Position numbers and translations under genes: made by a program
The notes under the pieces: model-generated
Database searches by the model: none
The model's input: only the letters and a program-made list of their open reading frames with translations
Told to the model about the DNA's origin: nothing
Shown: positions 1 to 64,000 of the stretch, in pieces
How the letters are laid out: every line of letters starts with the position of its first letter
Position numbering within the stretch: position 1 is the first letter of the stretch
Virus record (IMG/VR): IMGVR_UViG_3300032282_001564
Location: 1-64,000 of that record
Reading direction: 5' to 3' (one strand)
Length of the DNA stretch: 64,000 nt
From: a virus

Positions 1-38
1 AGAAGTTCGAGACGGATCTCGTAAGGTGTTTTGCTCAT
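1..38 (-). CDS. Partial small conserved phage protein (N-terminus only)
   Basis: Twelve codons of a minus-strand gene are visible, beginning MSKTPYEIRLEL at the ATG ending at base 38 and running off the left edge. A strong Shine-Dalgarno (AAAGGAG) lies just upstream, and a T4-type late promoter motif lies about 60 bases upstream. I recall short proteins with similar N-termini near the capsid gene in cyanophage-like T4 relatives, but the function is unknown and the rest of the gene is outside the window. Confidence 0.6.
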   Translation of the reverse strand, partial: MSKTPYEIRLEL

Positions 39-99
39 ATTTTTCTCCTTTAATGTGTGTATGTGTGTTAAACACGAGCTGTAGCTGTTGCTACAAAAA

Positions 100-107
100 T
101 ATTTATC
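100..107 (-). promoter_or_regulatory. T4-type late promoter (GATAAATA)
   Basis: On the minus strand the sequence reads GATAAATA, close to the T4 late -10 element TATAAATA recognised by gp55. It lies between the terminator of the capsid gene and the small gene starting at 38, giving a predicted leader of about 56 bases that includes that gene's Shine-Dalgarno. The call rests on motif and position; no -35 element is expected for this class. Confidence 0.6.
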
Positions 108-116
108 TTATGTATC

Positions 117-1364
117 TCACCGCCAACAAAAAAGGCTCCGAAGAGCCTTTTTGTTCCTTCCCATCCCTGGGTTGGTATTCCGATATTTCTGGAATGATAG
201 GTTAGATACAGCGATCTCACCAACGTAGTCGCCAGCGTTACCTAGAGACGATGCTGTGTTTGTTAACTCAACATAGCCGTAACGTGTCATAAACGAAACT
301 ACTGGTTCGAATGTGCTTGGATCTAGAACAACGCCAGAGCTCATCAATGGAATGTATGGGCAATAGAACGCGGCTGCATCAGCCTCGCTAGAACCTTTGT
401 ATCCAACTAGAACAGCTTGGCTGTCGTTTGCATAACCGTCAACATAAATCTTCATAGCACCGTTCAATGTACCAACAAACTTAGTGTTTGTAGGAGCTTC
501 GAATGTACCTTCTGTTGTACGAGCAAATGCAGAAGTTGTAGCACTTTGTAGTACTGTTAAAGAAGCTGGAGAAACAACAGCCCAGTTACCAGCACCGCGA
601 CGTGTACGTTGAGCGATCAAGTTAGCTGTACGGTTGATTAGAACTGCCAATGCGGCGTGTTCGTCACCAACGAATGTAGCTGTACCTGAAACTGCTGACT
701 GGTCATATGTGTAGTCAGTAGCGGCCAATGCACGTAGAGAACCTAGGATCTCTTGGTCAATTTCAACTGTAATTTCTTGAGCTAAAGCAGCCATGATTTC
801 TGCTTCAACATCCAAACCGTGCATAGACTGTGCGTCTTGAGCGGCTTCGAATGTCCAGCGAGCACTTAGCTTACGTGTTTTAGCTTCAACAACTTGTTTC
901 AAGATTTGAACGTTGATACGGTTACCTGCAACGCCTTCTAATGTGGCTGTGCTAGTAGCTTGACCAGTAGATGAACTACCAGAGTATGCAACGGCGATCT
1001 TAAATGGTGATAATGCCTCGTCACCTGCTGTTGTTGGAGTTGCGTAGCTAGAACCGTCAGCTGTAGTGTCAGCATAGCGAACACGTAAAGTGTGGATCTG
1101 TGCAACTGGGCCAGTCATTGGTTGTACGCCAACGATTTCGTTAGCGATAACTGTAGGCATAACACGACGGATAACTGGTAGAATTACACGGTTAAGTGTA
1201 GCTACGTTACCGGCTTGTGTTGAACCGCCAGTTGCGTTTTCTGCCAACATCTTGCGAGTGTTTTCTAGAATAACGCCCATTGTGGTTCTCTTAGAACCAT
1301 TCAAGCCTTCTAACAGGGCTTCTTTGGTCTCGCCCCAACGGCTTTCTAATAATGCTTGTGTCAT
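117..1364 (-). CDS. 23: Major capsid protein gp23
   Basis: Builds the hexameric shell of the head. The protein is 415 residues, shorter than T4 gp23 (521). Residues 56-95 carry the gp23 hallmark region (LNRVILPVIRRVMPT, then VQPMTGP and HTLRVRYA). The N-terminal 42 residues look like a removable prohead propeptide: LAE at 40-42 fits the (L/I)xE cleavage rule of the T4 protease gp21, so the mature protein would begin at Asn43 (inference). Start: ATG at 1364 with AGAGGAAA seven bases upstream. It is the last gene of the head operon 20-67-21-22-23. Its final codons, encoding a basic tail ending FCWR, overlap a strong transcription terminator. Confidence 0.96.
   Translation of the reverse strand: MTQALLESRWGETKEALLEGLNGSKRTTMGVILENTRKMLAENATGGSTQAGNVATLNRVILPVIRRVMPTVIANEIVGVQPMTGPVAQIHTLRVRYADTTADGSSYATPTTAGDEALSPFKIAVAYSGSSSTGQATSTATLEGVAGNRINVQILKQVVEAKTRKLSARWTFEAAQDAQSMHGLDVEAEIMAALAQEITVEIDQEILGSLRALAATDYTYDQSAVSGTATFVGDEHAALAVLINRTANLIAQRTRRGAGNWAVVSPASLTVLQSATTSAFARTTEGTFEAPTNTKFVGTLNGAMKIYVDGYANDSQAVLVGYKGSSEADAAAFYCPYIPLMSSGVVLDPSTFEPVVSFMTRYGYVELTNTASSLGNAGDYVGEIAVSNLSFQKYRNTNPGMGRNKKALRSLFCWR
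129..152 (-). terminator. Rho-independent terminator inside the 3' end of gene 23
   Basis: On the minus strand a GGCTC stem, a TTCG tetraloop and GAGCC are followed by six T residues; an A-tract upstream lengthens the stem. UUCG-capped stems are exceptionally stable. The hairpin lies wholly within the coding sequence, before the TGA at 117-119, so the last 15 or so residues of gp23 are encoded by the terminator. It would end head-operon transcription. Confidence 0.85.
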
Positions 1365-1389
1365 AATATTTCCTCTTTCCTTTTAGGGT

Positions 1390-2502
1390 TTAATTAAGCC
1401 CTGCTAAACGTTTAATCTCAAATACATTGTTCAAAGACTCTGTATTTGTGGTTTCAACGGCAGTTTTAGCAGTTTTATCACCAGTTACTTCTACACGCGA
1501 CTCTGTTAAAGCTACTTTTGGAGTAGACTTAGCAACAGGAGTGTTGTTTAGAACTGCTGGTAGATACTTTTCGTATGCGTTCTGAAGACGATCAGTTTGC
1601 ACACCTTCGAGTAAATCACGCATGATTGCTGATTTCTCTTTATTTAAAGGCTTCAACATTTCTGCAAGTTTTTCCTTGCGTTCTGCTGATTCCTTAATAA
1701 TACGAATTTCTGTTTCCTTTGATTCAACTAAAGCCTTTTTGTCTTCAATTGCCTTCACTGCTTCGGACAACTTCTGAGTTACTAGATCAACTTGACCTTG
1801 TAATTCGCGGATCTGTTTGTTCTCATTTAAATGAGTAACTGCAAATTCGCTTGCAAATGCTTCGTACAGACGACGACCAAACATGTTCTCGCGAGCAACT
1901 TGGATGTCTTCTTTTAGTTGAGTCAATTCTGACTCTAACGAACTGGTTACGGCCTCTTTAACAGCGGTAGCAGACTGTTCAATGAATTTCTTCTGGATTT
2001 CAGCTAGTTTAGCTTTACCTTCAGCAACTAAACGAACCTTAGTTTCCACTACGGCTTGTTTGTCTGCTTCAAATTCTTTGATTTCTTCTGCTAGAGCACG
2101 GATTGTAAACTGTTCAAGTTTGCTAATAGCATTCTCGTAAGTCTTACGATCTGCACGTAGTTCTTTGATTTCTTCTGTTAGCTTGCTAACCATAAAATCG
2201 TTAAACTTACCTGCACTTTCAACCATGTGTGTTTTAAACTTAACACGGTCTTCCGCTAATTGTTGTTTTTCGTCTGCGAACTCTTGTAGTTCAGCAGTGA
2301 GAGACTCAGTTACCATTTTGTCTAGAGCTTCAACCATAACTTGTTTGTCATGTTGGTAACGTTGTGCGAATTCCTCACGTAGTTCAGCACGTACTTGCTC
2401 TTTTGCTTCAGTGATTCTGGTTTCCCAGGCTTCAGCGATAGCAGTACGAGTTTCCTCGTTAATAATTCCGTTATCCAACAATGGTTTGATAGCATCTAAC
2501 AT
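1390..2502 (-). CDS. 22: Prohead core scaffolding protein gp22
   Basis: A 370-residue protein that is almost entirely charged, heptad-rich alpha helix (residues about 25-300, runs of E, K, Q and A), as expected for the internal scaffold around which the prohead assembles. It sits exactly where T4 gene 22 does, between the protease gene 21 and capsid gene 23, with 25 bases separating it from gene 23 and 12 from gene 21. In T4 the scaffold is degraded by gp21 during maturation; several LxE and IxE sites here would allow that. Scaffolds diverge fast, so the call rests on position and composition more than on motif. Confidence 0.85.
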   Translation of the reverse strand: MLDAIKPLLDNGIINEETRTAIAEAWETRITEAKEQVRAELREEFAQRYQHDKQVMVEALDKMVTESLTAELQEFADEKQQLAEDRVKFKTHMVESAGKFNDFMVSKLTEEIKELRADRKTYENAISKLEQFTIRALAEEIKEFEADKQAVVETKVRLVAEGKAKLAEIQKKFIEQSATAVKEAVTSSLESELTQLKEDIQVARENMFGRRLYEAFASEFAVTHLNENKQIRELQGQVDLVTQKLSEAVKAIEDKKALVESKETEIRIIKESAERKEKLAEMLKPLNKEKSAIMRDLLEGVQTDRLQNAYEKYLPAVLNNTPVAKSTPKVALTESRVEVTGDKTAKTAVETTNTESLNNVFEIKRLAGLN

Positions 2503-2514
2503 TGGATATTTCTC

Positions 2515-3147
2515 CTATAGTTTTAATTCTTTGATAAAGCCTTTAACAGCTTCTCTCAGGTACTTCTGTACTTTTTGATCTTGGCTGGCTTCACGTGCCA
2601 TTTCAAATACCTGCTGTCCACCACGCATATTCATCAAGCCTTCATAAATGGCTTTAGGGTATGCATGAGGGGCACTAGGTTGTGCCACAATGTCAACGGT
2701 AATGATTTCAAAATCACTAACGTGTCCACTACTTTCGTTTACCTGACCTGATCCACGTGAGCTAACACCTAGTTTAACGCCGGATGTAACCATTGCTTCA
2801 ACTAGCTGACCCATTGGGGTAGGCAATACTTTTAGTTTTCCAAAACCTGCAGGGCCGTCCATCCACATTTTGTCAATCATGTGGCTTACACGGTCTAGGT
2901 TAATTTTTAAGTCATCTGGATGGTCCACTTCACCTAGGACTGAATAGCCTTCGGAGATCTGTTGATTAACAGTATTAACAGCTTTTTCAATTTCGTGAAC
3001 GGGATAAACACGTTCGTTAGCGTTTTTAACGCCTCCTTCGATGAATATCCCTTTCATATAGAGACTCTTTTTACCATTCTCGTCGGCCGATTCAATTACG
3101 ATACCGGCCCGATCAAATGTGAGACTCTCTCTTAGGTACAAAGCCAT
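2515..3147 (-). CDS. 21: Prohead core protein protease gp21
   Basis: A 210-residue serine protease of the T4 prohead protease family. It processes capsid and core proteins inside the prohead. Visible motifs are GEVDHP (His76), the SSRGSG block (Ser129/Ser130, the probable nucleophile) and the VDIVAQPSAP block (Asp152), the usual order of catalytic His, Ser and Asp. Length matches the family (T4 gp21 is 212). Start ATG at 3147. It is followed 12 bases later by the scaffold gene, so core, protease and capsid are made together. Confidence 0.93.
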   Translation of the reverse strand: MALYLRESLTFDRAGIVIESADENGKKSLYMKGIFIEGGVKNANERVYPVHEIEKAVNTVNQQISEGYSVLGEVDHPDDLKINLDRVSHMIDKMWMDGPAGFGKLKVLPTPMGQLVEAMVTSGVKLGVSSRGSGQVNESSGHVSDFEIITVDIVAQPSAPHAYPKAIYEGLMNMRGGQQVFEMAREASQDQKVQKYLREAVKGFIKELKL

Positions 3148-3160
3148 TTGTGGTTCCTAA

Positions 3161-4177
3161 TTACTTCTTGCCAGTGTTTTGCACTTGCACAGATTTCTTA
3201 GCTACTGGAACTGAACCATCGGTAGTTTTACCTTCAGCGCCTTTAGCATCTTTTGTATACTCGTGGCCTGTAGACTCTGGGCTACCAGCTTTACCACCTG
3301 GAACGTTACGGTTACCAGACTTGATATCTTGTGGCTTTGGTGAGCTTGGAGCACTTGTACCGTCTTGGTTCTGTTCACCGCCGTGTGCCATATTAGCATC
3401 ACCGCCGAAATCGTTACCAGGACCTACTGAGCCAGGTTTTGTGTTAACACTAGTTTTCTTACCAGCGGCGCCAACAGCGTCACCTTCAGAAGCACCAGTT
3501 AAATTCATGTCTTGAATCTTGTCAACATATTCACGCATTAATTCTGTTGTAGACTTTTTGCTTTCAAATGGCTTGCCGCTTGCACCAGACTTGGCACTAC
3601 CGCTTTTGCCAGAGGCTGCGGAACCAGACTTGCCAGAACCTTTCTTAGCAAATGGGTTACCAGAACCTTCTTTAGCTTCAGCAAATTCTTCTGGTTGATC
3701 CATTGCAGGCTCTTCAGCGCCGGCCATTGGGTCTGCTTCAACGCCGTCATCAGCACCGCCAGTCATGTCGTCACCGCCCATGATTTCGTCAAACTTAGCT
3801 AATAGCTCGTCTAACTTAGCATCAATATTCATTACTTGGTCTTCAATTTCTTGGTGCTCACCAGCTTCAGCGCCAGCGTCAGCAGGGAAATCACCGCTTA
3901 CTTCGCCGTCGTCTTCGCCATCAGCATCAAGACTAAATTCTTCTTCGCCTTCTTCGTCGTCTTCACCAACAGCTTCTTCGCCGCTGATTTCGTCAACCAT
4001 ATTTTCTACTTGGTTTCCAGCTACAGGACCGCCCAAGTTTTCTTCAACTTGTTCTTCGTCCATAATGGATTCATAGATGTCGCGAGATTTTTCTACTACG
4101 ATATCGTGAAATAATTCACGTGCTTTTTGATCTTCATCATTAATGATGTATTCAATTAATTTTTCAAACTTGTTCAT
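3161..4177 (-). CDS. 67: Acidic prohead core protein, gp67-like with long extension
   Basis: A 338-residue, strongly acidic, low-complexity protein. Its N-terminus (KLIEYIINDEDQKARELF, then IVVEKSRDIY) resembles my recollection of the N-terminus of T4 gp67, a highly acidic internal core peptide precursor. The remainder is Asp/Glu-rich (residues about 40-180) followed by Ser/Gly/Lys-rich stretches (about 165-205, 250-330). T4 has separate small genes 67 and 68 here; this single longer gene occupies their position between portal and protease. ATG at 4177 has AAGGAG eight bases upstream. It is probably an internal core component cut by gp21. Confidence 0.75.
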   Translation of the reverse strand: MNKFEKLIEYIINDEDQKARELFHDIVVEKSRDIYESIMDEEQVEENLGGPVAGNQVENMVDEISGEEAVGEDDEEGEEEFSLDADGEDDGEVSGDFPADAGAEAGEHQEIEDQVMNIDAKLDELLAKFDEIMGGDDMTGGADDGVEADPMAGAEEPAMDQPEEFAEAKEGSGNPFAKKGSGKSGSAASGKSGSAKSGASGKPFESKKSTTELMREYVDKIQDMNLTGASEGDAVGAAGKKTSVNTKPGSVGPGNDFGGDANMAHGGEQNQDGTSAPSSPKPQDIKSGNRNVPGGKAGSPESTGHEYTKDAKGAEGKTTDGSVPVAKKSVQVQNTGKK

Positions 4178-4207
4178 AAGAACTCCTTAATAAGTGGCTT
4201 TGTAAAG

Positions 4208-4215
4208 TTATTTAA
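4208..4215 (-). promoter_or_regulatory. Possible late promoter (TTAAATAA) before the gp67-like gene
   Basis: Minus-strand TTAAATAA lies 31 bases upstream of the ATG at 4177, at a distance that would leave a short leader holding the Shine-Dalgarno. It matches the TAAATA core of the late element but is a weak match to the full consensus. Confidence 0.35.
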
Positions 4216-4273
4216 CAAAACTGCGTATATTAAGGGTTAAATGGGTAGTTTTTGAAGGTTTTTGATGAAATAA

Positions 4274-4507
4274 TTATACAGGACCAGGTAATGCACCAGG
4301 CTCTGCGGGAGGAGTGTACTGTTTAGCTACAGCTTCTAACTTCTTTTCATGCTCTAACTTACGCACATCGTGGCTTTGTCTTAGCTGATTTAGGTGTGCT
4401 AGTGTTAGTCTAGTAGAACGACTATTAGACATTTTAGCCACACTTTGATCGTCTTTTTCATCGTGATAGCCCTTGGGTGCTGGGTCAAATAGTTCAAAAA
4501 TGTTCAT
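4274..4507 (-). CDS. Small head-module protein of unknown function
   Basis: A 77-residue gene between portal and the gp67-like core gene. It starts MNIFELFDPAPKGYHD, has a basic helical centre (residues about 25-62: SRSTRLTLAHLNQLRQS, then KLEHEKKLEAVAK) and a Pro/Gly-rich end. I recall similar short proteins after gene 20 in T4-like marine phages, but no function is assigned. Co-transcription with the portal gene (21 bases upstream) suggests a head or core role. Confidence 0.7.
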   Translation of the reverse strand: MNIFELFDPAPKGYHDEKDDQSVAKMSNSRSTRLTLAHLNQLRQSHDVRKLEHEKKLEAVAKQYTPPAEPGALPGPV

Positions 4508-4528
4508 ACTACTATTTAACCTTTTTAC

Positions 4529-6232
4529 TTAAAGTCCGGGCACTGGAGCACCGGCAGCTCCGCCTGGACCACCTGCGGCACCAGCCATATCAGGACCTGC
4601 TGGGGCACCTGTATCTGCACCTGCTTCAGGGCCTAAGTCTGTTAGCTCGTTATCAATACGCCCTGGGGTAATATTAACACCGCCTAAGCTAGGTGCATCA
4701 GGTTGTGCTAATTCTGTATCGCCACGCTCTTCGGCCCAAGCTGTTTCGTTTTCACTCAACTCTTGCTCAGTCATACCTAAGTAACGTTTCATTAACCAAC
4801 GCTTACTAAAGTAAGGGAAAGCTTCTAGCTGTGTAAATGTAGCAATACGAGCAGAGTCAATGTCTGCTTGACGGTATTGTGCAAAGTTTTGTGGCTCATT
4901 AAATGCTAGATCAAATAAAGATCCATCAATGTTAAAGCCTCTCCAACGCATAAACAACTTAAACTCTGCATCCAATTTGTCTGCAATCATAGCTTGTAAG
5001 CGTTGGCAATATTGGTTAAAGCGCCATTCTTGGATAAGTGCTGTGCCTACACGACCGTCTGTGTATGCTTGGCTTCCGTCCTCAGCTGTAGTAGGCAAGT
5101 AGCTACTAGGAATACGCAAACCACGGAATAACTTGTTAGTAAAGAAGCGTAAGTCTGTAATTTCACCTAGGTTTTGACCACCTGGGAATACGTCTACACT
5201 AGAACCACGTCCATCTGCTGTAACAGGGAAGAAGTAGTCTTCGTTTTGGCTTAATGGATTATAAGTAGCATCCATCATGTTAGCACCGCCACTGCCTGTT
5301 TGTGTAGGAATACGACGTTGATGGATTTCGTTTTTAATACGCTCAACAAATGCCATAGCCATGTGACTTGGCATGTTGCCTACGTCGATCTTAAACACAC
5401 GACGCTCAGGAGCACGTTGTACACGATAGATAATGATACTATCTTCAAGCAATTCTTTTTGCTTGAATACTTTAAAAATGTTTTCTAATACTGAATTACC
5501 AAATGGCCAATATACATCCAAGCCTTCAGTTAATGATACGTGCATTACATGTTCAGCATTAATAACTGCTTCATTCTTACTGTGACTAAAACGACTGCCA
5601 CCACCAAATGGGCTTTGTGGTTGTGTATAACTACCACTTGGGCCACCAACTTGTGGGTGGTTCATGTAAGTGTCTGATGTTGCTACTGCTGTAACTGTTA
5701 GGTTTTCAAAGTTTGGATTTAAATCTTTAATCAAATACTGCTCGGGCTTTTTGCCTTCGCCTTCGTTGACAATAACTTTAGTAACCTTAGACATTTCTGT
5801 CCAAAACAATTTAAAGTTTTCTGGGTCGCGGATAAACACTTGATCGCCGTACTTGAATACATTACGTACAATCTTAAAGATACGTCTGTTAAATTCATTT
5901 AGTGCAACCCACTGCTGTAGTTGCTCTTTGATAATCTTAACTTCGTTGTCTGATGGTTGTTCTTTAAACTTAATAGTGAACGCTGTGTGGTTTTCTAAGT
6001 TCTTTTGTGTACAGAACTCAGCAAGAATGTCCAATGCGGCATTGACTTCTGAGTCCATATCCATTTGCTCATATTGGTTGTAACGCTCAATACGGTTTGG
6101 CTGTCCTGTGTAAACTTCAGGTAGCTGACTTTGATAATTGCGATATCCAGCATCTGGTAACCGGCCACTACCCAAAGGGCTTACGTTGCTTGGTAAATTA
6201 CTAGTTTTAAAATATTTTTTCCAACCGGCCAT
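4529..6232 (-). CDS. 20: Portal vertex protein gp20
   Basis: Forms the twelve-subunit portal through which DNA is packaged and to which the neck attaches. The 567-residue length is close to T4 gp20 (524). Features typical of the family include the N-terminal YNQYEQMDMDSEVNAALD block (residues about 50-70) that begins the portal core, the RVQRAPERRVFKIDVGNMP segment (about 268-288) and the RWRGF region near 430. The last 60 residues are Pro/Gly/Ala-rich low complexity (ending PVPGL). A late-promoter-like GTAAATA lies just upstream. Confidence 0.95.
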   Translation of the reverse strand: MAGWKKYFKTSNLPSNVSPLGSGRLPDAGYRNYQSQLPEVYTGQPNRIERYNQYEQMDMDSEVNAALDILAEFCTQKNLENHTAFTIKFKEQPSDNEVKIIKEQLQQWVALNEFNRRIFKIVRNVFKYGDQVFIRDPENFKLFWTEMSKVTKVIVNEGEGKKPEQYLIKDLNPNFENLTVTAVATSDTYMNHPQVGGPSGSYTQPQSPFGGGSRFSHSKNEAVINAEHVMHVSLTEGLDVYWPFGNSVLENIFKVFKQKELLEDSIIIYRVQRAPERRVFKIDVGNMPSHMAMAFVERIKNEIHQRRIPTQTGSGGANMMDATYNPLSQNEDYFFPVTADGRGSSVDVFPGGQNLGEITDLRFFTNKLFRGLRIPSSYLPTTAEDGSQAYTDGRVGTALIQEWRFNQYCQRLQAMIADKLDAEFKLFMRWRGFNIDGSLFDLAFNEPQNFAQYRQADIDSARIATFTQLEAFPYFSKRWLMKRYLGMTEQELSENETAWAEERGDTELAQPDAPSLGGVNITPGRIDNELTDLGPEAGADTGAPAGPDMAGAAGGPGGAAGAPVPGL

Positions 6233-6252
6233 ATATGTTCTCTGTTATGCTA

Positions 6253-6259
6253 TATTTAC
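6253..6259 (-). promoter_or_regulatory. Probable late promoter (GTAAATA) for gene 20
   Basis: Minus-strand GTAAATA is placed so that transcription would start about 15 bases before the gp20 ATG at 6232. It is one mismatch from the ATAAATA core seen elsewhere in the window. Confidence 0.45.
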
Positions 6260-6266
6260 CGACATA

Positions 6267-8777
6267 TTAGGTCTGTGCTAATATATGTTCCGAAACTTCT
6301 TTGTGCTCGTCGACTTTTCTAGCAATTAAGTCTAGTTTTTGCACCATTTCGCTAAAGATCTTGCTAGTTGCAGATGTTGATGTTGTTACTCCAGCACCTG
6401 AAACAATTTCTGGACCATCTTCACCAACGATGGTTGTATCGTCTGAACCCATTTTACCACCTAATCGTTTAGTTTGTATATGGATATGATCTCCGGTTGA
6501 TACTTTACCATTGGCATTCTTTTGACCTGCTTTTTCAAACTGTGCAAACTCAAGTCCGTATTTGTCTCTTATTTCCTGAGCTAGTTTATCACTCATGTTT
6601 GACAATACAATATCAGCCGCTTTACCCAACGGGTGTTTAGATTTATCACCAGCGTGAAATTTATCATTCAATGAAGTAATTTGAATTCCAGGATATTCAT
6701 CAATAATTTTTTCAAGTATCAATGAAAAGTTTTCATTGATGTCACCGTTGTCGCTTGCATTTCCTTTTAGTTTTGATCTAATTTTTTCTGATAAAAACTG
6801 CCTCATATCAATTGGAGTATTTTTTGTAACAGTTCCATTTAATATTGACTCTATAAATTCTTTACCTCCCCAGCGGCCGTAATTAGCGTAACGAGCCTTA
6901 CCCTCTTCTTGAGCGACTTCGGCGTATCTTCTAGCTTCAGCTTTTTTTGCTGGATCAGCAGACAATGCATTCATTCTAGCGTTTATTGCTTGTCCTTGAT
7001 TTATACCTGTACCAATTACAGCACCGGGGTTAGAATTTTTACCTGGTGTAACATTACTACTGACGTCATCTTTATTATTTCTACCCGGAGTCATGCCTGC
7101 TTTATCTAGTAGCTCTGCGACCCATTGACCAAATTTATCAACTGCTGTACTAAAGTCGCCAAAATTTTCAATTAACAACATGTTGATTTTATGTAGTGTA
7201 GCTGCCAAATCACCCATGTTTTTTAAATTTTGTTCAGCCCACTCATCCATTTTTTGCTCAACGCCTATTTTTGCGTCAAGAGCTTTCCGATACCCTTTGT
7301 CGCCATCTAATTCAGCTTTCTTTCTTCTATTTTCAATTGCCTTTGCATTATCTGCATAATTTTGTATAACAGAATTATTAGCAATAACATACGATTTAAT
7401 ACCAGCAATAGTGTCAACAAAATCTGCTACACCTTTATTTTGGAAACTGTCCAGTGAGGTTCTGACTGTACTTAAAGACGTTCCGGTTTCTTTTATAAGT
7501 GTTTCAAATAGTCTATCTCTTTCTGGTCCAGGTACCATTGTTTGTATTTGTAGCATACCGTCAGCTAACTTACGTAGCTCTGGAGAGTTTGCTAACAAGG
7601 CTATAGATTTTTCGTCTATCACATTTCCTGAGCCACCACGACCAAGAACTTCTGTTACTAATTTTGCTGCCTCAGGGCTAAAGAATTTTGAAATGGTAGA
7701 CATTTTGCGTTCTTGGTCTTCTGCCATTTTTGCAAACATCTCTGCGCCAGCCTGTGGGCCGTATTTTTTTATCAATGCGGCCTGCAGATCTTGCATTTTT
7801 TGTTGATATAAAAGATTGTTTTGTCGTTCACGAACTTCTTTTAGGTGTTGTTCGGCTGACATACCAGTTAGCTCTGTTAGTTCTTTTAATTTCCATAGAT
7901 AGTTGCCACTGGATGCACTCAAGGCATTTTGATTTTTTGCAAGGTCAACACCAAAGCCTGTCATTATTCTTGAATAACCAATTAAAGCCGCATTCATATC
8001 TTCTTGGGTACCGTAGGCTACCAATAATGTGGCAGAACTATTTTTAGCCACTTTACCCATTTGAGCAACTGCATTTGCACTTCCAATTATACCTAGACCC
8101 AACTCGCCTAGACCTGATGCATTTTCTGTTATAAATCTTTGCATCCTCATCATCGATAAGCCCATTGCAACAGACGCCTGTCTGGCTTGGTCAAGTGATC
8201 CACCAAAACTAGCACCTGCCTTTGATAATGCTTGATAGCTATTAAAATACTTTTGTACCTGCTCAAGTTGCATTGCTGTTACTTGTACAGTTAAATCTGT
8301 AACAGCCTGCATAGCCGCATTTGCCGCACCAAACAATGCACCAACATAAGGTATACCAGATAATGCTGAAGACAATGCACTAGATATAGCCTTCATTGCA
8401 TTACCCATTAGTTGTAATGTAGGTATTGCACTTGAATATACTTCTGCAGAATTAGCGCCTGCTGACGCCGCGGCTGTTGCACCGGCTACGAAACTTTTTA
8501 AACCGCCTACAGCTTGACTAATACCTTCAGCTAATGCTCTGTTTCTATTAGCCTGGTAGTCCGCTTGTTTTTCTTCATCGCTTAATTTTTTAGCTAATGC
8601 CTTAGATTCGGTTTCAGATAATTTTAATTTACGTTCTAAACTTTTGGCTAATTGGTCTTCGGCTAAACGTAGTGCAGTTTGTGATTTGGAACCTTTACCC
8701 CATGAGGCCGCAAGGGTTTCGGACACTTGCCCAAGTCTGATCAGTTTGTCTTGTAATTCCTGTGGAATGTCTGCCAT
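6267..8777 (-). CDS. Tail tape-measure-like protein with C-terminal M15 peptidase-like domain
   Basis: An 836-residue protein that I call a tape measure from its layout: a charged helical N-terminus (1-80), two long Ala/Gly/Ser-rich hydrophobic stretches (about 83-115 and 125-165), long helical central region, and the tape-measure-type motif GEDGPEIVS near 785. Residues about 690-770 resemble a VanY/M15 zinc peptidase: SKHPLGKAAD (SxHxxGxAxD) and GDHIHIQ supply the usual His, Asp, His metal ligands. Such a domain could cut peptidoglycan as the tape enters the cell wall. It lies next to gp20 on one side and diverges from the gp26/gp51 chaperone-like pair on the other, the usual partner of a tape measure. 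T4 gp29 is the functional counterpart. No Shine-Dalgarno is obvious. Confidence 0.78.
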   Translation of the reverse strand: MADIPQELQDKLIRLGQVSETLAASWGKGSKSQTALRLAEDQLAKSLERKLKLSETESKALAKKLSDEEKQADYQANRNRALAEGISQAVGGLKSFVAGATAAASAGANSAEVYSSAIPTLQLMGNAMKAISSALSSALSGIPYVGALFGAANAAMQAVTDLTVQVTAMQLEQVQKYFNSYQALSKAGASFGGSLDQARQASVAMGLSMMRMQRFITENASGLGELGLGIIGSANAVAQMGKVAKNSSATLLVAYGTQEDMNAALIGYSRIMTGFGVDLAKNQNALSASSGNYLWKLKELTELTGMSAEQHLKEVRERQNNLLYQQKMQDLQAALIKKYGPQAGAEMFAKMAEDQERKMSTISKFFSPEAAKLVTEVLGRGGSGNVIDEKSIALLANSPELRKLADGMLQIQTMVPGPERDRLFETLIKETGTSLSTVRTSLDSFQNKGVADFVDTIAGIKSYVIANNSVIQNYADNAKAIENRRKKAELDGDKGYRKALDAKIGVEQKMDEWAEQNLKNMGDLAATLHKINMLLIENFGDFSTAVDKFGQWVAELLDKAGMTPGRNNKDDVSSNVTPGKNSNPGAVIGTGINQGQAINARMNALSADPAKKAEARRYAEVAQEEGKARYANYGRWGGKEFIESILNGTVTKNTPIDMRQFLSEKIRSKLKGNASDNGDINENFSLILEKIIDEYPGIQITSLNDKFHAGDKSKHPLGKAADIVLSNMSDKLAQEIRDKYGLEFAQFEKAGQKNANGKVSTGDHIHIQTKRLGGKMGSDDTTIVGEDGPEIVSGAGVTTSTSATSKIFSEMVQKLDLIARKVDEHKEVSEHILAQT

Positions 8778-8822
8778 AATTTTAATCTACGCCGTTAATT
8801 AATAAGCTAAGTACTTATATCA

Positions 8823-8830
8823 ATATTTAT
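8823..8830 (-). promoter_or_regulatory. Late promoter (ATAAATAT) for the head module
   Basis: Minus-strand ATAAATAT lies 46 bases upstream of the tape-measure ATG, within the short divergent region shared with gene 26. The predicted start of transcription is near 8817. Confidence 0.55.
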
Positions 8831-8842
8831 GGAGTTCAATAT

Positions 8843-9688
8843 ATGAGTAGTTTATCTCAAAACCCATTAGCAAAGCATTTTAGACAACCACAGATTTACT
8901 TAAAGTTACCTAGCGAAGGTAGATGGTGGGCCGAAGGTTCTTTAGATTTACCTATCACCGGTGAATTACCAGTGTACGCAATGACGGCCAAAGACGAAAT
9001 TACAATGAAGACCCCGGATGCGTTAATGAACGGAACTAGCACAGTTAATGTAGTTCAAAGTTGTTGCCCAAATATCAAAGATGCTTGGAAAATGCCAGCA
9101 ATCGATTTGGATCCTATTTTAATTGCTATAAGAATTGCTACATATGGCAACGAAATGGAATTTACTAGTATATGCCCGCATTGTACTAACAAGAACGAAT
9201 CTGCAATTGATTTAACTGTCCTGCTAGATAAAGTTAAACCTATTGACTATAGCAAAACTGTTAAAAATGAAGATTTTGAAATTATCTTAAAGCCACAAAA
9301 TTTTGAAGAGTTTAATAAAAATAATCGACTAGCATTCGAAGAGCAACGCATAATCAAATTAGTGCAATCCGAATCTTTAGATGATGATGAAAAGTTAACA
9401 AAGTTTAATGAATTGTTTCAACAATTAATTGACACAGGTATTGGACAAGTTAGCAAAAGTATTGCCGGAATTAAAATGTCAGATGGTACCGTAGTTGATA
9501 ACCCGGAATTCATTAGAGAATTTTTAGATAATTGCGAAAGAGAAATTTGGGACGGTTTGAAAGAAACTCTTGACGGAATTAGAGCACAATCTAAATTTAA
9601 CGAAATTACTATCACCTGCGACAATACTGATTGTAAAAAAGAATATATAACACCTTTTGCATTTGAACAAACAAATTTTTTCGCATAA
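8843..9688 (+). CDS. 26: Baseplate hub assembly protein gp26
   Basis: A 281-residue member of the T4 gp26 family, implicated in assembling the baseplate hub. The family signature is clear: YLKLPSEGRWW (residues 19-29), LPVYAMTAKDEI (42-53) and TPDALMNG (57-64). Four cysteines, C111-x2-C114 and C259-x4-C264, suggest a zinc ribbon. ATG at 8843 has GGAG eight bases upstream. The gene ends in a canonical -1 slippery heptamer (9673-9679) four codons before its stop, so part of the product may continue into the next ORF (see 9673). The layout resembles the G/GT tail chaperones of other phages. Confidence 0.9.
   Translation: MSSLSQNPLAKHFRQPQIYLKLPSEGRWWAEGSLDLPITGELPVYAMTAKDEITMKTPDALMNGTSTVNVVQSCCPNIKDAWKMPAIDLDPILIAIRIATYGNEMEFTSICPHCTNKNESAIDLTVLLDKVKPIDYSKTVKNEDFEIILKPQNFEEFNKNNRLAFEEQRIIKLVQSESLDDDEKLTKFNELFQQLIDTGIGQVSKSIAGIKMSDGTVVDNPEFIREFLDNCEREIWDGLKETLDGIRAQSKFNEITITCDNTDCKKEYITPFAFEQTNFFA
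9673..9679 (+). other. Candidate -1 programmed frameshift site A AAT TTT
   Basis: The gp26 reading frame runs ACA AAT TTT TTC GCA TAA, so bases 9673-9679 form a textbook X XXY YYZ slippery heptamer. A -1 slip reads TTT CGC ATA AGG CTT TTG and enters the 72-codon ORF with no intervening stop. Two possible stimulatory stems lie downstream: CGTTA/TAACG (9698-9709) and TCGAGT/ACTCGA (9719-9740). The product would be a gp26-gp51-like fusion of about 355 residues. Confidence 0.6.
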
Positions 9689-9693
9689 GGCTT

Positions 9694-9912
9694 TTGACGT
9701 TAAGTAACGAGGAAATTGTCGAGTACATTAAAGAACTCGAACAAGAAGCAAAAGCCTTAAAAGAAGAACTCCTCAATGTATGCTGGTATATGCGTGGTAG
9801 TATCTCTTACGATGATGCTATTATGTTATCATATGATGATCGTCATATAATTAGTAAAATTATCAAGCATAACCTAGAGACAACAGAAAAGTCGGGCCTA
9901 CCATTTTTCTAA
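9694..9912 (+). CDS. 51: gp51-like hub assembly / tail chaperone ORF
   Basis: A 72-residue ORF directly after gene 26, where T4 has gene 51 (baseplate hub assembly catalyst). It has a charged coiled-coil-like start (EEIVEYIKELEQEAKALKEE) followed by WYMRG, SYDDAIMLSYDDR and KKSGLPFF-like endings (here EKSGLPFF), a pattern I associate with small tail chaperones. The only initiation codon is TTG at 9694, with AAGG three bases before it, which is poor spacing. This favours expression by -1 frameshifting from gene 26 or by re-initiation. Homology to T4 gp51 itself is inferred from position. Confidence 0.7.
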   Translation: MTLSNEEIVEYIKELEQEAKALKEELLNVCWYMRGSISYDDAIMLSYDDRHIISKIIKHNLETTEKSGLPFF

Positions 9913-9945
9913 TGGTACTATAAGTATCCCCGATTGTGTATGAAT

Positions 9946-9962
9946 TATAGTAGTCTACTATA
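9946..9962. other. Perfect 8-bp dyad between gene 51 and the small membrane gene
   Basis: TATAGTAG, one base, then CTACTATA form a perfect inverted repeat. With a one-base gap it cannot form a stable hairpin, so a protein-binding site is more likely than a terminator. Both half-sites contain -10-like TATAGT sequences. No function is proven. Confidence 0.35.
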
Positions 9963-9977
9963 GTTTAAAACCATGGC

Positions 9978-9984
9978 CTAAATA
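9978..9984 (+). promoter_or_regulatory. Probable late promoter (CTAAATA) for the small membrane gene
   Basis: CTAAATA differs by one base from the ATAAATA core used elsewhere. Counting as for T4 late promoters, transcription would begin near 9990, exactly at the base of the hairpin at 9989-10010. Confidence 0.4.
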
Positions 9985-9988
9985 TTTT

Positions 9989-10010
9989 ACCGATAGCGAT
10001 ATCGGTTTTT
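9989..10010 (+). terminator. Hairpin plus T-tract: terminator or 5'-leader stabiliser
   Basis: ACCGATA, loop GCGA, TATCGGT followed by TTTT is a perfect seven-pair stem with a T-run. It could terminate transcription from genes 26/51. Alternatively, if the promoter at 9978 is used, the same hairpin is the extreme 5' end of the downstream message, just ahead of the AAAGGAG ribosome site, an arrangement known to protect mRNAs from decay. Sequence alone does not decide. Confidence 0.65.
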
Positions 10011-10025
10011 AAAGGAGAACACAAG

Positions 10026-10259
10026 ATGGAAATTCTTGCAACTATAAAAAAATGGGCTAATACTTTGTCTGAAGTAGGACTTAGCGTCATTGCTTTAGCA
10101 ATCGTATTAGAAGTTTTATTTAAGGGTGTAGCTATCCCTTTCTTCCCAGCAGTCTCAGTAACAGCTAATGTTACATCAATCATTGCCGCAATTGGCAGTC
10201 AAGGGCTAGTAGGACTTGTAGCAATTTGGGTCTTATACGCTATTTGGAAAAACAAATAA
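10026..10259 (+). CDS. Small two-helix membrane protein
   Basis: A 77-residue protein with a short amphipathic start (MEILATIKKWANTL), a first membrane segment at about 17-37, a small polar loop and a second segment at about 55-73 ending in WKNK. ATG at 10026 follows AAAGGAG with good spacing. The gene is its own unit: a hairpin before it and a long stem after it. Holin-like topology is possible but there is no lysis neighbour; I recall similar small proteins in T4-like marine phages without known function. Confidence 0.75.
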   Translation: MEILATIKKWANTLSEVGLSVIALAIVLEVLFKGVAIPFFPAVSVTANVTSIIAAIGSQGLVGLVAIWVLYAIWKNK

Positions 10260-10276
10260 TCAATATCAACTAGAAG

Positions 10277-10334
10277 AAAAGAAAAGTATGCATTTGCTCA
10301 GATGTATGTCTACCTGTGTATACTTTTTCTTTTC
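10277..10334. terminator. Long A/T-rich stem after the membrane gene, possibly bidirectional
   Basis: GAAAAGTAT at 10281-10289 pairs with ATACTTTTTC at 10320-10329 (one bulged T), extended outward by AAAA/TTTT pairing. The T-rich 3' arm fits a terminator for the gene ending at 10259; the A-rich 5' arm gives a T-tract on the other strand, so it could also stop minus-strand transcripts arriving from 10761. Confidence 0.55.
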
Positions 10335-10339
10335 ATTTC

Positions 10340-10760
10340 AAGACTTACTACGTAAGTCTATTGATTCGCTATCGCTCATCAATATGTTTTTCTTAGTATC
10401 ATCCAGATTAATCAGTCACACTTTGCCCGCTAAAGGGGCAAAATGAAATTGGCATCATCCGAGTAGCACAATCACTTAGCGTTACAACATTACAGAGGCG
10501 GTCGTCCGGTACCTCGAGTTGCGTCTTTATACGACGGCGGCACATATTCATACGCTAACACAAATATGTACGTAGGGTTTTTCTCCCTTCTTTTAGCCTT
10601 TATTAAAATTTTTCAAATAGCAAAACCGGTTCCGTAGGCGTATCCGATCATCGTCCTGTTAAGGATAGTTGCTAAGTGCTCTTTACAGCGAAGAGTCTTC
10701 CGTCCCTGCGATCCGCGATCCAGTTGTCATAGGCACACGAGTTTGACCTGTGCTAGTCTA
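10340..10760. ncRNA. Candidate structured noncoding RNA region (unidentified)
   Basis: About 420 bases with no credible gene on either strand, in a genome that otherwise has almost no gaps. Several clean stems are visible: AGACTTAC/GTAAGTCT (10341-10359), ATTGAT/ATCAAT (10359-10382), TTTGCCC/GGGCAAA (about 10422-10442), ACATATT/AATATGT (about 10542-10569) and CTCTT/AAGAG (10679-10695). Short sequences recur (ATCATCC twice, a related GATCATCGTCC once). Its base composition is more GC-rich than neighbours. I searched by eye for tRNA T-arms and group I intron cores and did not find convincing ones. Strand and function are unknown. Confidence 0.45.
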
Positions 10761-11204
10761 TTACTGTGGACTTGGTGTCAGTTTGTTTTTGATGTGGGAG
10801 CCATGGACACGGACTTGAATATGTCCGTTATAGTAGTTGTCTGATTCTAATACTTTGTGTATGAATTGTTCACGAGCCTCAATATAGCTACATTCCGATT
10901 TACTGTTGCAATAAAATAATATTTCTCTGATAAAATTTTCTTTGCCTAGTGTTTCAACATCTTTGTTAAGTTCAATGTTTGAGCCATAATATTCTTGCCA
11001 GTCGCTGTCAACTTTGCTTCTGATCTTTTTCTTTTTCTTCTTACCATTTTTTAGTTTAACCATTTTATAAGTGGTTTTACTAAACTTAGCAAGTTTTTTG
11101 CCAATATACATCCTACCGGATACTTTATTTGTTATCAAATAAACAAATCCGATACAGTCTTCTGGTAATGTTTCTACTTGAGTGTGTTTGTAATGCCATG
11201 TCAT
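10761..11204 (-). CDS. GIY-YIG family endonuclease
   Basis: A 147-residue nuclease. GFVYLITNKVSGRMYIGKK (residues 19-37) is a GIY-YIG variant, followed by a Lys-rich DNA-binding-like stretch (about 47-62), DWQEYYGSN (68-76) and SYIEAREQF (about 105-113), whose Glu fits the catalytic metal ligand. This is the short T4 Seg-like or homing endonuclease layout common in T4-like phages. It is the last gene of the gp55-gp47-gp46 operon and directly abuts the structured region 10340-10760. It is probably free-standing and may be selfish. Confidence 0.8.
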   Translation of the reverse strand: MTWHYKHTQVETLPEDCIGFVYLITNKVSGRMYIGKKLAKFSKTTYKMVKLKNGKKKKKKIRSKVDSDWQEYYGSNIELNKDVETLGKENFIREILFYCNSKSECSYIEAREQFIHKVLESDNYYNGHIQVRVHGSHIKNKLTPSPQ

Positions 11205-11233
11205 GCATAACTAGTTATGACTTTTGACATAGA

Positions 11234-11677
11234 TTACAAATTTTTCTCGTAGATCCAACCTAAATTCTGTGTACGGTGTATCCAAGTAAATATTGGAGTT
11301 TCAAATTCTAATACCCATTCGCCGTTCCATCCCAAGTAATTACTTTTTAAAGGTAATCTATCAATTGGGTAATATGTTGCTTGATGCATAAAATCGTCTA
11401 ATTTATATCCTTCAATTTCAATTGGGTGTATATAAATTGCTTTGTCTTTGGTAATACTACCGTTTTCTACTACAGTATCTGCGTCAGTTTTGTTAACTAG
11501 ACCCACTTGTAATTTGTGTAATCCGTCGTCTAAATCGACGTCAAAGTGATAGGTTAACTGTTCGCGTAGTGAGCCTTGATCCTGTAGCTCGCCGTCAATT
11601 TTAATATAAAATACGGGCCATACATCATCGTACCCTTTAGGCTCAACAGTTAAATCAAATTTTAATTTAGTAGCCAT
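11234..11677 (-). CDS. Beta-rich conserved phage protein of unknown function
   Basis: A 147-residue protein with alternating beta-type segments and many aromatic residues, notably the C-terminal SNYLGWNGEWVLEFETP and FTWIHRTQNLGWIYE blocks (residues about 113-145). The look is of a beta-sandwich or carbohydrate-binding-like fold, but I do not recognise a family. It overlaps the stop of the preceding radical SAM gene by 11 bases, so the two are translationally coupled; it could be a partner or substrate of that enzyme, which is inference only. Confidence 0.7.
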   Translation of the reverse strand: MATKLKFDLTVEPKGYDDVWPVFYIKIDGELQDQGSLREQLTYHFDVDLDDGLHKLQVGLVNKTDADTVVENGSITKDKAIYIHPIEIEGYKLDDFMHQATYYPIDRLPLKSNYLGWNGEWVLEFETPIFTWIHRTQNLGWIYEKNL

Positions 11678-12971
11678 ATTTTTTAAAATAGTCAGTTAGC
11701 ATGGGAAAAGCATTGATTACGCTAGTACCACGTAGTTTGTCTAGCTGTTTAAATTTTGTAACAGATTCCTGTGCTAGTTGTTCATCAATAGTGCAGGCAT
11801 TTAAACTATTAATTGCCGCTTGTATTTCTTTTACTAGATTTTCTAATACGTATGTTTTGTTTCTAAAGTTAGTTAATCCAACTGTGCGATTTTCTAACAA
11901 TGGTTTATAACGAGCTAGTTGTTTTTTAAACTTGTCCTGTAACTCTGCTTTGATATCATTGGGCAACAATTTAATTTGTTGCCACGTTGGATCTGTAGCA
12001 AAATAACTGTTTAACAAAAAGTTATTATCATAGCACCAGTCTATTATACGGTCGTATTCGGTAATAGTCAAAAGCGTAGGTACAGTACGGATAACAAAAT
12101 CAACATTATCCGGAGCCGATGTTCTAAATGTATCTATGTTGCTGAGTATAGTATCTATGTTACCGCCATAGCGTACATAGTTGTTTGACTTACTGAGTGT
12201 TTCGACACTCATACCAATTTCAACTCGCTTAAACTTAGATAACTTTAACCACAAATGATCCAGTGAGTGCATACAGTTAGTGGTAAAACTAAAACTAAAA
12301 TCTGTATGATGTTTTAAAAAGAACATGTCAATTAACTGACCAAATCGTTTGTTAATTGCTGGCTCTCCGCCAATAATATGTAAACTAACTAATTTTGTTT
12401 TTAGTATAGTTTCACAAAACGTTTGCCATATAGCATCATCATCGGTCCAGTTAAGTCTACGAGCATCAGATGCCCAACCTAGATCCTTATAGTCACGTGC
12501 TAACTTATAACTAGCGTTTGGACTACACATAATACAGGCCATGTCGCATTCGTTGCCTAGGCTCAAATGATAACTAACTGGCCGTGTTACAGTAGCACCA
12601 TCATTGGCTAGGCTGTATTCAAATGCGGCTCTGTGAGGGCTTTGTTCAAAGCTCTTGTTAAAGTTACGATCGTAAAAGATAACACTCTTTAGGTTTTCTT
12701 TAATACGCTTACTATGATTACCTATCGAGTCTTGATACTGACATACCCCGCAGGCAGGATTAGGCACGTCTGACATTTTGCTTAATCGCTCATCACGTAG
12801 TCTGCGACTTTGCCAGTAATCATCGATAGGGTAGTTGCGTATGTTCCATTCTTTGGCGTCTTCAGTTTGTGTAATTAAACTACTCATACAGCCGCAGAGA
12901 TCGTAGCTACCATCGTGATTGATGTGTAGCTCGTACCAGGGTATGTTACAAAATATATCTTTATTCGGCAT
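11667..12971 (-). CDS. Radical SAM protein with N-terminal twitch-type Cys domain (1 of 9)
   Basis: A 434-residue enzyme. The radical SAM cluster motif is CDMACIMC (C142, C146, C149), which binds the 4Fe-4S cluster that cleaves S-adenosylmethionine. An N-terminal auxiliary region has FCNIPW (C8), LCGC (C26, C28) and ACGVC (C74, C77), the arrangement of a twitch or half-SPASM domain holding a second cluster. GGEP at about 200 is the SAM-binding motif. The substrate is unknown. It overlaps the next gene's start by 11 bases and lies downstream of gp46 and another radical SAM gene. Confidence 0.88.
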   Translation of the reverse strand: MPNKDIFCNIPWYELHINHDGSYDLCGCMSSLITQTEDAKEWNIRNYPIDDYWQSRRLRDERLSKMSDVPNPACGVCQYQDSIGNHSKRIKENLKSVIFYDRNFNKSFEQSPHRAAFEYSLANDGATVTRPVSYHLSLGNECDMACIMCSPNASYKLARDYKDLGWASDARRLNWTDDDAIWQTFCETILKTKLVSLHIIGGEPAINKRFGQLIDMFFLKHHTDFSFSFTTNCMHSLDHLWLKLSKFKRVEIGMSVETLSKSNNYVRYGGNIDTILSNIDTFRTSAPDNVDFVIRTVPTLLTITEYDRIIDWCYDNNFLLNSYFATDPTWQQIKLLPNDIKAELQDKFKKQLARYKPLLENRTVGLTNFRNKTYVLENLVKEIQAAINSLNACTIDEQLAQESVTKFKQLDKLRGTSVINAFPMLTDYFKKYGY

Positions 12972-13950
12972 TTTTACACTTTAGTTTACAAATGTCCAAT
13001 GGTGCTATTTCAAAACGTGTGTACATTTCTGCCCACAGTGGATCATCTAATATTTCTGTTAATGTACGTGACTTAATGTTTAATCGTTCTCGGTGCTTTT
13101 CAAAGAAATCGTTTTCCAGGTAGCCCGAGTTAAACCAAGGACAAGGAAACACATAGCCATCTACATTAATAAACATTGGTATGTCCCAATTAGCACAGCG
13201 AGCCCATTCATGTCGATCGCGTTTATTGTAGAATACTACAGGAATACGACTGTTTAATTTTTCCTGTAGTACTTGGTACTTGCCTATGGCTACATAGCCG
13301 CCTACAGGTTTTAGTGGATCTACGCCGTTGATGGTGTACTGATTATCAAACTTTGTACTCAGCACAGCTTCAAATGTATCAAAGCCTAAGTCACGTGCTA
13401 GATCTTGCATCCATGGCATCTTATCTTCGTTAAATTTAAAATAAATTGCCGACCAATTCATTTGTGCTTTTGTGACACGTCTTAATGCACGAGCCCCTGC
13501 AACGATACTATTAAAATCGCTATTAACTCTGTACTGTTCGTTGCTGGCTTGATCCCATCCGTCGACACTAAATGTAATCTTATCGTTGGTACGCAAATAC
13601 ATACCTAATTCTTGCCACCATGCTTCGGGCTTGTAACTACCATTGGTAACGATCACTAGGCTAACATTAAATCTAGCTCGTTTAATATATTCTATAATAG
13701 GCAAAAAGTCTCGAGCGTATATAGGATCACCTATGTCGCCACAGAAAGTTATTTCCTGTATTTCTTTTAGTAGTTCGGGGCTAAAGGCACGCTGAAACTC
13801 TAGTAAACTAATTTCTCTATTAAGATTATCTGGATTTAATTCCGTACGAGGACAACGTGGACATTTTAGTGTACACTTAGAACTTAGCTCAATGTGTATA
13901 CGCTTGTGGCTAAGTAATTTCGATGTCGGTGTTGTAACTTGTAAATCCAT
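12961..13950 (-). CDS. Radical SAM protein with C-terminal SPASM-like Cys region (2 of 9)
   Basis: A 329-residue enzyme with CTLKCPRC (C26, C30, C33) at the N-terminus and a C-terminal auxiliary cluster region (ARCANWD, then INVDGYVFPCPW, then CKLKC near 322-326), typical of SPASM-type peptide- or sugar-modifying radical SAM enzymes. FCGDIGDP (about 69-76) replaces the usual GGEP. The ATG at 13950 lies 41 bases inside the end of gp46, so it is co-expressed with that gene. Substrate unknown. Confidence 0.87.
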   Translation of the reverse strand: MDLQVTTPTSKLLSHKRIHIELSSKCTLKCPRCPRTELNPDNLNREISLLEFQRAFSPELLKEIQEITFCGDIGDPIYARDFLPIIEYIKRARFNVSLVIVTNGSYKPEAWWQELGMYLRTNDKITFSVDGWDQASNEQYRVNSDFNSIVAGARALRRVTKAQMNWSAIYFKFNEDKMPWMQDLARDLGFDTFEAVLSTKFDNQYTINGVDPLKPVGGYVAIGKYQVLQEKLNSRIPVVFYNKRDRHEWARCANWDIPMFINVDGYVFPCPWFNSGYLENDFFEKHRERLNIKSRTLTEILDDPLWAEMYTRFEIAPLDICKLKCKNAE

Positions 13951-15679
13951 TTTCTTTAACTACGTGTAGTGTATTGTTTACACGACCCGCTAGTTCATCT
14001 TTGTGCGATACTAACCATACACTCTTGTTAGATTCGCGACTCATCTTTTTAAGGACAGCCAACGAGTTTTCTACACCTGAGCTATCCATACCAGAATCTA
14101 CTAGTTCGTCAATGAACAACAAGTTAATAGGTTGATAAAGACTTTCCCATACATCACGGAAAGCCCATGATAAACTTAAGATAAGTCTATTACGTTCACC
14201 ACGCGATAGGTTATCAAAGTCTAAATCTCTGCCTAGTTCAGTAATGGCTACAGTCAAGTCGTTGTTAAACTTAACGGTGTGTGGTAAGCCAATACGATCT
14301 AGGTACTGCCCTAAACGTGCATTTAAGTAACTTAAATTTTGATCAATAATACGTTTACGAATAAACGAATCTTTGTTGGTTAATAGTTTTAGTAGGAAGT
14401 CTTGGTGTTCTTTTAAATTAGTTAAATCGTTCATTTCGCTATAACTAATTTCTTCGAGTCCTTTTTCCTGCATCTCAACAATTTGTTCGGCATAAGGATC
14501 TGCTTCGGCAACCTTTAGCTCAATTTGCTGTTGTAAATTTGTTACTGTACTACGATGATGGATAGCATCTTCTTCTTTGTCGTAGAACGTTTCAGGTTTA
14601 GTACCTAATTCGCCTAGCTCTCGTAATGCATCAGTTAACTCCATCCACTGACCATTAGTAGCCAGTGCTTGTAATGCGGCTTCCTGTAGCTCTTTCTTTT
14701 TGCCGGTTAAAACAGATTCGTGTTTTTCGTCGTGCAGTTCCTGCCCACAGGCGTGACACTTATGGTCCTCAAGTGCCGCGATTTCTTTTTTGAGCTTTTC
14801 AATAAGTTTAGTTTCACGTACTTCGTCCTGTTCGCATCGTGAAATATAGGATGATAAATCAGTGATATCTTTCTTCTTTGACTTATATTCAGCAAGAGCC
14901 TTATGTGCCGCAATTTCTGCATCAATATCAATTTTGAGTAACTGATCGAGAGCGGTTTGTAACTTCCCTGTATCTTCAGCATGTTTTTTAACCCATTGTT
15001 CTTGTCTACGTTTTAAACTTTCAATTTGTTCTTCAATGCGTTTGTTAGCATCACCAACTGCTTTAATACGAAACTCTTCTTTGGTAATAGCATCCTTAGT
15101 GGCTTTGTTTAATTCTTTTAGTCGTTCAGCTTTTTCACTAAGCAATGTAATGCCCAATAGCTGTTCAATGATAGTACGCTGATCATTAGCTTTAAGTGCC
15201 AGAAACGGTTCTGTGTAGGTGTTAAGTGCTACAATATGTTTGAACATATCGTGACTCATACCCAACATACGTTCAATGTCTTGTTGTGTTTCTCTGCTGT
15301 CGCCCTGTGCGTCGTCGGTAATTTCTTTTTCTTGATCACCGACCCAAAACTTCATAATGCCGGGCTTGCGGCCACGTTCAATACGATAAGTTTCTCCGTC
15401 CTTTTCAAAATCAATAGTAACCATCATGTTCTTTTGGTTAGTCTTATTGATTAAGTTATCCTTCTTGATATTAGTAAGAGCATTGCCGTACATAGCATAG
15501 CTAAGGGCATTGATAATAGTAGTCTTACCTGTGCCGTTACGAGCACCAGAGTCGTCACCACCTAAGTCTAAGTTTTCACCCAGAACTAAAGTTAAATCGC
15601 GCCGATCAAAATCAATTGCTTGTGTAGTGTTACCTACACTCATAAAGTTTTTAACGGTTAGAGTTTTTATTTTGAACAT
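13910..15679 (-). CDS. 46: Recombination endonuclease subunit gp46 (Rad50/SbcC-like)
   Basis: A 589-residue ATPase that pairs with gp47 to resect DNA ends for recombination-dependent replication and degrade host DNA. Visible parts are Walker A GARNGTGKTT (45-54), coiled-coil arms (about 180-290 and 320-450), the zinc hook CHAC near 308, the ABC signature LSRGERNRL near 490 and Walker B LLFIDELVD near 518. Length matches T4 gp46 (560). Unusually, a radical SAM gene separates it from gene 47, and two more follow it directly. Confidence 0.95.
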   Translation of the reverse strand: MFKIKTLTVKNFMSVGNTTQAIDFDRRDLTLVLGENLDLGGDDSGARNGTGKTTIINALSYAMYGNALTNIKKDNLINKTNQKNMMVTIDFEKDGETYRIERGRKPGIMKFWVGDQEKEITDDAQGDSRETQQDIERMLGMSHDMFKHIVALNTYTEPFLALKANDQRTIIEQLLGITLLSEKAERLKELNKATKDAITKEEFRIKAVGDANKRIEEQIESLKRRQEQWVKKHAEDTGKLQTALDQLLKIDIDAEIAAHKALAEYKSKKKDITDLSSYISRCEQDEVRETKLIEKLKKEIAALEDHKCHACGQELHDEKHESVLTGKKKELQEAALQALATNGQWMELTDALRELGELGTKPETFYDKEEDAIHHRSTVTNLQQQIELKVAEADPYAEQIVEMQEKGLEEISYSEMNDLTNLKEHQDFLLKLLTNKDSFIRKRIIDQNLSYLNARLGQYLDRIGLPHTVKFNNDLTVAITELGRDLDFDNLSRGERNRLILSLSWAFRDVWESLYQPINLLFIDELVDSGMDSSGVENSLAVLKKMSRESNKSVWLVSHKDELAGRVNNTLHVVKENGFTSYNTDIEIT

Positions 15680-15695
15680 AGATTTTTATTATACA

Positions 15696-16556
15696 CTAGT
15701 TACCACAATGATGCAAACAAACTGGTCTTGGTTGATTGCCTAATTCCTCTTTGATATTTGGTAAGTTAGCAAAGTTACTTTCTGATAAACGAGTATTCAT
15801 GTAACAGCAAATAGATACGCTTCCGTTGGCGTTAATATAATAACTAGACTGTGTTAAGTGCTGGCAATTAGATTCTTGTACTTGTGTACGATTCTTTTCG
15901 TATTTGTTTACAATTTGATCACGACTCCACGGCTCAATTGAATATGCAGTACCATTCTTATAATTACGTGGTGTAAAGTTTTTCCTTACTCCTCGAATGA
16001 GTTCAAATCGTTTAAAACCCAACTGCTGACTCATTCGAATACAATCCTTAATTTGATGCTCGTTGTGTGCCCAAGGAATAAACTGCCAAACAGCATGTCC
16101 ACCTGCTCCAATAAAAGCCTGAGCATTTTTAATAATTGTATCAAAGTCCGTTGCTTGCCTGTAGATACTGTGTGTATCAGCTAAGCCATCAAGACAAAAC
16201 CAAACTTCATGATCTGTGCCACGCAAAAAATTAGCATAATCTTTCCACCAAGCAGTGGTACGTAAACTGCCATTGGTTCTTACAATGATCTTTTTAGCAT
16301 ACCGTTTGGTTATCTGTGTAAGCTCAAGAATGTTTGCGGCCGCTATAGCATCTCCATAAGTGCCACAAAAATCTACAGTGGTTAAATTTTTAAAATTCTC
16401 TAATAATTGTTGATATCGGTTGGTATCTAAATCTTCGACTACTAAATCATCGGCTAACTCATACCCGCCCTTGTTTCTTCCGCAACCCGGACACCAAGCA
16501 TTACATTTGGTTGTAGCTTCTACTTGCAACCATTTGACATTGTCTTGATTGAGCAA
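15696..16556 (-). CDS. Radical SAM protein with SPASM-like tail (3 of 9)
   Basis: A 286-residue enzyme lodged between genes 47 and 46. CNAWCPGC (C18, C22, C25) is the radical SAM motif; CGTYGDA (about 84-90) occupies the GGEP position. The C-terminus carries NCQHL, NANGSVSICCYMN and CLHHCGN, a compact SPASM-like set of cysteines. It closely resembles the plus-strand gene at 59924 (shared CGxxGD/GNFGD, TNGS, LDGLxDTHxxYRQxTDF and AGGxAVW blocks), so the two are paralogues. It starts one base past the gp47 stop, implying one transcript. Confidence 0.88.
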   Translation of the reverse strand: MLNQDNVKWLQVEATTKCNAWCPGCGRNKGGYELADDLVVEDLDTNRYQQLLENFKNLTTVDFCGTYGDAIAAANILELTQITKRYAKKIIVRTNGSLRTTAWWKDYANFLRGTDHEVWFCLDGLADTHSIYRQATDFDTIIKNAQAFIGAGGHAVWQFIPWAHNEHQIKDCIRMSQQLGFKRFELIRGVRKNFTPRNYKNGTAYSIEPWSRDQIVNKYEKNRTQVQESNCQHLTQSSYYINANGSVSICCYMNTRLSESNFANLPNIKEELGNQPRPVCLHHCGN

Positions 16557-17573
16557 TTACAAGTTCCTATATATGTCCAGTAGTAGGTTTTTGTTAAACT
16601 GTTGACTATCAATACTGTTAAGTTGACCAAATACAATTTGATCCACAGATTCAAAATTGATATTGCCTTGTATTTCGTAATCAGTTAAGTCTGTTACTTT
16701 GGCTGGAATAAGTGTAATTTCACGTAGCTTATACGTGTCAATAAATGTTTCTTTAATAAAGGTAGCTTCTTCATAGCTGATATCAATATCTAAATTAACC
16801 CTTACGTGCATATTGGGTTTAAGCATGACTTCAGTATGCTTTAGCACATCACTTAATTGGAACACACGATACATAGGTTGATCAGGCCAAGCATAATATA
16901 CTGGTGCTTTGCCCCATTCAATAATAGCCAGACCCCTGTCGTCATCGCCGGCGTCGGCATAGTTGTGCGGGAAACAATTACCGATATAGGTAATGTTTCT
17001 TTGAGTTTGTCGTTTGTGGAAATGGCCTGTAAATACATGCTCAAATCCCTGCATATCGTTGCCGGTAATTTCACCGTGATCCGGCATAGCAACCATAGCG
17101 TTCATTAAATAGCCGGGCAATTCAAAATGCCCAAACATATACTTGCCTTTGAGCTTCTTTAGCTTTTTATGGTCGTCTCCGACAAGCCACGGAGCAATAG
17201 TGACATCGCCAATAGTAGTCCAATCGTTACAGATATGGATGTTAGTAAGGTGTTTGGCCCACTCCACACTTTGTACATCACGCTTGTCACGATAATACAA
17301 ATCATGGTTACCTGGAATAAAGAATGTTTGACTAAAGTTTTCATTGAGATGCTCCAACGCCTGTAAGCTATATTGTAGTGTTAAGATATTAATACTAGCA
17401 CGATTATTATGCCAGTCACCCAGAAACAATGCAGTTTCGCATCCTTCTTCTCGGGCTTTGGCAGTAGCCCATTTAACAAAATTTAGACAATCGTCGTTAT
17501 GGGCTTGGCTATTAGATTTTAGGCCGAAATGTATGTCTGTAAAGACAGCGGCCTTCTTAAAAAGGTTAGTCAT
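16557..17573 (-). CDS. 47: Recombination endonuclease subunit gp47 (Mre11/SbcD-like)
   Basis: A 338-residue metallophosphoesterase nuclease, partner of gp46. The Mre11 motifs appear in order: DIHFG (13-17), GDWHNN (about 52-57), GNHD (about 92-95), GHFE (about 148-151) and GHFHKR (about 182-187), supplying the two-metal site. Length equals T4 gp47 (339). The start at 17573 lies 47 bases downstream of the gp55 stop. Confidence 0.95.
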   Translation of the reverse strand: MTNLFKKAAVFTDIHFGLKSNSQAHNDDCLNFVKWATAKAREEGCETALFLGDWHNNRASINILTLQYSLQALEHLNENFSQTFFIPGNHDLYYRDKRDVQSVEWAKHLTNIHICNDWTTIGDVTIAPWLVGDDHKKLKKLKGKYMFGHFELPGYLMNAMVAMPDHGEITGNDMQGFEHVFTGHFHKRQTQRNITYIGNCFPHNYADAGDDDRGLAIIEWGKAPVYYAWPDQPMYRVFQLSDVLKHTEVMLKPNMHVRVNLDIDISYEEATFIKETFIDTYKLREITLIPAKVTDLTDYEIQGNINFESVDQIVFGQLNSIDSQQFNKNLLLDIYRNL

Positions 17574-17620
17574 CGTTCTAGTATAGAGAGTTTATTGGAA
17601 AAACTCAAACGACAATTTGC

Positions 17621-18508
17621 TCAATCGTCGTAACCACCATCGCTTGTAGATGGGCCTCGACTCATACCCTGACGTGTATAAGATGGAGTTAGGTTGTTCA
17701 TTTCTAAAATATCATCTCGCAAATTTTGATTGCGTTTCTCGATGTTAAGAACACGAGTGAAGCTATTAGTAATAGCGGCAGTATAGTATGCAAATGGATT
17801 TTGACTTTTAGACTCATCAAACTGTAGACCTATTTGTGATAATTGTAGTAGTGCTTGACTACGCATTTCGTCATTATAAGTATAACCACGCCAGTTTGAA
17901 CGGGTAGCATAACGCTCACAGAGTTTGATAAACATATGAGCTAGTTTTGGAGTCATCTTACCGTGGTCACGACTAAACTGTCCAGTTTTGATATCTCCCC
18001 TCCAATGGCTACGTCCTACGCAAATAGGATTGCCTTCTTCGTCAACTTTGTAGTGTTCAAATGGAGGAAAGTTTACTTTGACATATTTGGTGTTTTGGCT
18101 AATATCAACTACGCTGTCAGGGTCATCATATTCAGAAGTTGGAATACCTTCTTCTTCCATGGCCTTTAAAGCGGCTTTGCGTGATTTAGCATCGTCGACG
18201 GGAATATGATCCCATGTCATTACACGAAATACTACTTCGGTATCTTTGACGTCTTTGAGTTTGATTTCAAATTCATCTAGTTTTTGTTTAATACCAGTTT
18301 CAGCTAATGCGGCTTCGTGTGCCAATTTAGCTAAACGCTCAGCTCGATTTTTTCGAGCTTGCAATATATTTTTTTTGTTTATTTTAGCAACGTCCGGGAC
18401 AATCATGTCATAATCGGAGTCTTTAATATCTGAAAAATAGCAGTATGTTGTTTTGCTTTTGTGAATCTCTTTGAGAATGTCTTTGTTGTTAAGATAATTA
18501 TGGCGCAC
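17621..18508 (-). CDS. 55: Late-transcription sigma factor gp55, with a large insertion
   Basis: Directs RNA polymerase to late promoters (ATAAATA-type, several of which are seen in this window). The N-terminus MRHNYLNNKDIL aligns with my recollection of YNYVNNKELL in T4 gp55, supporting the GTG start at 18508 despite poor ribosome-site spacing. The sigma region-2-like part is at about 200-275 (WRGYTYNDEMRSQ, then NPFAYYTAAITNSF, then IEKRNQ). At 295 residues it is far longer than T4 gp55 (185); the extra 100 or so residues, including a charged helix (about 45-85), lie between the N-terminus and the sigma region. The acidic C-terminus (GGYDD) does not show the hydrophobic clamp-binding tail of T4. 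Confidence 0.88.
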   Translation of the reverse strand: MRHNYLNNKDILKEIHKSKTTYCYFSDIKDSDYDMIVPDVAKINKKNILQARKNRAERLAKLAHEAALAETGIKQKLDEFEIKLKDVKDTEVVFRVMTWDHIPVDDAKSRKAALKAMEEEGIPTSEYDDPDSVVDISQNTKYVKVNFPPFEHYKVDEEGNPICVGRSHWRGDIKTGQFSRDHGKMTPKLAHMFIKLCERYATRSNWRGYTYNDEMRSQALLQLSQIGLQFDESKSQNPFAYYTAAITNSFTRVLNIEKRNQNLRDDILEMNNLTPSYTRQGMSRGPSTSDGGYDD

Positions 18509-18525
18509 CTTTAATTCCTTGTTAA

Positions 18526-18563
18526 GTTAGCACATACTAACATATTTAATCAAGTATGGTCAA
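18526..18563 (-). promoter_or_regulatory. Probable sigma70-type promoter with dyad for the gp55 operon
   Basis: On the minus strand TTGACC (18563-18558) and TAGTAT (18539-18534) are separated by 18 bases, a fair match to -35 and -10 boxes. A dyad GTTAG/CTAAC (18526-18541) covers the -10 box and could be an operator. A host-type promoter is what one expects for a gene that itself enables late transcription. Confidence 0.45.
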
Positions 18564-18608
18564 CCTCTTTTTAAAACTTGTTAATTATCTACCCATATTA
18601 TTATAGTA

Positions 18609-18615
18609 ATAAATA
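18609..18615 (+). promoter_or_regulatory. Late promoter motif ATAAATA directly before gp48
   Basis: ATAAATA ends five bases before the ATG at 18621. By T4 spacing, transcription would begin at the A of the ATG, giving a leaderless message. No Shine-Dalgarno precedes the gene, in line with that idea. Confidence 0.5.
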
Positions 18616-18620
18616 CTGTT

Positions 18621-19613
18621 ATGCCAATACTACCTAACGCCGCATTACCCGGGAACAACTTAGCAGGTTCCTTTGGAGAAAATCTTAAATCAACTGTGGT
18701 CTCGGGACTATACGGTTCCGTGAACCAAAGTTCAGCTGGTTCACGTATGAACTTAGCACAGCAGTTCGCTGGCGGTAGGAATTCGCAATTACCAATGCCA
18801 AAATTTATATATCCTGACGCCGCACAAGATTGGCGTGTACGTATTAGCTTGGCTCCTTATAGCGATTATTTTTATAACGACAAAAATAATTCTTTATTAA
18901 AACCTTTAATTAATGAATCATCAGGCTCAGGTGGCGGAAGTGACAATGGTTTTATTTCTATGTTTGGCGGATCTGGCAAACGAATTGGTGTAATATTTCC
19001 ATATACACCAACTTTGTCGGTCACGCATACAGCAAACTACGAATCACAAAAACCCATGCACAATAACTATACTAATTATTTTTACAATAACAGTGAAGTT
19101 AGTGCAATTAGTATAGCTGGAGAGTTTACAGTACAAAACGTGCAAGAAGGCCAGTATCTATTAGCAACAATTTATTTTTTACGTGCTTGTTCTAAAATGT
19201 TTTATGGTAGCGGCCCTAACAGCGGACAGCCTCCTCCTATAGTATTCTTAAACGGCTACGGTCAATACTACTTGCCTAATGTACCTTGTGTATTAACTAG
19301 CGTACAACATACTATGCCAGCTGATATGGACTATATGGATGTGCCAGAGCCAGGATTACCTGGATACAATCCGCAAAATCAAAACTACAGAATGAACAGC
19401 ACACGACTACCTACGCAGAGTACTATCACAGTAAATCTACAACCAGTCTACAGTCGCGTTGCACAGAGCCAAGGCTTTGACCTAAACGATTTTGCCAATG
19501 GCGCATTAGTTAATGCCACAGGTGTTGGTAACGCCGGGGTTACTGCAACTAAGTTTGGAGCTAGTAAAGCCGCAAGAAATGTTGGTACACCACCTGTTGG
19601 AGGATTCCTATAA
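18621..19613 (+). CDS. 48: Baseplate tail-tube cap/junction protein, gp48-like
   Basis: A 330-residue protein beginning the baseplate operon. It has a Gly/Ser-rich start, then a tail-tube-like body: FPYTPTLSVTHTANYES (about 125-141), NNYTNYFYNNSE (147-158), a stretch about 165-195 reading GEFTVQN then YFLRACSKMFYG, and a late NVPCVLTSVQHTMP segment. This pattern is that of the protein that terminates the baseplate dome and nucleates the tube (T4 gp48 or its paralogue gp54); I cannot firmly separate the two. Its stop overlaps the start of the gp53-like gene. Confidence 0.65.
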   Translation: MPILPNAALPGNNLAGSFGENLKSTVVSGLYGSVNQSSAGSRMNLAQQFAGGRNSQLPMPKFIYPDAAQDWRVRISLAPYSDYFYNDKNNSLLKPLINESSGSGGGSDNGFISMFGGSGKRIGVIFPYTPTLSVTHTANYESQKPMHNNYTNYFYNNSEVSAISIAGEFTVQNVQEGQYLLATIYFLRACSKMFYGSGPNSGQPPPIVFLNGYGQYYLPNVPCVLTSVQHTMPADMDYMDVPEPGLPGYNPQNQNYRMNSTRLPTQSTITVNLQPVYSRVAQSQGFDLNDFANGALVNATGVGNAGVTATKFGASKAARNVGTPPVGGFL

Positions 19614-19915
19614 TGACAGCAGTATATTCACGTACTAGTCCATATTATGGAACTACAGCATGGGGACAGTTTTTAGATGTATGGACACCTAAATACGTTT
19701 CACCTAGTGTTACAGACATGGTATATCAAATTGATCCACCATACAACTATCGTCCAGATTTGTTAGCACAGGATCTATATCAAAATGTAAACTTTTGGTG
19801 GGTGTTTGCTGTACGCAATCCCGACATCCTTAAAGATCCTCTATACGATTTTGTGGCGCCAACAATAATATACATACCAACAAAAGAGAATTTACTTAGT
19901 TCTCTAGGATTGTAA
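19613..19915 (+). CDS. 53: Baseplate wedge protein gp53-like (LysM-type)
   Basis: A 100-residue protein whose core, YRPDLLAQDLYQN, then FWWVFAVRNPDILKDPLYDF, then APTIIYIPT, matches the LysM-like part of T4-type gp53. gp53 ties neighbouring wedges together around the hub. It is about half the length of T4 gp53 (196), so only the LysM-like domain is present. ATG overlaps the preceding TAA (TAATG). Confidence 0.78.
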   Translation: MTAVYSRTSPYYGTTAWGQFLDVWTPKYVSPSVTDMVYQIDPPYNYRPDLLAQDLYQNVNFWWVFAVRNPDILKDPLYDFVAPTIIYIPTKENLLSSLGL

Positions 19916-19916
19916 T

Positions 19917-22103
19917 ATGGCAGGAGAAACCCCATCACAAACTTCAACGGAAATACGTGAAAGAGCCACAGTAACGTTATCGCCACTGAGCTTGACAGAC
20001 GTAAACACATTACCAGTTGTTAGGCCAGTTGAAATTCCACGCCCTGTTTACCCTACGTCTGACGTTAGGTCGTTGGGAAATCCTACAACAACTACATCAA
20101 CAACAACTACTACAACAACAGTACCTGCCAGCACAGTTAAAAAAATAGCCAAAACAAGTATAGTAGGAAACCCACTACACAAATATGCCAGCTGGACTTA
20201 TAATATTAGCTTCTGGTGGTTGGGGTTAAAAGATTATAATGATATTACGGAATCTAAAGATCCAGCTGCCGCCATATCAATGGCAATGTCTAACAGCTAT
20301 GTTATTGCCGAACAAGGCGGAATGTATAATGGGTATAAACCTGGCGGTGTTGACCCATGGAGACTACCAAGTACCTACGGTTTAGATTATTTGGTTGGCG
20401 ATGTTGAATTTACAACCACCGCTGGACTTAATGGTACCACAAAAAGTAGCAACCTAAACACTGGCTCACTACAAATCATTGAGCCATACGGTATTAGTTT
20501 ACTTGATTGTTTAATTACGGCTAGTAGAAACGCCAATAGCGGTGTATACGAAAATTATGCTGATAGAGTTTATATGCTACAGATAGATTTTCAAGGTTGG
20601 GACGATCAAGGCAAGCCAATGCCAAAATCTGAAAACGACAAATTAAGAAAACGATTCCCTATTAGACTTACTAAAGTCAAACTTGACATGTCTAATAAAG
20701 GCGCTGTATATACTATCAATTTTAGTTCTGCTAGTATGCAGGCCATGGATCAAAACATTATTACAACACCACAGGCATTTAAAATAACAGCTGGAACAGT
20801 TAAAGAGTTTTTTGACGACTTAGCTAAAAAATGGAATGACGTGTTAATAGGACAATTAAGACAAGGTGTACAGTTTGCCGATACTTACGCATTTGAATTT
20901 GATCCTGCAATTGGTAATAGCCCAATTATATCCGACAAGAAAACGTCGTTGTCGGAAATGGCCGACAATAAAGTAACTTTAGATGAAAAGCAAAAAACAT
21001 TTAATATACCGCAAGGATCAAATATTGTACAGATTCTTGACAAAGTAATGGCTCAATCTAAATATCTACAAACTCAACTAACACAGCAAAACGCCGATCA
21101 AACTAATATTATGAACGCATTTAAATTAACATCTCGTGTTACGTTTGTTGGTAGAACAGGACCGTCAACAGAAACATTAACACAACACGATGATGCTATG
21201 CAACGGTATCCAAAAAAATATGTTTATAAAGTAAGTGAGTTTCCGTCATTTAATACCAATAGTCCTAGAACATCTCAGCTATTAGAGGCAACAAACTATA
21301 CCTGCAAAACTTATAATTATTTGTACACGGGCCTTAATACAGATGTACTAGAGTTAAGAATAAATTTTGATATGACCTACTTTACATCAGCTTTAGGTTA
21401 TAACAGCTCATTTGCTGCCACAACGCCCACGGCCACTACGGCACTAGATGAGTTTGCAACTAATACTCCAAGTCTATTATTAACACAAGGTAGAATTTTT
21501 AGTCTTACTGGATTAAGTCAGTTGAGAAACGGAACGCCAATGCGTACTACCATTACTCCGTTTAATCAAGGAGCTACCATTGGTCTAGGCGGTATTAAAA
21601 ATCCAAATGCACAAATAGCATTAGACTATTTAAATTCTATATACACTAATTTATCCGGTGGCGACATGCTTAAACCAACACTTAAAATTGTTGGCGACCC
21701 GACATTGCTCAAACAAGACGATTGGTTATACGTAACAGATCCAAATAAAATATCAGACTACAACAATTGGAATACAATGAGCCAAGCAGAGTACTCGGAC
21801 AAATACGGTCATGTAAGATTTGATGCTGGTGATATAGTAATGAGATTAGTAATAAACTCTCCGCTTGACATAGACACAGATATTACAGCACAAGGCGGAG
21901 TATATCCTCCCCCATACACACAACCAAATATGTTTAATGGTCGTTATAGACTACTAACAGTCAAGAGCGAATTTAAAACAGGTAAGTTTGAACAAATGAT
22001 AACAATGACTAGAATTAACAACGATGGTCCCGTAGCATCATATTCTGACGCTATTCAAAAGTTTCAAACTAACGCCGGCGCCGCAGGTGCAACAAACAGA
22101 TAA
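19917..22103 (+). CDS. Large baseplate hub structural protein
   Basis: A 728-residue protein between gp53 and the gp5-like spike, the position of a hub component. Residues about 56-72 are a Thr-rich linker encoded by ACA/ACT repeats. Beyond it, NISFWWLGLKDYND, YMLQIDFQGWDDQGKP (about 225) and KRFPIRLTKVKLDM look like tube/hub beta-barrel segments. The C-terminal third includes DPTLLKQDDWLYV and a late FNGRYRLLTVKSEF segment typical of LysM/late-control-like hub proteins. I infer a gp27-like role as the platform for the spike, without motif-level proof. Confidence 0.6.
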   Translation: MAGETPSQTSTEIRERATVTLSPLSLTDVNTLPVVRPVEIPRPVYPTSDVRSLGNPTTTTSTTTTTTTVPASTVKKIAKTSIVGNPLHKYASWTYNISFWWLGLKDYNDITESKDPAAAISMAMSNSYVIAEQGGMYNGYKPGGVDPWRLPSTYGLDYLVGDVEFTTTAGLNGTTKSSNLNTGSLQIIEPYGISLLDCLITASRNANSGVYENYADRVYMLQIDFQGWDDQGKPMPKSENDKLRKRFPIRLTKVKLDMSNKGAVYTINFSSASMQAMDQNIITTPQAFKITAGTVKEFFDDLAKKWNDVLIGQLRQGVQFADTYAFEFDPAIGNSPIISDKKTSLSEMADNKVTLDEKQKTFNIPQGSNIVQILDKVMAQSKYLQTQLTQQNADQTNIMNAFKLTSRVTFVGRTGPSTETLTQHDDAMQRYPKKYVYKVSEFPSFNTNSPRTSQLLEATNYTCKTYNYLYTGLNTDVLELRINFDMTYFTSALGYNSSFAATTPTATTALDEFATNTPSLLLTQGRIFSLTGLSQLRNGTPMRTTITPFNQGATIGLGGIKNPNAQIALDYLNSIYTNLSGGDMLKPTLKIVGDPTLLKQDDWLYVTDPNKISDYNNWNTMSQAEYSDKYGHVRFDAGDIVMRLVINSPLDIDTDITAQGGVYPPPYTQPNMFNGRYRLLTVKSEFKTGKFEQMITMTRINNDGPVASYSDAIQKFQTNAGAAGATNR

Positions 22104-22129
22104 TTCAATTTAACAAGGAAATTCAATAA

Positions 22130-23602
22130 ATGGGAAATAATGCAGTAAGACGATTTGGATCACACCCCGACGCCAAAGCTACGGGTAAAAATTCAGGACT
22201 TACAGTAGATCCGGGCCCATATGAAGCAGTTGTTCTAGCACACGTTAAAAGTTCTCGTATGGGCGAACTACGAGTTAGTATTGCCGATTTTAATGCCCCT
22301 GGTGTAGACGCAAAAGATGGAATCAGAGTTTCTTATGCAAGTCCTTTTTACGGAGCAACATTTGGTGTAGACACACAGTTAGCACCTAACACCCCAGTTG
22401 CCGCTGGACAGAGCTATGGTATGTGGATGGTACCACCCGACATTGGCAATACTGTGCTAGTTACATTTGCCGCTGGCGACTTAAACAGAGGTTACTGGTT
22501 TGCCTGCGTATACGATAGCCCTAGCCATCATATGGTACCGGGCATAGCAAGAAACATTGGCGGTAAAGATAAAACAATGGTTCCCAGTGATGCTGTTGGT
22601 GCTAGCCTATCAAATAATAGTGTTGTTCCTGTAATTGAATACGATACTGCCGACCCAGACGCCTACAGTCCAGACGCACTTACAAATACCAAGCGTTATC
22701 CGCATGAATATCAGACACAAGTGTTAGCGGTACAGGGACTTGACAGAGATCCTATACGCGGTGCTATTAGCTCTAGTAGTCTAAGAGAATGTCCAAGTAA
22801 TGTATATGGTATTAGTACTCCCGGTGCTAGAGGAACACGAACACAACAAAGCTCAGTTGATCCTGACATTGTTATTTTCCGCAAAGGTGGACACCAGTTT
22901 GTCATGGACGATGGCGCCGAAGATGGAACAGATCAATTAATTCGCCTACGCACAACAGGTGGACATCAAATACTAATGAATGACACAGAACACATACTGT
23001 ACATTGCCAGTGATACCGGCAACCAGTGGTTAGAGTTTAGTAAAAACGGAGCAATAAACGTCTACGGTCGCGGCGGCATTAATATGCGATCGGAAGGCCC
23101 GATGAACTTTCACAGTGATTCAAGTTTAACTATGCAAGGTGCAACTATAAATTTAATATCACAAGGCGGCAAAGGTATAGCAGGTTTAACCAATGGTATT
23201 TCTTTAAAAAGTATGGGTGGCATAGCAATGACAGCAATAACAACATTTGGTATTAGATCAAATGCTACGTTGTCGTTGACTTGTATGGGACTAACTACTT
23301 TAGCTGGTGGCGTAAGTGTAGACATTGGGTCACTTGGTAAAACATCCATTGGCGGAAGTATGTTACTATTAAACACACCACCTGGCCCAGGAAAAGCAAT
23401 ACCATTACCAGCATTGCCTCCAGCATCAGGTACACACCAAGACACAGAATACAATGGGTCGGCCTGGGTAATCAACAGAGGAGCATTAACTAGCTCGTGT
23501 ACAATAGTTCCAGCACACGAACCTTGGGTAGATGATTCAGGTAATAGACCAAAACCAAATACAGCAACATTAGCGGCTAGCATAGTATCGGGCGTATTAT
23601 AA
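22130..23602 (+). CDS. 5: Central spike protein, gp5/VgrG-like
   Basis: A 490-residue spike. Residues about 28-130 form an OB-fold-like domain (YEAVVLAHVKSSRMGELRVS, then PPDIGNTVLVTFAAGD). Residues about 240-400 form a repetitive beta-helix needle: FVMDDG, ILMNDTEHILYIAS, INMRSEGPMNFHSDSS and INLISQGG. The C-terminus has the VPAHEPW motif of membrane-piercing spikes. No lysozyme domain is inserted, unlike T4 gp5; the next gene may supply it. AAGGA lies eleven bases before the ATG. Confidence 0.85.
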   Translation: MGNNAVRRFGSHPDAKATGKNSGLTVDPGPYEAVVLAHVKSSRMGELRVSIADFNAPGVDAKDGIRVSYASPFYGATFGVDTQLAPNTPVAAGQSYGMWMVPPDIGNTVLVTFAAGDLNRGYWFACVYDSPSHHMVPGIARNIGGKDKTMVPSDAVGASLSNNSVVPVIEYDTADPDAYSPDALTNTKRYPHEYQTQVLAVQGLDRDPIRGAISSSSLRECPSNVYGISTPGARGTRTQQSSVDPDIVIFRKGGHQFVMDDGAEDGTDQLIRLRTTGGHQILMNDTEHILYIASDTGNQWLEFSKNGAINVYGRGGINMRSEGPMNFHSDSSLTMQGATINLISQGGKGIAGLTNGISLKSMGGIAMTAITTFGIRSNATLSLTCMGLTTLAGGVSVDIGSLGKTSIGGSMLLLNTPPGPGKAIPLPALPPASGTHQDTEYNGSAWVINRGALTSSCTIVPAHEPWVDDSGNRPKPNTATLAASIVSGVL

Positions 23603-24789
23603 TGGAAGATGTAGGAATTAATAATTCTCTAGGACAAGCCATAACAAACCCAGTACCACAAGCGTGGATGGGCAGAGCTGATGCGCCTGCACCTACGCCA
23701 ATGTGGGTTACTATTGGCCCAATGTCTTCTACACAGGTAAGACAGCTACAGGCACAAATTGGATATGATCATAGTGCATGGGATTATCGTAAGATTGGCC
23801 CATTTAACGAATTAGGCAGATATCAAATTAATTCACGCACACTAGAGTACTATGGATTAATCTCCACAGGATCTAATGCCGAATACGGCTACGACTGTGT
23901 AAACTATCAGCATTGCTGGAACCCAATATACATAAAAAATACAACAAATCCTTATTCAAATTATTTTTATAACAACGATAGTTTAAGTTCATTCTTATCG
24001 TCGCCAATTGGACAGGATCATTTGTGCTATCAGATATTAAGCGATCTATATACAGAGTTGTATAAAATTGGTGCAATATTAGATACTGATTCTGCAGACG
24101 TAGTCAGCGGTATGCTGTACGTAGCATGGAACTTGGGTGTAGGGACACCAACTGGAGTATTAGATAATCCTATTGGATCGGGTGCCTATGCGTGGAGATA
24201 CTTTGGACTTGGTAACGGGACTAAAAGTTTTAATAGCGGTCGTTATGCATCTACTCAATTGATGAATTCTTTTAACCCAACATCAACTAATAATGTAAAA
24301 CAATATTTTGTAAAAATAACAGGAACAACTATTACAGGCAATACTATATCTATAGTAACTCCTATAGCCGGACCAGCTACGGTAACTAATATTTCTACAG
24401 CAGTTAGTGCCGCATCTGCACAGCTAACAGATATGGCAACAGCAACAAATTTTTCTCTAGTACAGCAACCCACCGGGACTGATACTACAGAATTAGTAGT
24501 CACTACCATTGATGATCAAAATAATCCCACAATTGATCCTTTAATGTCGGGTATTTCAAGCCCAACAAAACTAATTCAACAAACTACCCCTTTAACTTCT
24601 ACTGTATTATCAACATTCTCTTCGGGAGTAGTTGGAGGAATCGCTAAAAACATTGGTGCTGGTGGATCTGTCACTGTTGGTAGCGTTGCCAGCATAATTG
24701 CTGAACCAAAAACAACAGTACAGGCTGTAGAAAACATGGCAGTAGTATACGGAATACTGGCTAAATTTGCCAGCTCGCAAACACAATAA
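23602..24789 (+). CDS. Hub-associated lysozyme-like protein
   Basis: A 395-residue protein immediately after the spike gene (one-base TAATG-type overlap). Residues about 45-205 resemble a muramidase/transglycosylase fold: SAWDYRKIGPFNELGRYQIN (59-78, with Glu70 a candidate acid), DVVSGMLYVAWNLGVG (about 165-180) and GAYAWRYFGLGNG. The C-terminal half is Ser/Thr/Ala/Val-rich and may be a virion anchor. In T4 the lysozyme is part of gp5; here it appears to be a separate polypeptide. The enzymatic assignment is by pattern only. Confidence 0.6.
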   Translation: MEDVGINNSLGQAITNPVPQAWMGRADAPAPTPMWVTIGPMSSTQVRQLQAQIGYDHSAWDYRKIGPFNELGRYQINSRTLEYYGLISTGSNAEYGYDCVNYQHCWNPIYIKNTTNPYSNYFYNNDSLSSFLSSPIGQDHLCYQILSDLYTELYKIGAILDTDSADVVSGMLYVAWNLGVGTPTGVLDNPIGSGAYAWRYFGLGNGTKSFNSGRYASTQLMNSFNPTSTNNVKQYFVKITGTTITGNTISIVTPIAGPATVTNISTAVSAASAQLTDMATATNFSLVQQPTGTDTTELVVTTIDDQNNPTIDPLMSGISSPTKLIQQTTPLTSTVLSTFSSGVVGGIAKNIGAGGSVTVGSVASIIAEPKTTVQAVENMAVVYGILAKFASSQTQ

Positions 24790-24792
24790 ATA
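24786..24792 (+). promoter_or_regulatory. Late promoter motif ATAAATA directly before gp25
   Basis: ATAAATA ends four bases before the ATG at 24797, nearly the same spacing as at gp48. It overlaps the last codons of the previous gene. The predicted start of transcription coincides with the start codon. Confidence 0.45.
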
Positions 24793-24796
24793 CAAT

Positions 24797-25174
24797 ATGG
24801 CTATTATATATCGCGGATTCAGCACCCTGGTTAACCAAAAAAAGTTTAATCTAACAGACTTTGAATTGGCACGACAGGACTTGTTAAACTACTTTGGCAT
24901 TCGCAAAGGCGAAAAGCTAATGCAACCTGACTTTGGCACAATCATTTGGGATATGCTGTTTGAACCATTAACTGAAGATACTCAGCAGACTATTACAGCG
25001 GACATAACACGTATTGTCAGCTATGATCCACGATTATCAGTAGGACAAGTAGAAGTATTACAAAGAGACAACGGTTTCTTAGTGCAACTTACTTTAGCCT
25101 ACGTGCCAACAGATCAAACAGCTACGATTAATTTAAATTTTGATCGAAATAGACAAAAACTCGGCTTTAATTAA
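24797..25174 (+). CDS. 25: Baseplate wedge protein gp25
   Basis: A 125-residue gpW/gp25 (lysozyme-like fold) protein that initiates the contractile sheath on the baseplate. YRGFSTLV at the start, LLNYFGIRKGEKLMQPDFGT (residues about 29-48) and WDMLFEPL are diagnostic. The frame is open from an ATG at 24767, but that would add ten unusual residues and overlap the previous gene; family N-termini begin near IYRGFST, so the ATG at 24797 is chosen. Confidence 0.9.
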   Translation: MAIIYRGFSTLVNQKKFNLTDFELARQDLLNYFGIRKGEKLMQPDFGTIIWDMLFEPLTEDTQQTITADITRIVSYDPRLSVGQVEVLQRDNGFLVQLTLAYVPTDQTATINLNFDRNRQKLGFN

Positions 25175-25195
25175 CTGACCATATAATTAACCTAA

Positions 25196-25202
25196 ATAAA
25201 TA
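25196..25202 (+). promoter_or_regulatory. Late promoter (ATAAATA) for gp6 and the giant tail gene
   Basis: TAAATAAATATA in the 47-base gap contains ATAAATA 20 bases before the ATG at 25222. The predicted leader of about 14 bases includes an AGGT ribosome site. Confidence 0.55.
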
Positions 25203-25221
25203 TAGAATATAGGTAAAAAAT

Positions 25222-28200
25222 ATGGCACAAACTACTCGTCAAACCAATCTGTTAATTGAACAAGATTGGACTAAGGTTTATCAAGCATTTACTAACGCAG
25301 ACTTCACAAGCTACGACTTTGAGACTCTGCGTAATAGTATGATTGGTTACATCAAGACGTACTATCCTGAAACATTTAACGACTTCTTAGAAAGCTCAGA
25401 ATATCTAGCCTTAATAGATACTATTTGTTTCTTGGGACAAAGCCTAGCATTCCGCACCGACTTAAACGCTCGCGAAAACTTTTTAGACACGGCACAACGC
25501 AAAGACAGTATTTTAAAATTAGCTCGTATGTTGAGCTACAATCCACAGCGTAATACCGGTGCCAGCGGCCTAATCAAAATTGACAGTATCAGTACTACAG
25601 AATCTGTTTACGATAGTAACAGTACAAATTTAGCCAACACAGTTATACATTGGAACGATCTTTCAAATGATAACTGGTTAGAGCAATTCAACACAGTATT
25701 AAATACCGCACTAATTACTAACCAAACAATTGGTAAGCCTGGCAACAGCCAAAAGATCACTGGCATACAAACTGATGAGTATGCTATTTCGTTAAACACA
25801 AACACCATGCCTGTTGCAGGATTTGATGTAAGCGTTAATGGTACTCCTACACATTTTGAAGCGGTGAGTGCAACTACCATTGGACAAAGTTACATCTACG
25901 AAGAAGACCCAACTGTTAGTGGTAAGTTTAATATTTTATATCGCAACGACAACAATGGTAACGGTAGCGTAAACACCGGTTTCTTCTTTTACTTCAAGCA
26001 AGGAACACTACAAGGTACTGCCTTTAACATTCAGAACAGCATACCTAACAACTATATTACTGTAGACACTAAAAATATCAACAACACAGACCATTGGTTA
26101 TATGCATTGAGTGTAAACAATGCACCACAGACAAAATGGAAAGCTGTACCTGCACTTGCTGGTAGCAATGTAATTTACAATCAATTGACTGATAAGAATT
26201 TGTATCAGATTAATACTCTAGACAATGACCGAGTTAATTTAATATTTGGTGACGGATCATTCTCAAATATTCCACAAGGTAATTTTAGATTTTACTATCG
26301 TGTTGGCAATGGTTTAGCTTATACTATTACCCCTGATGACTTTGCACAGGTTATTATTGCATTACCTTACATTGGTAAAAACGGAAACTTAGAAACTCTA
26401 ACATTTACCGCTAGTTTAAAATACACAGTGACCAATGCCGCTGGCAGTCAAACAATGGCCAGCATTAAGGCAAGTGCTCCACAACAGTACTACACACAAA
26501 ATCGTATGATCACCGGGGAAGATTATAATATCTTCCCAATGACTAGCTTTAATAGTATTCAGAAAATTAAAGCAGTTAACCGTACTAGCTCAGGTGTAAG
26601 TTTGTACTTAGACGCTATTGATCCAACTGGCAGTTACTCAACTACAAACATCTTTGGCGATGACGGTAACCTACACGTTACTGGTTCATCTGTCGCAGAT
26701 TATAATACTGACGAGTTTGACTTTTTAACTACTAACGACATTTATGCAACCTTGTACAATGACGTTATTCCTATTGTAAACTCAACAGAAATGCGTAATT
26801 ACTATTACGCCAACTACACACGCTACAACGTGATAGCCGACTCACGTCCGGTAAAGTTTTTACAAACTGACGCATCTACTAGAACTAGTTCTGGGTACTT
26901 GCAAGGTAACATTTCCTATCAAGGTCCAACTGGCTCTACACTATACCACGACATAACACAACAAATTGGCTATGGTATTAACGGTAACTTAAAATATGTT
27001 ACTACAGGATCAACACTACAGTTTGTAGCACCAGAGGGATTCCACTTTAGTCCTGAACACGCTATGTTACCTGGTGGCCCACAGTTACCCGGTGACAGCA
27101 TAAACTTCTGGGCATCGGTACAGTCAGTGGTCAGCAACAACGATCCAAATACACCAAGTCTAGTAACATTTAATACAGTAGTGCCTTCAGGTGCTATATT
27201 AAGTGATTTAGATCTAACTGGCAATCATGCTGTTATTCCTGCTTACAAAAATGACTTTAACAATACACTAATTTCTACTATTGTCGGACAGGTAAAAGCA
27301 AAACTAAACTTTGGTCTACGCTACGATCAAACTAATCAAGTTTGGACAAACATATTACCTAGCGAACTTGGAGCTTCAACAGATTGGTTGTTACGCTTTA
27401 GATACTTCCAAGGTTTATATTATGTAGACTACAGAAGTTTAACCTATAGATTTTCCAGTGCGTCTGGAACTAAGTTCTATTATGATCCAACTAGCACAGT
27501 TTACAGTAGTGCTACCGGTACAAATATTAACGACATTATTAAAGTTTTAAAAATTAATACCCCACCCGAGAATCCACTGGGATTTACTTCTAATGACGTT
27601 GTTTGGCAAATTTACAATAACGTAACAGAAACTGATGGCTATGTTAATAACTCATCTGTATTAGTTAAGTCTCCAGAAACACAAATGGAGTTAGTGCCAG
27701 ACAATCCTGATTTATACAAAACAGTTGTTGGACTAACATCTTCATATCGTCCTGACTTGTACTTTCAATACAAACATAACACACCTAGTCGCAATCGTAT
27801 TGATCCTACTCCTGTTAACTTAATTGACTTATATGTACTAACAGCGGATTATACATCTAGCTATTTTAATTGGCTACGAGATTTAACAGGTACTGTAACA
27901 GAACCAAGTGCCCCAAGTTCATCAAGTTTAGAATTGGCCTATAGTGATTTAAACAATTACAAAACTGTAAGCGACAGTTTAATTTTTAATGCCGCTAAGT
28001 TTAAACCATTGTTTGGTGCAAAAGCTAATCGTGCGTTCCAGGCCAAGTTCCAAATTGTTACAAACCCAAGTATACGTGTAACAGATAACGAAATTAAGAG
28101 TCAAGTAATTACTGCCATTAATGCGTTCTTTGACATAGCAAACTGGGACTTTGGTGATACATTCTATTTTAGTGAATTAGCCGCATACTTACATTCTACA

Positions 28201-28392
28201 TTGGCTCCAAACATTGCCAGCGTATTAATTATACCTGCGGATGCTACACTAGTATTTGGTAACTATTTCCAAATAGATGCAGAACCGTGGGAAATCATCA
28301 CAAGTGCCGCAACAGTAAATGATATTGAAATAGTTTCAGCTATTACTGCGGCAACATTAAATCTCGGTAATCCGTTATTAGGAATTCGTTAA
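25222..28392 (+). CDS. 6: Baseplate wedge protein gp6
   Basis: A 1056-residue wedge core protein (T4 gp6 is 660). The N-terminus is typical: FTSYDFETLRNSMIGYIK (about 28-45), YPETFNDF, YLALIDTICFLGQSLAFRTD and NARENFLDTAQRKDSILKLA (about 85-105), followed by baseplate-J-like segments (YYTQNRMITGEDYN near 430, FNSIQKIKAVNRTSSG). The C-terminus (ITAINAFFDIANWDFGDTFY, near 975) is the dimerisation part seen in gp6 proteins. Extra length lies in inserted beta-rich segments. Its stop overlaps the start of the giant gene. Confidence 0.9.
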   Translation: MAQTTRQTNLLIEQDWTKVYQAFTNADFTSYDFETLRNSMIGYIKTYYPETFNDFLESSEYLALIDTICFLGQSLAFRTDLNARENFLDTAQRKDSILKLARMLSYNPQRNTGASGLIKIDSISTTESVYDSNSTNLANTVIHWNDLSNDNWLEQFNTVLNTALITNQTIGKPGNSQKITGIQTDEYAISLNTNTMPVAGFDVSVNGTPTHFEAVSATTIGQSYIYEEDPTVSGKFNILYRNDNNGNGSVNTGFFFYFKQGTLQGTAFNIQNSIPNNYITVDTKNINNTDHWLYALSVNNAPQTKWKAVPALAGSNVIYNQLTDKNLYQINTLDNDRVNLIFGDGSFSNIPQGNFRFYYRVGNGLAYTITPDDFAQVIIALPYIGKNGNLETLTFTASLKYTVTNAAGSQTMASIKASAPQQYYTQNRMITGEDYNIFPMTSFNSIQKIKAVNRTSSGVSLYLDAIDPTGSYSTTNIFGDDGNLHVTGSSVADYNTDEFDFLTTNDIYATLYNDVIPIVNSTEMRNYYYANYTRYNVIADSRPVKFLQTDASTRTSSGYLQGNISYQGPTGSTLYHDITQQIGYGINGNLKYVTTGSTLQFVAPEGFHFSPEHAMLPGGPQLPGDSINFWASVQSVVSNNDPNTPSLVTFNTVVPSGAILSDLDLTGNHAVIPAYKNDFNNTLISTIVGQVKAKLNFGLRYDQTNQVWTNILPSELGASTDWLLRFRYFQGLYYVDYRSLTYRFSSASGTKFYYDPTSTVYSSATGTNINDIIKVLKINTPPENPLGFTSNDVVWQIYNNVTETDGYVNNSSVLVKSPETQMELVPDNPDLYKTVVGLTSSYRPDLYFQYKHNTPSRNRIDPTPVNLIDLYVLTADYTSSYFNWLRDLTGTVTEPSAPSSSSLELAYSDLNNYKTVSDSLIFNAAKFKPLFGAKANRAFQAKFQIVTNPSIRVTDNEIKSQVITAINAFFDIANWDFGDTFYFSELAAYLHSTLAPNIASVLIIPADATLVFGNYFQIDAEPWEIITSAATVNDIEIVSAITAATLNLGNPLLGIR

Positions 28393-31300
28393 TGGCAAAA
28401 GTAAGATCGATTAATTTTTTACCACAGGTATTTAGATCTGACGCTAACCAAAGGTTCTTTAGTTCTACGGTTGACCAATTAGTCACAGACAGTACTAACC
28501 GTGTCATTGATGGATACATAGGTCGTAAGTTTAGCCCAACATATAAACTTGGCGATAACTATACACCTGAATCAACAACAAGTCGTAAAGCATATCAACT
28601 TGAACCTGGCGTAGTTATTAAGGATGATGATAAAAATATTATCTTTAGTTCTGGCTATGCTGATCTTTTGACTACACTAAACACTAATAGAAGTAGTACA
28701 AAAAATCATCAACGACTATTTGCCGCTGACTACTATAACTACGATGGTCGTTTTGACTACGATAAGTTTATTAACTATACCAATTACTATTGGTTACCTG
28801 ATGGTCCCGAGTCAGTTGAAGTAACAGCAGGCTCTGTACCGTTCCAGAGAACATTTGTTGTAACAAAGAATACCGCAGTAGGCGGATATACTTTTAGCGA
28901 CCTAGACGGTCATCCAAATACACAAATTACTCTTGCACGTGGAGGTACTTACCAATTCATAGTTGATCAGCCGGGATCAAAATTCTGGATACAAAGTCAA
29001 CTTGGCTTGTCTGGCCGTGACCCAAATACACCAACAGTTAATACACGTGAAGTATATGGTGTTCAAAACAACGGATCTGACAGCGGAGTCGTTTTATTTT
29101 CTGTTCCGCAGAAAAACGCACAAGATTTTTATACACAAATGTCACGCGATGGTATTGTAGATATAGCAACTACAATTCCTTATACAAAAATACAAAACCG
29201 TTTGTTCAGCGATTTTATTCGCGAATATCCCGAGGGTATTGATGGCATTACTAGTTTATTAAATCGTAAGACTATTGTTTTTGTTGGTAACCAAGTAGAC
29301 AGCAGTGAGTGGACAACACCTGTATTCCCATCCGATGATGTAACTAATACAAGTCCAGTTACCGACCATGAAATAATTAATAACCCAACACGCACTGGTA
29401 TTTGGCAAATCAATTTAACAGCATTACCTAACGGTGATTCAGTAATACAAGTTAATCCATATGGCCCTGTATATCAACAGCATAGAATATATGTTCGTTC
29501 TGGCGAGACATACGGCTCAGTACACGTTTGGTTAAACAATCTATACAGATATAATGTAATTCCGGTTATTACAGCCGACGCAGACTATTTGTACTACCAA
29601 GATGGCGCCACAGGCAACTTCTGCGGAGAGATTAAATTAATTGATAATGCCAGCGAGCCAATTAATATTGATAGAGATATCATTGGCAAAAAAGGTTACA
29701 CAAGCCCTAACGGCGTTATCTTTACCAATGGTTTAAAAATTCAATTTGATAGTAATGTATCACCAGACACATACTACGGTGCGAAGTTTACAGATTTTCA
29801 AACTTGGTCTAAGGATGTTATAGCTCTTGGCGGAGTTGTGACCGGAGGCATTGCACGATTAAATGGAAAAATTATCGGCGATTGGAGTAACAACCAAGGC
29901 TGGATATACAACAACGAATATTATGTTGAAGGTGTTGGGCAAGCAATTAAATTAGTATCAACACGATTCTTGCAAGTTCCGTTACACCTAAGTGCCGATA
30001 TACAAACTGCCGGCGATTATATAACTATCAACCGAGCTAGCCAAGACAGCAACACATGGAGCTCTACAAATCGTTGGTTCCATAAAGATGTATTAGCCGC
30101 AACAGCAAAATACAATAGCCAGTCTGAAATTGACTATGGCCCTAATTTATCAGCTCGTCGTCCAATTATTGAATTTGAACCTAATCTACAACTTTGGAAC
30201 TTTGGCCGCAAAGCTAAAACAAAAGTTGAGTTATTCATTGATACAGCAACAGACGCATTTGTTGATATTGAAGGCAAGATGTCGTATACCCTTGATGGTA
30301 TATTACTAAAGCCCGGTATGCGAATTATATTTTCAAGAGACTACGACCAAAATGTAAAAAACAACATTTGGGAAGTACAAATTGAAACTATTAATTCTTC
30401 AAACTTTATTCGTTTAATACAAACAGCCGATGATCCTGTACTTGATGGCGAAAACATTTTTGTTAAATTGGGATCTAATGCCGATAAGATTTACAGATTC
30501 AACGGCACAGCTAATAGCTGGAATGAGTGTCAATACAAGAGTTCGTTTAATCAAGAACCTATGTTTGACCTAGTTGACGCCGATGGATATAGCTTTGGCG
30601 ATACAACAATTTACCCAGGCACTACATTTGCTGGCACTAGATTCTTTGGTTATGCACATGGTAGCGGAAACAATGACGTTGTACTTGGGTTTCCATTAAA
30701 GTATCAAAACTTTAATAACATTGGCGATATTGTTTTTGACAACTACTACGATACACAAACATTTAACTATACCGGTAGCACAGTTGAGTGCAGTTCTGGT
30801 TATCTATATAAAGATGTTGGATTAGCTACAGAAGCTAAAGTTAATAACTGGGTAAGCGGTGTAGAACCAACTTTACAGTATCAACTATTAACAACATTCT
30901 ACGAAGGTCGTGTAATTACAGACGCAACATCAACTGAATTTGCCTATGTACAAATAGATACATTACCTAATAAATCAGCAACAGTTTCTTATTTTAAAGT
31001 ATATCTAAACAACACATTATTAACCAACGGCGTTGATTATGATGTTACTAAGTACGGTGTTTATAACATTATATTGTTTACCAATGATGAAAATAAAAAT
31101 ATAAAATTATCAGTTGGTGATAAAATTGATGTGGCTATCTACAGCGACACACCAAGTACTAACACAGAGAGTTATTACGAAATACCTAATAACCTTGAAT
31201 ATAATCCATTAAATGAAACATTCAAGACAATAACACTAGGGCAGTTGCGTACACACTACAACACATTGATTGAAAATACAGCTCAATCTGTTGCTAGTTC

Positions 31301-34300
31301 ACGTCCAATTCAAGACAGTTATCTAAAGAAACAAGGCGGAACATTACTACAACAAAGTAGTCCGCTTGTTTACGCAATGGCATTTTTAAATGATCCAGAT
31401 GCTAATTTTATTGACTCAATTAACTTAGCCAGAAAAGAATACGGAAAATTTAAAAACAAGTTCTTAAATCTTTGCGAAACTTTAACTACAATAGATTATA
31501 ACGATCCAGTTATTGGCGTTGATACTATTTTACAAAATATTAATGCCATTAAAAATAGCAGTTTCTCTTGGTACTATTCAGATATGGTACCACAAGGCAA
31601 GAATTATAATTCTGTTGTATACACAGTATTAAATGCTCGTCAGACTAATTACGAAATTAGTTCAATATTTGATTATACACAATTAAGCAATCGTGCGGTG
31701 TTAGTATATGTAAACGGAGAACAGAAAGTATTAGGCCCGGACTATACTTTTAGTTTAGTAAGTCCTGCTATTATATTCTCTACAACATTAACTATTGGTG
31801 ACACAATTGAAATTCGCGATTACTTTGATACTGACGGAAACTATATCCCTGAAACTCCAACTAAGTTAGGATTATATCCAAAGTTTGAGCCAGAGATTTA
31901 TACAGATATTACATATCAGATTCCTGTACAGGTAATTAGAGGACACGATGGTAGTATTACTCCAGCGTTTGGTGACTTTAGAGATCAGTACATATTAGAA
32001 CTTGAAAAACGTATCTATAATAACATCAAGGCTGATTATAAACAAAACATGATGGAATTATATGATATAATTCCTGGCCGATTCCGTACAACAGATTACT
32101 CGGCAATTGAATGGGCAAGACTATTATCACACAGCTTCCTACAATGGACTGGCGCAAATAATCTTGACTACTTAACCAATACTTGGTACGAACCTGACAA
32201 CCATTGGACGTGGAACTATTCACTTGGATTCAAAGATGTAGTCGATGGTTCTAACTTACGTGGATCATGGCGAGCAATTTATGAGTACTGGTTTGACACT
32301 GACACACCTAACCTAACTCCTTGGGAAATGTTAGGCTTTGGTAGTAAGCCCAGCTGGTGGGAAGACCGTTATGGTCCCGCACCATATACACAAGGCAACG
32401 CTGTTCTATGGGACGACCTTGAGGCCGGCTACATCTGGAACAATGGCAATCCTTATACAGACACACGTTTTGCCCGTCCTGGGTTAAGTAACTTTATTCC
32501 AGTTAACAATGAAGGTAACTTACTGTCACCAACAGAAATACCTTTAACAAAACAATATACAACTACCAATGCCGGTAAACCTTATTCACCAGGCGAGCGT
32601 GGCCCTGTTGAACAAGCATGGGTACGTAGCAGTGATTATCCTTTTGCAATACAAGTTGCATTGGCAGTTGCAAAGCCAGCAAAATATTTTAGTACACAAA
32701 TAGACATTAGTCGTTTTTATACAAACCCAGTAACTGGACATTTATCAACTGCGGCAAATAAAAAATTAGCACCAGGTCTAGTTGTAGTCAATGGCGATAC
32801 CACTTTGGGTACAACTAAACGAGCCAGCGGATATTTAAACTGGATCGCAGATAACATTAAACACTTTGGTATTGATCCAGTTACTACTCTTAACGGTTTC
32901 TTTAGAAACTTTAATGTACAACTAACACACAAGGTTGGTGGATTTACAGATCAAAAGTTAATTACTGTAACAGCCGAGCAAACAAGCCCTGGTACTAAAA
33001 ATGCCAGCGTATTAATTCCTAACGAAAACTATCATTTATATCTTAATAAATCAGTACCTCAGGCAATAATATCCTACAGCGGAGTTATTGTTGAACGAGT
33101 ACAAAATGGTTATAGCGTAACTGGATACGATAACAGTGATCCATTCTTTAATGTATTGCTAAGTCGTTCTAGTAACAACAAAGAAGTAATTCGTGTTAAC
33201 GCAGTTGATATTACTATCCTAAAAGATACAAATAATACAGTTATACAAATACCATACGGAACAGTCTTTACTTCCATTAATCAAGTAGTTGACTTTTTAG
33301 TTAGCTATCAACGATTCTTAGAACGCCAGGGTTTCAAATTTGATCAATGGGATCAAGATTTACAAAAACAACGAGACTTTGTTTTAAGTGCTCAAGAGTT
33401 TGCCTATTGGAGTCAGCAAGGATTTGATATTGGTAGCGTTATTGTATTATCTCCAGTATCGCAAAAAATTGAAGTAAACTCAATACAATCTATTGTTGGT
33501 AGCATTACAAACTTACCTGGTCAAGGTCGATTATTTGACCAAAACTTTAAGCCAATTAAGCCAACAGCATTTAATATAGTACGTCAGCCAGGCGATGCCG
33601 GCGAGTTTAATACAACTACAATTTCAACAGTTGACGGATCGGTTATTGCGTTTGCTAAATTAAATCTAGTACAGTTTGAACATGTGCTAATATTTGACAA
33701 CGTTGATAACTTTAACGACATTATATACCTACCACACCTAGGTAATCGCCAATTCCGTTTAGGAATCAAAGGACGAGCCACAGGTAATTGGAACGGAACA
33801 ATGAGTACCGATGGATACGTATATAACGATCCTATTATTGACTCATGGAAGCAAGGCACAGATTATAACACTGGCGATCTTGTTAAATTTAATAACGCTT
33901 ATTACACAGCAACTACAAATATTCCAGCAAGTGAAAAATTTGGTAATAACTTATGGAAGCAGATTAATCCTACTGATATACAAACAGGCCTATTACCTAG
34001 CTTAGGCACTAACGCACAGGTGTTTGAGAAAATATACGACATGGATAACCCACCAGACGCACATGACCTGCAGATGTTTAGTGCTGGTTTAATTGGATTC
34101 CGTGAACGCCCATTCTTAACGGATCTTGGATTAAGCATATCAAACCAAGCTAAATTCTATCAAGGTTATGTCAAAGAAAAAGGTACTATTAATGCTATTA
34201 ACGCATTAACCAGAGCTAAGTTTAACAACGTCAATGGCGAACTTAATACCTATGAAGAATGGGCTTTCCAAGTTGGTGCGTATGGTGATATAGATAATAA

Positions 34301-37300
34301 TAAATTTGCAGAGTTTGTACTTGATCAAAGTGTATTCACAGTAAACCCTGTGACTGTCTTATTAACAGATCATTATAAAGATGGCAACGCTATTGTTAAC
34401 CTAGCCGTTACTGGTAACACATTAACTTCTAATGTTTATAACTCTAACGATCTATTAAGCACGAGTACAAAGATGTACGATAATAGATTGCCTAACGCCA
34501 AGGTAATGACAGATTTGCCAACTGCGGGCTTTGTAAACATTAACGACATCGACGATACTATTTTTGATCTGAGCACTATTGATCAATCACAAGATACAAA
34601 CTATTCGATTGGCAATAAAATTTGGGTAGCAAAGGATTCAAATAAAAAGTGGAATGTATTCCGTGTTTGTGAAACAGGAATACTAGCTAAAAAATTAACT
34701 TATACACTTGACGATTATGTACAAGTTGATTTTGATAATCCGCACAATTTCTTAGTTGACGATTATCTAGTATTGAAAAACTTTAACAAGAAATGGGATG
34801 GTTTATATAAAATTGTAAACATACCAAATCGTGTATCTGTTACTATACAACTTAAAGATAAAACAAAATTAGGATATCTAATATCAGTTAGCCCATTTTC
34901 GGGTTCAGGATTAGTACATAAGCTATCATCCGTTGTACTAGATTCTGTCAAGGAACTACCTGATGTTCGTCCATTGTACGACTGGGACGACGGCGAACAC
35001 GTTTGGATTGAAAATTCTTCACCATTGGGCTGGGGAACATTTACTGTTAAAAGACCTTGGCTGGCAAATACAGTACAGTCAAGAACCAGTGCCACTCCTG
35101 GAGTACGTGGAAACTATGGCGCGGCAACAGCATCTAGTTTAGATAACAATTGGTTATATGTTGGCGCACCTGGTACAAGCACAGTAGAGATTTTATCTAA
35201 TGTAAATTATGTTTATAGTTCTGCTAACGTAATTAATAGTGCAGACAATAACTTTGGTTATAGCATTGCAACATCAAAGGACTTTGTTGTTATTAGTTCT
35301 CCTGATGCAGGAAATGTACGTGTATACACACACGGATCTACAACACCATTACAGGTAATTACATCAGCTAATGCCAATGGTAAGTTTGGATCAAGCGTCG
35401 ACATCAGCAATGACGGACATTGGTTATATGTGTCTGAACCTGCTACTGGTGTAGTACACGCTTATACCACAGTAGCAAACACAGCCGCTAATTTAAACTA
35501 TGTTAAAGTATCAACTAAAACTGTAAACAGTAGCATTATTAAAACCAATGCCAGCGGTACACGATTATTTGTCGGTGCACCAAACGACTTTAACGGATAC
35601 AACCAAGGCGGTAATGTTTATGTATACACTAGAACTGCTAACACAGTTTCATCTGCACAGACAATTTCTGGTGTATTTAAAAACGATAACGCAAGATTTG
35701 GTACAAGTTTAGACATTGATAAAACTGGTAATAACTTGTTTGTTGGTGTGCCTAACTCAACTATTTCTACTTACGCAAACGGATTGGTAGAACGTTGGAT
35801 ATACAACGGATCACAGTTTGTGCATCAAGCAAATATCGCACACCCTGGCAATACACCGGGCACATTTGGTAGTAGTATCAGTGTAACAGCAGATGCAAAA
35901 TTATTAGCGGTTGGTAGTGCTGGTAGCCAAGGCGAAGAAAGTACTACATTTGATAATGATGCAACACAAATTGACAAGCACACAACTAAATTCATTGATT
36001 ATATTATGAACAGTGGTGTGGTCTATATGTTTGATTCATTAATAGACTACAAAGTAGCCAATGATCCTGGTACATATATCTACGGACAAGAACTATCTGC
36101 ACAATTAACTAGCGGAGACCAATTTGGTACTAGTATAGTTGCAACTAGAGATGTTGTTGTAGTTGGCGCACCGGGCGTAACTGTTGATGAATATGTTAGT
36201 GCTGGTGAATCACACGTTTATGTAAATGCAAACAAAACGCCAATGTGGGATCGTACCAGAGAACAACAACCTGTTGTAGACATTGACAGTATTAACAGAA
36301 CTTTTGTATTTGATAAAACAAACAACAACATTCTAGCCGCACTAGATTATTTTGATCCAAACAAGGGCAAAATATTAAATTCTGTTGCTAGTGATGTTGA
36401 TTATCAACGTATTGGCGATCCAGCATTATACAACGCTGGTAGCACATCATCGGTTATTGATCTGCATTGGGGGCCAGACCAAGTTGGAAAAATTTGGTGG
36501 GACCTTGACCACATCCGATTTATTGATTATGAACAGGATGATTTATACTATAGATTGAACCACTGGGGTAAACGATTCCCGGGCAGTCAAGTACTAGTTT
36601 ACGAATGGGTTGAAAGTGATGTACCGCCAAGCAAGTACGAAGGCGATGGTACGCCATTGTACATGGACGATAGCAAATATTCTACTTATGGATTTGTTGA
36701 CCCAGCTGGCGCAATCAAATTGAAATACTATTTCTGGGTATCAGAAAAAACAACAATTAATGTCGATGCTGGAAAATCTAACAGCGCCTACAGCATTGCG
36801 GCTTCAATTGAAAATCCACAAAGTCAGGGAGTTGCATACGCAACAGTATTGCGTGATGATTGTTTAGCATTATACAATGTTAGCCAAGTATTGTCAGGTA
36901 AAAATGCAGTTCTACACATTACTAGCCGTAGCACAAACGCTGGGTTGATACACAGTGAATATGCACTGGTACAAGAAGGTAACCCTGCAAGTTTAATCCC
37001 GGGTTCTATTAAAGATAAGTTTATTGACAGTTTAGCCGGTCAGGATAAAATTGGTAATCCGGTTCCTGATCCTACACTAACACCAGCACAGGCCTATGGT
37101 ATAAACATTCGACCAAGACAAAGTATGTTTGTAAGCCATGACTTGGCATTGTCTAACTATCTTGAACTAGTTAACAATATTATGGCTACATACCAAGTAG
37201 CACGCCGAAAAGTTTTAACATTATTAAACAGCGAAGAATCTGCACCAAATATTAACACAGGCTTATACAGCCAGATTGTTAATAACGATACAGAATTGGG

Positions 37301-40300
37301 CTATATTAATACAACCAGCCTCGCTACAGGTTACAGCATCCTGGTAGTCAGTGATGAAACTCAAATGGGTAAATGGGCAATTTATACTTGGGACGGCGAT
37401 GCATGGGCAATATCTCGAGTACAGGATTATAAAACCAATTTATACTGGAACTATGCTGACTGGTACACATCAGACTATGATGTTACACGAGCCCCGGACT
37501 TAACTGTAGCAACAGCATTGGAGTTAGGAAAATATACTCTAGTGGCTGAAACTTATGTTAAAGTAACAGATGCTGGTAATGGCGATTTTGAAATTTATTA
37601 TATAGATGCCGATCTTAATAAGACTCTAGTAGGCATCCAAAACGGTACAGTTCAAATATCCACTGGCAGTATTCCTAAAATGGAATTACGTCAACTTTTA
37701 ATTGCAATGCAAGAAGAAATTTTTGTTGATGATTTAGCATTAGACTATAATAAGATTTTCTTTGCGTTAATTAAATTTGCTCTGACTGAGCAAAAAAATC
37801 CTGACTGGGTATTTAAAACCAGCTTCTTGACTGCTACACAATACCTACGTAAGTTAGAGCAATTCCCTAGCTATATTGCTGACAACCAGGATTTCTACAA
37901 AGAATATATTAACGAAGTTAAACCATATCGCACAGTACTACGTGAGTTTGTTGTAGATTATTTACGTAATGATAGCTATAGCGGTGACGTTACTGACTTT
38001 GATTTACCACCATACTGGGATTCAACATTAACTGTGTATCGTAGTCCAAGTGGCGAACAGGCATATGACACTACTTTGCTAACACAAGGCAAATACAATG
38101 CGTGGTCAGACAACTACAAATATAAGTTAATCGGAATACAAGTTAACCATGCAGGTACTGGATATACATTACCTCCGCAGATTGTTATTATTGATGAAGG
38201 CGGCCATGGAGCTGAAGCATACGCAACTCTTGATGGTAATGGCGGCGTCGGTGAAATTATAGTTACTAATCCAGGCGAAGGATTTGTTATAGCACCTAAG
38301 ATTATTATTAACGGTAGCGGAACTGGCGCAGTTGCAAGCCCAATATTACGTAATGTCTATCTAGATGACATGAGCGGTTACAACCTAGTGCGTAGTTTGT
38401 CTACTACTATCAAATTTGATAGAACTAGTTACACAAATCCAAATACCTTTGTATTTTGGGACACATTAACATCGGCAAACGTTGGACAACAAATACCAGA
38501 TGGTACAATCTTACGTACTGATGATATACTACGTAAATTAGTTATTAACAATTGGGTAGCAAATACTTCTGCTAACCTAGGTTCATTGATGTACCGCGGC
38601 GGTAACACATATACTGTCACCGGCAATGTATACCAAGCTGTGTTTAACAGTAACGTATTGTCTAACTTGGCATTAATAACAGCAAACGCTAGATCGTTAA
38701 CTGTGGACGCTAATATTACATTCCCGTATGCAAGTGTTACATCATTGACAGCCAAAGACTTTGACAATGCAAATGATCGTATTGTAGCCTTTAATGGTAA
38801 TATTGATCTTTCCAACGTAACAGATGGCATTGACTACATGGGCGTTATTGTTGATGGTAATGAATATATTCCATATGCCGAAAATGATAGCGTAATTGAA
38901 AGTCGTTATACTGACTCTTTAGGTGTTGATCCAAGTGGCATAGATATTGACGGTGGTGGTTACGTTGACGTTTACAGTAGTCATGCACCACAGGAACTAG
39001 TACCCGGTCGTATGTATGACAGTTTGAATATGTCGGTGTACACAGCCGGTGATAACCAATCGTTGGCCTATCGTATATTCAACGACATGAATCATAATAT
39101 TAACTATTATAGAATTTCATCTGATTACACTACAACATTGTCTGCTAACTTGTCATTGACTGATGAGTATATGTATGTTGACGATGCAACAAAATTACCT
39201 ACACCAGATACTGTAAGAGGTTATCCTGGCGTAGTATTTGTCAACGGTGAAAAAATTACCTACTGGAGAAACTATGCAAAAGAAACTCCAACAGCATGGG
39301 TAGCAAACCTAAGGGTTGGGATCGGCGAATTAATTTCGTACCAAAGCAATACATACATCACTACTGGAAATGTATTTGCTCGTTATTTTGCCAACATATC
39401 ATCGCATACCAATAATTCATCAAACATTGATATTTCTGGCAATGCTAATGTGCGTCTGGTAACAAACATAAACACTATAACGCGACTACGTAGAGCAGTT
39501 GAGGGCACCGGTCCAAGTAACGTTCATTTAGCTGGGTCAAGAGTTGTTGCTTCAAACTTTGAGCAGGCTGTTCCTGGTACTACAATTACAACAAAAACTA
39601 TTGCATCTGAAACATCTTATCAGACTACAGATGTTGCCAGTGTAGTGTTGGCAATGGATTTAACTAACCCTATTAGTGCTAACCTTGGCGACAATCTACA
39701 ACAACAAATTGTAGTTGATGATTGGCGTAACGGTGAATACTCTGTTGGTAGCTTTGTTTACTGGGACGGTGACACATACCAAACTACAGCAAATATATTT
39801 GTTCGTACAGTGGGATGGCAGTCTAATACAGTTTATCCTACCGGTTCATACGTAACACAAAATGGTAACACCTATGTTACTACTGGAAACGCATGGGCAC
39901 AAAACAAATCGTGGACAGCCAATACTGTATTTGCAACTAATTCCAATATCTATATTGGTTCAAACAGTTACTACACAACAACAGGTAACGTTTATGTAAG
40001 TATACCTACCTGGACCAGCAATACCGTATTTGCTACTAACACATCTATCTATCACAATGGTAATGTGTATCGAGTAACCGGCAACGTTTATGCACCAAAT
40101 GTAACCTGGGCTCCAGGATTGATTGTTCCTACTGGTAGTTACATTAACTATCAAGGTAGTACATATCAAACTATGGGCAACGTTGGTTATATTACCCGTG
40201 GCAATATAACTTATGCTAACGGAAACATTATCAGCTATGGTACAACATCATTGGCATCATGGAATAAATTGGCCTGGCGTGTAATACCAGTCGACAATAC

Positions 40301-41069
40301 TCCTGATTCAGGATTCTTTACTGCAAGTGCTAATTTAGTCAACACCGGATCTATTTTACAATTTGCAAATATTAATGCAAACGTACAATTCTTGTATCGT
40401 GGTATCAACGCCGGCTTTAACAGCATTAAGTCAAACGTTCAATACTTACCAACTGCTAATATTGCATGGCAACCAAACACTTGCTACACAGTGGGTGACT
40501 ATATTTCCTACAACAGCAATGTCTACATAATTGGTGGCAATATTTGCGGTAACAGTTTTGCTAACATTTCTGCTAACTTGGTCTATAACGGTCCTTTACA
40601 AACTCCAGACCAAAGCAAATTTGCTAGTATTGTAAACTCACACAAAGTAGTACAGGCGTTTACTGGAAATGCTATTACCAGCGTAACATTAAAAGTTATG
40701 GATACTGTAAGTAACGTATCACGTGTTCCAGTAATTATTACTGTTGGTAGTATTACTGCCCTACCGGAGATTTTTGACGGCCCATCTGGCTTTGACATTG
40801 AATCGTTTGATAACAACCCAGGTTCTCTGTACATCAACGGCAACGCCGCTTATAGCTTTGTTGAAGCCGCTGGCGTATTGGGTAACGTATCATTGTACGG
40901 AACTTCAAACGTTAGCCCGGGTACTGTTGTTAATACTGAGCGTGTTTGGTACAACCGCGGGCTTACAAGTGCAGTTGATGGCTACGGATTATACAATAGC
41001 ATAACAGCACAAGCAACATTCTTAAAAGATAAGCCAGGCTTTCTGCCTGATCCAGGAGTAACGCCATGA
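28392..41069 (+). CDS. Giant multidomain baseplate/tail protein (gp7 position)
   Basis: A 4225-residue protein, one fifth of the window. It follows gp6 with a one-base overlap, where T4 has gene 7. The N-terminus (INFLPQVFRSDANQRFF) and YDKFINYTNYYWLPDGPESV near 116 match what I recall of very large structural proteins in aquatic T4-like phages. Distinct modules are visible: long beta-rich stretches; a chitin-binding-like unit (about 1815-1850); a seven-bladed FG-GAP propeller (about 2235-2610); and at least six W-x-x-N-x-V/Y-type chitin-binding-like units (about 3380-4065). It is probably a baseplate-anchored adhesion arm binding surface glycans. No frameshift or internal stop interrupts it. 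Confidence 0.8.
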   Translation: MAKVRSINFLPQVFRSDANQRFFSSTVDQLVTDSTNRVIDGYIGRKFSPTYKLGDNYTPESTTSRKAYQLEPGVVIKDDDKNIIFSSGYADLLTTLNTNRSSTKNHQRLFAADYYNYDGRFDYDKFINYTNYYWLPDGPESVEVTAGSVPFQRTFVVTKNTAVGGYTFSDLDGHPNTQITLARGGTYQFIVDQPGSKFWIQSQLGLSGRDPNTPTVNTREVYGVQNNGSDSGVVLFSVPQKNAQDFYTQMSRDGIVDIATTIPYTKIQNRLFSDFIREYPEGIDGITSLLNRKTIVFVGNQVDSSEWTTPVFPSDDVTNTSPVTDHEIINNPTRTGIWQINLTALPNGDSVIQVNPYGPVYQQHRIYVRSGETYGSVHVWLNNLYRYNVIPVITADADYLYYQDGATGNFCGEIKLIDNASEPINIDRDIIGKKGYTSPNGVIFTNGLKIQFDSNVSPDTYYGAKFTDFQTWSKDVIALGGVVTGGIARLNGKIIGDWSNNQGWIYNNEYYVEGVGQAIKLVSTRFLQVPLHLSADIQTAGDYITINRASQDSNTWSSTNRWFHKDVLAATAKYNSQSEIDYGPNLSARRPIIEFEPNLQLWNFGRKAKTKVELFIDTATDAFVDIEGKMSYTLDGILLKPGMRIIFSRDYDQNVKNNIWEVQIETINSSNFIRLIQTADDPVLDGENIFVKLGSNADKIYRFNGTANSWNECQYKSSFNQEPMFDLVDADGYSFGDTTIYPGTTFAGTRFFGYAHGSGNNDVVLGFPLKYQNFNNIGDIVFDNYYDTQTFNYTGSTVECSSGYLYKDVGLATEAKVNNWVSGVEPTLQYQLLTTFYEGRVITDATSTEFAYVQIDTLPNKSATVSYFKVYLNNTLLTNGVDYDVTKYGVYNIILFTNDENKNIKLSVGDKIDVAIYSDTPSTNTESYYEIPNNLEYNPLNETFKTITLGQLRTHYNTLIENTAQSVASSRPIQDSYLKKQGGTLLQQSSPLVYAMAFLNDPDANFIDSINLARKEYGKFKNKFLNLCETLTTIDYNDPVIGVDTILQNINAIKNSSFSWYYSDMVPQGKNYNSVVYTVLNARQTNYEISSIFDYTQLSNRAVLVYVNGEQKVLGPDYTFSLVSPAIIFSTTLTIGDTIEIRDYFDTDGNYIPETPTKLGLYPKFEPEIYTDITYQIPVQVIRGHDGSITPAFGDFRDQYILELEKRIYNNIKADYKQNMMELYDIIPGRFRTTDYSAIEWARLLSHSFLQWTGANNLDYLTNTWYEPDNHWTWNYSLGFKDVVDGSNLRGSWRAIYEYWFDTDTPNLTPWEMLGFGSKPSWWEDRYGPAPYTQGNAVLWDDLEAGYIWNNGNPYTDTRFARPGLSNFIPVNNEGNLLSPTEIPLTKQYTTTNAGKPYSPGERGPVEQAWVRSSDYPFAIQVALAVAKPAKYFSTQIDISRFYTNPVTGHLSTAANKKLAPGLVVVNGDTTLGTTKRASGYLNWIADNIKHFGIDPVTTLNGFFRNFNVQLTHKVGGFTDQKLITVTAEQTSPGTKNASVLIPNENYHLYLNKSVPQAIISYSGVIVERVQNGYSVTGYDNSDPFFNVLLSRSSNNKEVIRVNAVDITILKDTNNTVIQIPYGTVFTSINQVVDFLVSYQRFLERQGFKFDQWDQDLQKQRDFVLSAQEFAYWSQQGFDIGSVIVLSPVSQKIEVNSIQSIVGSITNLPGQGRLFDQNFKPIKPTAFNIVRQPGDAGEFNTTTISTVDGSVIAFAKLNLVQFEHVLIFDNVDNFNDIIYLPHLGNRQFRLGIKGRATGNWNGTMSTDGYVYNDPIIDSWKQGTDYNTGDLVKFNNAYYTATTNIPASEKFGNNLWKQINPTDIQTGLLPSLGTNAQVFEKIYDMDNPPDAHDLQMFSAGLIGFRERPFLTDLGLSISNQAKFYQGYVKEKGTINAINALTRAKFNNVNGELNTYEEWAFQVGAYGDIDNNKFAEFVLDQSVFTVNPVTVLLTDHYKDGNAIVNLAVTGNTLTSNVYNSNDLLSTSTKMYDNRLPNAKVMTDLPTAGFVNINDIDDTIFDLSTIDQSQDTNYSIGNKIWVAKDSNKKWNVFRVCETGILAKKLTYTLDDYVQVDFDNPHNFLVDDYLVLKNFNKKWDGLYKIVNIPNRVSVTIQLKDKTKLGYLISVSPFSGSGLVHKLSSVVLDSVKELPDVRPLYDWDDGEHVWIENSSPLGWGTFTVKRPWLANTVQSRTSATPGVRGNYGAATASSLDNNWLYVGAPGTSTVEILSNVNYVYSSANVINSADNNFGYSIATSKDFVVISSPDAGNVRVYTHGSTTPLQVITSANANGKFGSSVDISNDGHWLYVSEPATGVVHAYTTVANTAANLNYVKVSTKTVNSSIIKTNASGTRLFVGAPNDFNGYNQGGNVYVYTRTANTVSSAQTISGVFKNDNARFGTSLDIDKTGNNLFVGVPNSTISTYANGLVERWIYNGSQFVHQANIAHPGNTPGTFGSSISVTADAKLLAVGSAGSQGEESTTFDNDATQIDKHTTKFIDYIMNSGVVYMFDSLIDYKVANDPGTYIYGQELSAQLTSGDQFGTSIVATRDVVVVGAPGVTVDEYVSAGESHVYVNANKTPMWDRTREQQPVVDIDSINRTFVFDKTNNNILAALDYFDPNKGKILNSVASDVDYQRIGDPALYNAGSTSSVIDLHWGPDQVGKIWWDLDHIRFIDYEQDDLYYRLNHWGKRFPGSQVLVYEWVESDVPPSKYEGDGTPLYMDDSKYSTYGFVDPAGAIKLKYYFWVSEKTTINVDAGKSNSAYSIAASIENPQSQGVAYATVLRDDCLALYNVSQVLSGKNAVLHITSRSTNAGLIHSEYALVQEGNPASLIPGSIKDKFIDSLAGQDKIGNPVPDPTLTPAQAYGINIRPRQSMFVSHDLALSNYLELVNNIMATYQVARRKVLTLLNSEESAPNINTGLYSQIVNNDTELGYINTTSLATGYSILVVSDETQMGKWAIYTWDGDAWAISRVQDYKTNLYWNYADWYTSDYDVTRAPDLTVATALELGKYTLVAETYVKVTDAGNGDFEIYYIDADLNKTLVGIQNGTVQISTGSIPKMELRQLLIAMQEEIFVDDLALDYNKIFFALIKFALTEQKNPDWVFKTSFLTATQYLRKLEQFPSYIADNQDFYKEYINEVKPYRTVLREFVVDYLRNDSYSGDVTDFDLPPYWDSTLTVYRSPSGEQAYDTTLLTQGKYNAWSDNYKYKLIGIQVNHAGTGYTLPPQIVIIDEGGHGAEAYATLDGNGGVGEIIVTNPGEGFVIAPKIIINGSGTGAVASPILRNVYLDDMSGYNLVRSLSTTIKFDRTSYTNPNTFVFWDTLTSANVGQQIPDGTILRTDDILRKLVINNWVANTSANLGSLMYRGGNTYTVTGNVYQAVFNSNVLSNLALITANARSLTVDANITFPYASVTSLTAKDFDNANDRIVAFNGNIDLSNVTDGIDYMGVIVDGNEYIPYAENDSVIESRYTDSLGVDPSGIDIDGGGYVDVYSSHAPQELVPGRMYDSLNMSVYTAGDNQSLAYRIFNDMNHNINYYRISSDYTTTLSANLSLTDEYMYVDDATKLPTPDTVRGYPGVVFVNGEKITYWRNYAKETPTAWVANLRVGIGELISYQSNTYITTGNVFARYFANISSHTNNSSNIDISGNANVRLVTNINTITRLRRAVEGTGPSNVHLAGSRVVASNFEQAVPGTTITTKTIASETSYQTTDVASVVLAMDLTNPISANLGDNLQQQIVVDDWRNGEYSVGSFVYWDGDTYQTTANIFVRTVGWQSNTVYPTGSYVTQNGNTYVTTGNAWAQNKSWTANTVFATNSNIYIGSNSYYTTTGNVYVSIPTWTSNTVFATNTSIYHNGNVYRVTGNVYAPNVTWAPGLIVPTGSYINYQGSTYQTMGNVGYITRGNITYANGNIISYGTTSLASWNKLAWRVIPVDNTPDSGFFTASANLVNTGSILQFANINANVQFLYRGINAGFNSIKSNVQYLPTANIAWQPNTCYTVGDYISYNSNVYIIGGNICGNSFANISANLVYNGPLQTPDQSKFASIVNSHKVVQAFTGNAITSVTLKVMDTVSNVSRVPVIITVGSITALPEIFDGPSGFDIESFDNNPGSLYINGNAAYSFVEAAGVLGNVSLYGTSNVSPGTVVNTERVWYNRGLTSAVDGYGLYNSITAQATFLKDKPGFLPDPGVTP
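35095..36230 (+). repeat. Seven FG-GAP-type blades (beta-propeller) in the giant protein
   Basis: Seven units of about 50 residues carry versions of FGxS…G…VGAP…VYxYT: YGAATASSLDNNWLYVGAP, FGYSIATSKDFVVISSP, FGSSVDISNDGHWLYVSEP, GTRLFVGAPN, FGTSLDIDKTGNNLFVGVP, FGSSISVTADAKLLAVG and FGTSIVATRDVVVVGAP. Seven is the number expected for an integrin-alpha-like propeller, a protein- or glycan-binding fold. Confidence 0.75.
38550..40580 (+). repeat. Chitin-binding-like W/Y repeats near the C-terminus of the giant protein
   Basis: Repeated units of the form W-x-(A/S)-N-T-V-(Y/F)-x-x-G-S-x-(V/I)-x-x-x-G-x-x-Y-x-x-T-G-N-V occur at about 38557, 39297, 39730, 39815, 39910, 40010, 40110 and 40465. The pattern resembles carbohydrate-binding family 5/12 (ChtBD3) modules. 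Related single units occur at about 33840 in the same gene and at about 43150 in the next fibre gene, suggesting module exchange. Confidence 0.6.
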
Positions 41070-41764
41070 TAAATACTAACAATAGACAGCCCGTCGAAGA
41101 AAATTTAGAGGAAAAAGCAGTGGAAAATACACAAAAACGCCCAGACGAAAGCTCTGGCATTTACGCCCGTGGGCATATTAAGATCTTTGATCCAGAAACT
41201 CAAGAAGTTTTTGTAGACAAATCAAACGCAATTCACTATGAAAACCTTAGTATTGCGTTGGCCAGTTCCATTGCTAATAAAAGTCAAAACTTTATCTATG
41301 AAATGAATTTTGGTAACGGTGGTACTAGTGTAGATACTACTGGTATTATTACCTATTTGCCAACTAACACAACTGGACAAAAGAGTAACTTATACAATCC
41401 TACTTACAGTAAAGTAGTTGACGATACTGCCATTACAAATTTAAATCCTCTAAATAACAAAATGACAGTAACACACATTCCTGGTACTGTTTATACTGAT
41501 ATTCTAGTTAGTTGCTTATTAGACTACGGTGAGCCAAGTGGTCAAGCACTTTTTGATAACAGTCAAAATTTATCAAGTGAATATGTATTTGATGAACTAG
41601 GCTTACGTGGTCGTAGTACTGATGGTACAAGTGGACTAACATCAACAGGCCTGTTACTAACACACGTGGTATTCCACCCTGTGCAAAAAGCTCTTAATCG
41701 ATTGATTCAAATTGACTATACTGTGCGTATTCAAACATTAACCAACCTAAGCTCGAACGGATAA
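41066..41764 (+). CDS. Conserved baseplate/tail structural protein of unknown type
   Basis: A 232-residue protein between the giant gene and the first fibre gene. It has a charged start (residues 1-31) and a beta-rich body with GIYARGHIKIFDPETQEV (about 32-49), NFGNGGTSVDTTGI, then YVFDELGLRGR (about 172) and a final LNRLIQIDYTVRIQ. Two starts are supported: ATG 41066 (AGGAG seven bases before, overlapping the giant gene stop) and in-frame GTG 41120 (AGAGG eight bases before, behind a late promoter motif), giving 232 or 214 residues. It is probably a wedge or fibre-attachment protein (position of T4 gp8-gp9), not recognised by motif. Confidence 0.65.
   Translation: MINTNNRQPVEENLEEKAVENTQKRPDESSGIYARGHIKIFDPETQEVFVDKSNAIHYENLSIALASSIANKSQNFIYEMNFGNGGTSVDTTGIITYLPTNTTGQKSNLYNPTYSKVVDDTAITNLNPLNNKMTVTHIPGTVYTDILVSCLLDYGEPSGQALFDNSQNLSSEYVFDELGLRGRSTDGTSGLTSTGLLLTHVVFHPVQKALNRLIQIDYTVRIQTLTNLSSNG
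41069..41075 (+). promoter_or_regulatory. Late promoter motif ATAAATA inside the start of the 41066 gene
   Basis: GATAAATAC begins within the second codon of the longer form. Transcription would start near 41081, too late for the ATG at 41066 but 39 bases before the GTG at 41120, which has its own good ribosome site. It would also feed the fibre genes downstream. Confidence 0.45.
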
Positions 41765-41770
41765 TAAACT

Positions 41771-43843
41771 ATGGCATATGATTTAGTTAAAACAGACGGT
41801 TCCCACTTAACAACCTTAGGTGATGGTTATATTGATACCAGCACTGGTATTAATCTAATCGGGCGTAATACCCCGAGCTATGGCGACGCACAAAACGAAA
41901 ACTTTATTCGTTTATTAGAAAATTTTTCTGGCAAGCTAGATCCAAGCCAGCGTGGCGCTATCAATGCGTTAACTGGTACACTATGGTACGACACTAACAC
42001 AAATACTCTAAGAGCATACGATGGTATAAACTGGAACACAACAAGTGGCCCAATCGTTGCAAACACCGCACCACTATTAACAGGCGGTACTGAATCATTA
42101 AAGTTTGGCGCACTATGGTATGATGTTCCTAACCAACAATTAAACACATGGACTGGTGTCGAGTGGAAATTAGTTGGACCACAAGCTAAAGCTAGCCAAG
42201 GCAAAAGCGGAAACTATGTTGAAACAATATTAGATCCAGCTGGTGTTTACCATATTGTAGTTAACCAATACATTAACAATAATTTAGTCAGCATTACTAG
42301 TTTTGATGGTGAGTTTACTCCATTGACAGCTATTGCTGGATTTACAACTATTCGTCCAGGTGTTAACTTAACAACATTAAATGTTAGTACTGTATTAAAT
42401 GGCACAGCAACTAACAGTATTAAATTTAATAACTTATTTGCCAATGCATTTGCTAGAGTTGACCAACCAACTACATTTACATCAGATGTTTCTGTCAACG
42501 GAAACTTAATTTTATCAAGTGCTAACATTTATTATAATTCTGCAAGCAAAAGTCTAACAGCATACAATTATGCACTAAATGGCAATGTTGACATTTATGT
42601 TAATAAGGCCGCAGTTAAAACTAGTGTACTACATATCAATGGCGCTACTGGTTTAGCAGAAATTAACGGCGACCCAGTTACTGATAATGGTATAGCAACA
42701 AAACACTATGTAGATCAAATTAATGACGAACTGTTTGCTAACCTAGATGTTACAACAGGTCGTTTACAATATGCCTTAGATAACTTTAATACTGATTATC
42801 TATCTAATATTAACGCAGTTATTAGTTCAACTAATGCCAACCTAAATGCTGTACAAGCAGGCATTAACTCAAACGTAACTACATTAACAACTTTAACAAA
42901 TAATAGATTAAACTATGCTAACGTCTACTTAAATTTCTTACAACAAGAAGTTGAAGTAGTAGCCTACAGTGATTCGTTAAAGGCCCCAATTGAAAGCCCA
43001 ACCTTTACTGGCAATGCAATAGCACCAAACGTAGCCGCAATGAATAATTATATTACTTCATTGGCAGGTAGTCAGTATCAAATTAGTTTAGTTAGCCCAG
43101 TAGCATCTGTAGCAAATGGCGCATTCTTAACGCAACAAATTGTATCTACTCCTTGGTCATCAAATACTGTATACAACTTAGGTTCGATTGTTTATCATGG
43201 CGGTAATAGTTATGTAGTCAACGGTAACGTGTTTGCTAATACATGGGCAAACGTAGTAACTGGTGCGGCACAATATGTATACAGCGGTTCTATATTAACA
43301 ACTGGAAACTATCGTGTAATCGCAAACGTAAATGGATCAACTACAGTCCCTGTCACTGTTATTACAAATAATTTAAACTTTACATACCCAAGCGTAGTTG
43401 AAATTAACGGCGTTGTAATTAATAATCAAATTACAGGAATAAGTTTAATTTCTCCAGGACTAAGTTACCCTGGTATTGGTGATAACAGCGGACGTATTGC
43501 AACTACAGCCTACGTTGATGCAACTGCTAACTTAGTATATGGTGACTATGATCACCGTATTAGACAAGAAATAACAAACCGTATTAATTATGTTGACACA
43601 TCAGTTGCACCAAAGGCAAATATTGCCAGCCCAACACTTACAGGAACGCCGGCCGCCCCAACAGCAACCCCATTAACTTGGTCAACAGCCGGGCACAATC
43701 CCTTAAGTGGTGACACAACTACAACTATAGCAACTACAGCATACGTAGCAACGTCAATATCAAATCAAAAATTTAACTATACAGTTTCTACACAACCTCC
43801 TAGTGGTGGTTCTGATGGGGATTTCTGGTTCCAGGTGGATTAA
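41771..43843 (+). CDS. Tail fibre protein A (paralogous N-terminal module)
   Basis: A 690-residue fibre. Residues 1-165 (MAYDLVKTDGSHLTTLGDGYIDT, then NFIRLLENFSG, then GTLWYDTNTN and GALWYDVPNQ, then WKLVGP) form a module shared with the proteins at 47343 and 49863, probably the baseplate-attachment part. The shaft is beta-rich with a central helical stretch (about 315-400). A chitin-binding-like unit (WSSNTVYNLGSIVYHGGNSY) sits at about 460-480, and ATTAYVD-type tail-fibre repeats appear near 577 and 659. It ends in DGDFWFQVD. Receptor contact or fibre hinge is inferred. Confidence 0.75.
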   Translation: MAYDLVKTDGSHLTTLGDGYIDTSTGINLIGRNTPSYGDAQNENFIRLLENFSGKLDPSQRGAINALTGTLWYDTNTNTLRAYDGINWNTTSGPIVANTAPLLTGGTESLKFGALWYDVPNQQLNTWTGVEWKLVGPQAKASQGKSGNYVETILDPAGVYHIVVNQYINNNLVSITSFDGEFTPLTAIAGFTTIRPGVNLTTLNVSTVLNGTATNSIKFNNLFANAFARVDQPTTFTSDVSVNGNLILSSANIYYNSASKSLTAYNYALNGNVDIYVNKAAVKTSVLHINGATGLAEINGDPVTDNGIATKHYVDQINDELFANLDVTTGRLQYALDNFNTDYLSNINAVISSTNANLNAVQAGINSNVTTLTTLTNNRLNYANVYLNFLQQEVEVVAYSDSLKAPIESPTFTGNAIAPNVAAMNNYITSLAGSQYQISLVSPVASVANGAFLTQQIVSTPWSSNTVYNLGSIVYHGGNSYVVNGNVFANTWANVVTGAAQYVYSGSILTTGNYRVIANVNGSTTVPVTVITNNLNFTYPSVVEINGVVINNQITGISLISPGLSYPGIGDNSGRIATTAYVDATANLVYGDYDHRIRQEITNRINYVDTSVAPKANIASPTLTGTPAAPTATPLTWSTAGHNPLSGDTTTTIATTAYVATSISNQKFNYTVSTQPPSGGSDGDFWFQVD

Positions 43844-43846
43844 AAC

Positions 43847-44908
43847 ATGTCATATGGTCGCGGCGTCTTTGTTAAGCGAAACGGAATATGGACTGAAACA
43901 ACTCCACGAATCTTTGATTCAAATATAGCACCCGTTGATTCTGTAACAGTAACAATTACTGTAAATGGTGCTGGTGGTGGGTCGGGTGCCAGTGATGCCG
44001 CAGGTGCAGGATACACAGGAATCCCAGGTCGCCGTGTTACCGGTACTATTACACTACATCAAAATGATTTTTTACAAATAGCCTGTGGATCTGCAGGTGC
44101 CGACGGCAGTGGTGGCGGTAATGCCGCTGGCGGTACTAATCCATTGGGATTCAATGGTGGTCAGGGCGGATATCCTGGCAATGAAGGATCGTCCGGTGGT
44201 GGTGGCGGCGGCGGAGCTGCCAGTGTTGTTCTATTAAATAGAGAAGTTATTATTGTTGCTGGTGGTGGTGGTGGAGGCGGTGGCTCTGGTGCTAATTCCC
44301 CGGGACGTGCGGCCGCTAATGCAAGTCAAAATACAGGATCTAATTTAGGAACACCTGGGCAAGATAAAACCTACGGTGGTGAGCATCCAGCACCACAGGG
44401 TGGTGGTGGCGGTTGTAAGATTATCTGTACTAAGCTGTATCAGTTGGGACTACTACCAGAAGAAATATATGCGGCAGACCAAGCCTACGGAGAACAACTA
44501 CAAGAACGTATGCCTATGTTATACAATGGATATCGTGCATGGGCAGAAGTTGTTGTTGATTGGATGAGCGGAAGCGGTCCTAAGATGATGCCTTGGATGT
44601 CGGATGAAGAATTTAGTCAGGCCGCTACTAAGTGGTCAGTTAAGTGGGCAGAAGATATTGCTACACCATGGGCTGAAGAAATGGCTTATCAAATGGGATC
44701 AAGAGACCAAGGTAACTTAATTGGTAAAGCAATTATGGCTGTTGGTGTACCTATTAGTATCGTTGTTGGTGTGTGGAATAAAGTATTTGGCGAAAGCAAA
44801 CGCCCAACAGGATTTGTTAAAGGTATAGCATTAATTGGTGTATTTACATTGTTACGCAGTATTGTAGCAGTAGGAAATACTCTAAAGAAAATTAAAGGAA
44901 GCAAGTAA
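43847..44908 (+). CDS. Glycine-rich adhesin, N-terminal part, fused to Cys-led CKIIC tail (cassette 1)
   Basis: A 353-residue protein in two unlike halves. Residues 1-189 are a Gly-rich adhesin domain (VTVTITVNGAGGGSGASD, several polyglycine loops, VIIVAGGGG), the kind that forms polyglycine sandwich tips on phage fibres. Directly after a GGGGG run, Cys190 opens a helical domain: CKIICTKLYQLGLLPEEIY, then WAEVVVDWM, then ATPWAEEMAYQMG, and finally a hydrophobic helix (about 326-345) and a basic end (KKIKGSK). The next ORF resumes the adhesin at polyglycine with its own ribosome site. The adhesin thus appears split by the tail-encoding segment. Confidence 0.75.
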   Translation: MSYGRGVFVKRNGIWTETTPRIFDSNIAPVDSVTVTITVNGAGGGSGASDAAGAGYTGIPGRRVTGTITLHQNDFLQIACGSAGADGSGGGNAAGGTNPLGFNGGQGGYPGNEGSSGGGGGGGAASVVLLNREVIIVAGGGGGGGGSGANSPGRAAANASQNTGSNLGTPGQDKTYGGEHPAPQGGGGGCKIICTKLYQLGLLPEEIYAADQAYGEQLQERMPMLYNGYRAWAEVVVDWMSGSGPKMMPWMSDEEFSQAATKWSVKWAEDIATPWAEEMAYQMGSRDQGNLIGKAIMAVGVPISIVVGVWNKVFGESKRPTGFVKGIALIGVFTLLRSIVAVGNTLKKIKGSK

Positions 44909-44916
44909 TGGCAGAC
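44414..44916 (+). other. Adhesin-splitting cassette 1
   Basis: The segment from the Cys codon at 44414 to the codon before polyglycine resumes at 44917 supplies a 164-residue C-terminal tail, a stop (TAA 44906-44908), a ribosome site (AAAGGAA near 44894-44900) and an overlapping new ATG (44908). Removing it would join GGGGG to GGGGGGGG in frame and rebuild a normal adhesin domain. It is homologous to cassette 2 at 46123. Confidence 0.6.
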
Positions 44917-46581
44917 GGAGGCGGCGGAGGCGGCGGAGGCGGAGGCCACTGGGGCGGTATTGGTGGCGCAACCTACGGCGGAGATGATGGTGCGTATAGT
45001 GGAGCTTTTGGTGGCTCCTTGGCTCCTGCTGGCTTTACTACAAGCGTAGGACAAACAGGTCAAGGGTCGGTAGTAATTACATATACAGCTACACAACAAT
45101 TATTTGTTGGCGGCACAGTTACCCATAATGGTACAACGTGGACTCATACTTTTGCTCCGGGTACTACAACTTATTTTGTATCAAATTTCCCGGGACCTTA
45201 TAAACAAATTAGACGTGGATGGGCTAAACTCAATGGTACATGGAAAGATTTTTATCCTAGTACAGGTGCTGTGTCCTTTGCTTCATATGGACAGATAATA
45301 GCCAAACTACCACACCTTGATCCTTCAATGGAAGTTAGTCCCGATATTGCTGGTTTATTGTCGCAAGGTATTACTGTTACTCCGACAACTACTGGAGTAG
45401 CACCAGCGGATACTGATGCAACTAGGGAATGGTTTAACTATCAGAGTGGATTAATAGCCGCATCTGTAAAACAATATTATCTAAGTCAGGTTACTCCGTA
45501 TCCTGTAACTGCAAGTTATTTTGTAGCTCATATGCTACCTAAGCCAGATGGAAAAGTAGTAGTACAGGACTACACAGGTTCAGCAGTTAATTTTTCTAAT
45601 GTATCTAACATAGTAGGAACTGCATACACTTATATTTTTGATCCAACACATAACGCACAAAATTTAAAATACGAAGATGATTTTATAAACGCTGTAAACT
45701 CAGCAATTATGTTGAGCAACATTAATAAAGAAATAGCATGGGATAGTCCTAGCCAAAGTTTTACTTTTAAAGTACCAAGAGGCATTCATAGTGTCAGCGT
45801 TGACGTTGTCGGCGCCGGAGGCGGTGGTGGTGGGTCTGACGAAGTTGGTGTAGGATCAGCCGGAGGCGGTGGTGGGTCGGGTGGATATCAAATAAATCAA
45901 ATATTAAATGTTGTGCCAGGAGAGTACTTAACTATTACTCCGGGTAAACCTGGCTTTGGCGCACCTTTTGTAGGACGGACTACTCGAGCACCAGCCGGTG
46001 GCGCCGGTGGCGATTCTATCATTGCTGGAGAGTTTGGCAGTATAACTGCAACTGGCGGTAAAGGTGGTGCAGGTGGTGCTAGTGACGAAATACCACAACC
46101 AAGTGGCGGTGGAGGTGGCGGCTGTAAAATTATCTGTACTAAACTACATGAGTTTGGTTACTTGTCAGATCACATATACGAAGCTGACGAACGCTTTGGC
46201 GAATACTTACGAGCCAACGATCCATACGCATACTATGGATATGTTAAATGGGCGTCAGTTGTTGTTGACTGGATGGAAAAAGATGGCCCACAATGTATGT
46301 TCTGGATACGTGATAAAGAAAAGCGTAACCAAGCACAACGTACAATGGCAATTAACTGGGCAAGACGTATTGCTACACCATGGGCAGAACATATGGCCTA
46401 CATAATGGGCGTAGGAGAAAAAGACAATCGTGCAGGTAAGCTAATCATGAAAACAGGTATGTGGGTAAGTCGCATGATTGGTAAGTATACAAAAACAACA
46501 GAACCAACTAAGAGTGTAGCACTAGGTTACGTAATGTGGGCTACATTTGGTGTATTCTGGTTATTAGCGGGAGTTAAATAA
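44908..46581 (+). CDS. Glycine-rich adhesin, middle part, with second CKIIC tail (cassette 2)
   Basis: A 557-residue protein. It opens MAD plus a ten-glycine run and finishes the first adhesin domain (GSVVITYTA, about 50-58). Residues about 60-290 are an ordinary fibre segment (KQIRRGWAKLNGTWKDFYP, then a helical SMEVSPDIAGLLSQG stretch). A second Gly-rich adhesin domain follows (VDVVGAGGGGGGSDE, about 300-405), again cut at polyglycine by CKIICTKLHEFGYLSDHIY (from Cys406). The tail ends with GYVMWATFGVFWLLAGVK, a membrane-type helix. The two tails share about half their residues by eye, notably CKIICTKL, WAxVVVDWM and ATPWAExMAYxMG. Confidence 0.75.
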   Translation: MADGGGGGGGGGGHWGGIGGATYGGDDGAYSGAFGGSLAPAGFTTSVGQTGQGSVVITYTATQQLFVGGTVTHNGTTWTHTFAPGTTTYFVSNFPGPYKQIRRGWAKLNGTWKDFYPSTGAVSFASYGQIIAKLPHLDPSMEVSPDIAGLLSQGITVTPTTTGVAPADTDATREWFNYQSGLIAASVKQYYLSQVTPYPVTASYFVAHMLPKPDGKVVVQDYTGSAVNFSNVSNIVGTAYTYIFDPTHNAQNLKYEDDFINAVNSAIMLSNINKEIAWDSPSQSFTFKVPRGIHSVSVDVVGAGGGGGGSDEVGVGSAGGGGGSGGYQINQILNVVPGEYLTITPGKPGFGAPFVGRTTRAPAGGAGGDSIIAGEFGSITATGGKGGAGGASDEIPQPSGGGGGGCKIICTKLHEFGYLSDHIYEADERFGEYLRANDPYAYYGYVKWASVVVDWMEKDGPQCMFWIRDKEKRNQAQRTMAINWARRIATPWAEHMAYIMGVGEKDNRAGKLIMKTGMWVSRMIGKYTKTTEPTKSVALGYVMWATFGVFWLLAGVK

Positions 46582-47006
46582 AATGGGAATTAGTTTAGAA
46601 GAGTTTTTAAAAGATAGAGAAGCTTGTGCTCATTGCGATGAAACAGGCAACCAAGAAACTTGCATTACTACATTGCTAAGTCGTGAAGATAGTTGCATTT
46701 TTTATAACGCATTAACTAAAAATGGTGACCCACACGATGATACTGATGTAGCGTATTTGCAAAACTTCCGAGCAGTAATGCCGGGGCACAAAGTACTTGA
46801 TTATTATGTTCGTGCTAGTAAGATAGTACAGGCAATCAATGATGAGCCCGGTGATCACACAGATCTATGGATGGATATTACTCGACAATATGTACATCCA
46901 ATTATTGCAGAAGTACGTTCTGGAAAAAATGAAGAAGCGTATGCCGCTATTTTGGCAATGCTTGATACATTAGAAACAGGAAAACAAGGAGAATAATATG
47001 CCAGCA
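46123..47006 (+). other. Adhesin-splitting cassette 2, with extra gene
   Basis: It starts at the Cys codon 46123 after GGGGGG, encodes a 152-residue tail with stop at 46581, then a complete 137-codon gene (46583-46996), then AAGGAG and a new ATG at 46998 that resumes the Gly-rich sequence at 47007. It follows the same plan as cassette 1 but is longer. The pair forms diverged direct repeats 1.7 kb apart. Confidence 0.6.
46583..46996 (+). CDS. Unknown Cys-containing protein carried inside cassette 2
   Basis: A 137-residue, soluble, acidic protein of no family I recognise. The N-terminal third holds CAHC (residues 16-19) plus single cysteines in NQETCITT and EDSCIFY, which may bind zinc. The rest is helical (NFRAVMPGHKVLDYYVRASK, then a C-terminal EEAYAAILAMLDTLETGK). 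GGGAG lies nine bases before the ATG. It sits between the split halves of an adhesin, so a role in handling the CKIIC tail or the adhesin halves is a reasonable guess, no more. Confidence 0.65.
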   Translation: MGISLEEFLKDREACAHCDETGNQETCITTLLSREDSCIFYNALTKNGDPHDDTDVAYLQNFRAVMPGHKVLDYYVRASKIVQAINDEPGDHTDLWMDITRQYVHPIIAEVRSGKNEEAYAAILAMLDTLETGKQGE

Positions 47007-47306
47007 GGTGGAGCAGGTGGATTACCAAACGGAAATCCTGGAGCAGACGGCGAACAAGGTAGTGTTGAGAGTAGTTCCAATACTGGTGGCGCTGGCGGCG
47101 GCACACCTTTTGGCGTAGGCGGATCTAGTAGTATTTCGTATCCTAACGGTACCAGAGGTACTGGGTATGGGGCAGGCGGCGGAGGTGCAAGTGCTCCTAA
47201 CGGTGTAGACCCTCTTAACTGGACGGGCGGCGATGGATCATTTGGGTTAATTACAGTATATTGGGGTCCTAAGTATGATCCTAACTATACTAATAAGCCC
47301 TATTAG
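46998..47306 (+). CDS. Glycine-rich adhesin, C-terminal part
   Basis: A 102-residue protein starting MPAGGAGGLPNGNPGADGEQ, with collagen-like and polyglycine loops, ending in the usual adhesin closing strand (GSFGLITVYWGP). On its own it lacks any attachment domain, so it reads as the detached end of the upstream adhesin. It has a perfect AAGGAG six bases before the ATG, so it is translated rather than a mere remnant. Confidence 0.7.
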   Translation: MPAGGAGGLPNGNPGADGEQGSVESSSNTGGAGGGTPFGVGGSSSISYPNGTRGTGYGAGGGGASAPNGVDPLNWTGGDGSFGLITVYWGPKYDPNYTNKPY

Positions 47307-47342
47307 GAATTATGATAAGTATAGTATAAAGAGAACAGTAAT

Positions 47343-49289
47343 ATGGCATATACAATAACAAAAACAGACGGTACAACCCTAACAACTATCAATGATGGGT
47401 TCTTAGACACGAGTACCAGCCTAAGTTTACCCGGTCCAAACTATGTTGGATACGGTCAAAAACTCAACGAAAATCTAGTTTATTTGTTAGAAAATTTTGC
47501 CGGGAATAGTTCTCCAACTGGTTTAAACGTTGAAGGACAACTGTGGTATGACAAAATTAATACTACATTAAACGTCTTTACAAAATATGGATATCTTCCT
47601 GTTGCTGGTGTAGTAGTATCTGGCAGTCGTCCAGTAGTACAAAAAGTTGGCGACGTTTGGTTTAATACAGCAACTAATCAATATTACTTGTATGATGGTA
47701 CTGACTATAGATTAGTCGGGCCAGTGTACACTAAAACACAAGGCGTAAGTGGCGCGATTCCTGTAGATATTATAGAAAGCCTAGGCACACCACATAACGC
47801 ACTACAATTACAATTTGGCAATACTGTTATTGCTGTCATTAGCGAAAAACCTACATACGCAGTAGGCCCTGGTGGCGGCCCAACAGGGTTTACATATATT
47901 AATCCGGGTATTACATTTAGGAATGACATCCACGCTACCATAAACAGTAACCTGGTAGGAGACGTAACAGGTAACGTAGTAGGCTATATCACTGGTGATG
48001 TAGTTGGTAACCTTAGAGGTAATGTAGTAGCATCTACATTAGTTGGTAGCTTAACTGGTAACGTAGTAGCTACAACATTAAGAGGTAACTTAACAGGCAA
48101 TACTGTTACAACCAATAGCGTTACAACAAATTTTAGCACAGGCAATGCGGTAATTACAGGTGGTTACATAACCGGCATTTCCAATATTGGTGTAACTTCG
48201 GCAACAGTACAAAACCTTAGAGCCGCTAACGCTGTAATTACAGGTGGTTACATCAATAACATTGCTAATATCTCTGTTACATCTGCCGTAGTTAATAACA
48301 TTACTATGACCACTGGTACAATTGGCGCATTGTCAATCGGAAGTGCTCAAGTTGCATCTGGTGATTTATACAATATTGGTAATATTAACGTTACTACGAT
48401 TGAAGCTGATAACATTAGCACAGGCAACGCTGTAATTACTGGTGGCTATATCAATAACATAGTTAACCTTGGTGCAAGTACCGGTAGTTTCCAAAACTTA
48501 ACAGCATCAATCATTAACGCCCAAGGCGGTAACTTTAACGGCATCAGTAACTTTAATGCCTTCACTGCTCAAACAAATAACTTTAGTACAGGCAATGCAT
48601 GGATTACAGGTGGTAACCTTGTAAGCGTACCACTGTATAACAATACTATCACAGCCGCTAACCTGGTCAATGCTACAACCGCAACTCCTGCAACTAATAA
48701 TAGAAGTACAGCAGTAGCAACAACAGCATTTGTTCATAATGTTATGCCAACTGGTGCTATTATTATGTGGGCTGGCTCAATTAATAGCATTCCGTCGGGT
48801 TGGGCACTATGCGATGGTAGTAATGGAACTCCAGACTTGCGTGATCGCTTTATTGTTGGTGCCGGTACAGCAAACATTGGTACTACTGGTGGATCTGCTA
48901 CCACAACATTAACGCAGGCAATGTTACCTCCACACATACACTCAGTTAGTTTAACCGGTAATACCAATGCTGGTGGTACACACTCACACATTGCGTCAGT
49001 TACTGAAACAGCTCACACGCACACATACGATAGAGCTACATTAAATTCTGCCGCGTTTAACTATAACAATGCATATCCACAGAGTGGCACAGCATACACC
49101 TATAGTTTAACCAACACAAGTACTACAACTGGTACAAGATCTACGGGTCTAAGCGTTGGTGTTTCACAAGCCGCTGACCATATACACTCAATTACAATAA
49201 CAGGTAATACTGGATCTATTGGTTCTAGTACATCATTTGATACACGCCCACCATATTATACATTGTGCTTCTTACAAAAGGCGTATTAA
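47343..49289 (+). CDS. Tail fibre protein B with tail-collar domain (gp12-like tip)
   Basis: A 648-residue fibre. Residues 1-150 are the shared fibre module (MAYTITKTDGTTLTTINDGF, then NLVYLLENFAG, QLWYDKIN). The shaft has LxGNVV-type repeats (about 205-255) and four NAxITGG repeats (about 265-425). Residues about 476-515 are a phage tail collar domain (GAIIMWAGSINSIPSGWALC, then DGSNGTPDLRDRFIVGAG). The tip has HIHSV, HSHI, HTHTY and HIHSI pairs, as in the metal-holding tip of T4 short tail fibres, and ends PPYYTLCFLQKAY. It is a probable receptor-binding fibre. Confidence 0.85.
   Translation: MAYTITKTDGTTLTTINDGFLDTSTSLSLPGPNYVGYGQKLNENLVYLLENFAGNSSPTGLNVEGQLWYDKINTTLNVFTKYGYLPVAGVVVSGSRPVVQKVGDVWFNTATNQYYLYDGTDYRLVGPVYTKTQGVSGAIPVDIIESLGTPHNALQLQFGNTVIAVISEKPTYAVGPGGGPTGFTYINPGITFRNDIHATINSNLVGDVTGNVVGYITGDVVGNLRGNVVASTLVGSLTGNVVATTLRGNLTGNTVTTNSVTTNFSTGNAVITGGYITGISNIGVTSATVQNLRAANAVITGGYINNIANISVTSAVVNNITMTTGTIGALSIGSAQVASGDLYNIGNINVTTIEADNISTGNAVITGGYINNIVNLGASTGSFQNLTASIINAQGGNFNGISNFNAFTAQTNNFSTGNAWITGGNLVSVPLYNNTITAANLVNATTATPATNNRSTAVATTAFVHNVMPTGAIIMWAGSINSIPSGWALCDGSNGTPDLRDRFIVGAGTANIGTTGGSATTTLTQAMLPPHIHSVSLTGNTNAGGTHSHIASVTETAHTHTYDRATLNSAAFNYNNAYPQSGTAYTYSLTNTSTTTGTRSTGLSVGVSQAADHIHSITITGNTGSIGSSTSFDTRPPYYTLCFLQKAY
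47950..48620 (+). repeat. Shaft repeats in tail fibre B
   Basis: Two repeat families are seen: short L-x-G-N-V-V units at about 47950-48110, and four copies of a longer unit reading N-A-(V/W)-I-T-G-G-x-I at about 48142, 48229, 48424 and 48595, each preceded by a GGCAATGC- or GCTAACGC-like sequence. Such repeats usually form a triple beta-spiral or beta-helix shaft. Confidence 0.65.
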
Positions 49290-49879
49290 TGATAATTGAG
49301 CTTGACAATTATGTAAATGCTGAGGACCTTGCTTATATACGTGAGCAAATTGAACCACGCATTACCGGATATGGCGAGCCAAACGAATACCATAGGGCTG
49401 GCACTACTTTAACAATAGCGAAAATTTCAGAATTAACAGATTTGAATTCTCGTTTGAGCAACATATTCCGCAATGTTAAAGTACGCATCAGAAGAGATTA
49501 CCGCCCAAGTTATAGTGGCATGGGTGATAGTGGCTACGAATTCCATAGATATCAGCCCGGGGATATTTGCAAACCCCACGGCGACAGCGAAATTGTAGCT
49601 GGGGAACCACATTTACGTTACGCCAGTGTGGTACTGCACTTAAATACAGTAGAAACTGGCGGGGAATTAATATTCCCAACCCAAGATATTCGGGTAAAAA
49701 CAAAAGCAGGAAAAATAGTAGTTTTTCCGCCCTACGGCATGTTTAATCATTACACAACCCCAAGCGAAGAAGTACGAGATGTAATAGTAACTTGGTTTAC
49801 ATATGATGGATTAAGTGTTGTTAAAAACGGCATAAATATAACGAGCAATCAAGGATTATTAAATGGCATACACAATTGA
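49289..49879 (+). CDS. Prolyl-4-hydroxylase-like 2-oxoglutarate/Fe(II) oxygenase
   Basis: A 196-residue oxygenase. HGD at 97-99 and His154 (FNHYTTP) give the facial triad; RDVIVTWF (163-170) supplies the 2-oxoglutarate Arg region; YASVVLHLNTVETGGELIFP (111-130) is the typical double-stranded helix core. The frame is open upstream, but the ATG at 49289 overlapping the previous stop (TAATG) fits the family start (MIIELDNYV). Sitting between two fibre genes and near Gly/Pro-rich collagen-like adhesins, it may hydroxylate prolines in them (inference). Confidence 0.85.
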   Translation: MIIELDNYVNAEDLAYIREQIEPRITGYGEPNEYHRAGTTLTIAKISELTDLNSRLSNIFRNVKVRIRRDYRPSYSGMGDSGYEFHRYQPGDICKPHGDSEIVAGEPHLRYASVVLHLNTVETGGELIFPTQDIRVKTKAGKIVVFPPYGMFNHYTTPSEEVRDVIVTWFTYDGLSVVKNGINITSNQGLLNGIHN

Positions 49880-51689
49880 CCTTAGCAACGGTACCAGTCT
49901 AATTACAGGCGGTCTTTCAGACGGAACCGTAGATACTAGCCACACAAGTTTAGTTTTAATTGGTAAAAACTACGCCGGTTACGGACAGTTCCTCAATGAC
50001 AACTTTGTTCGATTGTTGGAAAACTTTGCTAACAGTACTAGCCCAGCTAATCCTTTAGCAGGACAATTATGGTGGGACACAACAAACGCGGTTATGCGTG
50101 TATACACCGGCAATAGCTGGAAAATTTCTACAGGTGCTACATCAAGCCCTGCAAGTAGTCCTCCTGGAGACCTAAGCGCCTTGGGTGGCGACCTATGGTT
50201 TGACAGTACAAACAACCAATTAAAGTTATACACTGGTAGCCAATGGTTAGTTGTTGGTCCAGTTGCAACAACAGCAACAGGTGACTCTGGTGCGTTTCCG
50301 GCTCTAATTACAGACTCGGGCGGTGCTGTGCGTACAATCGTACAACTTAAAATTAAAGGTATTGTATATGCCATATTTGCATATGAAAACTTTAACACAA
50401 GTACACCAGGCTTTGCCACAATCCGTGCAGGTTTAAACTTTAATACAAACAATACCCCAGCAATGGGCCTAAGCACACAAGATACAGCCGCTACAGCAAG
50501 TACACTAGTACAACGTGACAGCAGTGGTGGTATTACTGCCGCATCAGTAGCATCAGGGACTATTAATACCACCGGATTGATTACAAGCGGCGGTGGTTTT
50601 AGCGGATCACTAAGCGGTAACGTTGCTGGCCAATTAGTTAACTCGACTCAAGTATTAGCTACTACTGTTAGTACAGCTAGTACAGTAACAGCCGCAGGCG
50701 GTTTTGTCGGCACAATAAACACAGCCGCACAACCAAACATTACTACCTTGGGTAACGTATTCAACTTATCAACCAATGGTCAAACTAGTTTAACTGGTTA
50801 TGCTACTTATAATGGTGCTGAAATTGCTACTACTGGTGCTAATGCTAGTATTACTTTTGGCTACTTAGACAGCACTATCATTGGTTCTATTACACCACGT
50901 CTAGGTAAGTTTACAGATTTAATTGTTAGTAACGTAGCATATCCATTTGCAACTGGCGTTATTAACTTAGGACAACCCGGTGCAGTATGGAACGGTGTTT
51001 ACGCTAACGCGGCAATCACCAGCAGAATTATTAACTCTGGTAATGCATCCATTGGTGGTATATTAACTGTTACTGGTAATGCCAATATGTTGGCTAACCT
51101 AAGCATTACATCTCAAGTTAATGCAACAACGGTAATGGCGTCGGTTGCAAATATTTCAACTAGCGTTTATACTCCTTCATTAACAATAGTCAATGGTACT
51201 GTTTCTGGTAACATCAATCCTAGTGCTAACCTAGTTAGCAATTTGGGCTCAGTAACCAACTGGTACAATAACATTTATGGTACTGCTATCCATGCGTTAT
51301 ATGCTGACGTTGCAGAACGATTCCACAGCGATGCTCCATATTCACCAGGAACTGTAGTTGAATTGGGCGGTCCAGTAGAAATTACCAAAGTGAAAGACGA
51401 ATTAAGCGATAAAGTCTTTGGCGTCATAAGTACTAATGCGGCTTACTTAATGAATTCCGGTGCCGGTTCAAACGAAACACACCCACCTGTAGCAATGAGC
51501 GGACGAGTTCCAGTTAGAGTAATTGGTTTAATCGCCAAAGGTGAACGTTTAGTAAGTGCTGGAAATGGTTTAGCTCGAGCTGGAAAATCCACAGAATTAA
51601 CACCTTGGAATGTAATCGGACGTAGTTTAGTTGACAAAACGGACACCGGTGAAAGTACAATTGAAGCTATTGTAAAAATAAATTCATAA
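49863..51689 (+). CDS. Tail fibre protein C with autoprocessing-type C-terminal domain
   Basis: A 608-residue fibre with the shared N-terminal module (MAYTIDLSNGTSLI, NFVRLLENFAN, QLWWDTTN, DLWFDSTN). The central shaft is Thr/Ser/Ala/Gly-rich beta. The last 140 residues (YADVAERFHSDAPYSPGTVV, then KVFGVIST, then VAMSGRVPVRVIG, then LVSAGNGLA) match the pattern of the Peptidase_G2/intramolecular-chaperone domain that helps fibres trimerise and may cleave itself. The start overlaps the oxygenase gene by 17 bases. Confidence 0.8.
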   Translation: MAYTIDLSNGTSLITGGLSDGTVDTSHTSLVLIGKNYAGYGQFLNDNFVRLLENFANSTSPANPLAGQLWWDTTNAVMRVYTGNSWKISTGATSSPASSPPGDLSALGGDLWFDSTNNQLKLYTGSQWLVVGPVATTATGDSGAFPALITDSGGAVRTIVQLKIKGIVYAIFAYENFNTSTPGFATIRAGLNFNTNNTPAMGLSTQDTAATASTLVQRDSSGGITAASVASGTINTTGLITSGGGFSGSLSGNVAGQLVNSTQVLATTVSTASTVTAAGGFVGTINTAAQPNITTLGNVFNLSTNGQTSLTGYATYNGAEIATTGANASITFGYLDSTIIGSITPRLGKFTDLIVSNVAYPFATGVINLGQPGAVWNGVYANAAITSRIINSGNASIGGILTVTGNANMLANLSITSQVNATTVMASVANISTSVYTPSLTIVNGTVSGNINPSANLVSNLGSVTNWYNNIYGTAIHALYADVAERFHSDAPYSPGTVVELGGPVEITKVKDELSDKVFGVISTNAAYLMNSGAGSNETHPPVAMSGRVPVRVIGLIAKGERLVSAGNGLARAGKSTELTPWNVIGRSLVDKTDTGESTIEAIVKINS

Positions 51690-51704
51690 TAGGAAATATA
51701 GAAT

Positions 51705-52724
51705 ATGGCGTACCAACAACTAGGACTAATACAAGCATCAGATTACAATGCTTTAGTCGATACCAACTGGAGTACATCGGCAAATACTCTTAATGCTATT
51801 TGGTCCGGTGGACAATATGACGGCGGATATGGCCAAACAGCTATTCCGCAAGTTTCAACTGCTGGTACAGTAACAGCTACACAATGGGCGTCATTAATCA
51901 ATACTTTAAACAGCGTTAAAACACACCAAACAGGTACAGGTACAGGTATTAGTGCTACAACAGCTGGTGGTACAATTAACTATCTAACTACATTACAAAG
52001 CAGTTTAAGCACAGCATGGTCAAGCCGTTTGTTGTTTAACAGCGTTCAAGGTACAACATCCACTGGTAGTACATACAGCCCTAACTACACATACACCAAT
52101 GCTCCAACTTTGCGTAGTGATACTATTGTTCGTACTATTACATTTGCATCAGCTGACCAAGCTCGTTGGTTCTTTAATGCCGGTGGTCAAATTAACTTTA
52201 TTGTTACTAGCTGTTCAAACGGCGACGGTACAAACCGTTCTGGAGATATTGTTACTTTAGTTGGTACAAACTTTGCTAGTTTAACAGCGTTCCGTGCTCA
52301 TACAAACGGCGGACGTCAGGGCACAGGTGGCACAGCTAACACCAACAACACAGCACTTGGTTATTATGAAATGACTACAAGCCCACAAACCCTTTCCCAA
52401 ATTACTAGTACAACCAGTTTATATACCGGTGACTACATGACATTAACTGCTTACACAAACGGTACACAAGGTCTATACCAAGACCGCGGTAGCGTATTGT
52501 ACATGGCCTTAACTTATGTAAGTGCATTGCGTACTGACGGTATTTACACAACCAGCGATCCACAGGGTTCACAAGGCTCACAAAAAGAAACTGGCGGTGT
52601 TAACTACAGCAACTACTGGTACTTTAACGATTCATTAAACGTAACCATTAACCATCGTGTTGACGTAGTATATCCAGAAACAACAAACATCTCCAATACT
52701 TGGGGTACTGTAACAGTTTCCTAA
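51705..52724 (+). CDS. Virion structural protein, probable fibre or baseplate accessory
   Basis: A 339-residue protein of the type I recall as common in aquatic T4-like phages: ASDYNALVDTNW near the start, GYGQ (about 42), VTATQWASLINTLNSVKTHQ (about 56-75), then a Thr/Ser/Gly-rich beta body with YTGDYMTLTAY and a terminal NHRVDVVYPETTN. It is the last gene of the late structural run; after it a host-type promoter begins a new operon. Confidence 0.65.
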   Translation: MAYQQLGLIQASDYNALVDTNWSTSANTLNAIWSGGQYDGGYGQTAIPQVSTAGTVTATQWASLINTLNSVKTHQTGTGTGISATTAGGTINYLTTLQSSLSTAWSSRLLFNSVQGTTSTGSTYSPNYTYTNAPTLRSDTIVRTITFASADQARWFFNAGGQINFIVTSCSNGDGTNRSGDIVTLVGTNFASLTAFRAHTNGGRQGTGGTANTNNTALGYYEMTTSPQTLSQITSTTSLYTGDYMTLTAYTNGTQGLYQDRGSVLYMALTYVSALRTDGIYTTSDPQGSQGSQKETGGVNYSNYWYFNDSLNVTINHRVDVVYPETTNISNTWGTVTVS

Positions 52725-52734
52725 TCCAAAGTAG

Positions 52735-52763
52735 TTGACATACCGGGTGTAGACTAGTATAAT
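52735..52763 (+). promoter_or_regulatory. Perfect-consensus sigma70 promoter
   Basis: TTGACA (52735-52740), exactly 17 bases, then TATAAT (52758-52763): the full consensus for the bacterial housekeeping sigma factor, with optimal spacing. Transcription would begin near 52770, 19 bases before the ATG at 52789. It is the only perfect sigma70 promoter I found in the window and heads the glycosyltransferase/radical SAM operon. Confidence 0.85.
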
Positions 52764-52775
52764 TACTGTCTACAC
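52747..52775 (+). promoter_or_regulatory. 8-bp dyad spanning the -10 box (candidate operator)
   Basis: GTGTAGAC (52747-52754) and GTCTACAC (52768-52775) form a perfect inverted repeat centred on the TATAAT. The placement suits a repressor that blocks polymerase. It could also fold as a stem with a 13-base loop and act as a weak terminator for the fibre operon, since CTTTCTTTCT follows. Confidence 0.6.
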
Positions 52776-52788
52776 CTTTCTTTCTATT

Positions 52789-53103
52789 ATGAGCGAACTC
52801 GAAAAACTTACTGCCGAAATACGACAGGCCACTGATTATCAAATTAATAAACGCATCCTACGAGAAAAAATCCAAACAGATTTGCATTTACCCTATAATG
52901 GCGGATTGTTTAAAATTACACCCGAGCTATTAGCCTTTATGCAAGGTTGGCCAATTGATGATATGTATCTTGAAGATGCATATGGTAATCCTATTCAAGT
53001 TGACCGACAGGTATTTTTGATTCAAGCACAACAGCATTATCAACAAGTAATGAACAGATGGCATCAACAACATGGCGAACTTAAGAAAATCCGCAAAGTC
53101 TAG
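52789..53103 (+). CDS. Small conserved phage protein, first gene of the modification operon
   Basis: A 104-residue, mainly helical protein: EIRQATDYQINKRILREKIQ (about 9-28), then DLHLPYNGGLFKITPELLAF and a C-terminal HYQQVMNRWHQQH helix ending KKIRKV. I recall similar proteins near tail genes of T4-like cyanophages; function unknown. No Shine-Dalgarno is visible in the predicted 19-base leader. Its end overlaps the next gene by 32 bases. Confidence 0.7.
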   Translation: MSELEKLTAEIRQATDYQINKRILREKIQTDLHLPYNGGLFKITPELLAFMQGWPIDDMYLEDAYGNPIQVDRQVFLIQAQQHYQQVMNRWHQQHGELKKIRKV

Positions 53104-53887
53104 GGGCGCCGTAGTATTTGCTCTTAATAACGGGCAAACAGATTATGTAGCCATGGCGGATCAAACAAGCCGTTTGATCCAACACAACATGGGCATGCCA
53201 GTTACACTTGTTACAGATTTAACCAGCGAACCGGAGTTTGCGTATGATCGTATTGTTCGTATAGACATTGCTGGACACAATTTTAAATTAGATAATGCCA
53301 CAGTTCGTTGGCGTAATTTTGGACGCTACATGGCATACGAAGCCAGCACATATGATGAGACATTGTTGCTAGACACTGACTATCTAGTACTTGATGATAG
53401 TTTGTTAAAATTATTTGCCACGGACTTTGACTATAGACTAATGCATCACAACGTAACTGATTCTGGTCCGCTGTATGAAGAAATGGGAGAAACTAGTTTA
53501 CCATTTATCTGGGCCACAGTAGTAGCATTTAGAAAAACTGAACGCTCAAGACTATTCTTTAATCTTGTTGGACGTATACAACGTAATTACAACTACTATA
53601 GGACTTTGTTTAATGTTCGCGAAAGTAATTTTAGAAACGATTATGCATTTGCAATGGCTAATATAATTATAAGTGGTTACGACATTAACGAAGACCAAGG
53701 CATTCCTTGGCCAATGTACACATTAGAAAAACCAGTGGTGTCTATTAAACCTACTGATAATTTCTTACATGTCAAGTACGCCGATTTGGCAACAGTAGTT
53801 CCTTACCAGAATATACACGTAATGGATAAAGAATATTTGTTAAGTGACAATTTTAAAAATTTAGTAGGAGAACTCTGTGAATCATAA
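53072..53887 (+). CDS. Glycosyltransferase-like protein (GT-A type, DTD motif)
   Basis: A 271-residue protein with a nucleotide-sugar transferase layout: GAVVFALNNGQTDYVAMADQ at the start (Rossmann-like first strand), ETLLLDTDYLVLDDS near 96-110 with a DxD-type metal motif, and later HVKYADLATVVPYQNIHVMD. GT8-like glycosyltransferases look like this. It is a paralogue of the next gene. Donor and acceptor are unknown; phage proteins, DNA or host glycans are all possible. Confidence 0.65.
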   Translation: MANLRKSAKSRGAVVFALNNGQTDYVAMADQTSRLIQHNMGMPVTLVTDLTSEPEFAYDRIVRIDIAGHNFKLDNATVRWRNFGRYMAYEASTYDETLLLDTDYLVLDDSLLKLFATDFDYRLMHHNVTDSGPLYEEMGETSLPFIWATVVAFRKTERSRLFFNLVGRIQRNYNYYRTLFNVRESNFRNDYAFAMANIIISGYDINEDQGIPWPMYTLEKPVVSIKPTDNFLHVKYADLATVVPYQNIHVMDKEYLLSDNFKNLVGELCES

Positions 53888-54695
53888 AGAACAAGCTGGC
53901 TTTGTTACTTTTGCACAGAACACAGACCAAGTTGATTATTTAGAACTGGCCGCAGTACAAGCACAAAACATTAAACTAACACAAAAGTTAAATCGTACAG
54001 CAGTAATAGTAGATAGTGCAACCAAGGAAAAAGTAAATGACGATCATCGTGGCGTTTTTGATTATATCATTGATCTTCCCCATGATTATAATGATCCTAC
54101 TAATGCTAGAAAGTTTGCTAATGAGTGGCAAGTCTTTTGGCTTACGCCTTTTAAAGAAACTGTTAAATTAGAAAGTGATTTACTGTTTACTCGTAGCATT
54201 GATCATTGGTGGACAGCATTTAGGTTACGCAACGTTTGTTTAAGCGTAGGGGCAAGAGATTATCGCGGTAATAGAAATTATAAAAATTTATACCGTAGAG
54301 AATTTCCAGAAAATGAACTACCTGATGTATACAACGGATTAATGTATTTTAGATATAGCCAAGAAGCTGTACAATTTTTTAATGTTGCCCGTGCTGTTTT
54401 TAATAATTGGGCACACATAAGAGACAACCTACTGATTAACTGTAGAGATGAAACTCCGAGCACAGATGTACTGTATGCGGTTACTGCACTTATAGTTGGA
54501 CCAGAAAATTGTACAGCACACAGTTTAGATTTTATAAACTTTACACACATGAAATCGGCATTCAATGGATGGAGTGATAACCGTATGTGGACCGACACAG
54601 TAGTCGGCGAAACAGATGGTAATATGATACGAATTAATAATTTAAATCAATACCATCCGGTACATTACTACGATAAAGATTATGTTAAAAGATGA
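53877..54695 (+). CDS. Glycosyltransferase-like paralogue with altered DxD
   Basis: A 272-residue protein aligned to its upstream neighbour (GFVTFAQNTDQVDYLELAAV; then ETVKLESDLLFTRSID near 96-111). The metal-binding DTD of the neighbour is ESD here, so activity may differ or be lost. GTG start at 53877 with AGGAG six bases before it; overlaps the preceding gene by 11 bases. The C-terminus (HPVHYYDKDYVK) matches family endings. Confidence 0.6.
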   Translation: MNHKEQAGFVTFAQNTDQVDYLELAAVQAQNIKLTQKLNRTAVIVDSATKEKVNDDHRGVFDYIIDLPHDYNDPTNARKFANEWQVFWLTPFKETVKLESDLLFTRSIDHWWTAFRLRNVCLSVGARDYRGNRNYKNLYRREFPENELPDVYNGLMYFRYSQEAVQFFNVARAVFNNWAHIRDNLLINCRDETPSTDVLYAVTALIVGPENCTAHSLDFINFTHMKSAFNGWSDNRMWTDTVVGETDGNMIRINNLNQYHPVHYYDKDYVKR

Positions 54696-55023
54696 AGATG
54701 TATTTGCGTTACTAACTCCTGCACCGCAAGTAGAAATAGAGTATAGGATCTACTACAACGATGCAGGCGATATTACGCATTGCTCAATGATAGAACACGC
54801 CGATGGAAATTACATTGTTGTGGATAAAGACACATACAATAATTATTTCCAATACCACATAGTCAACGGTAAGTTAAAAAAGATAGAATCGGACGCTAGA
54901 TATATCGTAAAATTGCGTAAGTCAACAAAAGGATATCCTGTAGTAGCAGGAAACGCCAGCTTAATATTAGAGCCGGGCGAAACACATGAAAATATAGAAT
55001 ACTATGAACGAACAGATAATTGA
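54682..55023 (+). CDS. Small beta-rich protein between glycosyltransferases
   Basis: A 113-residue protein with IEYRIYYNDAGDITHCSM (about 18-35), then GNYIVVDKDTYNNY and NGKLKKIESD. Similar small proteins with a YIVV-D/K-x-x-Y pattern are known to me from T4-like phages, without function. It overlaps both neighbours, so its level should match the transferases. It could be an accessory subunit or a substrate of the cassette (inference). Confidence 0.65.
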   Translation: MLKDEDVFALLTPAPQVEIEYRIYYNDAGDITHCSMIEHADGNYIVVDKDTYNNYFQYHIVNGKLKKIESDARYIVKLRKSTKGYPVVAGNASLILEPGETHENIEYYERTDN

Positions 55024-55900
55024 TATTGCTGATATAGATTGCATTTACCTTAGTTATGATGAACCACGTAAAGAAGAATTTTGGATTATGATTCAAAATA
55101 TGGTTCCTTGGGCTGAACGTGTTGATGGTATTAAAGGGTCAGACGCCGCACATAAAGCGGCCGCAATGACTAGTACCACTGATTGGTTTGTACTAATTGA
55201 TGGAGACAATATACCAGACCCTGACTTCTTTAATAAACAATTAATACTAACAGACGAACACCAAGGTGGTGCATTTCGTTGGCGAGCTCGTAATGTTGTT
55301 AACGGATTAATGTATGGCAACGGTGGTATGAGTGTGTGGTCAAAAGAATTTGTAATGAATATGCGTACACACGAAGCAAGTGATGGTACTGCGGCCAACG
55401 ATGTAGAGTTTTGTTTTTATCCTAACTACTACAGTATGAATGATTGTTATAGTACAACACATCCTAATGCTACTCCATTCCAGGCCTGGCGTGCCGGATT
55501 CCGCGAAGGTGTTAAGATGTCGTTAGATCGCGGAGCAAAGCCTAGTCTTGAAGAATTTGAACAGCGTGTACATAGTCGCAATTATGATCATTTGTGCATT
55601 TGGCAAAGCGTTGGCGCCGACGCAGAAAATGGCTTTTGGTCTATTTACGGAGCACGACTTGGTACTTACATGACCATGATTGAAGGATGGAATCACAAAG
55701 AAGTACAAGACTTTGATGTGCTGGCTAAACTATGGGAATCGTTTAGCCAAGACGGCGCTGACCAATGTTGTAGTGTAGGCGACACACTACGTAGAAAATT
55801 AGGCATGCCTATAGTAGATATGGATCCTGCTGAAAGTGAGTTCTTTAAACATCACTACAGATCGCAACATAAAAATTTAGGAATAATGATTCGTGAGTAA
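55004..55900 (+). CDS. Glycosyltransferase-like protein (GT-A type, DGD motif)
   Basis: A 298-residue protein: DCIYLSYDEPRKEEFW at the start, then WAERVDGIKGSDAAHKAA and WFVLIDGDNIPDPDFF (about 61-76), whose DGD fits a DxD metal site, then FRWRARNVVNGLMYGNGG (about 90-107), where an acceptor pocket is usual. I recall this family in cyanophages annotated as glycosyltransferase. Its end overlaps the next gene's GTG. Confidence 0.7.
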   Translation: MNEQIIDIADIDCIYLSYDEPRKEEFWIMIQNMVPWAERVDGIKGSDAAHKAAAMTSTTDWFVLIDGDNIPDPDFFNKQLILTDEHQGGAFRWRARNVVNGLMYGNGGMSVWSKEFVMNMRTHEASDGTAANDVEFCFYPNYYSMNDCYSTTHPNATPFQAWRAGFREGVKMSLDRGAKPSLEEFEQRVHSRNYDHLCIWQSVGADAENGFWSIYGARLGTYMTMIEGWNHKEVQDFDVLAKLWESFSQDGADQCCSVGDTLRRKLGMPIVDMDPAESEFFKHHYRSQHKNLGIMIRE

Positions 55901-57278
55901 AAGCGATTTTATGTCTGCCGCAGAGCAGATGCAGGCAAAGCTAGGCCCAGCACTATGTTTGGCTAAATGGAAACAAGTAAGTTTACATTTACCTACAGGG
56001 TTAACTAACAGTTGTTATCATCCTCCGCTACACACAATCGATGCTGAAGAGATTAAAACAAAACCCGGAGCACTACACAACACAGCACATAAAAAGGCTC
56101 AGCGTGTTATTATGCTTAAGAATGAGCGTCCGCAAGAGTGTAGTTATTGTTGGACACAGGAAGACTTAGGTAATTTAAGCGATCGTCATTATAGGTCAGG
56201 TGAGCCTTGGGCCGCAGAAGATTATGACGTTATTAAAAACAGCAAAGGAACTGAAGATGATGTTATTCCGTCGTATGTCGAGGTTAACTTTAATCATGCG
56301 TGTAATTTGCGATGTAGTTATTGTAGCCCTCAGTTTAGCAGTAGCTGGCAAACAGAAGTGGACAAGTATGGCGGCTACCCAACAAGTGTCATTCATAATG
56401 ATCCTAGTCATTTTACTGGCAATCGTCGGCCTATACCACATTCCCACGATAATCCTTATGTTGATGCCTTCTGGGAATGGTGGCCTACACTATATCCTAA
56501 ACTAAAACATTTCCGCATGACCGGTGGTGAGCCATTGATGGACAAGAATACATACAAAGTATTTGACTATGTATTGGCCTTACCTAACCCAGAATTGCAT
56601 TTGGATGTGACCAGCAACTTCAGTGTGGAAGATAACTTGATGAATAAGTATCTTGACTATGTAAAACAATTATGTTCTACACAAATTGAACATTTTATGC
56701 AGTATGTTAGTGTAGACACCGGCAACGTCAAACATGCTGAATATATCAGGCACGGACTTGATATGAATCGACTACACGAGAATGTCAACAGATTCTTAAC
56801 AGAAATTCCATACCGTAATAGTCTAACATTTATTATTACCATGAATAATCTAAGTGTACTTGGATTACAACGACAATTAAATTGGATTCTTGAATTGCGT
56901 AAAAAGTACAGCACTACATATCAACGTGTTTGGTTTGACACTCCGTTGCTACGTACACCGACTTGGCAAAGTCTACAAATACTGCCACCTGTGTATGCCG
57001 GTGTGCTAGAACGTGTGGCCGATTGGATGGAATTACATTTAGAAACCGCAGACAAGCCATTTCAAGGTTTTAAAGACTATGAAGTACAGCGTATGCGTAG
57101 GGATATAGATTGGATGAAAGAAGGTTGTAATCTAGATCCAAAATATGTTAAACTGCAACGTGCAGATTTTTATCGTTTCTTTAATGAACACGATAAACGT
57201 CGTGGCACAGACTTTTTAGCAACATTTCCTGAAATGCGAGAATTTTGGAAAGAATGTGAGTACCATGCCAAGAATTAA
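55893..57278 (+). CDS. Radical SAM protein with N-terminal twitch-type domain (4 of 9)
   Basis: A 461-residue enzyme. Core motif CNLRCSYC (C137, C141, C144); SAM-binding TGGEP near 210. An N-terminal Cys set (C22, C41, C83, C86 in ECSYCW) would hold an auxiliary cluster. It starts with GTG overlapping the preceding TAA. The next gene is a close paralogue (shared HHP/HPPLH, PKALHN/PGALHN, CWxxED, ISDR/LSDR and a near-identical ending RRGxxFxxTFP), so tandem duplication is likely. Confidence 0.9.
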   Translation: MSKSDFMSAAEQMQAKLGPALCLAKWKQVSLHLPTGLTNSCYHPPLHTIDAEEIKTKPGALHNTAHKKAQRVIMLKNERPQECSYCWTQEDLGNLSDRHYRSGEPWAAEDYDVIKNSKGTEDDVIPSYVEVNFNHACNLRCSYCSPQFSSSWQTEVDKYGGYPTSVIHNDPSHFTGNRRPIPHSHDNPYVDAFWEWWPTLYPKLKHFRMTGGEPLMDKNTYKVFDYVLALPNPELHLDVTSNFSVEDNLMNKYLDYVKQLCSTQIEHFMQYVSVDTGNVKHAEYIRHGLDMNRLHENVNRFLTEIPYRNSLTFIITMNNLSVLGLQRQLNWILELRKKYSTTYQRVWFDTPLLRTPTWQSLQILPPVYAGVLERVADWMELHLETADKPFQGFKDYEVQRMRRDIDWMKEGCNLDPKYVKLQRADFYRFFNEHDKRRGTDFLATFPEMREFWKECEYHAKN

Positions 57279-58614
57279 TAACGAGTCAGACTTAGAATAC
57301 AAACGCCGTGTAATTGACATTAAGTCAGAAAGTTTCTGCGGTGCAAAATGGTATAACGCTACTATATGGCTAGGTTCAGGTATGACTACAAGTTGTCATC
57401 ACCCTTTACCGCATAAGGTAGAAGTAGCAGATGTCATAGCAAATCCTAAAGCATTACACAATACAACACAAAAGAAGATAGAACGCAGTCAGATGCAAAA
57501 GGGCGAACGTCCTACAGGTTGTGAATACTGCTGGAAAATCGAAGACATTGGTCGCGACAATATTAGCGACCGTGTTTATAAAACTGTTATATACCAAGAC
57601 AAGGACTTAGACTATGCATACAATCTTGACCCAACCACTGATGTGGATTTACAAACTCTTGAAATCGCCTTTGACCGCACCTGCCAGTTTGCTTGCTCTT
57701 ACTGCAACCCTGCCTTTTCTTCCACCTGGGTCAAAGATATCGATCGCAATGGCCCTTATACTGGCCTTGTCAGTGATGGCCGTAACCATTTCACTCATTC
57801 GCATGGAAGTAGCCAACTATACCGCTTTGGTGAAGAAAATCCATATGTCACAGCTTTCCACAAGTGGTGGGAATCAGATCTACATAAGACGCTTCAAGAA
57901 CTCCGTATTACAGGTGGAGAGCCACTTATGTCAGGCGAAACGTGGAAACTTATCGATTGGTTTAAGACGAACAAGGGCAAAAGCAAGACACGTCTAGCAA
58001 TTAATAGTAACCTAGGTACACAAGTAGATATTGATCGTTTGCTTGCAAGTATTGATGGTGTTGAAATAGATTTATATACCAGCAACGAAGCAATGAATCT
58101 ACAGGCCGAATATATCCGCGATGGGCTTGTATTTGATGATTGGGCAAACAATGTAGAACGACTACTAGACTCAGGTAAGTTCCGTGGGCTTCACGTTATG
58201 TGTACAATTAATGCCTTGTGTCTCGATAGCCTTGATAGTTTTCTTGAAATGGTTTATAACTGGAAACTAGAATACGGCAAAGACAGTATTAATTTTTCTC
58301 TAAATATATTACGCTTTCCTAGTTTTCAAAGTCCGCTAGTATTACCTGACTCGTCAAGAACGTACTATAGAGAAAAACTGCAAGAGTGGCTGGATCATAA
58401 CTACAGCAGTGAATTTATACACCGCTTTGAACTTGATCAGTTAAAACGATTAATAGATTATCTTGACGTAGTTAAAACTCCACATGCCGGCGCCGCAGAG
58501 CAAGAAATATTGCGTAGGGATTTTAAATTGTTTTATCAACAATACGATCAACGCCGCGGCAAAAACTTTACAGAAACATTTCCTGCATTAGCAGAATGGT
58601 ATAATACACTATGA
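57256..58614 (+). CDS. Radical SAM protein with N-terminal twitch-type domain (5 of 9), mosaic
   Basis: A 452-residue paralogue of the previous enzyme. Core motif CQFACSYC (C143, C147, C150), ITGGEPLM near 217, auxiliary cysteines C28, C47, C89 and C92. The GTG at 57256 parallels the GTG-AGT start of its neighbour; an ATG at 57265 is the alternative. Codons from about 57610 to 57960, covering the core motif, favour C-ending forms (GCC, ACC, TCC, GAC), unlike the A/T-ending usage around them, which suggests a recently acquired patch. Confidence 0.88.
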   Translation: MSTMPRINNESDLEYKRRVIDIKSESFCGAKWYNATIWLGSGMTTSCHHPLPHKVEVADVIANPKALHNTTQKKIERSQMQKGERPTGCEYCWKIEDIGRDNISDRVYKTVIYQDKDLDYAYNLDPTTDVDLQTLEIAFDRTCQFACSYCNPAFSSTWVKDIDRNGPYTGLVSDGRNHFTHSHGSSQLYRFGEENPYVTAFHKWWESDLHKTLQELRITGGEPLMSGETWKLIDWFKTNKGKSKTRLAINSNLGTQVDIDRLLASIDGVEIDLYTSNEAMNLQAEYIRDGLVFDDWANNVERLLDSGKFRGLHVMCTINALCLDSLDSFLEMVYNWKLEYGKDSINFSLNILRFPSFQSPLVLPDSSRTYYREKLQEWLDHNYSSEFIHRFELDQLKRLIDYLDVVKTPHAGAAEQEILRRDFKLFYQQYDQRRGKNFTETFPALAEWYNTL

Positions 58615-59927
58615 GTAAAGACTTTTATAACAAAGGTTACGATTATATGGCTCGCAAGCCATATTTCATTGAACGTGAAGAACTAACACCACGCCAATGG
58701 CAATTACTAACTGAAAGCGATCGCTTCTGTATGCTTCCGTGGATGCACATGCATGCCTTTCCGGATGGTCGTGCTTATCCTTGTTGTTTAGCTGACTACT
58801 GGCATCCAGTCGGTGATTTACGCAAAGACACAATGGCGGAAGTATGGAACCAAGACGCATATAAAACAATGCGTACAAATATGTTAACTGAGCGTGAGTG
58901 CAAAGAGTGTACAAAATGTTACGAACAAGAAGCAAATGGTTTCTTTAGTATGCGTAACGATAGCAATCGTAATTATGGACATCATATAGCCGAAGTAGAA
59001 AACACCAAGCCAGATGGCACTAACCCAGAATTTAAAATTCGTTATTGGGACGTTCGCTTTAGTAACTTATGTAATTTTAGCTGTCGTAGTTGCGGTCCTA
59101 TTTTTAGCTCAAATTGGTATAACGATCATGTAAAGTTATATAATCGTAAACCTGATGTACTTGGTCGTGATATGGCTAGAGTTGAATACACTACCGGTGA
59201 CGAAGATAATATGATAGCTCAAATGATGCCACACGTACCACATCTAGAGCAAGTATACTTTGCCGGTGGCGAACCATTGATCATGAAAGAACATTACTTT
59301 CTGTTAGAAAAATTAGAAGAACTAGATAAAACAGAAGTGCGAATTCAATACAACACAAACTTTAGCGAACTACGCTACAAGGACAAGCACGTATTTGATT
59401 ACTGGCGAAAGTTTAAGAATGTCAGTGTGGGTGCAAGTCTTGATGCTAGTGGAGCCAGGGCAGAGCTAATGCGTAAAGGAACAGACTGGGCACAAGCAGT
59501 TGATAACCGTCGACGTATGCAAACAGAAGTGCCACACGTAGACTTTTATATCAGTGCCACAGTTAGTGCTATGAACATTCTACACGTACTAGACTTTCAT
59601 CAAGAGTGGACTGAATTAGGATTAATTAGAGCACAAGACTTTAATGTAAATATTTGCCAAAGTCCCGAATGGTATCGTATTGATATCTTCCCTGAATGGT
59701 TTAAGAACGATGTTATTATTCCTGCATATGAACGACATATTGCTTGGTTGGAGCCACAGGATAATCTTAAACGTGCCACTAACGGATTTAAGTCAGCCTT
59801 GAACTTTTTACGTTCCGGAGATCAAAGTCATCACTGGCCACGCTTTGTAGAAGAAATACGTAAGTTAGATGAAATACGTGGCGAAGATTTTTGGGCAACT
59901 TTCCCAGAGCTTGCTAGTTTAAAATGA
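58611..59927 (+). CDS. Radical SAM protein with N-terminal twitch-type domain (6 of 9)
   Basis: A 438-residue enzyme. N-terminal auxiliary set: FCMLPWMHMHAF (C40), YPCCLAD (C58, C59), ECKECTKC (C97, C100, C103). Core motif CNFSCRSC (C154, C158, C161), AGGEPLI near 215. ATGA overlap with the previous stop gives tight coupling. It belongs to the same subfamily as the genes at 60915 and 63053 (C-M-x-P-W start, CC doublet). Confidence 0.9.
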   Translation: MSKDFYNKGYDYMARKPYFIEREELTPRQWQLLTESDRFCMLPWMHMHAFPDGRAYPCCLADYWHPVGDLRKDTMAEVWNQDAYKTMRTNMLTERECKECTKCYEQEANGFFSMRNDSNRNYGHHIAEVENTKPDGTNPEFKIRYWDVRFSNLCNFSCRSCGPIFSSNWYNDHVKLYNRKPDVLGRDMARVEYTTGDEDNMIAQMMPHVPHLEQVYFAGGEPLIMKEHYFLLEKLEELDKTEVRIQYNTNFSELRYKDKHVFDYWRKFKNVSVGASLDASGARAELMRKGTDWAQAVDNRRRMQTEVPHVDFYISATVSAMNILHVLDFHQEWTELGLIRAQDFNVNICQSPEWYRIDIFPEWFKNDVIIPAYERHIAWLEPQDNLKRATNGFKSALNFLRSGDQSHHWPRFVEEIRKLDEIRGEDFWATFPELASLK

Positions 59928-60925
59928 TAAACTATAAAGATATACGTAGCGTACATTTTGAGATTAGTACTAGATGTAATAGTACTTGTCCTGATTGTCC
60001 ACGCAACTTTCGCGGGGTAGACTTAGTAGATACATATCCAGTTACTGATATGAGTCTTGCTGATGCTAAACGTGTGTTTACTGTTGATTTCCTACAACAG
60101 TTAAATCATATTACTATCAATGGTAACTTTGGTGACTTTGTTACTGCACGTGATGGATTAGAAATTGTAAAGTATTTTAAATCGGCTAACCCTGGTTTGT
60201 ATATAGAAATTAGTACCAACGGTAGTGCTCGCCCGGACATCTGGGATCCATTAGGTCGACTAGGTGTTAAAGTTTATTTTAGGCTTGATGGATTAAAAGA
60301 CACACATCATCTATATAGACAGGGAACAGACTTTGAGTTTATACTAGATAATGCCAGCAAATTTATTGCCGCCGGTGGCAATGCAGTTTGGTCTATGATT
60401 GTATTTGATCACAATCGCTACCAAATTGAAGAAGCCAGAGCAATGAGCCAAACTTTGGGTTTTCAAGAGTTTGATGAAGTATACGCAGGGAGAGATGTAA
60501 TGCCTGTGTTTACTAGAGATAAAAAATTAAGTCATGTAATTGGTGACTATCGCGGTAGCACAGATTTTGATCAACTATTCAATGCCTATAACTATTATAA
60601 AGTAGATCCTACTGTAGCGGTAAAGGCAGAAAAGACAAATTATAAAATTGATTGTTACGCTAAACGTAATCAAGAAATATACATCTGTGCCAATGGCGAA
60701 GTTTATCCTTGCTGTTGGATTGGCAACTATCCACGACATAGTTGTGCTCGCCCTAGTAACTATCAACTACAGCCGTTAATTAAAGACAACAACGCAATTG
60801 AACATGGAATAGAAACAGCCATTACATGGTTCAACCAAATAGAAAAAACTTGGGATATAGATGGAGTCCCAAATGGTAAAATATATGAATGCAACGAAAC
60901 CTGCGGAATTAAAAATGCTTCCTAA
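59924..60925 (+). CDS. Radical SAM protein with C-terminal SPASM-like region (7 of 9)
   Basis: A 333-residue enzyme. CNSTCPDC (C18, C22, C25); GNFGDF near 67 in the GGEP position; STNGSARP near 97. C-terminal cysteines in KIDCYAK, CANGEVYPCCWIG and CNETCG fit a SPASM domain with an auxiliary cluster. It is a paralogue of the minus-strand enzyme at 15696 (shared LDGLxDTHxxYRQGTDF and AAGGNAVW). It starts by ATGA overlap. Confidence 0.9.
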   Translation: MINYKDIRSVHFEISTRCNSTCPDCPRNFRGVDLVDTYPVTDMSLADAKRVFTVDFLQQLNHITINGNFGDFVTARDGLEIVKYFKSANPGLYIEISTNGSARPDIWDPLGRLGVKVYFRLDGLKDTHHLYRQGTDFEFILDNASKFIAAGGNAVWSMIVFDHNRYQIEEARAMSQTLGFQEFDEVYAGRDVMPVFTRDKKLSHVIGDYRGSTDFDQLFNAYNYYKVDPTVAVKAEKTNYKIDCYAKRNQEIYICANGEVYPCCWIGNYPRHSCARPSNYQLQPLIKDNNAIEHGIETAITWFNQIEKTWDIDGVPNGKIYECNETCGIKNAS

Positions 60926-62129
60926 GACTATCTGTATGCTACCTTGGATTAGTGTTGAAACTAGCCCAATGGGTACAGTACGCCCGTGCTGTATGGCACA
61001 TGATGAGATAGTAGATGACAATGGAAAGAAATACGACTTAAATGAAACAACGATTGAAGAAGCGTACCATAGTACTTATATGCAAAAATTGCGACAGGAG
61101 TTCCGTGATGGAAACAGACCGGGAACCTGTAACCGCTGTTGGGAGGAAGAGGCAGCGGGCCGAGACAGCAAACGAATCCACAGTCAAGTTCGTCTTAAAG
61201 AACTGTTTAAAAAAGTAGACTGGGATAATAACAATCCTGACCAACTTTGGTTTGTTGATTTAAAACTAGGTAATATCTGTAACTTAAAATGTCGTATATG
61301 TGGCTCGTGGTCCAGCTCAAGTTGGGCTACAGAAGAAATGGCCTACTTAGAACCTGGACGCAACAAGAAAGAACACATTGCCTACACTTGGTTAAAACAA
61401 GGCGCATGGCCACGTAAGACAACAACGTTCTGGGATAATATGCGTGAGCTTATTCCTAACATCAGATACTTTGAGTTTACTGGCGGTGAGCCTTGGATGA
61501 TTCAGGAGCACTGGGACCTATTAAAATTTGCCGCAGATAATAGATACAGTCAAAACATTGACATACATTACAACACCAATGCCACACAAGAGCTAGGCGA
61601 ACATACTGCGGTATGGAGCAAATTTGGTCGGGTAGACATTGCCTTCAGCGTTGACAATGTGGAAGAACGTTTTGAATATGAACGTTACGGTGCTGATTGG
61701 GTGTTGGCAAATAAAATCATCGACGATGTGCATTTTGCCAAAGAAGTGGATAGCCCTAACATAACCACACAACTTTGTTTTACTATCAATATTCAGAATG
61801 TTTACTACCTAGATGAATTACTTGCGTGGGCAAACACTAAAAACTTTGGTGACATATATTTTAATATGCTACACAGTCCAGACCATATGAGCATACAGCA
61901 TATGACTCCGCAAGCACAAGAATTAGTCTTAAACAAACTTAAAACTACATTTTGGACTAGCCGTAAGTATCAAGAAGAAATCAATAGTGTCATTAATTTT
62001 ATCGAAGCGGGCCCAGGTAGTGATGGTCAAGAGTTCTTACGTAAAATGAAACAAACAGATGCGTATCGCAAACAAGACTTTAGAGATACACATAGAGAAA
62101 TAGCTATTGCTATGGGTTATGAAGATTAA
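60915..62129 (+). CDS. Radical SAM protein with N-terminal twitch-type domain (8 of 9)
   Basis: A 404-residue enzyme. Auxiliary set: ICMLPW (C7), RPCCMAH (C25, C26), TCNRCWEEE (C72, C75). Core motif CNLKCRIC (C122, C126, C129), FTGGEPWM near 196. The frame is open upstream to 60861, but the ATG at 60915 gives the family N-terminus (KTICMLPW), so it is preferred; this overlaps the preceding gene by 11 bases. Confidence 0.9.
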   Translation: MLPKTICMLPWISVETSPMGTVRPCCMAHDEIVDDNGKKYDLNETTIEEAYHSTYMQKLRQEFRDGNRPGTCNRCWEEEAAGRDSKRIHSQVRLKELFKKVDWDNNNPDQLWFVDLKLGNICNLKCRICGSWSSSSWATEEMAYLEPGRNKKEHIAYTWLKQGAWPRKTTTFWDNMRELIPNIRYFEFTGGEPWMIQEHWDLLKFAADNRYSQNIDIHYNTNATQELGEHTAVWSKFGRVDIAFSVDNVEERFEYERYGADWVLANKIIDDVHFAKEVDSPNITTQLCFTINIQNVYYLDELLAWANTKNFGDIYFNMLHSPDHMSIQHMTPQAQELVLNKLKTTFWTSRKYQEEINSVINFIEAGPGSDGQEFLRKMKQTDAYRKQDFRDTHREIAIAMGYED

Positions 62130-63060
62130 ACTAGTTCACTTCAACAATGAATTTGGTAAATTTGTTTACCCAGCGTTTGCTGATTGTTTTTCTAACTACT
62201 TTGAATTAGAAGAATATGATACTACAAAAACGTACGATAAAGCCAGTACTGTATTTGTAATTAACACGCATCAATATATTTTTGTTAATCATTTAGTAAA
62301 CGATGGATACAAAGTTTTAGTAGAAAATCTACAGGAAAATTCTATTAACACACCATTGTCAGGCGAGCGAGTACAGCATATGATTTGTGTACACGATACT
62401 CGCATTACTGATATGATTACTGTACCTTTGTATTTTTGGTACAAAGAAAGTCGGCAGTTTGACTACAGGTCTTTACCAAGAACTAACACAGCCGATCTTA
62501 AATTTTTATTAATGATGAATTACCAAAGGGGTTTTAGAGATGCAATACATTATGTGTTTGACGACATACGTAATGAAGGCCTATATAGCTATGTTAGCCA
62601 CGGCATACAAATGCCCAGAGACATTAGGCAAAGCCAACCCCATTGGGATAGATACATTAACGCCGAATGGTATAACCGTACACAATTTAGTGTAGTAGTA
62701 GAAACGGCAATGACCCGTGGCCCAAGGGAAGTTTTTATAACAGAAAAAACAACAAAGCCGTTGGCAATGCGGCATCCGTTTATTACTTTGGCTTGTCCCG
62801 AAACACTAGCATTACTTAGAGCCGCAGGATTTGAAACGTACAATAACTTATTTGACGAAACATATGATACGGTCTTAGATGAACATGAAAGAATTAGAAA
62901 CGTATATCAACAAGTAAAAAATTACAACCATAATGGTTACGATAAAATTACACAAGATAAAATAGACTATAACTATAATTACTTTTACGATTATAATCAA
63001 GTAAACAAAAGATTTACACAAGACATAGTAACACCAATATTAGAATTTGCCAATGAATAA
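62119..63060 (+). CDS. Glycosyltransferase-like protein (fucosyltransferase/exostosin-type C-terminus)
   Basis: A 313-residue protein. Its C-terminal half reads VVVETAMTRGPREVFITEKT, then TKPLAMRHPFI, then LLRAAGFETYNNLFDETYD, the pattern (E-T, F-ITEKT-KPL, HPFI, GF-T) of GT10-like and exostosin-like transferases, where the E/K/T block binds the nucleotide sugar. The N-terminus is Rossmann-like. The ATG at 62119 is chosen over an upstream TTG. It sits between two radical SAM genes with overlaps on both sides, tying glycosyl transfer to radical chemistry. Confidence 0.65.
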   Translation: MKIKLVHFNNEFGKFVYPAFADCFSNYFELEEYDTTKTYDKASTVFVINTHQYIFVNHLVNDGYKVLVENLQENSINTPLSGERVQHMICVHDTRITDMITVPLYFWYKESRQFDYRSLPRTNTADLKFLLMMNYQRGFRDAIHYVFDDIRNEGLYSYVSHGIQMPRDIRQSQPHWDRYINAEWYNRTQFSVVVETAMTRGPREVFITEKTTKPLAMRHPFITLACPETLALLRAAGFETYNNLFDETYDTVLDEHERIRNVYQQVKNYNHNGYDKITQDKIDYNYNYFYDYNQVNKRFTQDIVTPILEFANE

Positions 63061-64000
63061 ACCCGAAACACTATGTATGGCTCCATGGGTACATACTTAC
63101 CTAAGCCCGCAAACTGAAAGACGTATGTGCTGTGCGTCTAGAGAGCCTGCACAAAACTTTCAACAGTATATTGACACTAGTTCGGGTACTGGAAAGTACA
63201 TACCTATTACGTTAGATAAGCATTGGAATAGTGAACACATGCGTAGTGTACGTCGACGCATGATGGCCGGAGAAACATTACCAGAATGCGAAGTGTGTAA
63301 TGACAAACTTTTAAACACAGACGTTTACCGTAGTTATTTTGAACGCCTGTTTGGGCATAAGTATTTACAAGTAGTAGAAAATACAGATTCTACAGGCTAT
63401 ACAACAATGAAGCCTGTTTCGTGGGATTACCGTTTCAGTAATCTTTGTAACTTCAAATGTCGTATGTGCGGTGATATGTTATCCAGTGCTTGGGAAACAG
63501 AACAACGTCAACATAATATGATCGACTGGAAAGATCCAAACACACACTGGATGAAACCTGAAGTCAAAGAGCAAATAACGAAGTTTCAAGACACCCAGGT
63601 AGAGCAAGAGTTTGCTACTGCTGTTGAAGAGCACCGAATAGAAGAGGTGTATTGGGTGGGAGGTGAACCGCTAATGTACGAACAACATTGGAAGTATATG
63701 CGGCGCATCATTGAACTTGGAGATGGAAAAAATGTTTATGCTAGGTATAACACAAATCTTAGTCGCGTTAATTATCGTGGTATTAATCTCTATCGGGACA
63801 TACTATCTGGGTTACGTGACTGGCAAATCTGTGCAAGCATCGACGGAACGGGCAGAATTGGAGAGTATATTAGATCAGGTCTTAATTTTGATTCGTGGCT
63901 TGAGAATCTCCGCGAGGGACTTAACTACAACCGTAGCCGCCGCCAAATCCGTTTGGATTTCACTCTTACTACACCAGGACTCTTTGAAGTACAAAAGATA
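63053..64000 (+). CDS. Radical SAM protein with N-terminal twitch-type domain (9 of 9), partial
   Basis: Begins at ATG 63053 (eight-base overlap with the preceding gene) and stays open to the window edge: 316 codons without a stop. Auxiliary set: LCMAPW (C8), MCCAS (C26, C27), ECEVC (C79, C82). Core motif CNFKCRMC (C132, C136, C139), VGGEPLM near 203. Codon use shifts toward C- and G-ending forms after about 63770, similar to the patch in the gene at 57256. The C-terminus lies outside the window. Confidence 0.88.
   Translation, partial: MNKPETLCMAPWVHTYLSPQTERRMCCASREPAQNFQQYIDTSSGTGKYIPITLDKHWNSEHMRSVRRRMMAGETLPECEVCNDKLLNTDVYRSYFERLFGHKYLQVVENTDSTGYTTMKPVSWDYRFSNLCNFKCRMCGDMLSSAWETEQRQHNMIDWKDPNTHWMKPEVKEQITKFQDTQVEQEFATAVEEHRIEEVYWVGGEPLMYEQHWKYMRRIIELGDGKNVYARYNTNLSRVNYRGINLYRDILSGLRDWQICASIDGTGRIGEYIRSGLNFDSWLENLREGLNYNRSRRQIRLDFTLTTPGLFEVQKI

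Follow-up and report, generated by a model that had tools for sequence, protein, structure and literature searches.

Comparative evidence for probable programmed -1 frameshifting in a gp26/gp51-type putative tail assembly chaperone gene of an environmental phage lineage and its jumbo-phage relatives

The window, by which we mean the whole 64,000-nucleotide stretch of viral DNA analyzed here, carries at positions 8843-9688 on the plus strand a gene for a 281-amino-acid protein whose sequence places it in the T4 gp26/gp51 family. The product matches PF12322, the family that contains T4 gp26 and gp51, with an E value of 8e-12 (45.7 bits, cut-off 24.5) and PHROG 150 with an E value of 1e-15, and no second PF12322 gene is present in the 113-kb record. 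The gene closes with ACA AAT TTT TTC GCA TAA, with the 0-frame stop at 9686-9688, and the -1 frame contains no stop from just upstream of the slip site discussed below until 9910-9912. The gene would thus specify a short form (TAC-N or "G"), and a shift into the -1 frame would append the extension at 9679-9912 on the same strand, starting FRIRLLTLSNEE and ending GLPFF, as a gp51-C or TAC-C like C terminus of a long form; the full fusion has 356 amino acids. The AlphaFold model of the 281-residue short form has a pLDDT of 85. Searching the PDB with this model in Foldseek gave no significant matches, the comparison with the HK97 chaperone 2ob9 was weak and within background (Z 5.9, rmsd 7.5, 89/104 residues), and a search by sequence turned up no experimental structure for either gp51 or the 8843-9688 protein.

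The divergent neighbor of this gene, at 6267-8777 on the minus strand, encodes an 836-amino-acid virion structural protein that is a plausible tape measure candidate. Its positional homologues in RaK2, 121Q and CBB match PHROG 14121, "virion structural protein", and the RaK2 annotation compares the homologue with a tape measure protein. The initial annotation of this DNA had named the neighbor as the tape-measure gene, an identity that goes further than this comparison: none of the family searches with the 836-amino-acid product names a tape measure. The C-terminal part of the same product shows a weak match to an endolysin family (PHROG 894, E = 0.001). Directly 3' of the putative frameshift gene, 10026-10259 (plus strand) encodes a hydrophobic protein of 77 amino acids with no clear family. 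Also near the gp26-type gene, 10761-11204 (minus strand) is a gene for a SegE-type GIY-YIG endonuclease (PF19835, E = 5e-31). In this T4-type phage, 11667-12971 and 12961-13950 (both minus strand) encode adjacent radical SAM/SPASM proteins beside a gp46-like nuclease gene; in the second of these, the Radical_SAM match falls just under the cut-off and the SPASM match is over it.

Two canonical heptamers overlap in the same phase at the end of the gene, A AAT TTT at 9673-9679 and T TTT TTC at 9676-9682, both in the arrangement X XXY YYZ. The initial annotation had proposed A AAT TTT as the slip site, and its phase is indeed correct, but it is present in only 16 of the 28 distinct lineage sequences with an intact 3' end and was rejected as the conserved heptamer; that role falls to the overlapping T TTT TTC, which is invariant in all 28. 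Conservation across related phages, which had been suggested as a check, holds for T TTT TTC beyond the lineage too, as all eight jumbo-phage isolates have it in phase together with an open -1 frame. Among viral contigs, 39 relatives with 38-66% identity were identified, and an in-phase NNT TTT TTC G is found at every one of the 36 loci that include the 3' end. The codon before TTT can be AAT, AGT, CGT, CAT, GAT, TAT or TCT, and the residue encoded there is N, S or R in the lineage and additionally H, D or Y in the isolates; the last base of the codon is T without exception. For the 39 sequences holding T TTT TTC, the joint probability of these codon choices arising by chance is approximately 1e-37, a figure that ignores the relatedness of the sequences. 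TTTTTTC alone is not rare in the window, with 12 copies found against 18 expected, and the significance of the motif therefore rests on its conservation among relatives. The chance abundance of the motif is the observation that would favor reading the locus as two separate genes or as a gene split by decay or sequencing error, with no programmed event involved. Against this, the same split recurs in the 28 distinct lineage sequences, in the eight jumbo isolates and in seven T4-clade isolates, and selection is seen in both reading frames; conservation refutes a decayed or erroneously split gene, and we attach virtually no credence to a chance arrangement.

The open -1 frame past the gp26 stop, as the initial annotation had described it, extends 215-227 nt beyond the 0-frame stop at the 36 viral-contig loci wherever the contig continues that far. 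Pairwise identity in this frame is 0.60, 0.76 and 0.40 at codon positions 1, 2 and 3, respectively, the pattern of a frame that is under protein-level selection, and it has no conserved start codon. Within the first 30 codons of the -1 frame in the window, the sole start candidate is the TTG at 9694 that had already been noted as the only, poorly spaced start, with AAGG 3 nt upstream. This TTG would allow termination-reinitiation, in which gp51-C is a free small protein made from a start coupled to the gp26 stop and the poly-T run simply encodes Phe-Phe, and start codons occur elsewhere: six of the seven T4-clade phages with a single copy (P-SSM2, S-PM2, Cr30, phiM12, KVP40 and phiW-14) have an ATG within a few codons of the slip point on its 3' side, and in S-PM2, P-SSM2 and KVP40 the annotators assigned the short gene that follows to gp51 or to the C terminus of gp51. 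In the window's lineage, however, the TTG is absent from 8 of 24 sequences and no independent start for gp51, which had been named as evidence against frameshifting, is conserved, whereas the residues FFR, encoded in the -1 frame upstream of the TTG, are invariant in 24 of 24. Moreover, the codon choice TTT TTC and the final T of the codon before it do not vary, as they could if only Phe-Phe had to be encoded, and T4 gp51 is itself a fusion to a gp26 domain. We thus regard reinitiation as a very unlikely account of the locus. The ATG past the slip point makes a free short gp51 possible in the six T4-clade phages (L081, L082, L085, L086, L087 and L089 in our set), where frameshifting and reinitiation could both operate.

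Just 3' of the heptamer, the RNA is predicted to form a stem in which positions 9686-9696 pair with 9749-9759 (plus strand), its core beginning approximately 6 nt past the heptamer. The pairing has a z score of -4.5. In a set of 21 sequences, the eight central pairs are formed in all 21 with no mismatches; these sequences were selected for having the stem, which biases the percentage paired upward and the compensations less so. The central pairs show compensations from U-A to C-G five times and from G-C to A-U four times, and 13 double changes are seen, compared with 3.0 ± 1.4 in shuffles. When a 12-pair stem was evaluated on all 27 sequences, 20 double changes were counted against 6.2 in shuffles. 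Within a hand-picked subset of 14 sequences used for a structure scan, an excess of folding over protein-preserving shuffles appeared only in the 85 nt that follow the heptamer, with a mean z of -3.9 there and values between -0.5 and +0.1 elsewhere; the mean folding z past the heptamer is -2.8 when the full set of 24 lineage sequences is used and -2.0 for 15 isolates. Most relatives in the lineage have a downstream stem. A few members (L015, L034 and HTVC008M) show no significant folding past the heptamer, which means that such a structure cannot be a universal requirement, and a few others form a different hairpin. RNAalifold returned no structure for the mixed alignment, a result explained by members that pair in a different register or fold into a different hairpin. 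The stem at 9686-9696/9749-9759 covaries, which is consistent with a stimulatory structure placed for the ribosome.

The same evidence bears on transcriptional slippage, in which RNA polymerase would add or drop a U in the T6 run and so produce -1-frame mRNAs. In favor of polymerase slippage, almost every sequence contains a T6 run, and Cr30, phiM12 and HTVC008M have runs of T7 or longer. In most sequences, however, the run holds at six and is closed by a C, it is fixed in a codon phase that a slipping polymerase has no need of, and the covarying stem stands at the spacing of a frameshift signal and points to the ribosome. We find scarcely any grounds for preferring slippage by the polymerase.

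Among named phages, the nearest are myoviruses of the jumbo class, with identities mostly of 24-33%. The eight isolates that share T TTT TTC and an uninterrupted -1 frame comprise Phosso, Atu_ph07, MIJ3, RaK2, 121Q, CBB, SCTP-2 and Vibrio 2.275.O; their records either list the extension as a hypothetical protein of its own or leave it unannotated. When the extension alone was compared with pooled profiles of the jumbo phages and gp51, it scored 66%, while 60 column-shuffled controls reached at most 2.2%; the match is convincing only with these pooled profiles and controls, since a direct profile match of the lineage extension to the T4-clade extensions, excluding T4 gp51, gave a nonsignificant 0.55%. 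A viral fold search with the extension returned weak matches to proteins annotated as tape measure or tail assembly chaperones, in Moogle with E = 2.0 and in BonaeVitae with E = 5.0, which we did not use as evidence.

Compared with a profile built from gp51 and the T4-clade fusions, the fusion of the window's lineage matches end to end and across the slip point, at 98.7% and E = 3e-16; against T4 and RB43 gp51 alone the full fusion gave 1.4%, which is not significant, and the T4-clade intermediates therefore carry the link. T4 gp26 and T4 gp51 both match PF12322 along their full length and are thus paralogues, gp51 having an additional C terminus, and the C terminus of T4 gp26, KEFFELL, coincides with the position of the frameshift in other phages. 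Of 19 phage records compared, those of T4 and RB43 contain two PF12322 proteins each and the remainder one, that of SCTP-2 being recognized by PHROG 150. In five T4-clade phages the PHROG 150 match stops at the end of gp26 and resumes in the -1 frame, and the layout of gp26 split from a -1 frame is found in seven T4-clade isolates; these junctions carry T TTT TTC or T TTT TTT, those of KVP40 and phiW-14 included. The gene order in KVP40 is tail tube, gp26, gp51 and a large unknown gene. Two relatives have other arrangements at the junction. In the Salmonella phage Vi01 (L084), the -1 frame of gp26 encodes a gp51-C-like stretch that is not annotated as a gene, and the junction, GAA ATT TTC ATT TAA, has no canonical heptamer. 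In the Rhodothermus phage RM378 (L098), the extension at the 3' end of the PF12322 ORF is in the +1 (equivalently -2) frame at a TTT TTT TGG run, and this distant relative may therefore use a different shift.

The pairing of gp26 with gp51 has a history in the literature. In a T4 review, both are listed as hub assembly chaperones (PMC3004832), and Sullivan et al. 2010 found the gp51 of cyanophages to be only ~20% of the normal length, with a similar C terminus (PMC3037559). As cited in the PRFect paper (PMC10885494), Vladimirov et al. 2022 describe T4-like phages in which one copy is short and another is long and fused, and as cited in the paper on phage Adele (PMC12846349), the same work reports poly-T slippery sequences in T4-like TAC-N genes; to judge from these two citing papers, the equivalence of T4-like gp26/gp51 was already proposed there (Vladimirov, Gautam and Davidson 2022, Virology 566:9-15). 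The suggestion in the initial annotation that T4 gp26 and gp51 are the corresponding chaperone pair is therefore not new, and it gains support here from their paralogy and the C terminus of gp51. With the concept of the frameshift published, our analysis extends it to the window's lineage and to jumbo phages and adds a conserved stem; the literature that we searched contained no earlier report of the covarying stem or of the jumbo-phage extension.

Comparison across these phages reveals the slippery site, a -1 frame with no conserved start, the covarying stem and the homology of the fusion to gp51, and on this comparative footing we consider programmed -1 ribosomal frameshifting in a tail assembly chaperone gene, giving a short and a long form, to be the probable explanation (probability roughly 0.9). 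What we infer is that ribosomes shift frame here in vivo, how efficiently they do so, and that the products act as chaperones. The comparative evidence also favors the G/GT-type plan that had been suggested for the locus, in which a gp26-type protein is joined to a gp51-type C terminus, and a chaperone function is suggested by this layout and by homology to the T4 hub-assembly chaperones. Under programmed frameshifting, the majority of ribosomes would terminate at 9686-9688 and release the 281-amino-acid short protein. In a minority, slowed by the downstream RNA stem during the slip, the two Phe tRNAs on TTT TTC would move back by one nucleotide simultaneously at T TTT TTC, and these ribosomes would read on in the -1 frame to yield the 356-amino-acid fusion with its added domain of gp51 C-terminal type. 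The lambda G/GT pair is a tail assembly chaperone, and by analogy both forms may co-assemble on the tail tape measure protein, presumably by binding it; the extension would recruit tail tube subunits, and both forms would depart before virion assembly ends. T4 and RB43 would obtain the same two proteins from a pair of paralogous genes, 26 for the short and 51 for the long.

In a tree of the family, the T4 clade is separate from the clade of the jumbo phages and the window, the placing of T4 gp26 being affected by long branches. Members with the frameshift occur in both clades, and the frameshift is therefore likely the ancestral state. We lean towards a wider scenario in which the common ancestor of the T4 superfamily, taken to include the jumbo phages, already made the pair by frameshifting, genes 26 and 51 of T4 are a derived duplication, the short "gp51" of marine phages is the -1-frame tail of gp26 rather than a free-standing protein, and the stem sets the ratio of the two forms in the window's lineage.

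If correct, the frameshift reading brings a large set of phages, both environmental and jumbo, under the G/GT-type scheme of chaperones, explains the orphan or missing small ORF after the annotated gp26 in these phages and offers an explanation for the short gp51 of cyanophages and KVP40. It supports the equivalence, proposed in the literature, of this pair with T4 gp26 and gp51, for which hub assembly had long been the only chaperone role described, and it provides a frameshift signal, supported by covariation, that a reporter could test.

The closest known system is T4-like gp26/gp51, which belongs to the same family (PF12322, PHROG 150) and in which the long protein equals the short one plus a C-terminal domain; T4 and RB43 use two genes for this, whereas the window's lineage would use one, through T TTT TTC and a conserved long-range stem. 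Lambda G/GT and the HK97 gp13-type system are alike in having a short protein and a minor -1 extension near the 3' end with no start of its own. We found no sequence similarity between these and 8843-9688, and the fold match was the weak one to HK97 2ob9 only; unlike the lambda and HK97 genes, 8843-9688 is divergent from the tape-measure candidate and not directly upstream of it. The TAC locus of Vandenendeviridae and Andersonviridae (PMC12846349) is another case of a myovirus whose tail chaperone gene has a -1 frameshift at a poly-T site; these are other phage families, with the slippery motif GTTTTT. Finally, the marine short "gp51" of S-PM2, P-SSM2 and KVP40 is likewise a -1-frame continuation of gp26 that matches the C terminus of T4 gp51, although it is annotated separately, usually has an ATG and is shorter, with an extension of 57-63 codons against 70-77.

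Follow-up and report, generated by a model that had tools for sequence, protein, structure and literature searches.

A glycine-rich phage adhesin divided twice within polyglycine by inserts that stop and restart translation

Organization of the adhesin locus

The window analysed here, a 64,000-nucleotide stretch that is part of a 113-kb virus record, carries three ORFs that represent consecutive parts of one glycine-rich adhesin, with both breaks in polyglycine, as the initial annotation had proposed and as the unsplit relatives that cover the joints corroborate (Table 1). The conserved gene upstream of this site has homologues in jumbo phages, among them Sinorhizobium phage Phosso, Agrobacterium phage Atu_ph07 and Pectobacterium phage CBB. 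Inspection of the ORFs confirmed that the two upstream pieces end in GGGGG and GGGGGG followed by CKIICTKL and tails of 152-164 residues. Each downstream piece restarts with ATG plus two codons, again as annotated; the accompanying claim that polyglycine then continues is correct for piece 2 (MAD-GGGGGGGGGG), but piece 3 (MPA-GGAGG) begins with a glycine-rich segment rather than pure polyglycine. The first insert, cassette 1, lacks a small gene and its stop overlaps the next start in the sequence TAATG. The second contains a fourth ORF, termed P3, which was absent from the initial list.

Table 1. Features of the adhesin locus, in coordinates of the window
Feature	Position (strand)	Remarks
Conserved upstream gene, anchor for relatives	41066..41764 (+)	phrog_11259; 80 loci
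Upstream fibre-like protein, 690 aa; left edge of adhesin site	41771..43843 (+)	
Adhesin piece 1 ORF	43847-44908 (+)	353 aa; end ..QGGGGG then CKIICTKL.., tail 164 aa
N-half of Gly-rich domain 1, GGGGG at end	43847..44413 (+)	ORF; unsplit homologue L077 covers joint
Cassette 1: KIICTKL-family tail (164 aa, predicted C-terminal hydrophobic helix) and stop	44414..44908 (+)	
Restart ATG plus two codons (MAD)	44908..44916 (+)	AGGA Shine-Dalgarno 8 nt upstream
Adhesin piece 2 ORF	44908-46581 (+)	557 aa; end ..SGGGGGG then CKIICTKL.., tail 152 aa
C-half of Gly-rich domain 1, spacer domain, N-half of Gly-rich domain 2 (GGGGGG end)	44917..46122 (+)	
Cassette 2 DNA block: Gly codons, tail, P3 gene, ribosome site, ATG, Gly codons	46107..47020 (+)	
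Cassette 2 tail, 152 aa, KIICTKLHELGYL-like subtype	46123..46581 (+)	
P3, small gene within cassette 2, 137 aa, CFI-box-like	46583..46996 (+)	
C-half of Gly-rich domain 2 = adhesin piece 3, 102 aa	46998..47306 (+)	restart with AGGAG ribosome site
Downstream tail-fibre protein, 648 aa; right edge of adhesin site	47343..49289 (+)	phrog_8469 tail fiber

Continuity of the adhesin across the joints

The flanks of the inserts were joined by script without the tails and the product was compared with relatives. This 690-residue protein, with joints at residues 189 and 591, matches unsplit homologues over both of them: joint 1 is covered by those at loci L077 (39% identity, E 4e-57) and L061 (E 3e-52), and joint 2 by those at L082 (51.6% identity, E 2e-63) and L075 (E 4e-50). 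Hence, the inserts can be removed to give one continuous adhesin, as had been predicted, and the relatives with an uninterrupted adhesin that had been sought do exist. The coordinates of the PHROG 863 profile, which involve no joining, place the halves end to end: in the window the match spans 392-519 in the ORF of piece 2 and 519-603 in piece 3, in L054 the N-half extends to 518 and the C-half starts from 518, in L056 the C-half begins at 518, and in the unsplit L082 the match to phrog_863 is unbroken (311-603). In the alignment the N-halves are 43-63% and the C-halves 45-54% identical to L082, such that they tile the intact domain and meet in polyglycine. The adhesin is split inside polyglycine at both breaks.

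At the sequence level, the piece 1 N-half shows only matches below the Pfam cut-offs (ALK_LTK_GRD, E 1.6e-4; Gly_rich_2, E 0.008), and the ORF of piece 2 passes the cut-off of the Gly_rich_2 family profile (42.8 bits against 24.3). The unsplit L082 domain was modelled with AF2 (pLDDT 81.6, pTM 0.80); the model shows a TNF-like sandwich with glycine loops, and matches the Pam3 fibre (PDB: 7ypx; E 3.7e-6), the Bxb1 tail tip (1e-6) and, less strongly, ALK. The joint maps to residue 120 of the 209 in this model, bordering the loop region of lowest confidence. Seven of the eight predicted strands fall in the N-half, with the eighth and last strand (204-208) in the C-half.

Splits among related loci and the contents of their inserts

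Among 80 related loci anchored on the conserved upstream gene, about 20 distinct ones have one unbroken glycine-rich ORF where the adhesin lies, and 8 besides the window are split, these tallies being made by eye with homology tested for only part of the intact ORFs. Some of the split relatives are broken at other polyglycine positions and hold other inserts. Inserts with a KIICTKL tail are found in L054, L056, L072 and L094, whereas that of L064 has a distinct CCVISTAL tail. Comparison of these two tail types recovered a 17-residue motif only, which is not significant. In L099 the insert comprises a Hint-like domain, a YaeF-like protein of the papain type and a 72-aa gene. Two further inserts contain an Asn-synthetase-like ORF with a 2OG-Fe(II) oxygenase (L066) and a 2OG-Fe(II) oxygenase-like ORF (L100); as neither includes any tail, the tail is not required for the split. 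L023, L025, L034 and L149, which belong to another kind of phage locus, are broken at yet another, third place in polyglycine. The C-halves of L094 and L156 bear tails of their own. The recurrence of the same arrangement in contigs from independent samples indicates that it is not an accident of assembly. Among isolate phages, neither piece 3 nor the CCVISTAL tail has a match.

The Hint-like domain of L099 directly follows polyglycine and displays the C1, TxxH and YANG (block F) motifs, with a weak match to Pfam Vint (E 1.7e-4) that is under the curated cut-off. Its position suggests that cleavage chemistry is possible at this site in L099. Other candidates for polyglycine-linked Hint tails resemble ordinary inteins, and the part that follows the Hint-like domain in L099 has no homology to the KIICTKL tail.

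The split had been regarded as maintained rather than decayed, with a good ribosome site supplied for each following piece, and both points found support. A Shine-Dalgarno sequence of at least 4 nt, placed at 3-13 nt, accompanies 13 of 14 restart ATGs, as against 4.2% of all ATGs of the window. The C-halves are conserved beside the N-half in every split locus examined, and appear to be under selection, with dN/dS ratios of 0.10 (L023-L034), 0.15 (window-L054) and roughly 0.1-0.43 in other pairs; these values are approximate, since in many pairs dS approaches or exceeds saturation (window-L054 being close to it). For tail 2 and P3 the corresponding ratios between the window and L001 are 0.04-0.05.

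The tail domain and its small partner genes

A total of 74 distinct copies of the tail were recovered, all of them C-terminal, and most terminate ordinary, unsplit fibre-like proteins. The linker before the tail is polyglycine in 41 copies, NC-rich in 23 and of other types (including proline/arginine) in 10. The notion that such domains always follow polyglycine and precede a restarted adhesin therefore does not hold. The internal Cys of the KIIC motif is present in all 74 copies; the residue before the motif is Cys in only 14, and otherwise mainly Gly or Ser, implying that there is no conserved Cys or Ser nucleophile at the first tail position. A model of the window tail is all-helical (pLDDT 84.7), and a TM-like hydrophobic stretch was detected in 35 of 36 tails tested, mostly near the C-terminus. 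The tail thus appears, from the model, to be a new helical domain with a hydrophobic C-terminus that is also carried by many unsplit fibres. As the model has no fold match in PDB and the domain belongs to no Pfam, NCBIfam or PHROG family, any role for it is a guess. Five significant viral matches were obtained, to phage proteins that, where named, are uncharacterised or DUF4815 proteins, and the only bacterial occurrence is on one short MAG contig. The cassette 1 tail is 57-66% identical to tails of other phages, and that of cassette 2 is 92% identical to its counterpart in L001, where P3 is also conserved (89% identity).

P3 has no direct match in Pfam, NCBIfam or PHROG. Nevertheless, a small protein adjoining the tail in L044 passes the cut-off of NCBIfam NF041770 (CFI_box_CTERM), and the P3 family aligns with this protein in a profile comparison (94% probability, E 1e-7). 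CFI-box-CTERM is defined as the C-terminus of a longer protein, whereas P3 is a separate, stand-alone small protein encoded downstream. P3 resembles the Tfa tail-fibre assembly chaperones in being encoded by a small gene right downstream of a fibre C-terminus, but no match to Tfa was found for P3 or for the scanned 66-72 aa partners. Unification of P3 with these 66-72 aa partners as a single family was not significant. A small gene often adjoins the tail, with break 1 of the window as an exception, and L218 and L223 encode fusions of a P3-like domain with a diverged tail. These fusions, taken together with the frequent adjacency, suggest that the tail and the small protein work together.

Relocation of the cassettes

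Over 914 nt, cassette 2 of the window (46107-47020) shares 83.2% identity with a segment of L072 (12844-13753), and the alignment stops short of the adjoining adhesin DNA. This block occupies break 2 in the window and break 1 in L072, while the site in the window equivalent to that of L072 holds a different, shorter cassette. The presence of the same block at non-orthologous breaks indicates that cassettes have changed sites. In the tail tree, the tail of break 2 of the window groups with that of break 1 of L001 (support 95/84) among tails of unsplit fibres, which shows that tail phylogeny does not follow the site. The 914-nt block begins and ends in glycine codons and this, along with the loci of relatives, bears out the earlier statement that inserts land in polyglycine-coding DNA. 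Because the glycine-codon repeats flanking the cassettes are short as well as imperfect, a recombination route is only inferred. Searches of the cassette against Pfam, NCBIfam, PHROG and Rfam revealed no recognisable nuclease, recombinase or intron; likewise no tRNA or other RNA element was found, and with neither an Rfam match nor a nuclease domain the cassette does not qualify as a mobile intron or homing element.

Proposed mechanism and alternative explanations

Taken together, the split, the intact relatives, the occurrence of a cassette at different sites, the built-in restart and the apparent constraint, all as read from sequence, lead us to favour, with a probability of roughly 60%, an interpretation in which a receptor-binding adhesin of a jumbo-type myophage has captured portable C-terminal modules in its glycine-codon tracts and functions as non-covalently associated halves. 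Like the Pam3 fibre, the adhesin would consist of TNF-like domains rich in glycine, and the two modules were presumably captured by recombination within the glycine-codon tracts. Each cassette, as its sequence shows, closes off the upstream half with a stop behind a helical tail whose C-terminal helix is hydrophobic, and may add a small CFI-box-like partner gene; a ribosome site, an ATG and glycine codons form its end, so that the cut-off half stays translatable. The halves would most likely assemble without covalent joining, the C-half contributing the remaining glycine loops and the last β-strand, and the tail would be left at the variable distal tip, the presumed receptor-binding place of the family. 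The tail might act there in contacting the host surface or a membrane, or in assembly, and the small protein might be its partner. More tentatively, and at somewhat less than even odds, the locus might represent a natural split-adhesin system, in which two chains reassemble at the tip and polyglycine tracts act as landing sites for swappable stop-restart cassettes, each with its own tip domain, that change the display of the tip.

Alternatively, the pieces could function as separate proteins, with the tail-bearing ones being finished fibres, the C-halves acting alone or with other partners, and the adhesin never rebuilt. The predominance of the tail at the ends of ordinary unsplit fibres is consistent with a tail-bearing N-half as a complete product, and so are the C-halves of L094 and L156 with tails of their own; this is nonetheless unlikely, given that the model divides the strands such that neither half is a complete domain, and that C-halves persist beside N-halves throughout the split loci. 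A still more doubtful view takes the cassettes for selfish coding elements that actively seek out polyglycine DNA and spread, the restart merely keeping the host gene alive. Their presence at different sites in different phages, the built-in stop and restart and the edges inside glycine codons would fit such elements, but they encode no recognisable mobility function, their contents vary, and the tail is far commoner at the end of normal fibres, where NC-rich or proline/arginine linkers may also precede it. That the split reflects a decayed gene or an assembly artefact, for which nothing speaks beyond the split itself, is scarcely credible in view of the same plan in many independent contigs, the ribosome sites and the apparent constraint.

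The initial annotation had further suggested that the halves may be joined or assembled after translation, for example by way of a thioester formed at the Cys behind polyglycine. In such a scheme the tail would activate the C-terminus of the polyglycine stretch for ligation of the halves, or would itself be cleaved off. Inteins and BIL or other Hint domains offer a parallel, in that the insert lies right after polyglycine and a Hint-like domain occupies such a site in L099. However, the window tails are modelled as all-helical, have no splicing motifs and match no Hint profile, the downstream half is a separate ORF, and the C-halves begin with MA, MP or MS and lack a nucleophilic Cys. As the first Cys is not conserved and many tails follow non-glycine linkers, we reject thioester joining or trans-splicing for the window tails and regard post-translational joining in general as very improbable; the Hint-like domain keeps it possible for L099 alone.

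Relationship to known adhesins

Swapping of tip segments between glycine motifs is already familiar from phage adhesins. In the present case, the piece that is exchanged terminates one protein, may bring in a gene and starts the next one anew, and the cut-off half is still conserved. A literature search, in which subscription journals were thinly covered, yielded no paper on the CFI-box or on phage adhesins split in this manner. The distal tip of the Pam3 fibre is made of glycine-rich loops, and receptor binding has been proposed for its variable ends (PMC9608196). The intact adhesin domain has a fold like that of Pam3 gp24 and the ALK-type domains (PDB: 7ypx, 7lir; Gly_rich_2, ALK_LTK_GRD), but gp24 is one uninterrupted chain, whereas the domain in the window comprises two cistrons cut in polyglycine. 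A single continuous chain would be expected of a member of this family and is present in the intact relatives; the window adhesin has two breaks and is hence claimed as a split variant of the Pam3 gp24/Gly_rich_2 family. In the gp38 adhesins of the S16/PP01/T2 type, with their polyglycine II sandwich and hypervariable loops, glycine motifs likewise border variable tip segments (PMC12892980), but these segments vary within one gene, whereas the segment exchanged in the window stops and restarts translation.

The locus hence offers a concrete case of a probable receptor-binding domain that is broken into chains and yet kept, and brings to light a C-terminal domain that is widespread in phage fibres and has neither a family name nor a known fold. 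Among isolate phages, P3 occurs in Synechococcus phage SynMITS9220M01 only; this cultured relative, in which proteins _028, _029 and _030 are the tail protein, the small protein and the downstream piece, carries the same tail together with the small gene, which makes the system testable.

Enzyme genes at the adhesin breaks

In the related phage locus L066, an adhesin is split without a tail, the C-terminal helical domain of the KIICTKL family, and the Asn-synthetase-like ORF of its insert contains an SGGIDSS motif and has no Pfam match. In L100 the adhesin is closed by a GGC-stop, followed by a 2OG-Fe(II) oxygenase-like ORF and then the restart. The break in L099 carries a Hint-like domain immediately following the glycine run GGGGGGG; next come an ORF of YaeF-like papain type, a gene of 72 aa and the glycine-rich restart. 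The unsplit adhesin of L075 contains about 28 extra residues in frame (KKNAGVIGNLVNSIF..PPPPGVG) close to joint 2; this insert is possibly a remnant.

Coordinates of the adhesin variants and associated genes
Locus	Positions	Feature	Match
Window	28392-41069	4225-aa virion structural ORF, very long	phrog_10938
Window	49265-49879	2OG-Fe(II) oxygenase-like gene amid tail-fibre genes	
L066	13307-16206	split adhesin; insert ORFs within: 235-aa, Asn-synthetase-like, 2OG-Fe(II) oxygenase with DUF6817	
L100	10722-11779	adhesin break	
L099	15344-16033	adhesin break	
L075	12261-16013	unsplit adhesin	
L156	3939-4685	C-half	
L218	3417-4304	P3-like fusion	
L223	3417-4295	P3-like fusion	

Tails in other contexts

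In L022, L024, L027-L031 and L134, NCNC-rich proteins of asparagine/cysteine repeats, about 300 aa long, precede the tail; it comes after polyproline/polyarginine in the cultured Synechococcus phage SynMITS9220M01 (L020, MT408532.1), which also has a downstream glycine-rich ORF and a gene resembling P3, the small gene within the window's second cassette. A P3-like domain and a diverged KIICT tail form a single protein in both L218 and L223. In the split adhesin of L156 the N-half bears a KIICTKL tail, whereas the C-half has its own terminal tail of a second family (CCVISSAL).
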